From Burkholderiaceae bacterium (GTDB lineage Bacteria > Pseudomonadota > Gammaproteobacteria > Burkholderiales > Burkholderiaceae_E): DNA of 38,687 bases. The notes beneath the pieces are model-generated. The model had not been told where the DNA came from, made no database searches, and was given only the letters and a program-made list of their open reading frames with translations. The position numbers and the translations under genes are program-made. Positions 1 through 38,687 of this stretch are shown piece by piece. Numbering within the stretch: the first letter of the stretch is position 1; each line of letters starts with the position of its first letter. The stretch lies in contig JAHEMI010000012.1 in the NCBI GenBank assembly GCA_024643785.1, positions 2,008 to 40,694 of the forward strand, written 5' to 3'.

Positions 1-276
1 GCGCGGCGAATGATGCAGCGCAATCGCCGCCTCCACGAAAGCGATGGTGGGCTCGACCGCCAGCACGGCGTGCCCCCGCTCGGCAAACCAGGCAGCGTCG
101 GCCCCGGTGCCGGCACCGATGTCGAGGATTCGGCTAGGCTGTTCCGGAATCAGGTGGAGAATCTCCCGGTGCTTCGCGACAAACGGGACGCTCTCGTAGC
201 GTCTGATCAAGGCATCAGCGTCTTGCGCGTAGCCCTCCGTTCCGGGGGCAGCACCGGCGAGATTGGCAGCGCTCAT
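1..276 (-). CDS. SAM-dependent class I methyltransferase, N-terminal part (runs off left edge)
   Basis: The minus strand from an ATG at 276 encodes 92 residues before the window ends. The visible part has a class I Rossmann motif I, ILDIGAGTGADAAWFAE at about residues 50-66, followed by an acidic motif II position in AVEP, which together bind S-adenosylmethionine. The substrate-recognising C-terminal half is missing, so the substrate cannot be named; small-molecule methyltransferases of the Methyltransf_11/25 type are the closest resemblance. The ATG overlaps the TGA of the upstream transporter gene in an ATGA junction (276-273), so the two are probably translationally coupled. The family call is firm, the function open. 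Confidence 0.8.
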   Translation of the reverse strand, partial: MSAANLAGAAPGTEGYAQDADALIRRYESVPFVAKHREILHLIPEQPSRILDIGAGTGADAAWFAERGHAVLAVEPTIAFVEAAIALHHSPR

Positions 277-1526
277 CGCGAATTCGGAACCTTGGCCGAA
301 GCGCCGGGCGGCGGCACGCGCCAGAACAGCAGCACCGCGAGCGCCACCATCTCGACCCCGACCCAGATCAGCCACGCGGCCCGGAACGCTTGCGGCTCGC
401 TGCTGACGAACTGGCGCACGGTGTCGACGATCCAGCCAAAAATGGACTGCGATGCGAAGATGCCGGTGAAGGTCAGCAGGTTGTAGGCGGTAAAGGCCCG
501 ACCGGTCAGGTGCTCCGGAAAACTCAGGCTGACGTGCGTCTGGATCAGCGTGTAGTGGGTGACCAGCACCGCCAACGCCAACCAGAGCGCCACGGCGATC
601 GCACCTCCCGAAACCCCGATGCCGACCTGGACCGCCAGCACCAGAGCGCTTCCGATCGACACCACCTGCAACACCGACCAGCCGCGCCGTTCGATGCGCG
701 GCACCACCCAGCCGAGAGCGAGGAAGGCGAACATCAGCACCAGGTTGAAGATGAACAGCGTCTCGGCAGCCTGGACCGGCGACATTTCCAGCACGGTTAC
801 GAACCACGGGCCGGCCCAGAGGCTCTGCAGCGAAATGAAGCTGGCGTGGATCACGATCCCGACCACGGCGAAACGCCACAGGTAGCGGCTGGTGAACACC
901 TCGCGGTAGCCGCGCCATAGTGCGCCGCCGCCGGGATCCGCCTGCCCGGCGCGTTCGCCGCGCGGCAGCAGGTTCCAGATCGCCGCACTGGCAAGGACCA
1001 GCAGGACGGCGGCCAGCCAGAACACCCCGCGCCAGCCGATTGCCGGCATCGCCAGCCGGACCGGGACCGTAGTCGACAGCGCCCCCAGGGTGCCTGCGAC
1101 CAGCATCCAGGCGACCAGTTGTTGCTGGCGTGCCGGGGCGTACCAGAAGCGGAACGCGCGCAGTGGCGCCATCAGCCCCCCGGCAACGCCGGCACCGATC
1201 AGCGCCCGCCCCAGCCACAGCGACGTCGCCCCCTGGGCGGTGGCAAACAGCACGCAGCCCAGCGCGGCGAAGAGCAGCAGCCCGGAGTCGGTGCGCCGCG
1301 ACCCGAACCGGTCCAGTGCCACCCCCAGCGGCAGCTGTAGCGCCGCGAACGCCAGGAAGTAGGCACTCGAGAGCGACCCCAGTTGGGCATTGCTCAGGGC
1401 GAACTCGCGCACCAGTTCGGGGGCGATCACTGCATTGACCGAGCGCAGCGCATAGGACATGAAATACCCCGCCGCGAAGCACAGGAAAACGCGCACTGCC
1501 GCTCCCCTTGATAGCGGCGCATTCAT
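273..1526 (-). CDS. Major facilitator superfamily (MFS) transporter
   Basis: The 417-residue protein is hydrophobic throughout, with about 12 predicted membrane segments, as expected for an inner-membrane MFS permease. The loop between segments 2 and 3 carries the MFS motif A region as GVALDRFGSRR (about residues 68-78). The N-terminus (RVFLCFAAGYFMSYALRSVNAVIAPEL) matches MFS_1 carriers of the nitrate/sugar-phosphate-like type, but no substrate-specific signature is visible. It overlaps the downstream methyltransferase gene by four bases. Upstream lies a 172-base divergent region shared with the DUF1840 gene. ATG at 1526 is the first good start; an AAGGG element lies just before it. Substrate unknown. 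Confidence 0.85.
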   Translation of the reverse strand: MNAPLSRGAAVRVFLCFAAGYFMSYALRSVNAVIAPELVREFALSNAQLGSLSSAYFLAFAALQLPLGVALDRFGSRRTDSGLLLFAALGCVLFATAQGATSLWLGRALIGAGVAGGLMAPLRAFRFWYAPARQQQLVAWMLVAGTLGALSTTVPVRLAMPAIGWRGVFWLAAVLLVLASAAIWNLLPRGERAGQADPGGGALWRGYREVFTSRYLWRFAVVGIVIHASFISLQSLWAGPWFVTVLEMSPVQAAETLFIFNLVLMFAFLALGWVVPRIERRGWSVLQVVSIGSALVLAVQVGIGVSGGAIAVALWLALAVLVTHYTLIQTHVSLSFPEHLTGRAFTAYNLLTFTGIFASQSIFGWIVDTVRQFVSSEPQAFRAAWLIWVGVEMVALAVLLFWRVPPPGASAKVPNSR

Positions 1527-1698
1527 TGGCTTGCACCCTTGCCTGCAGCACCTGCCGGGGCCCGCCGGGGCGCAGCCTCCGGCCGAAACCGCGCCGGGGC
1601 GGCAGTTGGTAGTAGACTGAACATGCTGGCTGAAGGGCGGTTAAGATTGCGTATTGAAGTCAAAGGGCCGGAAACCTTCGCAAGAGGAGGAAAAATAA
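1527..1698. promoter_or_regulatory. Divergent intergenic region between MFS gene and DUF1840 gene
   Basis: This 172-base stretch has no gene. It holds three copies of CCGGGGC (1555-1561, 1565-1571, 1594-1600). A weak plus-strand promoter candidate is TGAACA (1618-1623), an 18-base spacer and TAAGAT (1642-1647), each hexamer matching four of six consensus positions. A strong ribosome binding site AGGAGG (1685-1690) sits eight bases before the ATG at 1699. The promoter assignment is tentative; the ribosome binding site is clear. Confidence 0.35.
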
Positions 1699-2028
1699 AT
1701 GCTCTACCAATTCAAGTCGCGCGCCACTGGCAGCGTGTTCATGATTCAATCGGTGGCCGAGCACGTGCTCTCCATTATCGGCAAGGAACCGGGAAAGACC
1801 GGCATCATTACCGTGGAACAGATCCCGGCGGCAGTGACGGCATTGCACAAGGCGGTGGAGGAATCCGAGGCTAACCCGCAAGATACGCGAGAAAGCGGGC
1901 CTGGGGGTGAGGCGAACGGCGAGGATCAGGATGGCGTGGCGATTTCGCTGGCCCAGCGAGCCTACCCGTTCATCGAGATGCTCGAGGAAGCCCACCGCGC
2001 CGACAAGGACGTCACCTGGGGCGTCTGA
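1699..2028 (+). CDS. DUF1840 domain-containing protein
   Basis: The 109-residue protein starts MLYQFKSRATGSVFMI and continues through GKEPGKTGIITVEQIP, matching the DUF1840 family, a small group of cytosolic betaproteobacterial proteins without known function. After a charged, low-complexity stretch (about residues 57-78, rich in Glu, Gly and Asn) it ends with AYPFIEMLEEAHRADKDVTWGV, the conserved tail of the family. No catalytic motif, signal peptide or membrane segment is visible. The start is fixed by a textbook AGGAGG eight bases upstream. The next plus-strand gene follows after 41 bases, so the two may be cotranscribed. Confidence 0.85.
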   Translation: MLYQFKSRATGSVFMIQSVAEHVLSIIGKEPGKTGIITVEQIPAAVTALHKAVEESEANPQDTRESGPGGEANGEDQDGVAISLAQRAYPFIEMLEEAHRADKDVTWGV

Positions 2029-2069
2029 GCTGTGCCAGGTACCAGGACAAGTGATCGACTGAGGAAGAT

Positions 2070-2384
2070 ATGAGCGTAGAAGTCACCGTACGGTTCGCAC
2101 CGAACCTCAAGTTCCAGTATGTATTGCGTGATGAGCAGGTTGCGGACCGCATGGTCTCCGGGCAATGGCTCGACAAGCAATTTGTCGAGCTGGGGGCGGA
2201 GCCGTTGCGCCCGTCCGGCAAGGTGCTGATCGCCGACAAGGTGCTGGCAGTTGCCCATGCGGCCGGACAGGCCCGTTTCCGCGACGACGCCGACTGGGGG
2301 AATGACTTCGCCCGACACGCCATCGGTGCGCTTGGCCGGGGTGCGATCAGCGTCGACGTCGACGCCATGGCCATAACCTACTGA
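2070..2384 (+). CDS. Hypothetical protein, 104 residues, not recognised
   Basis: An ATG with an AGGAAG ribosome binding site six bases upstream opens a 104-residue frame of coding-like composition. The protein (MSVEVTVRFAPNLKFQYVLR... to ...ISVDVDAMAITY) is soluble, lacks cysteines and membrane segments, and looks like a small alpha/beta fold beginning and ending with predicted beta strands. I do not recognise a family. It lies 41 bases after the DUF1840 gene and only seven bases before the GTG start of the CoA-transferase gene, which suggests cotranscription and possibly a link to that enzyme. The opposite-strand frames here are probable high-GC shadows. Confidence 0.65.
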   Translation: MSVEVTVRFAPNLKFQYVLRDEQVADRMVSGQWLDKQFVELGAEPLRPSGKVLIADKVLAVAHAAGQARFRDDADWGNDFARHAIGALGRGAISVDVDAMAITY

Positions 2385-2391
2385 TCCGGCA

Positions 2392-3981
2392 GTGCCGATT
2401 CGCCCGCCCGAGCGGGTCACGGCCGCGCAAGCCGCGGCATTGATTGACAACGGCTGGACGGTGGCCAGCGCCGGATTTGTCGGCGTCGGGCACGCCGAAG
2501 CCGTTACCGCCGCACTCGAGCAGCGCTTCCTGGAAGGCGGGCAGCCGCGCGACCTGACCCTGGTCTATTCTGCCGGACAGGGCGATCGCGGCGCACGCGG
2601 CGTCAACCACTTTGGTCACGCCGGCCTGACGCGGCGCATCATCGGCGGACACTGGCGCTCCGCGCCGCGACTTTCACGACTGGCGCTGGACAACGCCGCT
2701 GAAGCCTACAACCTGCCCCAGGGCGTGATCACTCACCTCTACCGCGCGATCGCCGGCCGCAAGCCGGGAGTGGTCACGCCGATCGGCCTGCACACCTTCG
2801 TCGACCCGCGCCACGGCGGCGGCCGCCTCAACGAGCGGACCACCGCAGAGCTGGTCGAACTGGTGGAGGTCGGCGGCCAGGAAATGCTGCGCTACCTGCC
2901 CTTCCCGATCGACTGCGCCCTGGTGCGTGGCACCAGCGCCGACGCTGCCGGCAACATCACCGCCGAGCAGGAACCCTTCCACCACGAGCTGCTGGCGATC
3001 GCCCAGGCGGCGCACAACAGCGGCGGGATCGTCATCGCCCAGGTCAAGCGCATCAACCCCGGCCGGGCGCGCGCCGCCGATGTCAGGATCCCCGGCATCC
3101 TGGTCGACTACCTGGTCGAGGTCGGTGATGATCCAGCGGTGCACGGCATGACCTTCGGCGAGCACTTCAACGCCGCCTATCTCGGCGAGGGTCCGATGCC
3201 GCCGCGATCGGGCAGCGCCGGAGCACTCGATGCGCGCCGGATCATCCAGCGCCGTGCCCTGCTCGAGCTGGTGCAGCAGCAGCCCCGCGTGGTCAGCCTC
3301 GGCGTCGGCATGCCGGCGGGCGTCGGCGCAGTTGCCCACGAGGAGGGAATCGACAATTTCGTCCTGACGGTCGAGGCCGGGCCGATCGGCGGGGTTCCCG
3401 CCGACGGGCTGTCATTCGGGGCCAGCGCCTATCCCGACGCGGTCATCGACCAGCCGGCCCAGTTCGATTTCTACGACGGCGGCGGACTGGACATGGCCTT
3501 TCTGGGACTAGCCCAGTTCGATCCGGCCGGCGACGTCAACGTCAGCCTGTTCGGCACCGGGGAGAAACGGATGGTGGCCGGCATCGGCGGCTTCATCAAC
3601 ATCACCCAGTCGACCCGCTCGCTGGTGTTCATGGGTACCCTGACGGCCGGCGGACTCACGGTCGCGGTTGAGGATGGGCGGTTGCGCATCGTCAGCGAGG
3701 GCCGCAGCCGCAAGCTGGTCGGGCAGGTCGAACACCTGTCGTTCAACGGGCCCTACGCCTCGCAACTGGGAACCCGGGTGATCTACGTCACCGAACGGGC
3801 AGTATTCAGGCTCGAGCAGGGGCGGCTCCAGCTGGTGGAGGTCGCGCCGGGCATTGACGTCGAACGCGATGTCCTCGCCCACTGCGCCGGCCCGATCGAG
3901 GTCGCCGGCGATCTGCGCGAGATGGATCACCGCATCTTCGCGGCGGCCCCGATGGGCCTGGCTGACGGGCCCTCGTCGTAA
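2392..3981 (+). CDS. Single-chain acyl-CoA:acetate/3-ketoacid CoA-transferase (Pct/YdiF type)
   Basis: The 529-residue protein joins both CoA-transferase family I halves in one chain, as in propionate CoA-transferase (Pct) and E. coli YdiF. The alpha half (about residues 10-265) has the glycine-rich ASAGFVGVGHAEAV and YSAGQGDRGARG segments. The beta half (about 280-520) carries LGVGMPAGV and TVEAGPIGGVP; Glu328 in TVEAG is placed where the family has its catalytic glutamate, which forms the glutamyl-CoA thioester. The enzyme should swap CoA between short-chain acids such as acetate and propionate in the cytosol, but the sequence does not fix the substrate. Length is normal. The start is GTG at 2392, seven bases after the preceding gene. 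Confidence 0.88.
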   Translation: MPIRPPERVTAAQAAALIDNGWTVASAGFVGVGHAEAVTAALEQRFLEGGQPRDLTLVYSAGQGDRGARGVNHFGHAGLTRRIIGGHWRSAPRLSRLALDNAAEAYNLPQGVITHLYRAIAGRKPGVVTPIGLHTFVDPRHGGGRLNERTTAELVELVEVGGQEMLRYLPFPIDCALVRGTSADAAGNITAEQEPFHHELLAIAQAAHNSGGIVIAQVKRINPGRARAADVRIPGILVDYLVEVGDDPAVHGMTFGEHFNAAYLGEGPMPPRSGSAGALDARRIIQRRALLELVQQQPRVVSLGVGMPAGVGAVAHEEGIDNFVLTVEAGPIGGVPADGLSFGASAYPDAVIDQPAQFDFYDGGGLDMAFLGLAQFDPAGDVNVSLFGTGEKRMVAGIGGFINITQSTRSLVFMGTLTAGGLTVAVEDGRLRIVSEGRSRKLVGQVEHLSFNGPYASQLGTRVIYVTERAVFRLEQGRLQLVEVAPGIDVERDVLAHCAGPIEVAGDLREMDHRIFAAAPMGLADGPSS

Positions 3982-3993
3982 CCGCCAGGACGA

Positions 3994-4024
3994 ACCCGGC
4001 GCCACGGTTTCAGGGGTGCCGGGT
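3994..4024. terminator. Possible hairpin between convergent CoA-transferase and GST genes
   Basis: A 7-bp perfect stem ACCCGGC (3994-4000) / GCCGGGT (4018-4024) lies in the 48-base gap between the two convergent stop codons. No T-run follows on either strand, so an intrinsic terminator is only suggested by position. Confidence 0.25.
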
Positions 4025-4029
4025 GCTCG

Positions 4030-4680
4030 TCAATACCACGGCGCGCCCAGCCCTTCGGCTTCGAACGTGCGCTGAACCGCCGGTCGCGCGAGCACCCGGG
4101 CGAGGTAGGGGGCGATGTTCGGATAATCCCGCGCCGGCCGGGAACTGAAGCCGCGCGTCCAGCGGCAGAGCATCAGCAGGTAGGGGTCGACCACGCTGAA
4201 CTGCTCGCCCAGGAACCAGTCGCCGCCGCCGCGCGCGAGTTCCCGGTCAATCTGCGCGAGCAGTTCGCCGACGCGCCCTTCGGCGTGGGCCTTGACCTGC
4301 AATGCGCCCTCGTCATTGCCGTCGTCGACCATGCGCTCGGGGTAGAAATAGTGCATCAGCGTGGCTTGCAGCGTATTGGTTGCCCAAATCAGCCATTTGT
4401 AGGCTTGCGCCCGCGCCGGCGTACCCAGGGCCGGCATCAGCTTCGAACCGGGGTGGCGATCGGCCAGATGCAGGCAAATCGCGGCCGTCTCATAAAGGAC
4501 CAGATCGCCGTCGACCAGCACCGGAATCGCGCCGTTGGGATTGAGCGCCAGGTAGGGCGCCTGCTTGTGTTCACCGCCACCGCGGTCGACCAGCCGGAGC
4601 TCGAACGGGATGTCGAGCTCGCGCAGCAGGACATGCGGGGTGAAGCTGGCGTTACCGGGGAAATAGTAGAGTTCGATCAT
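4030..4680 (-). CDS. Glutathione S-transferase family protein
   Basis: The 216-residue protein has a thioredoxin-like N-terminal domain (1-80) beginning MIELYYFPGNASFTPHVLL, the cis-proline/glutathione-binding segment NPNGAIPVLVDGD (about 48-60) and the YETAAICLHLAD helix (about 63-74), followed by an all-helical C-terminal domain (about 90-210) with the FSVVDPYLLMLCRW capping segment. This is a standard cytosolic GST fold of normal length. The active-site Ser/Tyr cannot be assigned with confidence, although Ser12 lies in the usual N-terminal loop. The ATG overlaps the stop of the CWC gene (ATGA, 4680-4677), making it the third gene of a metH-CWC-GST unit. Substrate unknown. Confidence 0.88.
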   Translation of the reverse strand: MIELYYFPGNASFTPHVLLRELDIPFELRLVDRGGGEHKQAPYLALNPNGAIPVLVDGDLVLYETAAICLHLADRHPGSKLMPALGTPARAQAYKWLIWATNTLQATLMHYFYPERMVDDGNDEGALQVKAHAEGRVGELLAQIDRELARGGGDWFLGEQFSVVDPYLLMLCRWTRGFSSRPARDYPNIAPYLARVLARPAVQRTFEAEGLGAPWY

Positions 4681-4922
4681 GTTCTCGTCGCCGTATCGGT
4701 CTGCTGTTGCGAATCATCGGCGGCCGCCCTGGCGCAGTTCCTGCAGACGCACGCGCGGCCCTGGTGCTCGGTCGGCACGAGCGCCAGCAACTCTGCGCTG
4801 AACTGCTCGTCCCGGCACCAGCAGGTCACTGCGGTAGTGCCCGCGGCGGCCGCAGCACATGAATTGGGACCACCGCAGAGCGGGCAGACATGGTGGGGGA
4901 GCGCTGCGGCGAGCGTATGCAT
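4677..4922 (-). CDS. Cysteine-rich CWC family protein
   Basis: The 81-residue protein (start chosen at the ATG at 4922, since the longer frame begins inside metH) contains HVCPLCGGPNSC, VTCWCRDEQFS and ACVCRNC. This cysteine arrangement matches the Cys_rich_CWC family, which is named for the CWC motif seen here as TCWCRD. The paired CPLC and CVCRNC cysteines suggest a small zinc- or metal-binding knuckle, an inference from the pattern. Its function is unknown in the family. It starts 19 bases after the metH stop and overlaps the GST start by four bases, so it appears to belong to the metH transcript. Confidence 0.75.
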   Translation of the reverse strand: MHTLAAALPHHVCPLCGGPNSCAAAAAGTTAVTCWCRDEQFSAELLALVPTEHQGRACVCRNCARAAADDSQQQTDTATRT

Positions 4923-4941
4923 GGGACTGGGGCGATGTCGC

Positions 4942-8730
<3,789 letters not shown>

Positions 8731-8759
8731 GGTTCATCCGGGTCGTCACCGGGTCGCGC

Positions 8760-8802
8760 CTGGCGCTGACCGCGGTCCCGCTCTGATTGCGGGCAGCGCC
8801 AG
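8760..8802 (-). promoter_or_regulatory. Leader hairpin upstream of metH
   Basis: Between the metH start and the divergent hydrolase gene lies a nested inverted repeat. The outer 9-bp stem is CTGGCGCTG (8802-8794 read on the minus strand) with CAGCGCCAG (8768-8760). The inner 5-bp stem is CCCGC/GCGGG around a 7-base loop, with an unpaired ACCGCGGT on the 3' side. It ends 30 bases before the metH ATG, so it would fold in the 5' leader of the mRNA if transcription starts upstream of it. It lacks the conserved core I would expect of an SAH or cobalamin riboswitch. Function is inferred from position only. Confidence 0.45.
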
Positions 8803-8814
8803 TGTAACAATCCC

Positions 8815-8843
8815 TTGACCGGCGCGCCCTGAGGCACAATATC
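8815..8843 (+). promoter_or_regulatory. Candidate sigma-70 promoter for the FAH-hydrolase gene
   Basis: TTGACC (8815-8820) is followed after 17 bases by AATATC (8838-8843), or after 16 bases by CAATAT. The position would give a transcript start about 25 bases before the chosen ATG at 8878. It fits the consensus moderately and lies in the only intergenic space available to this gene. Confidence 0.4.
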
Positions 8844-8877
8844 GCCCACTATCAAGATGTTGCCCCAGGGAGATGGA

Positions 8878-9573
8878 ATGAACCACGTTTTTGCAGCGCC
8901 ACCCACGGTTTCGGTCCCGGTAGCCGGCACCGAGCGGACATTCCCGGTCCACCGCATCTACTGCGTCGGTCGCAACTATGTCGAGCACAAGAAGGAGATG
9001 GGATTCACCGACCGTGATCCGCCGTTCTTCTTCACGAAACCGGCCGACGCGGTGGTGGCGATCTCCCATGGCGCGGTCGGCGAGATTCCCTACCCGTCGG
9101 CCACCCAGAACCTGCACCACGAGATCGAGCTGGTGGTCGCGATCGGCACGCGCGGCCGCAACATACCGGTCGAGGACGCGCCCGGCTACATCTTCGGCTA
9201 CGCCGTCGGCCTCGACATGACCCGGCGCGACCTGCAGTTCGCCATGCGTGACAAGGGCCGGCCTTGGGACGTCAGCAAGGGGTTCGATCACTCGGCGCCG
9301 ATTGCGCCCATCCACCCGGTCGCTGATGCCGGCGACATCGCGAACGCGACCATCGCGCTCGACGTCAATGGCGCTGCCCGCCAATCGAGCAGCATCTCCA
9401 AGCTGATCTGGAACGTCGCCGAAACCATTGCGCACCTCTCGACCTATTTCGAGCTCGCCCCCGGCGACCTGATCTTCACCGGCACGCCGGAAGGTGTCGG
9501 CGCCGTGGTCTCCGGCGACCTGCTCGAGGGCCGGATCGACGGACTGGGAGACCTGCGCGTACGGATCGCCTGA
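8878..9573 (+). CDS. Fumarylacetoacetate hydrolase (FAH) family protein, fumarylpyruvate hydrolase-like
   Basis: The 231-residue protein has the compact one-domain FAH fold. The metal-binding region begins at HHEIELVVAIG (about residues 80-90), with acidic ligands also expected in GYAVGLDMTRRDLQ. The segments RIYCVGRNYVEHKKEMG, PPFFFTKPADAVV, KGFDHSAPI and the C-terminal FTGTPEGVGAV complete the family pattern. The short form and the VGRNY..H..EMG start resemble fumarylpyruvate hydrolases and acylpyruvases, which cleave C-C bonds in ring-cleavage products such as those of the gentisate route. No other gentisate gene is seen, so the substrate is open. ATG at 8878 has a GGGAG element and is preferred to the ATG at 8857. 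Confidence 0.85.
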   Translation: MNHVFAAPPTVSVPVAGTERTFPVHRIYCVGRNYVEHKKEMGFTDRDPPFFFTKPADAVVAISHGAVGEIPYPSATQNLHHEIELVVAIGTRGRNIPVEDAPGYIFGYAVGLDMTRRDLQFAMRDKGRPWDVSKGFDHSAPIAPIHPVADAGDIANATIALDVNGAARQSSSISKLIWNVAETIAHLSTYFELAPGDLIFTGTPEGVGAVVSGDLLEGRIDGLGDLRVRIA

Positions 9574-9596
9574 GGGCGCGGCGGGAGGCATCACGA

Positions 9597-10682
9597 GTGC
9601 AAGACATACTGATCCCGACGCCGGCGCTCCACGGCTGGATCGAGCGCCTGTTCGCGGCCGCCGGCTCGGATCCTTCCGAGGCGCGCCTGACCGCCGATCA
9701 TCTGGTCGGCGCCAACCTCTCGGGCCACGATTCCCACGGCGCCGGGATGGTGCCGCGCTACGTCAGCTCGCTGCTGAACGGCGAACTGCAGCTCAACCGC
9801 GCGGTCGAGGTGGTCTCCGACACCGGCTCGATCGTGGTGCTCGACGGCCAGCGCGGCATGGGCCAGTCGATCGCCCACCAGGCAATGGCCATCGCGATCG
9901 AAAGGGTCAGGCTCCACGGCGTGGCAGTGCTGGCGCTCCGGAACAGCCACCACATCGGTCGCGTCGGTCACTGGGCGGAGCAGGCGGCAGCGGCGGGCTT
10001 CGTGTCGGTGCACTTCGTCAATGCAGTCTCCAGCAAGCCGATCGTGGCGCCCCACGGCGGCATCGAGCCGCGCTTCAACACCAACCCTTTCACGGTGGCC
10101 ATCCCGCGCGAAGACCAGCAGCCGATCCTGCTCGACTTCGCCACCAGCGCCATCGCCCAGGGCAAGGTCCGGGTGGCCTACAACAAGGGAGCAAAGGTGC
10201 CTGCCGGGGCGCTGATCGATGCCGACGGCCGGCCCAGCGACGACCCGGGCGTGATGTTCGAACCGCCGCTGGGTGCGCTGCTGACTTTCGGGGCCCACAA
10301 GGGGTTCGGAATGGCGGTGGTCTGCGAGCTGCTGGGCGCAGCGCTCACCGGTGGCGGCAGTTCTCATCCGGCCAACTTCGCCCGGAACTACGGGGTCTGG
10401 AACAACATGCTCGCGCTGCTGTTCGACCCGGCGCGGCTCGGCACCGGCGCGCTCTTCGAGAGCGAAAGCGCCAGCTTCATCGACTACGTGCGCAGCGCCA
10501 GGAAGAGCGAACTCGGCGAGATCCTGATGCCTGGAGAGGCGGAACAGCGCTACCGGCGCGAGCGTGCCGAGCGCATCGCGATCGACCACGGCACCATGGC
10601 CGAACTCGACGCCGCAGCTGCGGCCATCGCTGCCGCCCGGGGGGTCGAGCTCACCCCGCTCTCGGCGCTGGCGCTCCCATGA
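9597..10682 (+). CDS. Ldh family oxidoreductase (malate/L-lactate dehydrogenase-like)
   Basis: The 361-residue protein belongs to the Ldh_2 family, NAD(P)-dependent dehydrogenases of 2-hydroxy acids (malate, sulfolactate, ureidoglycolate and others) unrelated to classical LDH. Family markers are the early GHDSHGAGMVPRYV segment (about residues 43-56), RNSHHIGRVGHWAEQAA with the conserved histidines (about 116-132), FNTNPFTVAIPR (about 160-171), DFATSAIAQGKV and FGAHKGFGMAVVCELL (about 230-245). Length is typical. The GTG start at 9597 follows GGGAGG with an acceptable spacing. It sits 23 bases after the hydrolase gene and 56 before the exporter gene, suggesting one transcript handling organic acids. 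The specific substrate cannot be read from sequence. Confidence 0.88.
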   Translation: MQDILIPTPALHGWIERLFAAAGSDPSEARLTADHLVGANLSGHDSHGAGMVPRYVSSLLNGELQLNRAVEVVSDTGSIVVLDGQRGMGQSIAHQAMAIAIERVRLHGVAVLALRNSHHIGRVGHWAEQAAAAGFVSVHFVNAVSSKPIVAPHGGIEPRFNTNPFTVAIPREDQQPILLDFATSAIAQGKVRVAYNKGAKVPAGALIDADGRPSDDPGVMFEPPLGALLTFGAHKGFGMAVVCELLGAALTGGGSSHPANFARNYGVWNNMLALLFDPARLGTGALFESESASFIDYVRSARKSELGEILMPGEAEQRYRRERAERIAIDHGTMAELDAAAAAIAAARGVELTPLSALALP

Positions 10683-10738
10683 ACGCGCGCGCCGACTGCC
10701 GGCGGCGCGACTGAGAGCGGCGTTCCGGAGCCCCGCGG

Positions 10739-11611
10739 ATGCCCCTTGAGGCACTCGCCCTGGTGCTGGTTGCGGCTTGCATCCACGCCACCTGGAACTA
10801 CTGGGTAAAGCGCGCCCAGGTTTCCGGTGCCTCGCTGGTCTGGGCCTCGTCGGCCACGACCGCAGTGCTCTACGCGCCGATCGCGTTGTGGCTGTTCGGC
10901 TCTCAATTGCTGCAGTTCGGTGCTGCGCAGTGGGTCGCGGTGGCGGCGAGCGGCATCCTGCACACCGGCTACTTCCTGTCGCTGCAACGCGGCTACGCCG
11001 CCGCCGACCTGTCGGTGGTCTATCCGGTGGCCCGCGGCACCGGCCCACTGCTGGCATCGATCGCCGCGATGATCTGGTTTGCCGAGACCCCGACGCCGGG
11101 GTCGATCACGGGCCTGGCCCTGATCGTCAGCGGGACGTTCACGATCGCCGGCGGCTGGGCGCTGTTCCGGCGCATCGGCACCGAAAAGGCGCGGCGCGGA
11201 CTGGCCTGGGGCGCGCTGACCGGGTTGTTCATCGCCACCTATACCATCAATGACGGCCGTGCCGTCAAGCTGTTGGCGATCGCGCCGCTGCTGTTCGACT
11301 GGCTCTCCGGGGTGCTGCGCGCGATCTTCCTGGTCCCGCTGGTGATGCGCCAGAGGGTGGCGCTGCGGCGCGACCTCGCGACCAGCTGGCGCTACATGCT
11401 GGGGGTCGGCTTGCTGGCGCCGCTGGGCTACATCCTGGTACTCACCGCAATGCAGATTGCGCCGGTGAGCCGGGTCGCGCCGGCCCGCGAGGTATCGATG
11501 CTGCTGGCCGCCTTCCTCGGCGCCCGGCTGCTCGGCGAAGGCAACTTGCGCCGCCGGCTGATCGGGGCGGCGCTGATTGCCGGCGGGGTGGTCAGTCTGA
11601 CCGTTTGGTGA
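10739..11611 (+). CDS. EamA/DMT superfamily transporter
   Basis: The 290-residue membrane protein has about ten predicted helices arranged as two EamA repeats (about residues 5-135 and 150-288). It starts EALALVLVAACIHATWNYWVKRA, with the helix-1 HATWN signature common in this branch, and ends LIGAALIAGGVVSLTVW as EamA proteins do. Members export amino acids, metabolites or other small molecules across the inner membrane. The context with an FAH hydrolase and an Ldh-family dehydrogenase suggests an organic acid or aromatic-derived metabolite, but this is inference. Its 3' end overlaps the 3' end of the convergent ubiT gene by 20 bases, leaving no room for a separate terminator. Confidence 0.85.
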   Translation: MPLEALALVLVAACIHATWNYWVKRAQVSGASLVWASSATTAVLYAPIALWLFGSQLLQFGAAQWVAVAASGILHTGYFLSLQRGYAAADLSVVYPVARGTGPLLASIAAMIWFAETPTPGSITGLALIVSGTFTIAGGWALFRRIGTEKARRGLAWGALTGLFIATYTINDGRAVKLLAIAPLLFDWLSGVLRAIFLVPLVMRQRVALRRDLATSWRYMLGVGLLAPLGYILVLTAMQIAPVSRVAPAREVSMLLAAFLGARLLGEGNLRRRLIGAALIAGGVVSLTVW

Positions 11612-12056
11612 ACAGTTCGCGCGGCGAGGCGGGCATGATCGGCCCGATCGCGTCGAGCGTGTTCTTGAGCAGCAGACCGAACTCGGTATCGCCTTCCATC
11701 ACCAGCGAGCGGTCGAAGAACAGCGTATCCGGGTCGTCGGTGCCCTGGAGCAGGCGCCAGAAGATCGCCGCCGCCGCGCTGATGCGCAACGCCACCGGCG
11801 CAGCCGACGGCGCGACCCGGAAGCCCTTGCCATCGAGCAGCATCAGGCAGCGCAGCCCGACGTCGCTCACCTCGAGCTCGACCGCGCGTCCCGCCAGCTC
11901 GGCGCGGGTGCTGTCGTCGAGGCGCGGCAGCAGCAACCGGTTGAGCGCCAGCGCCAGCATGTAAGAGGGCGGGGCAACCGGCAGCCGCCGGATCACCGAG
12001 CGCAACGCCGCCGGAAACGCGGGCAGGAAACGCCCGGGCTGAGTCGCCTGAATCAT
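11592..12056 (-). CDS. ubiT: O2-independent ubiquinone biosynthesis accessory factor UbiT (SCP2 domain)
   Basis: The 154-residue protein has an SCP2-like lipid-binding domain (about residues 30-135) with PSYMLALALNRLL, DVGLRCLMLLDGKGFRV and the acidic tail segment EFGLLLKNTLDAI, matching UbiT (formerly YhbT). In E. coli UbiT works with UbiU and UbiV to make ubiquinone without oxygen, probably by handling the lipid intermediates. The ATG at 12056 overlaps the ubiV stop in an ATGA junction; a longer in-frame start at 12098 lies inside ubiV and is less likely. It is the last gene of the nar-ubi run. The 3' end overlaps the convergent EamA gene. Confidence 0.9.
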   Translation of the reverse strand: MIQATQPGRFLPAFPAALRSVIRRLPVAPPSYMLALALNRLLLPRLDDSTRAELAGRAVELEVSDVGLRCLMLLDGKGFRVAPSAAPVALRISAAAAIFWRLLQGTDDPDTLFFDRSLVMEGDTEFGLLLKNTLDAIGPIMPASPRELFTKRSD

Positions 12057-13042
12057 GCCGATACCCTCCCGTTTCCAGGCGCCGCGACCGGCGCCCAATC
12101 CTTGCCCGGCAGGCCCGCCGCATAGCCGTTGACCAGTCCCCCGGGCAGGCAGAGCTGCTCGAGCATTGCCGCCCCCTCGCTGGCCGACTCGCCGCGATTG
12201 AAGACGCCATCGAAGCAGCGCACGATCGCGGCGAAATTCTGCGATTGCGGCGCCAGCCTCAGGCGCCTGATCCCTGCCGCGCAGAGCGCTTCACGTTCGC
12301 CGATCAGGCAGTGGCTCCCAGCCGATTGGGTCTGGATTCCATTCATGGCGAGGAATGGCTCGCCTTCGCGGCTGGCCAGCAACAGCCCGTCGGGATGCTC
12401 GATGCAGCGGAAGGCGCAGTCGTCCTTCTGCAGGTGATAGTGGCGCGCCGTGAAACAGCGCGCCGAGAATGCCAGCGGCATGCGGCCGAAAGCGAAGATC
12501 TCGGTCTCGATTGCGTCGCCGCCTTCGTCGCCCGCGGGCACCGGATCGGTGGCCGGGTTGATCGCGGCGACCGCGGCAATCGACAGTTCGAGCGGTGCGA
12601 CCCAGCGCGACGGCCCCAGTTGCGCGTACTCGCGCAGCGCCGCGCGGCTATAGACGTTGACGTGCGGCCCGAGCACGAACGGTCCGCGGCCGGCGAGCAG
12701 GCGCACCGCCGCCGCGTCGTTGGCTTCGACCCGGTACTCGCCGTTCTCGGCCAGGCGCCGCAACACCCGCAGATCGGACTCCGACTCGACCAGCACCTGC
12801 GCACTGAGGACGACGTCCTTGCCGGCGGCGCTCAGGTCGCGGGCGAGATCCAGCCAGTCCTCGGTCTTCATCTCCCGGCGCCGTGAACACACGGTCTCGC
12901 CGAGATAAACGGTCTGCGCGGCCGACTCCGCGACCTCGGCGTAGAACTCGGTCAGCGTGGCGCGGGTCCAGTAGTAGCTGACCGGCCCGACCGCCAGGGT
13001 GAACCCGGACCCCGCCGCCGCTTGCTGTGCAGTCGTCGTCAC
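12053..13042 (-). CDS. ubiV: O2-independent ubiquinone hydroxylation protein UbiV (peptidase U32 family)
   Basis: The 329-residue U32-family protein carries four cysteines at 52 (ETVCSRRR), 196, 209 and 213 (ARCFTARHYHLQKDDCAFRC). The 13- and 4-residue spacings of the last three equal those of E. coli UbiV (Cys180, 193, 197), which ligate a [4Fe-4S] cluster. With UbiU it performs the anaerobic hydroxylation steps of ubiquinone synthesis using prephenate as oxygen donor (known for E. coli). I prefer the GTG at 13042, which has GGAGG five bases upstream overlapping the ubiU stop; an upstream GTG at 13054 would add four residues. The stop overlaps the ubiT start by four bases. Confidence 0.93.
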   Translation of the reverse strand: MTTTAQQAAAGSGFTLAVGPVSYYWTRATLTEFYAEVAESAAQTVYLGETVCSRRREMKTEDWLDLARDLSAAGKDVVLSAQVLVESESDLRVLRRLAENGEYRVEANDAAAVRLLAGRGPFVLGPHVNVYSRAALREYAQLGPSRWVAPLELSIAAVAAINPATDPVPAGDEGGDAIETEIFAFGRMPLAFSARCFTARHYHLQKDDCAFRCIEHPDGLLLASREGEPFLAMNGIQTQSAGSHCLIGEREALCAAGIRRLRLAPQSQNFAAIVRCFDGVFNRGESASEGAAMLEQLCLPGGLVNGYAAGLPGKDWAPVAAPGNGRVSA

Positions 13043-13044
13043 CG

Positions 13045-14064
13045 CTACCTCCACGGCCGGTTGTAGGCGCCCAGCGTATGCTGCTGGCCCTCTGCAACCC
13101 TGCCCAATGCCGTGGTCCAGGCTGGCTGGACAAAAAAGCGGCCCGGGTCGAGCGCACAGGCATCGATGGCTGCGCGCCAGACCTTGGTCACCTGCTCGAC
13201 GTAGGCGGGGCTGCGCTGGCGGCCCTCGATCTTGATCGCCGCCACGCCCATGTTCATCAGTTCGGGCAGCACCGAGAGCGTGTTGAGGCTGGTCGGTTCC
13301 TCGAGCGCGTAGTCGGTGACGCCTTCAACCTCGAAGCGCCCCTTGCACAGCGTCGGGTAGCCGCGGGCCTCGTCGGCGCCGAAACAGTCGATCAGGACAT
13401 CGTTCAGCCGGGCCTCGACCACCGGCCCCTTCTCTACCCAGCGCACCGAAGCCGCTGGCGAGCAGACCCCGGCGTTGTTGGGCGAGCGCCCCGTCGCGTA
13501 GGAAGACAGGGCGCAACGCCCCTCGACCATCACGCACAGGCTGCCGAAGCCAAAGACTTCGATCTCGACCCCGGTGTTCTTGATCAGGTGCCCGACCTGG
13601 GAAATAGTCAGCACCCGCGGCAGTACTGCCCGCTGGATGCCGTAGCGTTCGCGATAGAACTCGATCGCCTCGTAGTTGGTCGCCGAAGCCTGGACCGAGA
13701 GGTGCAGACGCAGTTCGGGGTGATGGTCGCGGGCGTAGGCCATTACCGCCGGGTCGGCGAGGATCAGGGCGTCGGCACCGAAGGCGGCGGCGGCATCGAC
13801 CGCGCGATACCAGGGACTCTGGTCACGGGCCTCGCCGTAGGTATTGAGTGCCATCAGCACCTTGGCACCGCGGCGGTGGGCGTAATCGACGCCCTCGCGC
13901 GCCTGGGCCGCATCGAAGTTAAGTCCAGCAAAATTGCGCGCGTTGGTGGCGTCCTTCATGCCCATGTAAACCGTGTCGGCACCCGCGTCGACCGCGAGTT
14001 TGAGGGCGCGCAAGGAGCCAGCCGGACAGACGAGTTCCGGTTTCCGGGGTTTTTGGTCGGTCAT
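13045..14064 (-). CDS. ubiU: O2-independent ubiquinone hydroxylation protein UbiU (peptidase U32 family)
   Basis: The 339-residue protein starts PELVCPAGSLRALKLAVDAG after a short basic leader, the typical U32 start. Cysteines 177 (GSLCVMVEGRC), 184, 201 (NNAGVC) and 240 (TLCKGRF) have exactly the spacing of the four [4Fe-4S] ligands of E. coli UbiU (169, 176, 193, 232), shifted by eight. UbiU and UbiV form a complex required for ubiquinone synthesis in the absence of oxygen. ATG at 14064 is chosen; an in-frame TTG lies two codons upstream. The gene follows ppiC after 63 bases, the longest internal gap of the run, which could hold a secondary promoter. A weak TAAAGT element lies there, without a good -35. 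Confidence 0.94.
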   Translation of the reverse strand: MTDQKPRKPELVCPAGSLRALKLAVDAGADTVYMGMKDATNARNFAGLNFDAAQAREGVDYAHRRGAKVLMALNTYGEARDQSPWYRAVDAAAAFGADALILADPAVMAYARDHHPELRLHLSVQASATNYEAIEFYRERYGIQRAVLPRVLTISQVGHLIKNTGVEIEVFGFGSLCVMVEGRCALSSYATGRSPNNAGVCSPAASVRWVEKGPVVEARLNDVLIDCFGADEARGYPTLCKGRFEVEGVTDYALEEPTSLNTLSVLPELMNMGVAAIKIEGRQRSPAYVEQVTKVWRAAIDACALDPGRFFVQPAWTTALGRVAEGQQHTLGAYNRPWR

Positions 14065-14127
14065 TTCCAAGGCTTGGGTGAAGCTGAACCGCTCACTTTA
14101 CCACCGAGGCCGACCGGGCCGTTCCAC

Positions 14128-14805
14128 TCAGCGGACAACGCTAGTCAGGTATCTGCGCGCTTCGTTGATGTAGGCGCGCCGCGCCATGATCGCGGCAACC
14201 CGCTCGCGGACTTCAGCGTATGCCGGGACCTCGCCGGGCGCCCGTTCGAGCACTTCCACGATGTGGAAGCCGTGACGGCTGAGCACCAGCTGCGGCAACA
14301 CGCCCAGGGTGTCCCGGCCAAAGATCGCCTGGGCGAACTCAGGAGCACATTCGGCCGCGTCCAGCCAGCCGAGGGCGCCGCCGGCACCGCCGCTGGGGCA
14401 GTTGGACAGTTCCCGGGCCTGGCCGGCAAACCCCGACGAATCGCCGCGCAACCGGAGCAGGACCTGCTCGGCCTTGGTGCGCAGGGCATCGACCGGCACG
14501 CCGGGGGTTACCGCGAACAGGATGTGGCGTGCCAGCAGCCGCTCGCCGACCACAAATTCCTGGCGATGCGCCTCGTAGTAGCGGCGGCACTCGTCCTCGC
14601 CGGCTACCGCCGGCTGCAGCTCGGCGGCGAGCAGGCTCTCGAGAGCCGCGTGCACGGCCTCGGGATCGTCATCGGCGCCCAGCCCGGCGGGGAGCAGCCC
14701 CCGCGCCACTGCCTGCTGGCGCAACGCCGCCACCAGTTCGGCCTCGGATTCGTCCGCCCGGTCCTGCGCTGACGGGCCAGAATCGCGCCGGGCTTCCCGT
14801 CCCAT
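14128..14805 (-). CDS. PpiC-type (parvulin) peptidyl-prolyl isomerase of the nar operon
   Basis: The 225-residue protein has a helical N-terminal part (about 15-90) and a parvulin domain (about 95-200): RLLARHILFAVTPGVPVD, the LGWLDAAECAPEFAQAIF core, and SRHGFHIVEVLER with its conserved histidines. No signal peptide is visible, so it should act in the cytosol, unlike periplasmic SurA or PpiD. A PpiC-type gene directly after narI is also known from Pseudomonas nar operons, where it is presumed to help assembly of the reductase. ATG at 14805 lies five bases after the narI stop; a GTG at 14814 overlapping that stop (GTGA) is an alternative start. The cysteine-containing ELSNCPSG segment lies in the parvulin domain. 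Confidence 0.85.
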   Translation of the reverse strand: MGREARRDSGPSAQDRADESEAELVAALRQQAVARGLLPAGLGADDDPEAVHAALESLLAAELQPAVAGEDECRRYYEAHRQEFVVGERLLARHILFAVTPGVPVDALRTKAEQVLLRLRGDSSGFAGQARELSNCPSGGAGGALGWLDAAECAPEFAQAIFGRDTLGVLPQLVLSRHGFHIVEVLERAPGEVPAYAEVRERVAAIMARRAYINEARRYLTSVVR

Positions 14806-14810
14806 GGCGT

Positions 14811-15509
14811 TCACCGCCCGGCCGAGATGCGCCGGCTGCGCACCACCTGGTACGAGCGGCTCACGTAGCCGACCAGCGCGAAACCGCTCCAGACGTGCGC
14901 CAGGCGGGTAAACGGCAGCACCAGGAAGATCGTCATGCCGAGGAACAGGTGCAGCTTGAACACGAAACCAGCGCCGACCAGCATCTCGACCGCGCCCGCG
15001 CGGAAGGTGACGATGCGCTGCGCCCACTCGCCCAGCGCCATCATCAGGCTGCCGTCGGCGTGCTGCGCCGAGATTGGTACCGTGACCAGTCCGATCAGCA
15101 GTTGCAGCCACAGCAGTGCCCCGACCAGGACGTCACTGCGCCTGGTGACCGCCCAGATCCGCGGTTCGGTGAAGCGCCGGTGCAGCAGCAGCGACATGCC
15201 GATGAAAGCGGCCAGCCCCGCCATGCCGCCGGTGATCATCGCCATCTGCTGCTTGTCGGCGGCGGCAACGAAGTGCTCGTAGACCGAATGCGGCGTGAGC
15301 AGGCCGAAGAAGTGGCCGGCGAAGAGGAACAGCACCCCGACGTGAAACAGGTTGCTGCCCCAGCGCAACTGGCCGACCCGTAGCAGTTGCGACGAGTCCG
15401 TCTTCCAGGTGTATTGCTCGCGGTCGAAGCGGACCAGGCTGCCGAGCAGGAATACGCTCAGGGCAACGTAGGGGTAGTAGCCGAAGAGCAGGGTGTCGAG
15501 GTACGTCAT
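14811..15509 (-). CDS. narI: Respiratory nitrate reductase gamma subunit (cytochrome b)
   Basis: The 232-residue membrane protein is the di-heme cytochrome b that takes electrons from quinol and anchors NarGH on the cytoplasmic side. Five membrane helices are evident. The four heme-ligand histidines known from E. coli NarI fall at the same positions: His56 (GSNLFHVG), His66 (FAGHFFG), His187 (FKLHLFLG) and His205 (RLAHVW). The N-terminus MTYLDTLLFGYYPYVA is typical. ATG at 15509 overlaps the narJ stop (ATGA) and has AAGGAG seven bases upstream, so the longer frame to 15578 is discarded. Linked ubiUVT suggests ubiquinol as a donor, though menaquinol is not excluded. Confidence 0.97.
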   Translation of the reverse strand: MTYLDTLLFGYYPYVALSVFLLGSLVRFDREQYTWKTDSSQLLRVGQLRWGSNLFHVGVLFLFAGHFFGLLTPHSVYEHFVAAADKQQMAMITGGMAGLAAFIGMSLLLHRRFTEPRIWAVTRRSDVLVGALLWLQLLIGLVTVPISAQHADGSLMMALGEWAQRIVTFRAGAVEMLVGAGFVFKLHLFLGMTIFLVLPFTRLAHVWSGFALVGYVSRSYQVVRSRRISAGR

Positions 15510-16156
15510 GACGACGCTCCTTGGTGATGAAAGTGGATCGGTTGCACCCCGTCGCGCGGCCGCGCGGCCGCCGGGCAACCGTCGAAGGCCACCGGCTCCT
15601 CCCAGAGCACGTCGAGCGGTTGCTCGGGTTCGGCAGCGGCCGCGTCGAGCTCTTCGCCGGCAATCTCGATGGTGGCGGCCAGGACTGCCGCATACGGGCT
15701 GCCACGACGGGCCAGGGACGAGTGGATCAGATTGAGGATGTGGGCGAATTCGGCGACGAAGGCGTCGCCGGTTGCCTCCGGCTGGGTCGAGGCGAACTCG
15801 AGCGCGATCGGCAGGAAGTCCGGCAGTTCACCCGCCTTGAGTTCCATGCCGGCCTGCGCGTAGGTCGCCGCCAGGTCGACCATCGCCTGGCCCCGGTCGC
15901 GCGAGTCGCCGTGGACATGCTCGAAGAGGTGCAGCGATTGTGCCCGGCCGCGATCGAAGGTCTGCACGTAGCTGGCCTCGAGCTCGAGCTCGTCGCCGCC
16001 GCTCAGCCGCTCGACCAGCGAGTCGATCGCCGCGCGGTTCCTGGCGCCGAGCCGCGGCTCGGCGTGGAGCGCCGCGCCAATCTCCGGCAGCGCGGCCCGG
16101 AGCCCCGCGTCGGGGTAGCACAGCAGCCTGGCAAGTGCCCGATAGCTGATTCTCAT
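15506..16156 (-). CDS. narJ: Nitrate reductase assembly chaperone NarJ
   Basis: The 216-residue protein (NarJ/TorD fold, all helical) is the dedicated chaperone that helps insert molybdenum cofactor and the FS0 cluster into NarG and is not part of the final enzyme. It starts MRISYRALARLLCYPD, contains SYVQTFDRGRAQSLHLFEH and HGDSRDRGQAMVDL (about 60-95), the PDFLPIALEF segment and the NarJ C-terminal LWEEPVAFDGC. It is slightly shorter than E. coli NarJ (236). ATG at 16156 has AGGAG seven bases upstream, overlapping the narH stop 11 bases away. The stop overlaps narI. Internal coupling fits its role in assembling the flanking gene products. Confidence 0.95.
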   Translation of the reverse strand: MRISYRALARLLCYPDAGLRAALPEIGAALHAEPRLGARNRAAIDSLVERLSGGDELELEASYVQTFDRGRAQSLHLFEHVHGDSRDRGQAMVDLAATYAQAGMELKAGELPDFLPIALEFASTQPEATGDAFVAEFAHILNLIHSSLARRGSPYAAVLAATIEIAGEELDAAAAEPEQPLDVLWEEPVAFDGCPAAARPRDGVQPIHFHHQGASS

Positions 16157-16167
16157 CGCGCTTCTCC

Positions 16168-17688
16168 TCAGGCGGCCTTGATCGGGATCGTGCGCTTCTT
16201 GCGCGACCCGAACAGGCTGGCATCGGTTGCGCCGTCGGAACAGCCGTTGCCGAAAGTGAAGCCGCACCCGCCCCGGAGGTCGTAGGCGTTCTCGGCGTAC
16301 TCCCGATGAGTGGTCGGGATGACGAAGCGTTCCTCGTAGTCGGCGATCGCCATCACCCGGTACATCTCGCCGACCTGGGCCGCGCTCAGGCCGACCTGGT
16401 CGAGCACCGCGGCGTTGGCCTGCCCTTCGACGTGCACGCCGCGCATGTAGGAGCGCATCGCCAGCATCCGTTCGAGCGCGCGCACCACCGGCACGGTGTC
16501 GCCGGCGGTCAGCAGGTTGGCAAGATAGCGCACCGGGATGCGCAGCTGGCTCACGTCGGGAATCTCGCCATTGACGCCGATGTCGCCGGCATTGGCTGCC
16601 GACTGGATCGGCGAGAGCGGCGGCACGTACCAGACCATCGGCAGCGTCCGGTACTCGGGGTGCAGCGGCAATGCCACCTGCCATTCCACCGCCATCCGGT
16701 AGACCGGGCTGCGGGCCGCGGCGTCGAGCCAGGCCTGCGGGATGCCGTCGGCAAGAGCCTGCTCGATCACCTTGGGATCATGCGGATCGAGGAAGATGTC
16801 GAGCTGCGACTGGTACAGGTCCTGCTCGCCGGCAACGCTCGCGGCCTCCTCGATGCGGTCGGCATCGTAGAGCAGCACGCCAAGGTAGCGAATCCGGCCG
16901 ACGCAGGTCTCGGAGCACACCGTCGGCTGGCCCGCCTCGATGCGCGGATAGCAGAAGATGCACTTCTCGGCCTTGCCGCTCTGCCAGTTGTAGTAGATCT
17001 TCTTGTAGGGACAGCCCGAGACGCACATCCGCCAGCCGCGGCACTTGTCCTGGTCGATCAGTACGATGCCGTCCTCCTCGCGCTTGTAGATCGAGCCCGA
17101 CGGACACGATGCCACGCAGGCGGGGTTGAGGCAGTGCTCGCACAAGCGCGGCAGGTACATCATGAAGGTGTTCTCGAACTGCCCGTAGATGTCCTTCTGC
17201 ACCGCCTCGAAGTTGACGTCCTGCGAGCGCTTGGAGAATTCGCCGCCGAGGATTTCCTCCCAGTTCGGCCCCCACTCGATCTTCTCCATGCGCTTGCCGG
17301 TGATCAGGCTGCGCGGCCGCGCGGTCGGCGGCGCCTTCATCTCGGGCGCGCTCTGGAGGTGGTCGTAGTCGTAGTCGAAGGGCTCGTAGTAGTCGTCGAT
17401 CTCAGGCAGGTTGGGATTGGCGAAAATCTTGGCGAGCAGCTTCAGCTTGCCGCCCTGGCGCGGCTCGATCTTGCCGTTGGCCTTGCGCTTCCAGCCCCCT
17501 TGCCAGCGCTGCTGGTTCTCCCATTCCTTGGGGTAACCGATCCCCGGCTTGGTCTCGACGTTGTTGAACCAGGCGTATTCGACGCCCTTGCGGTTGGTCC
17601 AGACGTTCTTGCAGGTCACCGAGCAGGTGTGGCAACCGATACATTTGTCCAGATTGAGGACCATCCCGATCTGTGCACGTACTTTCAT
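16168..17688 (-). CDS. narH: Respiratory nitrate reductase beta subunit (iron-sulfur protein)
   Basis: The 506-residue protein carries the electron-wire clusters between NarI and NarG. The first cysteine group, 16-19-22-26 (KCIGCHTCSVTC), is in the same position as in E. coli NarH. The other groups appear as CEHCLNPACVASCP, CRGWRMCVSGCP and KCIFCYPR followed by CSETCVG. In CRGWRMC a tryptophan replaces one cysteine, which is the known basis of the [3Fe-4S] cluster. Length matches the family (512 in E. coli). ATG at 17688 has AGGGAG six bases upstream; the longer frame to 17748 begins within narG. It ends 11 bases before narJ. Confidence 0.98.
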   Translation of the reverse strand: MKVRAQIGMVLNLDKCIGCHTCSVTCKNVWTNRKGVEYAWFNNVETKPGIGYPKEWENQQRWQGGWKRKANGKIEPRQGGKLKLLAKIFANPNLPEIDDYYEPFDYDYDHLQSAPEMKAPPTARPRSLITGKRMEKIEWGPNWEEILGGEFSKRSQDVNFEAVQKDIYGQFENTFMMYLPRLCEHCLNPACVASCPSGSIYKREEDGIVLIDQDKCRGWRMCVSGCPYKKIYYNWQSGKAEKCIFCYPRIEAGQPTVCSETCVGRIRYLGVLLYDADRIEEAASVAGEQDLYQSQLDIFLDPHDPKVIEQALADGIPQAWLDAAARSPVYRMAVEWQVALPLHPEYRTLPMVWYVPPLSPIQSAANAGDIGVNGEIPDVSQLRIPVRYLANLLTAGDTVPVVRALERMLAMRSYMRGVHVEGQANAAVLDQVGLSAAQVGEMYRVMAIADYEERFVIPTTHREYAENAYDLRGGCGFTFGNGCSDGATDASLFGSRKKRTIPIKAA

Positions 17689-17704
17689 TGGATGCTCCCT
17701 CGCT

Positions 17705-20700
17705 TCAGGCGGCAGTGACGGCCGGGGTGGCGGCCTGGGCCGGCTCATCGAGCCAGTCGACCTTGGCCATCTTGCGCACCACCACGAACTCGTCGCGGTT
17801 GGTGCCGATCGTGCCGTAGTAGTTGAAGCCGTAGCTCAGCTGGGCGTAGCCGCCAATCATGTGGGTCGGCTTGAGCACCGCCCTGGTGACCGAGTTGTGG
17901 ATGCCGCCGCGGGTGCCGGTGATTTCCGAGCCCGGGGTGTTGATGATCTTTTCCTGGGCGTGGTACATCATCAGCATTCCCGGCTTGACCCGCTGAGAAA
18001 CCACCGCGCGGGCAGCGATCGCGCCGTTGGTGTTGAACACCTCGATCCAGTCGTTGTCGACGATCCCGCCGCGGCGCGCATCGTCCTCCGAGAGCCAGAT
18101 CACCGGCCCGCCGCGCGAGAGGGTCAGCATCATCTGGTTGTCGGTATAGGTGGAGTGGATCCCCCACTTCTGGTGCGGCGTGATGAAGTTGAGCACCAGT
18201 TCGGTGTTGCCGTTGGGTTTCTTGTCCTTGACGTCGTCGACGGTCTTGAGATCGACCGGCGGCCGGTAGACCACCAGGGTCTCGCCGAAGGCACGCATCC
18301 AGGGGTGGTCCTGGTAGAACTGCTGGCGTCCCGACAGGGTGCGCCAGGGGATCAGCTCGTGGACGTTGGTGTAGCCGGCGGTATAGGACACCTTCTCGCT
18401 CTCGAGCCCGGACCAGGTCGGCGAGCTGATGATCTTGCGCGGCTGCGCCTGGATGTCGCGGAAGCGGATCTTCTCGTCCTCGCGGTGCAGCGCCAGGTGC
18501 GCATGTTCGCGGCCGGTCACCTTGGAGAGCGCCTCCCAGGCCTTGACCGCGACGTGGCCATTGGTTTCGGGGGCAAGCATCAGCACCACCTCGGCGGCGT
18601 CGATGTCGCTCTCGATCCGCGGCATGCCCTGGGTGACCCCGTCAGCGGCCACCGTGCCGTTCAACTGGCCGAGCGCGGCGATCTCGTCGTCGGTATTCCA
18701 GCCGATGCCCTTGCCGCCGTTGCCGAGCTTGCCCAGCAGCGGGCCGAGCGCGGTGAAGCGCTTGAAGGTGTTCGGATAGTCGCGTTCGACCACGGCAATC
18801 TGCGGTGCGGTCTTGCCGGGAATCAGCTCGACCTCGCCGCGCTTCCAGTCCTTGACGTCGAGCGGCTGTGCCAGCTCGGCCGGCGTGTCGTGCATCAGCG
18901 GCGTGAGCACCACCTCTTTCTCCACGCCCAGGTGCCCGACGCAGACCTCGGAGAACTTCTTCGCGAAGCCCTTGTAGATCTCCCAGTCGGAGCGCGCTTC
19001 CCACGCCGGGTCGACCGCGGTCGAGAGCGGGTGAATGAACGGGTGCATGTCCGAAGTGTTGAGGTCGTTCTTCTCGTACCAGGTCGCGGTCGGCAGCACG
19101 ATGTCCGAATACAGGCAGGTCGTGCTCATCCGGAAGTCGATCGTCACCAGCAGGTCGAGCTTGCCCTCGGGCGCTTTCTCGTGCCACTCGACTTCCTGCG
19201 GCTTGGCGTCGTCGACGCCGAGGTCCTTGCCCTGGATGCCGTTGGTGGTGCCGAGCAGGTGCTTGAGGAAGTACTCGTGGCCCTTGCCCGAGGATCCGAG
19301 CAGGTTGGAGCGCCACACGAAGAGGTTGCGCGGCCAGTTGTTCGGATGGTCGGGGTCCTCGCACGACATCCGCAACGAGCCGTCCTTGAGGCCGCTGACC
19401 ACGTGTTCCCTGGGATCGACGCCGGCAGCCTGCGCGTCGCGCACCACCTGCAGCGGATTGGTCTGCAGCTGCGGCGCCGAGGGCAGCCATCCCATGCGCT
19501 CGGCGCGCACGTTGTAGTCGATCATGCTGCCCTGGTAGGCGTCGCGGTCGGCGAGCGGGGAGAGCACTTCGCCCATCGTCAGCCGCTCGTAGCGCCACTG
19601 ATCGGTATGGGCGTAGAAGAACGAGGTCGAGTTCTGCTGGCGCGGCGGGCGGATCCAGTCGAGCGCGAACGCCAGCACGGTCCAGCCGGTCTGCGGCCGC
19701 AGCTTCTCCTGGCCGACGTAGTGCGCCCAGCCGCCGCCGGACTTGCCGATGCAGCCGCACAGCATCAGCATGTTGATGATGCCGCGGTAATTCATGTCGC
19801 TGTGGTACCAGTGGTTCATCGCCGCGCCGATGATGATCATCGACTTGCCTTCGGTCTTGGCAGCGTTGTCGGCGAACTGGCGCGCGACCGCGATCACCTG
19901 TTCGCGCGGGACGCCGGTGATCGGTTCCTGCCAGGCGGGCGTGTAGGGGCTGTCGTCGTCATAGCTGGCGGCGGTGTCGTCGCCGCCCAGGCCGCGATCG
20001 ATGCCATAGTTGGCCGCCAGCAGGTCGAAGACGGTCGCGACCAGGACTTGGCCGGCGCCCTCGCCAAGCGCCAGGCGCCGCACCGGCACCGAGCGCAGCA
20101 GCACGTCGGTCTTCAGGTTGTTCGGGAAATGCTCGTTGACGATCCCGCCGAAGTACGGGAATGCCACCGTTGAGACCTCATGCTCGCCCCCCAGCAGCGT
20201 CAGCTGCATGCTGGCGTCGGCGCCGTTGCGGGCGTCGCGCGCCTCGAGGTTCCACTTGCCGGCATCGCCCCGGCCCGCGGCGCCCCAGCGGAACCCGATC
20301 GAACCGTTGGGCAGCGTGATCCGGCCCTGCTCGTCGAAGCCGACCGTCTTCCAGTCGGGGTTGTTGTCCTGGCCCAGTGCATCGCCGAAGTCCGAAGCGC
20401 GCAGGTAGCGGTCCGGGACCAGTGCCTTGCCGGCCGGGGTGTCCTGCTCGCGCAGCGTCACCAGCATCGGCAGGTCAGTGTAGCGGCGGGCGTAGTCGTC
20501 GAAATAGGCGCTCGGCTGCGCGCCGAAATAGAACTCCTTGAGGATCACGTGGCCCATCGCCATCGCGACCGCGGCATCGGTGCCCTGCTTGGGATGGAGC
20601 CAGAGATCAGCGAGCTTGGCGACTTCCGAGTAGTCGGGGGTCACGGCCACCGTCTTGGCGCCCTTGTAGCGGACCTCGGTGAAGAAGTGCGCATCCGGGG

Positions 20701-21481
20701 TCCGGGTCTGGGGCACGTTCGAGCCCCAGGCAATCAGGAAGGTCGAGTTGTACCAGTCGGCCGACTCGGGAACGTCGGTCTGCTCGCCCCAGGTCTGCGG
20801 CGAGGACGGTGGCAGGTCGCAGTACCAGTCGTAGAAGCTCATCGACACGCCGCCCAGCAGGCTCAGGTAGCGGCTGCCGGCGGCATACGAGACCATCGAC
20901 ATCGCGGGGATCGGCGAGAAACCGATCAGCCGATCAGGGCCGTACTTCTTGATGGTGTAGGCGTTGGCCGCGGCGACGATCGTGTTCACCTCATCCCAGC
21001 TCGCGCGCACGAAGCCGCCCAGGCCGCGCCGGCTCTGGTAATCGCGGCGCTTGGCGTCGTCGCCGACCACCGCTGCCCAGGCGTCGACCGGATCGAGGCT
21101 CTGGCGGGCCTCGCGCCAGTGCTTGAGCAGGCGCGCCCGGACCATCGGATACTTGACCCGGTTGGCGCTGTAGAGATACCAGCTGTAGCTCGCGCCGCGC
21201 GAGCAGCCGCGCGGCTCGTGGTTGGGAAGGTCGGGGCGGGTGCGGGGATAGTCGGTCTGCTGCGTCTCCCAGGTGACGATCCCGCCCTTGACATAGACCT
21301 TCCACGAGCACGAACCGGTGCAGTTCACGCCGTGGGTCGAGCGCACGATCTTGTCATGCTGCCAGCGCGCCCGGTAGGAGTCCTCCCAGGTGCGGTCTTC
21401 GCCGGTGGTCACGCCGTGGCCGCCGGAGAATTTCTCCTTGGGCTGGGCAAAGAACGTCAGGCGGTCGAGGAAATGGCTCAT
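17705..21481 (-). CDS. narG: Respiratory nitrate reductase alpha subunit (molybdenum catalytic subunit)
   Basis: The 1258-residue subunit reduces nitrate to nitrite on the cytoplasmic side of the inner membrane. The N-terminal FS0 cluster ligands are His50, Cys54, Cys58 and Cys93 (STHGVNCTGSCSW, EPRGCSRG), with histidine as the first ligand as in other NarG. Asp222 in SFYDWYCDLPPSSPQTWG is the expected molybdenum ligand. Molybdopterin-guanine dinucleotide segments such as IAWGSNVPQTRTPDAHF and IIGAAMNHWYHSDMNYRG follow. The C-terminus has the VEVFNTNGA-type MGD-binding fold. No Tat signal is present, consistent with a cytoplasmic enzyme. ATG at 21481 has GGAG seven bases upstream, 30 bases after narK2. 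Length is close to E. coli NarG (1247). Confidence 0.99.
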   Translation of the reverse strand: MSHFLDRLTFFAQPKEKFSGGHGVTTGEDRTWEDSYRARWQHDKIVRSTHGVNCTGSCSWKVYVKGGIVTWETQQTDYPRTRPDLPNHEPRGCSRGASYSWYLYSANRVKYPMVRARLLKHWREARQSLDPVDAWAAVVGDDAKRRDYQSRRGLGGFVRASWDEVNTIVAAANAYTIKKYGPDRLIGFSPIPAMSMVSYAAGSRYLSLLGGVSMSFYDWYCDLPPSSPQTWGEQTDVPESADWYNSTFLIAWGSNVPQTRTPDAHFFTEVRYKGAKTVAVTPDYSEVAKLADLWLHPKQGTDAAVAMAMGHVILKEFYFGAQPSAYFDDYARRYTDLPMLVTLREQDTPAGKALVPDRYLRASDFGDALGQDNNPDWKTVGFDEQGRITLPNGSIGFRWGAAGRGDAGKWNLEARDARNGADASMQLTLLGGEHEVSTVAFPYFGGIVNEHFPNNLKTDVLLRSVPVRRLALGEGAGQVLVATVFDLLAANYGIDRGLGGDDTAASYDDDSPYTPAWQEPITGVPREQVIAVARQFADNAAKTEGKSMIIIGAAMNHWYHSDMNYRGIINMLMLCGCIGKSGGGWAHYVGQEKLRPQTGWTVLAFALDWIRPPRQQNSTSFFYAHTDQWRYERLTMGEVLSPLADRDAYQGSMIDYNVRAERMGWLPSAPQLQTNPLQVVRDAQAAGVDPREHVVSGLKDGSLRMSCEDPDHPNNWPRNLFVWRSNLLGSSGKGHEYFLKHLLGTTNGIQGKDLGVDDAKPQEVEWHEKAPEGKLDLLVTIDFRMSTTCLYSDIVLPTATWYEKNDLNTSDMHPFIHPLSTAVDPAWEARSDWEIYKGFAKKFSEVCVGHLGVEKEVVLTPLMHDTPAELAQPLDVKDWKRGEVELIPGKTAPQIAVVERDYPNTFKRFTALGPLLGKLGNGGKGIGWNTDDEIAALGQLNGTVAADGVTQGMPRIESDIDAAEVVLMLAPETNGHVAVKAWEALSKVTGREHAHLALHREDEKIRFRDIQAQPRKIISSPTWSGLESEKVSYTAGYTNVHELIPWRTLSGRQQFYQDHPWMRAFGETLVVYRPPVDLKTVDDVKDKKPNGNTELVLNFITPHQKWGIHSTYTDNQMMLTLSRGGPVIWLSEDDARRGGIVDNDWIEVFNTNGAIAARAVVSQRVKPGMLMMYHAQEKIINTPGSEITGTRGGIHNSVTRAVLKPTHMIGGYAQLSYGFNYYGTIGTNRDEFVVVRKMAKVDWLDEPAQAATPAVTAA

Positions 21482-21511
21482 GACAAGTCTCCAGCTTGGA
21501 TTGCTTGGTGC

Positions 21512-22897
21512 TCAGCAGGGCATCGGGGCGTTGCGGCGGCTGTAGTACCACCAGGTCATGACGACGCAGGTCACGTAGAAGACGATGAAACCGTAAAGCG
21601 CCGCCTCCGGCCCGCCGGTCAGCGAGATCGAGGTGCCGTAGCTCTTGGGAATGAAGAACCCGCCGTAGGCGCCGATCGCGGAGGTGAAGCCGAGCACTGC
21701 GGCGGCCTCCTTGTTGGCCTCGCGCACGACCCGCTCCTGGACCTCGGGGCCCTTGCCCGCGGCTTCAGCCTGGCGGCCGGCGAGAAAGATCACCGGGATC
21801 ATCCTGAAGGTCGAGCCGTTACCCACGCCGGTGGCGGCAAAGAGCGCCATGAAACAGACCAGGAAGCCGTAGAAGTTGCCGCCGACACCGCCCTTGGGCA
21901 GGAAGAACAACACCCCCGCGACCCCGACGATCATCACCAGGAACGTCCAGAAGGTCACCCGGGCGCCGCCGAGCTTGTCGGAGAGCCAGCCACCGGCCGG
22001 CCGGATAGCCGCGCCAACCAGTGGTCCGAGCCAGGCGTACTGGAGCGCATTGACGCCAACGAACTGGCTCTTGATCAGCAGCGGGAAACCGGCGGAATAG
22101 CCGATGAACGAACCGAAGGTGCCGAGGTAGAGCCAGCACATCAGCCAGTTGTGCTTGCGTCGGAAGATCACCGCCTGGTCGGCAAATGACGCCTTGGCCT
22201 CGGCCAGGTCGTTCATCCCGAACCACGCCGCAATCGACGAGACGATAATGAACGGCACCCAGATGAAGCCGGCGTTCTGCAGCCACAACGGCACCTGCTG
22301 GCCCGCCTTGGTGATCATCTGGGGCTCGCCGCCCAGCGCGCCGAAGATCCCGGCCGTGATGGTCAGCGGAACCGCCAGCTGCACGATCGACACCCCGAGG
22401 TTGCCCAGGCCGGCGTTCAGGCCGAGCGCGGTGCCCTTCTGGGCCTTGGGATAGAAGAAGTTGATGTTGGCCATCGACGAGGCGAAGTTGCCGCCGCCGA
22501 AGCCGCAGAGCAGCGCCAGGATCACGAACACCTCGTAGGAGGTGCTGGTGTCCTGCACCGCAAAACCGATCCCCAGCGCCGGCAGCACCAGCGAGGCGGT
22601 CGAGATTGCGGTCCAGCGCCGGCCGCCGAAGATCGGCACGGCAAAGGAATAGAAGATCCGCAGCGTCGCCCCGCACAGCGCAGGCAGGGCCGCCAGCCAG
22701 AAGAGCTGGTTGGTGGAGAACTTGAACCCCACCGCCGGCAAGTTGACCACCACCACCGACCAGACCATCCAGACGACGAAGGCCAGTGTCAGCGCCGGAA
22801 TCGAGATCCAGAGGTTGCGCCGGGCGATCGCACTGCCCTCCTGCGCCCAGAACTTCTCGTCCTCTGGATTCCAGTGTTCAATCAGATGGTTTGCCAT
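21512..22897 (-). CDS. narK2: Nitrate/nitrite transporter NarK2 (NarK type II, MFS)
   Basis: The 461-residue protein has about 12 membrane segments and the two glycine-rich nitrate signatures of the NNP family: GGGNFASSMANINFFYP with GTALGLNAGLGNLGVS (about residues 135-170), and AAAVLGFTSAIGAYGGFF (about 400-417). It resembles E. coli NarK, so nitrate/nitrite exchange is expected for this partner, while the neighbouring NarK1-like protein would be a nitrate/proton symporter. That division of labour is known from Paracoccus and Pseudomonas NarK1/NarK2. ATG at 22897 lies six bases after the narK1 stop; the GAGGT ribosome binding site overlaps that stop. narG follows after 30 bases. Confidence 0.93.
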   Translation of the reverse strand: MANHLIEHWNPEDEKFWAQEGSAIARRNLWISIPALTLAFVVWMVWSVVVVNLPAVGFKFSTNQLFWLAALPALCGATLRIFYSFAVPIFGGRRWTAISTASLVLPALGIGFAVQDTSTSYEVFVILALLCGFGGGNFASSMANINFFYPKAQKGTALGLNAGLGNLGVSIVQLAVPLTITAGIFGALGGEPQMITKAGQQVPLWLQNAGFIWVPFIIVSSIAAWFGMNDLAEAKASFADQAVIFRRKHNWLMCWLYLGTFGSFIGYSAGFPLLIKSQFVGVNALQYAWLGPLVGAAIRPAGGWLSDKLGGARVTFWTFLVMIVGVAGVLFFLPKGGVGGNFYGFLVCFMALFAATGVGNGSTFRMIPVIFLAGRQAEAAGKGPEVQERVVREANKEAAAVLGFTSAIGAYGGFFIPKSYGTSISLTGGPEAALYGFIVFYVTCVVMTWWYYSRRNAPMPC

Positions 22898-22903
22898 GGC
22901 GGA

Positions 22904-24175
22904 TTACCTCGTTGCAGGTGTCTTGGTGAGGCCCTTGGGGGCAGTGGGTGCCAGCAGGTCGGCAGTGCGGTATTCGGTGCGATACATCCAGATCAGCGAG
23001 ACCCAGACCACGCCGTACATCAGCATGAAGGCGCTCGAGCGAATGCCGGTCACGTCCATCAGCGCGCCGAACAGGATCGGCAGCAGGAACCCGCCCATGC
23101 CGCCAGCCAGTCCGACGACGCCCGAGACGACGCCGATGTTGCCGGGGTACTCGTCGGCGATGTACTTGAAGGTGCTGGCCTTGCCGAACGCCCAGGCAAT
23201 GCCCAGGATGAACATCAGCGCGGTGAACAGGTAGACGTTCAGGCCGAGGTGAAAACTCACCGGACCATTGACGGTGTTGATGGTCAGGTCGGTCTGGGGA
23301 TAGGAGAGCAGGAACAGGCAGATCCAGCTCACCCACATCACCCACCAGGTGACCGAGTGTGCGCCGAAGCGGTCCGACAGCCAGCCACCGACCGCACGCA
23401 GCACGCCGCCGGGAAGCGAGAAGGCGGCGGCCAGCAGCGCTGCAGTCTGGATACTGAGCCCGAACTCGCCGACGTAGTACTGGACCATCCACAGCGACAG
23501 TGCGACGTAGCCGCCGAAGACGATCGAGTAGTACTGGCAGTACTTGAGCACGGTCGGGTCCTTGAGTACCCTCAGTTGCTGGCGCCAGGTCACCGACTTG
23601 GCCTCCTCGACGTGGGCCGGATCGTGGTGGCTGAAGAGCCAGAACAGGATCGCGGTGCCGAGCATCACGCCGGCGTAGACGCGGGGAACCATCGTCCAGC
23701 CGAAGCCGAGCATGATCGCCGGGGCCACGAACTTGTTGAGCGCGGCACCAGCGTTGCCGGCGCCGAAGATGCCCATCGCGAAGCCCTGGTTCTTGGCGCT
23801 GAACCAGCGGGCAACATAGGGGGTTCCGACCGAGAACGATGCTCCGGCCACGCCGACGAACAGCCCGACGGTCAGGAACTGCCAATACTGGTCGGCGTAG
23901 GTGATCAGCCAGATCGGGATGATCGTTACCACCATCGTGCCCATCAGCACGATGCGGCCGCCGAAGCGGTCGGTCCACATCCCCAGCGGCACCCGCAGCA
24001 GCGAGCCGCTGAGCACCGGCATCGAGGTGAGCAGGCCGAACTGGGTGGCGTTCAGGTCGAGGTGGGCCTTGATGGGAATGCCGATCACGGCAAACATCAT
24101 CCAGACCATGAAGCAGGTCGTGAACGATAAGGTGCTTACTATCAGTACCGAGATGGCATCGCGCTGCCTTGTCAT
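22904..24175 (-). CDS. narK1: Nitrate transporter NarK1 (NarK type I, MFS)
   Basis: The 423-residue protein has about 12 membrane segments and starts MTRQRDAISVLIVSTLSFTT, with the MFS motif A region LRVPLGMWTDRFGGR (about residues 60-74) and the nitrate signatures FGAGNAGAALNKFVAP and GVVSGVVGLAGGMGGFLLP. This is the NarK1 branch, thought to bring nitrate in with protons. It is the first gene of the nar-ubi run, downstream of a 182-base gap after narL. ATG at 24175 has GGAGAG (24187-24182) six bases upstream. Fumarate-nitrate-reductase (FNR/ANR) control would be expected, but I found no clear TTGAT-N4-ATCAA box. Confidence 0.92.
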   Translation of the reverse strand: MTRQRDAISVLIVSTLSFTTCFMVWMMFAVIGIPIKAHLDLNATQFGLLTSMPVLSGSLLRVPLGMWTDRFGGRIVLMGTMVVTIIPIWLITYADQYWQFLTVGLFVGVAGASFSVGTPYVARWFSAKNQGFAMGIFGAGNAGAALNKFVAPAIMLGFGWTMVPRVYAGVMLGTAILFWLFSHHDPAHVEEAKSVTWRQQLRVLKDPTVLKYCQYYSIVFGGYVALSLWMVQYYVGEFGLSIQTAALLAAAFSLPGGVLRAVGGWLSDRFGAHSVTWWVMWVSWICLFLLSYPQTDLTINTVNGPVSFHLGLNVYLFTALMFILGIAWAFGKASTFKYIADEYPGNIGVVSGVVGLAGGMGGFLLPILFGALMDVTGIRSSAFMLMYGVVWVSLIWMYRTEYRTADLLAPTAPKGLTKTPATR

Positions 24176-24357
24176 GAACCGCTCTCCAGATTGGAATCAC
24201 GCCCATACGGGCGATAGGCCAATGTACGGTGGCGCGAGCCGGCGCAACATTCACCAGAGGTAGCGCTAGGAGCGATGCAGAAGAACTATGTGGCTGGCGC
24301 CACATAGTTCGAAAGGAGTAGTCCGGGGGCAGCGACGGCGGCGGCCGCGCCGCCCGG
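24176..24357 (-). promoter_or_regulatory. narL-narK1 intergenic region with NarL-heptamer matches
   Basis: This 182-base gap is the natural place for the promoter of the nar-ubi run. Two minus-strand sequences fit the NarL heptamer TACYYMT: TACTCCT (24320-24314) and TACCTCT (24262-24256). A short palindrome GCCC-ATAC-GGGC lies at 24201-24212, 26 bases before the narK1 ATG. TACATT on the minus strand (about 24226) is a possible -10 element with a poor -35. About 0.2 heptamer matches are expected by chance in this length, so the pair is suggestive only. A strong hairpin is listed separately. Confidence 0.4.
24283..24310 (-). terminator. Perfect 12-bp hairpin downstream of narL
   Basis: GAACTATGTGGC and its exact reverse complement GCCACATAGTTC are separated by four bases. 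On the minus strand it lies 47 bases after the narL stop and is followed by TTCTGC, a weak T-tract. It probably ends or attenuates the narXL transcript before the narK1 promoter. The AT-rich outer stem is unusual for a terminator in this GC-rich DNA, so a protein-binding palindrome is an alternative. Confidence 0.5.
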
Positions 24358-25002
24358 TCAGGTGATGCCCTGCTCGACGGCGTAGACCGCGGCCTGCACC
24401 CTGGAGTTGAGGTTGAGCTTGCGCAGGATATGCTGGACGTGGACCTTGACGGTGGTTTCGGCGATCCCCAGGGAACGGGCGATTTCCTTGTTGCTGGCCC
24501 CGGCTGCGATCTCACGCAGGATCTCGCGCTCGCGCGGCGAGAGGATCTCTTCGGTCTGTCCGTTTGTCGCCGCAGGCGAACTGGCGGCACGCAGCGCCCT
24601 GACCAGCTTGTGGGTCAGCTCCGGAGATACCACTGCTTCGCCGGCCAGGGCGCGCCTGATCGCGGCCGCCAGGAACTCGCTCTCGACGGTCTTCAGCAGG
24701 TAGCCCGCCGCGCCCGCGGTCAGCGCCCGGGAGAGGTCATCCTCGTCCTCGCTGACCGTCAGCAGGATCACGCGCACGCCCGGGACCGCCTCCCTGATCG
24801 CGGCGATTGCGTCGACGCCATTGACGCCCGGCATGTGGTTGTCGAGCAGCACCACGTCGGGCCGCAGCTCGACGACGCGGCGCAGCGCCTCCCCGGCATC
24901 ACCGGCCTCGCCGACCACGGCAAACGACGGCTCGCCCGCGAGCAGCGCCTTCAGACCCCGCCGAAACAGCGTGTGGTCATCGACCAACATGATCCTGATC
25001 AC
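24358..25002 (-). CDS. narL: Nitrate/nitrite response regulator NarL
   Basis: The 214-residue protein has a receiver domain (about 1-120) with the phospho-acceptor Asp54 (VVLLDNHMPG), acidic pocket Asp8-Asp9 and Lys104, and a C-terminal LuxR-type helix-turn-helix (about 148-210) with LSPREREILREIAAG and NKEIARSLGIAETTVKVHVQ. This is the NarL/FixJ layout. Being directly after narX and next to nar genes makes the nitrate role convincing. The start is GTG at 25002, overlapping the narX stop in a GTGA junction. Phospho-NarL would be expected to act on the intergenic region before narK1, which has two heptamer matches. Confidence 0.93.
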   Translation of the reverse strand: MIRIMLVDDHTLFRRGLKALLAGEPSFAVVGEAGDAGEALRRVVELRPDVVLLDNHMPGVNGVDAIAAIREAVPGVRVILLTVSEDEDDLSRALTAGAAGYLLKTVESEFLAAAIRRALAGEAVVSPELTHKLVRALRAASSPAATNGQTEEILSPREREILREIAAGASNKEIARSLGIAETTVKVHVQHILRKLNLNSRVQAAVYAVEQGIT

Positions 25003-26924
25003 GATCCCGTCGCTCCTGTGCCTTCCTTGTCTACCCCGGCTGCGGTTGCCGGCGCCGTTGCGCCGAGCGTCAGCGTGACCTCGGTGCCCTGGCCGGGCGC
25101 CGACCTGACCTCGAGCTGCGCGCCGATGCGCTCCGAGCGCTCGCGCATTATGCGCAGCCCGACGTGGGTCTCGCGCGCCAGCTCATTGTCGAACTCGAAA
25201 CCCGAACCGTCGTCGCGCACCCGAAAACGCCAGCGCGGCTCCTGCTCGACGTCGACCATCACCCCCGAGGCGCCGGAGTGCTTGCGCACGTTGGACAAGG
25301 CCTCCTGGATCACGTGCAGCACCTGGATCTGCACCTCGGGCGCCAGCGGCATGCCATTGCCGCTGATCGTGAGGCTGCTTTGCAACGAAGTCTGGTGCTC
25401 GAATTTGGTCAATGTCGAGCGGATCGCCCGCTCGATGTCCTCGGTATGGGTCTTGGTGCGGAAGTGGATCAGCAACTCGCGCACGTCGTTGTTGCTCTCG
25501 CGCACGCCGGCGTCGATCTCGTCGACGACCGCGCCGATCGCCTCCTCGTCGCCCGTCACCAGCGCATCGCGCAGCAGCTTGACCTGGATCTTGAGGAATG
25601 CCAGCGACTGCGCGATCGAGTCATGCAGCTCCTGCGCCAGCATCGAGCGCTCCTCGAACACCGCGGCGTGCCGCTCATCCTCGCCGAGGCGCAGGCTCTC
25701 GATCGCCGCCGCCAGGTGGCTCGCCATCGCCTGCAGCAGGCTGCGCTCCTCGTCGCCCAGGGCGCGCTGCGCGCGATAGAAGAGGTCGATTTCGCCGACC
25801 AGCCGCTGATGCGAGCGCACCGGCACCGAAACCACGGTGGCAAATCCCGCCCGCGCGCAGTTGTTGCGTTGCAGGCGCGGTTCGCCATGGACCGGGATCA
25901 CGCGCAGCCCCGCGTCGGGCTCCGCGACGCCGCACTGGCACTCGCCGACGTGCAGGCAACGCTCTTCCTCGACCATGGCGGGCGGCAGGCCTTGGCTGGC
26001 CAGCAGCATCAGGCGCTCATTGGAAGCGTCAGACCAGCGCACCGCGGCGGCGTCGGCGCCGGCGATCCGCCGGATTCGCGCCGCGAAACCGCTTGCCAGC
26101 GCCTCGAGCGTGGACGCTTCCGCCACCAGCGAACTGATCTCGTAGAGCGCTTCCAGGCGGCTCTTCTGCTGGGCCAGGCTGGCGGTCTTCTGGGCGACGC
26201 GGCCCTCGAGGTCCTGGTAGAGCTCGCCCAGGGACGCGGCCATCTCGTTGAAGCCCGCGGCCAGCGTGCCCAGCTCATCGCCAGAATCGATCGCGACCCG
26301 GGCATCGAACTCGCTGCGCCGGACCCGTCCGGTTGCAGCCGTCAGCCGGCTGAGCGGCTCCAGCAGGAACAGGTGCAGGGCGTAGGCGGTGGTGACGGTG
26401 GTGACCACGACCAGCCCCAGCATGAACATCTGCACGCCATGCAGGATCGCCGTCCAGCGCGAGAGGTGGGCCTCGATCGAGGCCACGAAGCGATCGATCA
26501 GCGCGACGAAGCTGTCGGCTTCCCCCAGCCCGACCTTGCCGATGCCGCCATCAGCCGGCAGCCAGCGCGGCTCCAGTTCCTGCCAGCGGCCCTTCACCCG
26601 GGTAAAGGCTTCCCTGACCTGCGGATCCCAGGGGACTATCAGCGGCCGCGAGGCATCACCGGATTCGAGGGTGGCCAGATTGCTCCTGAAGCGCGCGACC
26701 TGAATCGCCAGCGCCTCATCCTCGCCATGCGACGAGAGCAGTGCGATCCGGTAGGTGGCCATCCGCATCCGGCCGGCCTCGTTGATTGCGGCGGCGCCGC
26801 CCTCGAGCTGCCAGGTCACCCACAGGGTCAGTCCGATCGACCCCATGGCTGCCACCAGCAGCGCGGCGCCGATCAATGCGAGCTTCGCCGCAATCGAGCG
26901 GAAATGCGGTTTCATGGGCGACAT
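24999..26924 (-). CDS. narX: Nitrate/nitrite sensor histidine kinase NarX
   Basis: The 641-residue inner-membrane kinase has a first membrane helix (about 13-37), a periplasmic domain beginning with the P-box AINEAGRMRMATYRIAL, in which Arg54 corresponds to the nitrate-binding arginine of E. coli NarX, a second helix (about 162-188), HAMP (about 188-240) and a central GAF-like region. That region has the NarX cysteine cluster (Cys323, 329, 331, 356). The HPK7-type phospho-acceptor His434 is in QELHDSIAQSLA, and the ATPase domain ends at about 620. ATG at 26924 is used; another in-frame ATG lies three codons on. It overlaps narL. A short Gly/Thr-rich C-terminal tail follows. Confidence 0.94.
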   Translation of the reverse strand: MSPMKPHFRSIAAKLALIGAALLVAAMGSIGLTLWVTWQLEGGAAAINEAGRMRMATYRIALLSSHGEDEALAIQVARFRSNLATLESGDASRPLIVPWDPQVREAFTRVKGRWQELEPRWLPADGGIGKVGLGEADSFVALIDRFVASIEAHLSRWTAILHGVQMFMLGLVVVTTVTTAYALHLFLLEPLSRLTAATGRVRRSEFDARVAIDSGDELGTLAAGFNEMAASLGELYQDLEGRVAQKTASLAQQKSRLEALYEISSLVAEASTLEALASGFAARIRRIAGADAAAVRWSDASNERLMLLASQGLPPAMVEEERCLHVGECQCGVAEPDAGLRVIPVHGEPRLQRNNCARAGFATVVSVPVRSHQRLVGEIDLFYRAQRALGDEERSLLQAMASHLAAAIESLRLGEDERHAAVFEERSMLAQELHDSIAQSLAFLKIQVKLLRDALVTGDEEAIGAVVDEIDAGVRESNNDVRELLIHFRTKTHTEDIERAIRSTLTKFEHQTSLQSSLTISGNGMPLAPEVQIQVLHVIQEALSNVRKHSGASGVMVDVEQEPRWRFRVRDDGSGFEFDNELARETHVGLRIMRERSERIGAQLEVRSAPGQGTEVTLTLGATAPATAAGVDKEGTGATGS

Positions 26925-27002
26925 TCTATGCGCCGCCGGCTACTCTGGCACCGGCGATTGCTAAGTCGGGCGTGGGGCGCGGGCGCGGCCGCCCGGCGCC
27001 AA

Positions 27003-27248
27003 TCAGTGCATCGTCAGGGGATGCTGCATCAGACCGTCGAAGCGGCCCAGGAAGGCGTCGAGTTCGTCGGTACTGGTTTCGCGAGCGATCATTTCCTCGA
27101 CCTCGTGGCGAAAGCGCGCTGCCATGGTGCCGCCAAGGTACATCTCGCGGCGCTGCGACTTGTCCATGATCTCGAAGCCGCCGAACTCGCCAGCGGCGTC
27201 CTGGAACTCGACGACACAATAGTGGGGGCTGTTGTAGATCATGTTCAT
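27003..27248 (-). CDS. DUF3567 family protein
   Basis: The 81-residue protein MNMIYNSPHYCVVEFQD... with GGFEIMDKSQRREMYLGG and FRHEVEEMI matches DUF3567, a small cytosolic family found widely in betaproteobacteria and of unknown function. No catalytic or metal motif is evident; one cysteine lies at residue 11. ATG at 27248 is preferred because AGGA stands eight bases before it; an ATG two codons later is possible. It precedes narX on the same strand with a 78-base gap and follows trkH by 131 bases, so it may be a single gene. A palindrome in its upstream region (27271-27284) could be an operator. Confidence 0.85.
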   Translation of the reverse strand: MNMIYNSPHYCVVEFQDAAGEFGGFEIMDKSQRREMYLGGTMAARFRHEVEEMIARETSTDELDAFLGRFDGLMQHPLTMH

Positions 27249-27270
27249 GACGGGCGTCCTGACGCTGGTT

Positions 27271-27284
27271 CGACACCAGTGTCG
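27271..27284. promoter_or_regulatory. Small inverted repeat upstream of the DUF3567 gene
   Basis: CGACAC-CA-GTGTCG is a perfect 6-bp dyad, 23 bases before the DUF3567 ATG. It partly overlaps a second dyad, CTGGT/ACCAG. It could bind a regulator, but no known box matches and short dyads are common in such DNA. Confidence 0.25.
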
Positions 27285-27379
27285 GAGAAGGACAGACCCA
27301 TGTCGCGCGCGAGCCGACGGCCGCCGCGCTGCAACCGACGAACGCGCCGCCGCGGTGGCGAGCGGTTACGGGCGCGCCA

Positions 27380-28840
27380 TCAGCGGCGCCAGAAGGCCGC
27401 CGTGAAGATGACCGCGAAAGTCAGCAGCTCGAGCCGGCCGGCGATCATCGCGATTGCCAGGACCCAGGTCTGGAAATCGCTGAGGTGCGCGTAGTTGCCG
27501 CTCGGCCCGAGCATTCCGAGCGCCGGACCGATGTTGTTGACGATCGAAACCACGCCAGTGAGCGCCGAGGTGAAATCCAGCCCGGTGGCCAGCATCACGA
27601 AGGTCAGCACCGTGATCGTCACCCCGTAGAGCAGCATGAAGCCGAGCACCGCCATGATCACCTTGGTGGGGATCGGCTGGCCGCTGATCGCCAGGGGCTT
27701 GACCTGCTTGGGGTGGACGATGCGCGCCAGTTCGCGTCTGGTCTGCTTGAGCAGGATCAGCGCCCGGATCATCTTGATGCCGCCGCCGGTCGAACCGGCC
27801 GATGACGCCACGCAGCCCAGCAGCAGAATCCACATGCCGCCGAAGATCGGCCAGATCGCGTAGTCGGTGCTGGCATAGCCGGTCGAGGTCCCGAGCGCGA
27901 CCGCATTGAAGAGCGCATGGCGCAGCGCCAGCCAGAAGTCCGGATACAGGTGCTCGTGGCTGTAGAGGTAGAACGCGAGGATCAGCCCGCTGGCGATGAT
28001 CAGCGACCAGCTGGCATAGGCCTCGTTGTCATCGAAATAGGGCTTGAGCGAACGTTGCCGCAGCGCACTGAAGTGGGTTGCGAAGTTGGTGACGGCGATC
28101 ATCATGAAGATCCCGAGCACCACCTCGACGCCCACCGAATTGAAACTCTCGATACTGGCGTCGCGGGTCGAGAATCCGCCCAGCGCTAGCGCCGAGAACG
28201 CGTGCGCCACCGATTCGAACCAGTTCATCCCGACCAGGTGCAGGGCGATGATGCAGGCGGCGGTCAGGGCGGCGTAGATCAGCCACAGGTAGCGGGCGGT
28301 TTGCGCGACCCGCGGCGTGAGTTTGCCTTCCTTCATCGGCCCCGGGGTCTCGGCCTTGAAGAGCTGCATGCCGCCGACCCCGAGCAGCGGCAGGATCGCG
28401 ACCGCCAGCACGATGATGCCCATGCCGCCGAACCATTGCAGCGCGTGGCGCCAGATGTTCAGCGACTGGGGCAGGTATTCCAGCCCGGTGATTACCGTCG
28501 CCCCGGTGGTGGTCAGTCCCGAGCTCGCCTCGAAGAACGCATCGGTGAAGCTCATTGCGGGCAGGGCGATCAGGAACGGTATCGCCGCCAGCGCGGTCAT
28601 CGAGAACCAGCCCAGGACCACCAGCAGCGAGCCTTCGCGAGGATGGAGTTCGCGCTTGCTGCCCCGGGTCAGCAGGCGCAGCGCAAGCCCGCCCACGAGG
28701 GATCCGGCGGCCGCGAGGATGAAGCTCATGTGGATCCCGTCTTCGACCGCCAGCGACCAGGCGAGCGGCAGCGCGAAGGTGCCGGCGAACATCATCCAGA
28801 GGCCGGCGAGGTCGTGGGCAATCGCTGGAAAGCGGTTCAT
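27380..28840 (-). CDS. trkH: Trk potassium uptake membrane subunit TrkH
   Basis: The 486-residue protein is the K+-translocating subunit of the Trk system, with four pore loops resembling K+ channel filters. The first is visible as EASSGLTTTGATVI (about residues 103-116); later ones contain GGFSTRDASI, GTSTGYAST and NNIGPALGMLG. N-terminal helices (FAGTFALPLAWSLA...) and the C-terminal AVIFTAAFWRR complete the normal length (E. coli TrkH 483). It works with TrkA, encoded just upstream with a 39-base gap, in the inner membrane. It is the last gene of the def-to-trkH run. A 131-base gap separates it from the DUF3567 gene. Confidence 0.95.
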   Translation of the reverse strand: MNRFPAIAHDLAGLWMMFAGTFALPLAWSLAVEDGIHMSFILAAAGSLVGGLALRLLTRGSKRELHPREGSLLVVLGWFSMTALAAIPFLIALPAMSFTDAFFEASSGLTTTGATVITGLEYLPQSLNIWRHALQWFGGMGIIVLAVAILPLLGVGGMQLFKAETPGPMKEGKLTPRVAQTARYLWLIYAALTAACIIALHLVGMNWFESVAHAFSALALGGFSTRDASIESFNSVGVEVVLGIFMMIAVTNFATHFSALRQRSLKPYFDDNEAYASWSLIIASGLILAFYLYSHEHLYPDFWLALRHALFNAVALGTSTGYASTDYAIWPIFGGMWILLLGCVASSAGSTGGGIKMIRALILLKQTRRELARIVHPKQVKPLAISGQPIPTKVIMAVLGFMLLYGVTITVLTFVMLATGLDFTSALTGVVSIVNNIGPALGMLGPSGNYAHLSDFQTWVLAIAMIAGRLELLTFAVIFTAAFWRR

Positions 28841-28879
28841 CGTCTTTCTATCGCGTGGTGCAGGAGCTAACCAGCGGCG

Positions 28880-30271
28880 TCAGAAGAACCCGACGCCGAC
28901 CTGGAACAGCTTCTCGAGCTTGGGCAGCGTGCGCTTGTTGGTCACGAACACGATCACATGGTCCTCGGACTCGATCACCGTGTCGTGATGCGCGATGACG
29001 ACTTCCGATGGCCGTTCGCCACCGCCACGCACGATCGCGCCGATCATCGCGTCCTTGGGCAGGTCGATCTCGTCGATCCGGCGCCCGACCACCTTGGATG
29101 ACTTGGTGTCGCCATGGGCGATCGCCTCGAGTGCTTCGGCCGCGCCGCGGCGCAACGAGTGCACCGCCACGACGTCGCCCCGACGGACGTGCTTGAGCAG
29201 TCCGCCGATGGTGGTCTGCGCCGGCACCACCGCGATGTCGATCTGGCTGCCCTGCATCAGGTCGGCGTAGGCCTGGCGGTTGATCAGCGCGATCACCCGG
29301 CGCGCGCCCATGCGCTTGGCGAGCATGCACGACATGATGTTGGTTTCGTCGTCGTTGGTCAGCGCCACGAACAGGTCGGTTTCGGCCACGCCCTCGTCGA
29401 GCAGCAGGTCCTCGTCGGTCGAGTCGCCGTTGAGCACCACCGCTGACGACGGCAATTCGCCGGCGAGATACTCGCAGCGGCGACGCTCGGCTTCGATCAC
29501 CTTGATGTTGTAGTTCGAGCCCAGTGCGCGCGCCAGCCGTAGCCCGATGTTGCCGCCGCCGGCGATGATCACCCGGCGCACCGGCTTCTCGACGCGGCGC
29601 AGGTCGGCCAGCGCGGTGCGGATGTGTTCCGAAGCCGCCAGCATGAAGACCTCGTCGCCGGGCTCGATCATCGTTTCGCCGTCCGGGCGCACCGGGCGGT
29701 CGCCGCGGAATATCGCCACCACCCTCATGTCGACTTTGGGGTGGTGCTTGCGCAGGTCGCTCACCGGGTGCGACACCAGCGGCCCGCCGGCGTAGGCGCG
29801 CACCGCGATCAGGCAGACCCGTCCGTCCGCGAACTCGAGCACCTGCAGGGCTTCCGGGAACTGGATCAGCTTGCTGACGTAGTCGGTGACCGTCTGCTCC
29901 GGGCAGATCAGGTGGTCGACCTGGAAGCCGTCGACACCGACGATCTCGGGGTGGTCGAGGAACTCGGGCGCCCGGATCCGCGCGATGCGGGTCGGAATGT
30001 TGAAAACCTTGGCGGCAAGCTGGCAGGCCACCAGGTTGGTTTCGTCGCGCGCTGCGGTCGCGATCAGCATGTCGGCGTCTTCCGCCCCGGCGGCCTGCAG
30101 CACCGGGACATGGGTGCCGTTGCCCGCGACCGTGCGCAAATCGAGCCGGTCCTGCAGCTCATTGAGTTGCTGCAGGTTGGTGTCGATGACGGTGATGTCG
30201 TTGCGCTCGGATACCAGGTTTTCGGCGACCGAAACGCCTACCCTTCCTGCGCCAAGGATGATGATTTTCAA
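28880..30271 (-). CDS. trkA: Trk potassium transporter NAD-binding subunit TrkA
   Basis: The 463-residue peripheral membrane protein has two RCK modules, each a Rossmann NAD(H)-binding domain plus an RCK-C domain. The dinucleotide motifs are ILGAGRVGVSVAENL (about residues 5-19) and [16 protein letters not shown] (about 235-250). Conserved acidic residues such as ITVIDTN follow. It gates TrkH in response to nucleotides. Length matches E. coli TrkA (458). The start is TTG at 30271, whose TTGA overlaps the stop of the ntrX-like gene; no ATG precedes the glycine motif in frame. The trkA-trkH pair directly behind an NtrY/NtrX-type pair is a recurring betaproteobacterial order. Confidence 0.95.
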   Translation of the reverse strand: MKIIILGAGRVGVSVAENLVSERNDITVIDTNLQQLNELQDRLDLRTVAGNGTHVPVLQAAGAEDADMLIATAARDETNLVACQLAAKVFNIPTRIARIRAPEFLDHPEIVGVDGFQVDHLICPEQTVTDYVSKLIQFPEALQVLEFADGRVCLIAVRAYAGGPLVSHPVSDLRKHHPKVDMRVVAIFRGDRPVRPDGETMIEPGDEVFMLAASEHIRTALADLRRVEKPVRRVIIAGGGNIGLRLARALGSNYNIKVIEAERRRCEYLAGELPSSAVVLNGDSTDEDLLLDEGVAETDLFVALTNDDETNIMSCMLAKRMGARRVIALINRQAYADLMQGSQIDIAVVPAQTTIGGLLKHVRRGDVVAVHSLRRGAAEALEAIAHGDTKSSKVVGRRIDEIDLPKDAMIGAIVRGGGERPSEVVIAHHDTVIESEDHVIVFVTNKRTLPKLEKLFQVGVGFF

Positions 30272-31002
30272 GAATTGTTCTTGCGGTATGCGCCGCCGGC
30301 AAGGTCGATGCCGAGCTGCTTGAGCTTGCGATAAAGGTGGGTGCGCTCCAGACCGGTGCGCTCCGCCACGCGGGTCATGCTGCCGTTCTCACGGGTCAGG
30401 TGATGTTCGAAGTAGGCGCGCTCGAACGCGTCGCGGGCCTCGCGCAGCGGCAGTTCGAGCGGCAGATCGGCGACCGCCACCACGGCCGGCGCATCCGCGC
30501 CATTGCCGTCGAACAGCGCGGCATCGCCGCGGCCGGCCAGCGCCCCGGCGCCGCTCACAGCCCCCGCCGAATCGCCCTGATGGCGCTGCGCAGCCGGTGG
30601 CAGGCCATCGCGGAACAGCCGTCCGGTGACTTGCTGTTCGCGCCGGTGCAGGCCCTTCTCCACCGCCCGCAGCAGCTTCTGCATGGTGATCGGCTTTTCG
30701 AGGAAATCGATCGCGCCGATCTTGGTCGCCTCCACGGCGGTGTCGATCGTCGCGTGCCCCGACATCATGATCACCGGCATGGTCAGCTTGCCGCTGGCGG
30801 ACCATTCCTTGAGTAGCGAAACGCCATCGGTGTCAGGCATCCAGATGTCGAGCAGCACCAGGTCGAGATGATTTTCGTCGCGCAAGGTGCGCGCGTCGCG
30901 GGCACTTTCGGCGAGCAATACCGTATGCCCCTCGTCACCGAGGATTTCGGAAAGCAGCTCGCGAATGCCGATTTCGTCGTCGACTACGAGGATGTCGGCC
31001 AT
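30268..31002 (-). CDS. NtrX-like response regulator with receiver and Fis-type HTH but no AAA+ domain
   Basis: The 244-residue protein has a receiver domain (about 1-120) with acidic Asp8-Asp9, phospho-acceptor Asp52 (VLLDIWMPDTDG) and Lys102, very like NtrX. A low-complexity Ala/Gly/Asp linker (about 125-185) follows, then ELPLREARDAFERAYFEHHL and a Fis-type helix-turn-helix (MTRVAERTGLERTHLYRKLK, about 210-235). The roughly 230-residue sigma-54-interacting AAA+ domain of canonical NtrX is absent, so it should not act as a sigma-54 activator; activation or repression by DNA binding is inferred. No frameshift explains this: the remnant is only 60 residues. It follows ntrY by 32 bases and overlaps trkA (TTGA). 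Confidence 0.85.
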   Translation of the reverse strand: MADILVVDDEIGIRELLSEILGDEGHTVLLAESARDARTLRDENHLDLVLLDIWMPDTDGVSLLKEWSASGKLTMPVIMMSGHATIDTAVEATKIGAIDFLEKPITMQKLLRAVEKGLHRREQQVTGRLFRDGLPPAAQRHQGDSAGAVSGAGALAGRGDAALFDGNGADAPAVVAVADLPLELPLREARDAFERAYFEHHLTRENGSMTRVAERTGLERTHLYRKLKQLGIDLAGGAYRKNNS

Positions 31003-31034
31003 AAGCGCGTCTCAATTGCCAAGTGCTTCATGTG

Positions 31035-33398
31035 CTAACTATTCTCCCCGCTTTTCGCGAGTTTCGTAAAGTGCAGGGACACTTGTGCTCCCCGACCAGG
31101 CTCGCCACCAACGTTTGAAGCGTCGATGCGTGCGCCGTGTTCCTCGACGATCTTGCGCACGATCGCCAGTCCGAGACCGGTTCCCCGGGGCTTGGTGGTT
31201 ACGTAGGGCTCGAAGATGCGGCCCAGCACCGCCGGAGCAAATCCCGGACCGTTGTCGCGCACCTGCAGGCGCGCGGTTCGCGCCCCGGACGCGGAGACGA
31301 CCGTCGCGGTCGACAGCACCACCTCTGCATCTTCCGACTTGCTGATCGCCTCGAGCGAATTCTTGACCAGATTGTGCACCACCTGGCGCAACTGCCCGCT
31401 GTCGGCCATCACCAGCGGCAGCTCGGGGTCGAGTTCGAGGCGTAACTGCGCGCCGACTTCCGGACCGGCGTAGAGCCGTGCCACCTCCTCGACGAGCTCG
31501 TTGAGGTCGAGTTGCACCAACACCGCCGAAGGCAGCCGGGCATAGTCGCGGAACTCGTCGACCATCTGCTTGAGCGAACTGACCTGCTGGATGATCGTCC
31601 GGGCGCTGCTCTCGAGCAGCTTGTCCTCGGCGGGCGGCAGCCGGCCGGCGAGCTTGGCACGCAGCCGCTCGGTGGCCAGCTGGATCGGCGTGAGCGGATT
31701 CATGATCTCATGGGCCAGGCGCCGGGCGACGTCGGCCCAGGCCAGCGCGCGTTGCGCGGAGACCATCTCGGTGATGTCGTCGAAGACGATGACGTGGCCG
31801 GCCCGGCGCTCCGGCAGTATCGATCCGCGCGCGAGGATCGTTTGCTCCGGGCTCAGCCCGGGGCCGAGCCGGACGCTGCCGCCGCCCGAACCGGCATCGG
31901 CCGAGCCGCTGTGGGGGGCGTGCTTCAGGGCGAACTGGCGCTGCCAGCTGGCATCGCCGGCCAATGCCAGCTCCTGGAATGCCAGCTCGACCTGTTCGGC
32001 GATCTGTCCCAGGCCGGGAATCTCGGTAATCGCCTTGCCCAGATGCTGGCCCAGCCCGGCGCCCAGGATGCGCTCAGCGCCGGCGTTGCCGAGCGTCAGG
32101 CGAAATTCCGAATCGAGCACCAGCACGCCGGCGGTCAGGTTGGCGAGCACGCTCTCGAGCCGGGCGTTGGCGCGCTTGAGTTCGCGCTGGTTGCGGTCGA
32201 CCTGCTGGCGGGCGTCGGCGAGCTGACGCATCATCGCGTTGAACGATTCGGTCAGGACCCCCAGCTCGTCGCGGCCACTGTAGGTCTTGACCGGGCGGAA
32301 GTCTCCGCCGGCGACCGCGCGGGTCCCGGCCGCGAGCATCGACAGCGGGCCGGTCAGCCACCCCGAGAGCAGGAACGCCGCCGCGATCGAGGCGAAGGCC
32401 GTCAGGAAGAAGATCAGCGTCAGCGTGACGTAGAACAGGCGCTTGAGACCGACCCGCGACTCGAGCAGCTGCTGGTAGTCGCTGCGGCCCTGCGAGATCG
32501 CCTCGGCGCTCTCGGCCAGCGCCCTTGAGACCGGTTGCAGCAGGTGCAGGTAGCGGCCGTCATCGGGGCGCTGGGCGGGCGCGCCAATGCCCACGATGAC
32601 GCGCAGTCGCAACCCCACCGCAGTTCCCAGGCCCGGTTCGCGGCCATCGGTGTGCACTGGCGGCGCCATCCCGGCGCCTGTTTCCCCGGTGCTCGCGCGC
32701 GGCGCGTCGGATTCGAACTCCGCCACCATCCTGGTAAAGCGGGCGCGACGCATCATCTCGACGCCCGGCAGATCGGGGACGATGCTGGCAAAACGCCCCC
32801 CGCTCGCGGTGATGATCCGGTTGGCGCCGGTGAGGATCAGCACGTCCTGGAGCCCGTATTGTTCGCGCATGCGCTGCAGCGCGAACGACCAGTTGTCACG
32901 CGGGGTGTCAGCCAGTTCGGTGGCCATGGCGCGGGCGGTCGCGGAAACGTCGGAGCGCATCGCGTCGAGCGTTGCGCGGCCGAGGTTGAGTCCGGAATCC
33001 AGCGCTCGTTCCAGCGGCACATCGAACCAGGACTCGATCGAACGGCCGACGAACTGCACCGCCACGATGTAGATCAGCAGCAGCGGGACGATGGTCATCA
33101 CCGTGAACGACACCGCCATGCGCGTCATCAGCCGCGCGCCGAAGACCCCGCGGCGGTAGCGCGACAGCAGCCGGCGGGTCATTTCGAGTACCAGCACGAC
33201 CAGGCAGGTCCCGACCGCGGCCGTCAGCCAGAACAGCAGCTGGTAGCTGCCCTGGAACAGCTCGGTGTTCGAGGTCGCGGTCGCCAATAGCACCAGCAGC
33301 ACCATGGCCAACAGCACCGCGGTGAACAGCGACCAGCGCAACAGCCGCCCTACGGCGCTGTTTTCGGCGTCTCGGCTATGAACGGGAATCTCTTCCAT
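31035..33398 (-). CDS. ntrY: NtrY-type membrane sensor histidine kinase
   Basis: The 787-residue protein has about four membrane segments: three in the first 120 residues, and one at about 322-348. A long periplasmic-type stretch (120-320) leads to a HAMP domain (about 345-400), a PAS domain (about 410-545) and a HisKA domain with phospho-acceptor His563 in ARRLAHEIMNPLTPIQLA, then an ATPase domain with DNGPGFAP and GTGLGLAIVRKIVEEHG. The HEIMNPLTPI H-box is that of NtrY. The signal is not known; NtrY proteins are linked to nitrogen and redox state. Its partner is the AAA-less regulator downstream. The ATG at 33398 lies 49 bases inside the DUF4390 gene. Confidence 0.9.
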   Translation of the reverse strand: MEEIPVHSRDAENSAVGRLLRWSLFTAVLLAMVLLVLLATATSNTELFQGSYQLLFWLTAAVGTCLVVLVLEMTRRLLSRYRRGVFGARLMTRMAVSFTVMTIVPLLLIYIVAVQFVGRSIESWFDVPLERALDSGLNLGRATLDAMRSDVSATARAMATELADTPRDNWSFALQRMREQYGLQDVLILTGANRIITASGGRFASIVPDLPGVEMMRRARFTRMVAEFESDAPRASTGETGAGMAPPVHTDGREPGLGTAVGLRLRVIVGIGAPAQRPDDGRYLHLLQPVSRALAESAEAISQGRSDYQQLLESRVGLKRLFYVTLTLIFFLTAFASIAAAFLLSGWLTGPLSMLAAGTRAVAGGDFRPVKTYSGRDELGVLTESFNAMMRQLADARQQVDRNQRELKRANARLESVLANLTAGVLVLDSEFRLTLGNAGAERILGAGLGQHLGKAITEIPGLGQIAEQVELAFQELALAGDASWQRQFALKHAPHSGSADAGSGGGSVRLGPGLSPEQTILARGSILPERRAGHVIVFDDITEMVSAQRALAWADVARRLAHEIMNPLTPIQLATERLRAKLAGRLPPAEDKLLESSARTIIQQVSSLKQMVDEFRDYARLPSAVLVQLDLNELVEEVARLYAGPEVGAQLRLELDPELPLVMADSGQLRQVVHNLVKNSLEAISKSEDAEVVLSTATVVSASGARTARLQVRDNGPGFAPAVLGRIFEPYVTTKPRGTGLGLAIVRKIVEEHGARIDASNVGGEPGRGAQVSLHFTKLAKSGENS

Positions 33399-33934
33399 TC
33401 GGTCTGCAGGTTCCAGTCGCGATTGGTCAGCGCGTCAATCTGGAAGGGTTTGGGAAGTTGCGAAGTATCGAGTCGCAGGCGCAGTTGCGCCTCGTAGGTT
33501 GCGCCCGGTTTCAGCGCTTCGACCTCCATGACCCGCCAGCCGCGAATCAGCGCCATCGCACGCACCGCCTCGTTGAGGGTCGGGAACTGGATCTGATAGG
33601 CGCCGATGGCCAGGCGGTACTGGGAGGTCAGCGGATGGTAGGAGAGCCGATAGCTCCGGCTGGCGGTGACCGTGCGTTCATCCCACCAGTACCAGCGCGG
33701 CTTGACCAGTTCGAACTCGGCCACGAAATACAGCGCGACGCCGCGCTGGACCGCATCCTCGAGACGGACCGAGAGCGGGACCGCGAAGTCGGCCGACAAC
33801 TGCCAAGCGTCGCCCTCGACGGTCGGCTCGATGCGTACGCTGGTGACCTCGATGACCTCTGAACCGCGGGCCGCCGGCATCCCGCCCAACAGCACCGCCA
33901 CCAGGGCCAGTGCCTGGGCGAGACGAAAAATCAA
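33350..33934 (-). CDS. DUF4390 domain-containing exported protein
   Basis: The 194-residue protein starts with a hydrophobic stretch and a likely signal peptidase site (LALVAVLLGGMPAARGSE, about residues 8-25), then a beta-rich domain with VALYFVAEFELVKPRWYWWDE and LSYHPLTSQYRL, matching DUF4390. Family members sit between rsmB and ntrY in many betaproteobacteria and have no known function; the signal peptide suggests the periplasm, where it might affect the sensory part of NtrY (inference). The start is TTG at 33934, overlapping the rsmB stop (TTGA). The 3' end overlaps the start of ntrY by 49 bases, supporting translational coupling of rsmB, DUF4390 and ntrY. Confidence 0.87.
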   Translation of the reverse strand: MIFRLAQALALVAVLLGGMPAARGSEVIEVTSVRIEPTVEGDAWQLSADFAVPLSVRLEDAVQRGVALYFVAEFELVKPRWYWWDERTVTASRSYRLSYHPLTSQYRLAIGAYQIQFPTLNEAVRAMALIRGWRVMEVEALKPGATYEAQLRLRLDTSQLPKPFQIDALTNRDWNLQTEWKRFPFIAETPKTAP

Positions 33935-35256
33935 GCGCTCTTCTCTAACATCGCGTAGAAAAACCCGTCGTGATCCCGATTGGGATCCGAGCGGGGCAGC
34001 AACTGGTCGACCGGCTCGGGCGCCTCGCTTCCCTCAAACCGCCAGACCAAGTCGCGTCTAATGGCATCACGGTGCGTGCGCCGGAAACTGTCAACCACCC
34101 CCTCGCCCTCGGCACGAAACACCGAGCACGTGGCATAGAGCAATTTACCACCCACGCGCAGCAGCGGCCAAAGCTGCGCCAGGATTTCTCCCTGGCGCGC
34201 CGAAAGTGTCGCGAGATCGCTACGGCGGCGCAGCCAGCGCGCATCGGGGTGGCGGCGCACTATTCCCGAGGCAGTGCAGGGGGCATCGACCAGGATGCGG
34301 TCGAACTGGACCCCGTCCCACCAGGCGCGCGGCTCGAGCGCCGAGCCCTCCTGCAGCCGGGCGCTCAGGCCCAGGCGGGCGAGGTTCTCGGCGACGCGCG
34401 CCAGCCGCTCCGGGGCGACGTCGAGCGCGGTCACAGCGCAGTCGGCGAGCTCGAGGATGTGGGTCGTCTTGCCCCCGGGCGCGGCACAGGCGTCGAGCAC
34501 CCTCATGCCGTCGGCGACATCGAGCAACGGAGCCGCCAGTTGCGCGCCGGCGTCCTGGACCGACACCGCCCCGGCGGCAAACTCCGGCAACGCCGCCACC
34601 GGACTGGCGCTGTCGAGGACCAGCGCCTGGGGTCCTACCGGGCGCGCGTTCACCCCGGTAGCAGTGAGCAGCGCCAGGTATTCGTCGCGTGCGAGTCGGC
34701 GCCGGTTGACGCGCAGGGTCAGTGGCGGCGTCTGGTTCGACGCCGTCAGGATGCTCTCCCAGTGTCCGGGATGGTCGCGCCGCAGCTGTTCAATCCACCA
34801 GCGCGGGAAATTCCAGCGCGCCTCGTCCTTGCGCTGCGCCCGCGCCAGCAAGTCGTCGCTCTCGCGCACGAAACGACGCAGCGTCGCGTTGAGAAAACCG
34901 GCCGCGGGCTCGGTCACACGCTGCAGCCGCGCGCCGGCAACCGCCTGGTCGACCGTGATGGCCGCGGCCCGCAGCGGGTCGATCAGTTGCGCCAGGGCCA
35001 CGATCTGGAGCGCCGCGACCCGCGCCGCCGGGGCGTGGGCGTTGAGAATCGCGGCGACCTCACGACACAGCCCGAGCTGACGGGTGCTGCGGTAGGCGAT
35101 GTCCTGCACCGCCGGCAGCGAATCGCTGGGCAGCGCCGGAGTGGCGGCGGCAATCGCCTTGCCGAGGGCCGCCGGCAGCGCGGTGCCGGCAAGCATCGCC
35201 TCGAGCGCTGCGGCCGCGACCGCAAACTCCTGCGCGAGCGCGGCGCGCGCGCTCAT
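33931..35256 (-). CDS. rsmB: 16S rRNA (cytosine(967)-C(5))-methyltransferase RsmB
   Basis: The 441-residue enzyme (also called Fmu or Sun) methylates C967 of 16S rRNA with SAM. An N-terminal NusB-like RNA-binding domain (about 5-140, with ALQIVALAQL and FLNATLRRFVRE) precedes the Rossmann methyltransferase domain (about 165-440). The SAM motif is LDACAAPGGKTTHILEL, and the two catalytic cysteines of m5C methyltransferases appear in VDAPCTASG and ATCSVFRAEG. Length is normal. The start at the ATG at 35256 is chosen; the longer frame to 35373 reads into htpX. It follows htpX by 31 bases. The end overlaps the DUF4390 start. Confidence 0.96.
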   Translation of the reverse strand: MSARAALAQEFAVAAAALEAMLAGTALPAALGKAIAAATPALPSDSLPAVQDIAYRSTRQLGLCREVAAILNAHAPAARVAALQIVALAQLIDPLRAAAITVDQAVAGARLQRVTEPAAGFLNATLRRFVRESDDLLARAQRKDEARWNFPRWWIEQLRRDHPGHWESILTASNQTPPLTLRVNRRRLARDEYLALLTATGVNARPVGPQALVLDSASPVAALPEFAAGAVSVQDAGAQLAAPLLDVADGMRVLDACAAPGGKTTHILELADCAVTALDVAPERLARVAENLARLGLSARLQEGSALEPRAWWDGVQFDRILVDAPCTASGIVRRHPDARWLRRRSDLATLSARQGEILAQLWPLLRVGGKLLYATCSVFRAEGEGVVDSFRRTHRDAIRRDLVWRFEGSEAPEPVDQLLPRSDPNRDHDGFFYAMLEKSA

Positions 35257-35287
35257 CGCAACTGCGTCCCGCCGCCCGCTCGGCGCA

Positions 35288-36136
35288 CTAGCGCACCCCG
35301 CTGGCCATGGCGAGCAGGCGGCGCACCCGCTCCTCGGGGTCGGGATGGGTCGAGAAGAGGTTCTTGATGCCATTGCCCGAGAGCGGATTCATGATCATCA
35401 TCTGGGCGGTCTCCGGGTGGGCTTCGGCCGGAGCCAGCCGGATTTCCTGGGCATAGGCGTGGATCTTCTGCAGCGCCGCAGCCAGCGATTGCGGATCGCC
35501 GCTGATCTCGGCGCCGCCGCGGTCGGCCTCGAATTCCCGTGCCCGCGAAATCGCCATCTGGATCAGCATTGCGGCGATCGGCGCCAGCAGCGCCACCGCG
35601 ATGGTTGCGATCGGGTTCGAGCGTTCGTTGGAGCCGCGCCCGCCAAAGAAGAACGCGAATTGCGCCAGGGCCGAGATCGCGCCCGCCATCGTCGCCGAGA
35701 TCGTCGAGATCAGGATGTCGCGGTGCTTGATGTGCGCCAGCTCGTGGGCCATCACGCCGCGCAACTCGCGCTCGCTGAGCGCGCGCAGGATGCCGGTGGT
35801 GGCCGCGACCGCGGCGTGCTCGGGGTTGCGGCCGGTGGCAAAGGCGTTGGGGGCAGGCTCGTCGATCAGGTAGACGCGCGGCATCGGCAGTTCGGCCCGC
35901 TGTGCCAGCTCCCTGACCATCCGATAGAACTGCGGTGCGCTGGTTTCATCGACCTCGCGGGCCTTGTACATCCGCAGCACCATCTTGTCCGAGAACCAGT
36001 AGGCGAAGAAGTTGGTCAGCACGGCGAACCCCAGGGCCATGAGCATGCCCCGCTCTCCGCCCAGGATCCCGCCGATCACGCCAAAGAGGGCGACGATCGC
36101 CGCCATCAGCAATGCCGTCTTGAACCAGTTGAACAT
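35288..36136 (-). CDS. htpX: Membrane zinc metalloprotease HtpX
   Basis: The 282-residue M48-family protease degrades damaged membrane proteins and is linked to envelope and heat stress. It has N-terminal membrane helices (about 5-25 and 32-50), the zinc motif HELAH at 131-135 ([12 protein letters not shown]), a further hydrophobic pair (about 140-200) and EFEADRGGA, where Glu203 is the likely third zinc ligand. Starting at [10 protein letters not shown] gives the normal length (E. coli HtpX 293); the longer upstream frame is poorly supported. It lies 93 bases after fmt and 31 before rsmB. A small GC-rich hairpin, CCGCTG-CCGC-CAGCGG, lies in the gap before it. Confidence 0.95.
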
Positions 36137-36229
36137 TTTCGCTGCGCTCCATTTCAGGGAACCGCTGCCGCCAGCGGCGGCCATCAGCCCAATATGTGGG
36201 GCCCGGACCCCCAGAGTACAAGTCCGGCC

Positions 36230-37192
36230 TCAACCCGGGGGCAAGACCAGGCGCTCGCCAGGCTCAATCGGGAAACCCTTGAGAAAGTCGGCCACTGCCA
36301 TCCGGCGCGAACCGGCGCGCTGCAACTCGAGAATCTCGAGCGCCGTGCCGCCGCCGCAGGCCACGCGCAGTGACCCCGGGGGGGCGGCAAGCACGGTCGC
36401 GGGTTGCGGAGCCGGTTGGCCAGCGGCGGCCGCGAGCGGCCGCGCCCGCCAGATCTTCAGCGCGACCCCGCTGCCGCGCGCCAGCACCGCCGTAACGCCA
36501 GGCTGCGGGTCGAAAGCCCTGATCCGGTTGGCCAGCTGACCGGCGGGCTGGTTCCAGTCGAGCGCCGTTTCAGGCTTGAGAATTCGCGCCGCATAGCTCA
36601 CCCCCTGTTCCGGCTGCCCGGTTGCAACCAGCGCACCGGACTCCAGTTCAGCCAGCGCCTTGACGATCAGGCGGGCGCCGAGCGCCGCGAGCCGCTCGCG
36701 CAAGGCGCCGCCAGTCTCTTCGGGGTGAATCGCGACGGTTTCGGCCAGCAGCATCGGGCCGGTGTCCAGTCCGGCGTCCATCTGCATGATGGTGACTCCG
36801 GTGCGCACATCACCGGCCTCGATGGCGCGCTCGATCGGGGCGGCGCCGCGCCAGCGCGGCAGCAGCGAGGCGTGGATGTTCAGGCAACCCAGCCGCGGAA
36901 TGGCCAGCACCTCGGCCGGCAGGATCAGTCCGTAGGCGGCCACCACCATGACATCGGCGGCTACGGCCTGCAGCACAGGCCAGGTCTCGCGGTCGCGGAG
37001 CGTGCGCGGCTGGGCGATCGGATAGCCCTGCTGCAGCGCCAGTTCCTTGACCGGGCTGGCAACGAGCACCTGGCCGCGGCCGGCGGGCTTGTCCGCGCGG
37101 GTCAGGACCAACGCAATCTCATGGCCGGCGGCGGCGAGCGCGCGCAATGCCGTCGCGGCGAACTCAGGGGTACCGGCAAAGATCAGCCGCAT
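36230..37192 (-). CDS. fmt: Methionyl-tRNA formyltransferase
   Basis: The 320-residue cytosolic enzyme formylates initiator Met-tRNA using 10-formyltetrahydrofolate. It starts [19 protein letters not shown], the typical start, and has catalytic-site residues Asn105, His107 ([18 protein letters not shown]) and Asp143 (AGLDTGPML), one residue off their E. coli positions (106, 108, 144). The C-terminal tRNA-binding beta-barrel (about 208-315) contains KIWRARPL and [15 protein letters not shown]. Length agrees with E. coli Fmt (315). ATG at 37192 is required by homology; longer frames overlap the def region. It follows def by 82 bases. Confidence 0.97.
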
Positions 37193-37274
37193 CGGGTGCG
37201 ATCCCGCAACCGCAATGGCGGCGATGGTATCGATCTGGTCGGCGGCGGCATCAGCATGGCATTCGCCGCCGGGT

Positions 37275-37781
37275 TCAGCCTTCGACCCGCTCGGCCTTGG
37301 CGAGCCGCGACCGGAGCCGGCTCTGCTTGAGCCGCGAGAGATACTCGACGAACACCCTGCCGTTGAGGTGGTCGATCTCGTGCTGGATGCAGACCGACAG
37401 CAGGCCATCGGCGTCGATCGTGAAGGCCTCGCCGTGCTCGTCGAGGGCCTTGATCCGCACCCGGTCGGGGCGCTCGACCTCGGCGTAGAAGCCTGGCACC
37501 GACAGGCAGCCCTCCTCGAACACCTTGGAGTCGTCGCTGCTGGAGATGATTTGCGGGTTGATGAACACCCGCAACTCGTTGCGCTCTTCGCTCACATCGA
37601 TGACGATCACCCGCTCGTGGACGTCGACCTGGGTGGCGGCCAACCCGATCCCGGGAGCCGAATACATGGTCTCGGCCATGTCGGCCACCAACTGGCGAAT
37701 CCGGTCGTCAACTACTGCAACCGGCTTGGCCACCTGGTGGAGGCGGCGGTCAGGGAAATGGAGAATGTCACGTACGGTCAT
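37275..37781 (-). CDS. def: Peptide deformylase
   Basis: The 168-residue metalloenzyme removes the formyl group from new proteins and so acts after Fmt. The three family motifs are intact: GIGLAATQV (about 45-53), EGCLSVPG with metal ligand Cys92, and QHEIDHLNG with His134, catalytic Glu135 and His138. Length is like E. coli Def (169). It is the first gene of the minus-strand block def-fmt-htpX-rsmB-DUF4390-ntrY-ntrX-trkAH and starts opposite the LysM gene. Confidence 0.98.
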
Positions 37782-37930
37782 CGGGGATAATCTACCGCCG
37801 GTTAGTTCGATCTACCAGGAAACCTTGCGGCATCAATGCATTGGCGGCAGAATCTGACACGAATACTAGGATTGGTTCCGGGCATTTTCCCGGTCCTGCC
37901 AGGCGTTCGCGGCTATCACCAGGCACCCAA
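37782..37930. promoter_or_regulatory. Divergent region between def and the LysM-protein gene
   Basis: This 149-base stretch is lower in GC than the surrounding genes and must hold promoters for both directions. A weak plus-strand candidate is TTGGCG followed after 17 bases by TACTAG (about 37844-37872). On the minus strand TAGATT (about 37797) is a possible -10 for def. ATCTACC occurs twice in direct orientation near 37790 and 37811. None of these is strong enough to call firmly. Confidence 0.3.
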
Positions 37931-38687
37931 ATGCGCACACCAAAAAAGTTTATCACGCAGCTATTTACCTTTGTGCTGGCAGGATTTATCCCGCTGGCGG
38001 CCAGTGCCCAGTTGGTGGAGCTCGCCAAGGACGCGCCAGACAGCTACATCGTGGTCAAGGGCGATACCCTCTGGGATATCTCCGGCAAGTTCCTGGCCAA
38101 GCCCTGGCGCTGGCCCGAGATCTGGGACCTCAACCGCGCCCAGATCAAGGACCCGCACTGGATCTATCCCGGTGACGTGATCTACCTCGACCGCAGCGGC
38201 AGCTCGCCGCGCCTGCGGCTGGGCAAGTCATTTGGCGAAGGCGACCTTCCGAGCGTCAAGCTCACTCCCAAGGTCCGCTCCGAGGCGATCGCGCGTGACG
38301 CGATCCCGACCGTCAAGGCCAGCGCCATCGCCCAGTTCCTCAACCGGCCGCTGGTCGTTGACGACAAGGGTTTGGCCGAGAACCCGCGGATCATCGCCAC
38401 CCAGGAAGGACGTGTCTACCTCAGCACCGGCGACATTGCCTACGTCCGCGGCATCGACGGCGACAAGGTGAGCGACTGGCATGTCTATCGGCCCGCCAGG
38501 CCGCTGCTCGACCCCGACACCCGCAAACCGATTGCCTACGAAGCGCTGTTCGTCGGCTCCGCCCACCTGACCCGCCCCGGTGACCCGGCAACGCTGCAGA
38601 TCGACGCCGCCAACGAGGAAATCGGCGTTGGCGACCGGTTGATGCCGGCCGCGCGCTCCGAGGCCACGAACTACGTCCCGCATCCGC
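37931..38687 (+). CDS. Secreted LysM-domain protein, N-terminal part (runs off right edge)
   Basis: The visible 252 residues begin MRTPKKFITQLFTFVLAGFI and have a signal peptide ending at about ALAASAQ-type residues 24-26 (AASAQ). A LysM domain follows (about 38-87: YIVVKGDTLWDISGKFLAKP... WEIWD-like WPEIWDLNRAQIKDPHWIYPGD), which would bind peptidoglycan. The later part is beta-rich with an ARPLLDP segment and no catalytic motif. Proteins of this type lie next to def (and often dprA) in many betaproteobacteria. The lysine-rich start codons (AAAAAAGTTT) and low-GC signal peptide are typical of secreted proteins. The window cuts the C-terminus. Confidence 0.85.
   Translation, partial: MRTPKKFITQLFTFVLAGFIPLAASAQLVELAKDAPDSYIVVKGDTLWDISGKFLAKPWRWPEIWDLNRAQIKDPHWIYPGDVIYLDRSGSSPRLRLGKSFGEGDLPSVKLTPKVRSEAIARDAIPTVKASAIAQFLNRPLVVDDKGLAENPRIIATQEGRVYLSTGDIAYVRGIDGDKVSDWHVYRPARPLLDPDTRKPIAYEALFVGSAHLTRPGDPATLQIDAANEEIGVGDRLMPAARSEATNYVPHP

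Follow-up and report, generated by a model that had tools for sequence, protein, structure and literature searches.

A PlrR-type NtrX response regulator that lacks the AAA+ domain, and signs of stepwise erosion of that domain among its relatives

The window, by which we mean the whole 38,687-nucleotide stretch of DNA that was analyzed, encodes a response regulator that consists of a receiver and a Fis-type HTH with no AAA+ domain between them. The protein is very probably the PlrR-type NtrX of a conserved rsmB-plrP-ntrY-ntrX(-trkA-trkH) cluster, and as such would be controlled by phosphorylation and act at sigma-70-type promoters, its AAA+ domain having been eroded and then deleted. That NtrX can lack this domain is already known from PlrSR-type NtrYX systems. 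A broader reading, which we hold with somewhat less assurance but still consider likely, is that NtrX of the order and the wider class erodes stepwise, losing first the GAFTGA loop and then the Walker A lysine, which leaves a shortened pseudo-ATPase domain that in the end was lost independently on at least two, and probably three or more, occasions. If so, the published statement on betaproteobacterial NtrX is too broad, and annotations of NtrX as "sigma-54-specific" are wrong across the group.

A two-domain NtrX in a conserved gene cluster

The regulator is encoded in a cluster with the gene order rsmB, DUF4390 gene, ntrY, ntrX, trkA, and trkH, and all six genes lie on the minus strand.

30268..31002, minus strand: ntrX / plrR-type response regulator without AAA+; receiver at residues 1-120, linker at about 121-185, Fis HTH at about 186-232, predicted phosphosite D52
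31035..33398, minus strand: ntrY / plrS-type sensor kinase; NtrY_N, HAMP, PAS-like, HisKA with HEIMN, HATPase_c
33350..33934, minus strand: DUF4390 protein, the plrP homolog; PF14334, E 2.4e-53
33931..35373, minus strand: rsmB-type 16S rRNA methyltransferase gene, the conserved upstream neighbor; PF01189, E 1.8e-52
28880..30271, minus strand: trkA, TTG start as listed; 4-base overlap with the end of ntrX
27380..28840, minus strand: trkH, potassium transporter subunit, by Pfam and NCBIfam

The ntrX open reading frame occupies exactly 30268..31002, starts with ATG, and encodes 244 amino acids. A sequence-only reading of the window had described a regulator with receiver and Fis-type HTH intact, and Pfam agrees (Response_reg at residues 4-114, E 7.7e-28; HTH_8 at 191-230, E 1.2e-6), with neither AAA nor any other family reported at E 0.001. 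The best NCBIfam model is NtrX (NF051870), which the protein matches with 150.3 bits against a cut-off of 600, the best stretch covering positions 1-120 of 452. When the window genome was searched with this profile, a second piece appeared at model positions 402-452, which correspond to the C-terminal HTH. Based on the score of 150.3 bits and the absence of an AAA family in Pfam, we file the protein with the AAA-less PlrR-type subgroup rather than with full-length NtrX, which has the central AAA+ domain and reaches 600 bits.

The region between the two domains, from residue 120 to LREARD, is 65 residues long, of which 24 are Ala or Gly, so that the earlier description of an Ala/Gly-rich linker of about 60 residues in place of the central domain is a fair one. 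The claim that the linker holds no remnant of Walker motifs also stands: an unfiltered HMM of the central domain, built from 40 AAA-bearing orthologs, listed no AAA+ remnant in the window NtrX. The best E value of this HMM in any AAA-less protein was 0.18, and its weak matches fell mostly in the HTH region. Walker A, Walker B, and the GAFTGA loop, which together characterize a bEBP, are all absent. In the AlphaFold2 model, made from 62 aligned homologs with 61 of the 80 named loci (see below) used, mean pLDDT per ten residues was 84-98 over residues 1-130, below 50 for 141-172, and 89-96 over 181-230, which predicts a disordered, flexible linker. Residues D8, D9, D52, and K103, as well as many HTH residues, are invariant among the 62 aligned homologs, and the conservation of these four suggests that the window NtrX is likely phosphorylated by NtrY.

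The adjoining kinase had been called complete, and it is: Pfam finds NtrY_N, HAMP, HisKA, and HATPase_c, with PAS_4 slightly below its cut-off, and the phosphosite motif reads HEIMN. Directly upstream are the DUF4390 gene (plrP homolog), whose product has a hydrophobic N terminus by eye, and rsmB. PlrP has been proposed to be a periplasmic third component (PMC13001219).

To see how widely this arrangement is shared, we looked at stretches of ∼9 kb from 80 loci fetched from the order, 40 with an AAA-less and 40 with an AAA-bearing NtrX. Among the AAA-less loci, rsmB was found nearby in 39, plrP in 37, and ntrY in 38; among the AAA-bearing loci the counts were 39, 40, and 40. Both trkA (12/40 AAA-less, 9/40 AAA-bearing) and trkH (10/40 and 7/40) were seen less often, which agrees with the looser linkage of trkAH (27% and 23%) reported in PMC13001219.

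Within the window, a respiratory nitrate reductase cluster adjoins trkH (15506-26924, minus strand). It encodes NarG-, NarH-, and NarJ-like proteins, a NarX/NarL-type kinase-regulator pair, and two MFS transporters that are NarK-like judging from their position. Two same-genus genomes (L229, L230) share this order of narG, narH, both MFS genes, and the kinase-regulator pair on the far side of trkH. A third same-genus genome (L231) has 5,952 bases before the contig end, where the sole nar match is a partial one of 44.5% to one MFS gene, and the L232 stretch (3,992 bases) is too short to tell. No match to the nar genes was seen in four 19,901-base stretches (L233-L236) that represent three further genera of the family, and the association, which is thus at most genus-level, was not used as a functional link to ntrX. 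The window also holds an ordinary gene for MetH, the B12-dependent methionine synthase (4942-8730, minus strand).

Comparison with known systems

The closest studied counterpart is the Bordetella PlrSR system of the NtrYX family, described together with the PlrP-PlrS-PlrR genetics of the same six-gene cluster in PMC13001219 (J Bacteriol 2026, doi 10.1128/jb.00521-25). There, PlrP blocks the phosphatase activity of PlrS and PlrR~P is essential. The gene order is the same (rsmB-plrP-plrS-plrR-trkA-trkH), as are the receiver plus DNA-binding domain without AAA+, Asp52, the Asn at H+4 of the kinase motif, and the 4-base overlap of plrR and trkA. The two systems come from different genera. The kinase motif is HEIKN in Bordetella and HEIMN in the window, and the plrP-plrS overlap is 4 bases in print, whereas the listed starts give 49 in the window, where the true ntrY start may lie further in than listed.

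The same paper states that beta-proteobacterial NtrX proteins lack AAA+. As cited there, Bonato et al. 2016 (FEBS J), on Herbaspirillum seropedicae NtrY-NtrX, is the source both for this statement and for the position of ntrX downstream of rsmB and the DUF4390 gene; its title, as given in that citation, names a role in nitrate assimilation in Herbaspirillum seropedicae. The ortholog from another Herbaspirillum (L046), with 250 amino acids, is AAA-less like the window NtrX.

Among solved structures, the best relatives of the receiver are PDB 5m7n (full length) and 4d6x, with E values of 3.6e-32 and 1.6e-22, both of which we take to be Brucella NtrX. The 5m7n chain has 454 residues and presumably includes the central AAA+ domain; its best stretch of alignment with the window protein covers just residues 2-120 of the latter.

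Erosion of the AAA+ domain in related NtrX

The sequence-only reading had set the window protein against a classical NtrYX that works with sigma-54, and had argued that its output logic must therefore differ. The AAA-bearing relatives lend no support to either statement, since the loop that contacts sigma-54 is missing from them too. When aligned with six paralogs from the window genome that are sigma-54 activators, none of the 40 AAA-bearing NtrX of the order had the GAFTGA loop, and neither did any of 19 NtrX sampled from other parts of the class. The latter come from 20 gammaproteobacterial loci chosen by hand, not at random, from a 140-genome match list, with the AAA-less L223 (187 aa) outside the count. 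PMC10274813 describes Caulobacter NtrX, too, as lacking GAFTGA, and states that sigma-70 promoters are the targets of some bEBPs in which this motif is missing; PMC9409073 still labels Paracoccus NtrX "sigma-54-specific".

The nucleotide-binding motifs are affected as well. The Walker A lysine is kept in one of the 40 NtrX of the order (L189) and in 11 of the 19 from the class, so that some branches of the NtrX family may still bind ATP. In the 40 proteins of the order, the D of Walker B is kept in 3 and the E in 24, and in 36 the stretch that runs between the two Walker motifs is down to 45 residues from 68. All six paralogs have the Walker A lysine, the F and T of the loop, and the DE of Walker B, with the exact GAFTGA pattern in five. 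Walker A was counted by alignment; a regular-expression scan gave chance matches in some AAA-less linkers (e.g., GRAGLAR). The Pfam model Sigma54_activat gave 240 bits with an NtrC-type paralog, 165-167 with two gammaproteobacterial NtrX, and from no reported match to 43 with five NtrX of the order. These five matched the shorter model PF14532 at 62-149 bits, and the AAA lid was above the Pfam cut-off in all of them.

Judged by its motifs, the relic domain is still recognizable and conserved, with its sigma-54 equipment and most of its ATP equipment lost. The fourth Walker A glycine is retained in 38 of the 40 proteins of the order. Together with the lid in 5/5, this is not what random sequence would look like, and the relic probably still has some role in AAA-bearing forms, perhaps a structural one, which AAA-less forms manage without. 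With loop and lysine eroded in proteins that still carry it, the domain was apparently useless for sigma-54 before being removed, at least twice. Our literature searches, which covered open-licence papers, returned no account of stepwise erosion with repeated loss; one may still be published, and the erosion series may be new.

Proposed mode of action

In the mode of action that we infer for the window NtrX, its dimerization, promoter class, and regulon included, PlrP and NtrY would set its phosphorylation. Phosphorylated NtrX would pair and bind DNA via the Fis HTH held by the flexible linker. Like RegA, PrrA, and ActR, it would act at promoters of the usual sigma-70 type and need neither sigma-54 nor ATP hydrolysis. 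Its ancestor would have had an AAA+ domain already without the sigma-54 contact loop before the deletion, and in this order the Walker A lysine would also nearly always have gone beforehand.

Loss of sigma-54 was considered as a reason for the loss of AAA+ and rejected, as rpoN was found in 41/41 genomes searched, that of the window included. Since its AAA+ domain is missing, the window NtrX cannot itself remodel sigma-54 polymerase; with rpoN in the genome, other activators might still connect it to sigma-54 indirectly. A more direct arrangement, in which NtrX still serves sigma-54 promoters through a partner, e.g., by mixing with an NtrC-type AAA+ protein, would find at least six sigma-54-activator paralogs with an intact loop position in this genome alongside rpoN. 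We consider it very improbable, however, because no AAA+ surface remains in NtrX for joining activator rings and because the loop was already gone from related AAA-bearing forms.

Ancestry of the AAA-less form

The two-domain layout had been left earlier as either a clean domain loss or an independent architecture. RegA, PrrA, and ActR consist of a receiver and a Fis-type HTH, have no AAA+ domain, and act at sigma-70 promoters, so that an unrelated regulator of this type could in principle have replaced NtrX beside NtrY. They belong to another family with another kinase, and the likeness is one of layout only. The window receiver and HTH have mean identities of 70% and 73% to the 40 AAA-bearing NtrX orthologs of the order. 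Against two NtrC-type paralogs encoded in the window genome, the values are 35% and 23%. AAA-less and AAA-bearing forms have the same upstream neighbors. (Over 149 AAA-less rows, HTH identity ranged from 12 to 100%, with one gene cut by a contig end, L037, among these.) Replacement is thus very improbable, and of the two earlier options domain loss is preferred and independent architecture disfavored.

Distribution of the AAA-less form

Whether the form is lineage-wide or unique had been posed as a check, and it proved to be lineage-wide. The three same-genus genomes searched (G001, G002, G003) all carry AAA-less forms of 248-250 amino acids at the ntrX locus, 71-88% identical to the window protein over at least residues 1-240. 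Deletion of the domain by an assembly or frame error, for which one could cite only the 179 contigs of the source genome, is therefore rejected as next to impossible, and the circumstances named earlier as refuting the AAA-less reading, such an error or relatives with AAA+ at the locus, did not arise.

In the window genome and 60 relatives, 58/61 had a match at E 1e-25 or better; the other three (G007, G014, G024), all of the window's family, gave none in this or a repeat search. That family (f1) has 34 genomes with a match, own included; leaving out G027, 33 were read, of which 32 are AAA-less and one is cut by the contig end (L037, 116 aa). All 80 named loci, the best 80 of 560 relatives, are AAA-less with 220-283 residues, a biased count because they were ranked by similarity to an AAA-less protein.

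Across the order, 390/399 genomes had a match at E 1e-30 or better and 9 had none. Among the matches listed, the 80 fetched loci cover 51 family codes. The AAA-less form accounts for 40 loci in 11 of these families (f1, f3, f4, f8, f17, f19, f24, f31, f34, f41, f49), with 193-378 residues, and the central domain is kept in 40 loci, one from each of the 40 other families and thus one genome per family read in detail, with 413-433 residues. The named rows placed inside the order in the tree lead us to infer that it corresponds to the former Betaproteobacteria. As 40 of the 51 family codes keep the central domain among the matches listed, the printed betaproteobacterial statement seems too broad. 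Class-wide, 93/140 genomes had a match at E 1e-30 and 47 had none; outside the order, every open frame listed has 424 residues or more, bar one of 198 (G498).

Several loci deserve separate mention. The AAA-less L130 and L131, from genomes of 0.8 million bases, have no ntrY detected nearby, and L156 (f41, AAA-less) has an NtrY match at just 23% identity and no plrP; we are less sure of these three as true NtrX. L223 (G498, 5486-6046, plus strand) is a 187-residue AAA-less NtrX-like protein from another order of the class, with the usual neighbors not detected. In L125 (G023, 2944-4077, minus strand), the AAA-less NtrX reaches 378 residues by way of a linker of 200 Gly/Ala/Ser/Pro-rich residues.

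Number of losses

More than one loss is seen on the gene tree, a "quick" tree of NtrY plus the NtrX receiver and HTH. With 131 rows, 63 AAA-less rows form one clade (SH-aLRT 98) that comprises f1, f3, f4, f8, f17, f19, f31, and f49 as well as 17 named loci; f24, f34, and f41 fall outside it. Four changes are needed on this tree, three of them forced by starred branches. Omission of eight long or gappy rows (L223, L137, L141, L156, L222, L130, L131, L075) gives a 123-row tree with three changes and a main clade of 58 rows (support 99.6).

AU tests were carried out with 43 of the 131 rows, hand-picked to span families, and with groups named after the first tree had been seen. A single clade of all 21 AAA-less rows was rejected (p-AU 1.3e-83), as were the main clade plus f34 (1.1e-64) and the main clade plus f24 (4.3e-5); a single loss for f24 and f34 was not rejected (p 0.0524). 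Two losses are thus supported by the tests, and three are the best tree's estimate. Further losses may be represented by f41 and by G498, whose NtrX-like protein is short (L223); both sit on long branches, and the latter is possibly another independent loss. The tree describes genes, not species, so that what looks like several losses could also come from transfer of an AAA-less gene.

A metagenome bin that carries the label Bordetella parapertussis (L041) is probably misnamed: in the tree, its NtrX and NtrY are placed next to G006 within f1, the window's family, instead of with Oligella, the Alcaligenaceae row.

Implications for the NtrX family

Annotations frequently treat NtrYX as a sigma-54 system, and the motif survey suggests that this does not hold across the group. 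In the AAA-less forms, one sees what NtrX retains once the rest is lost, namely the receiver and the Fis HTH. Pairs of related genomes with and without the relic AAA+ domain provide a means to ask what function, if any, remains to the relic.
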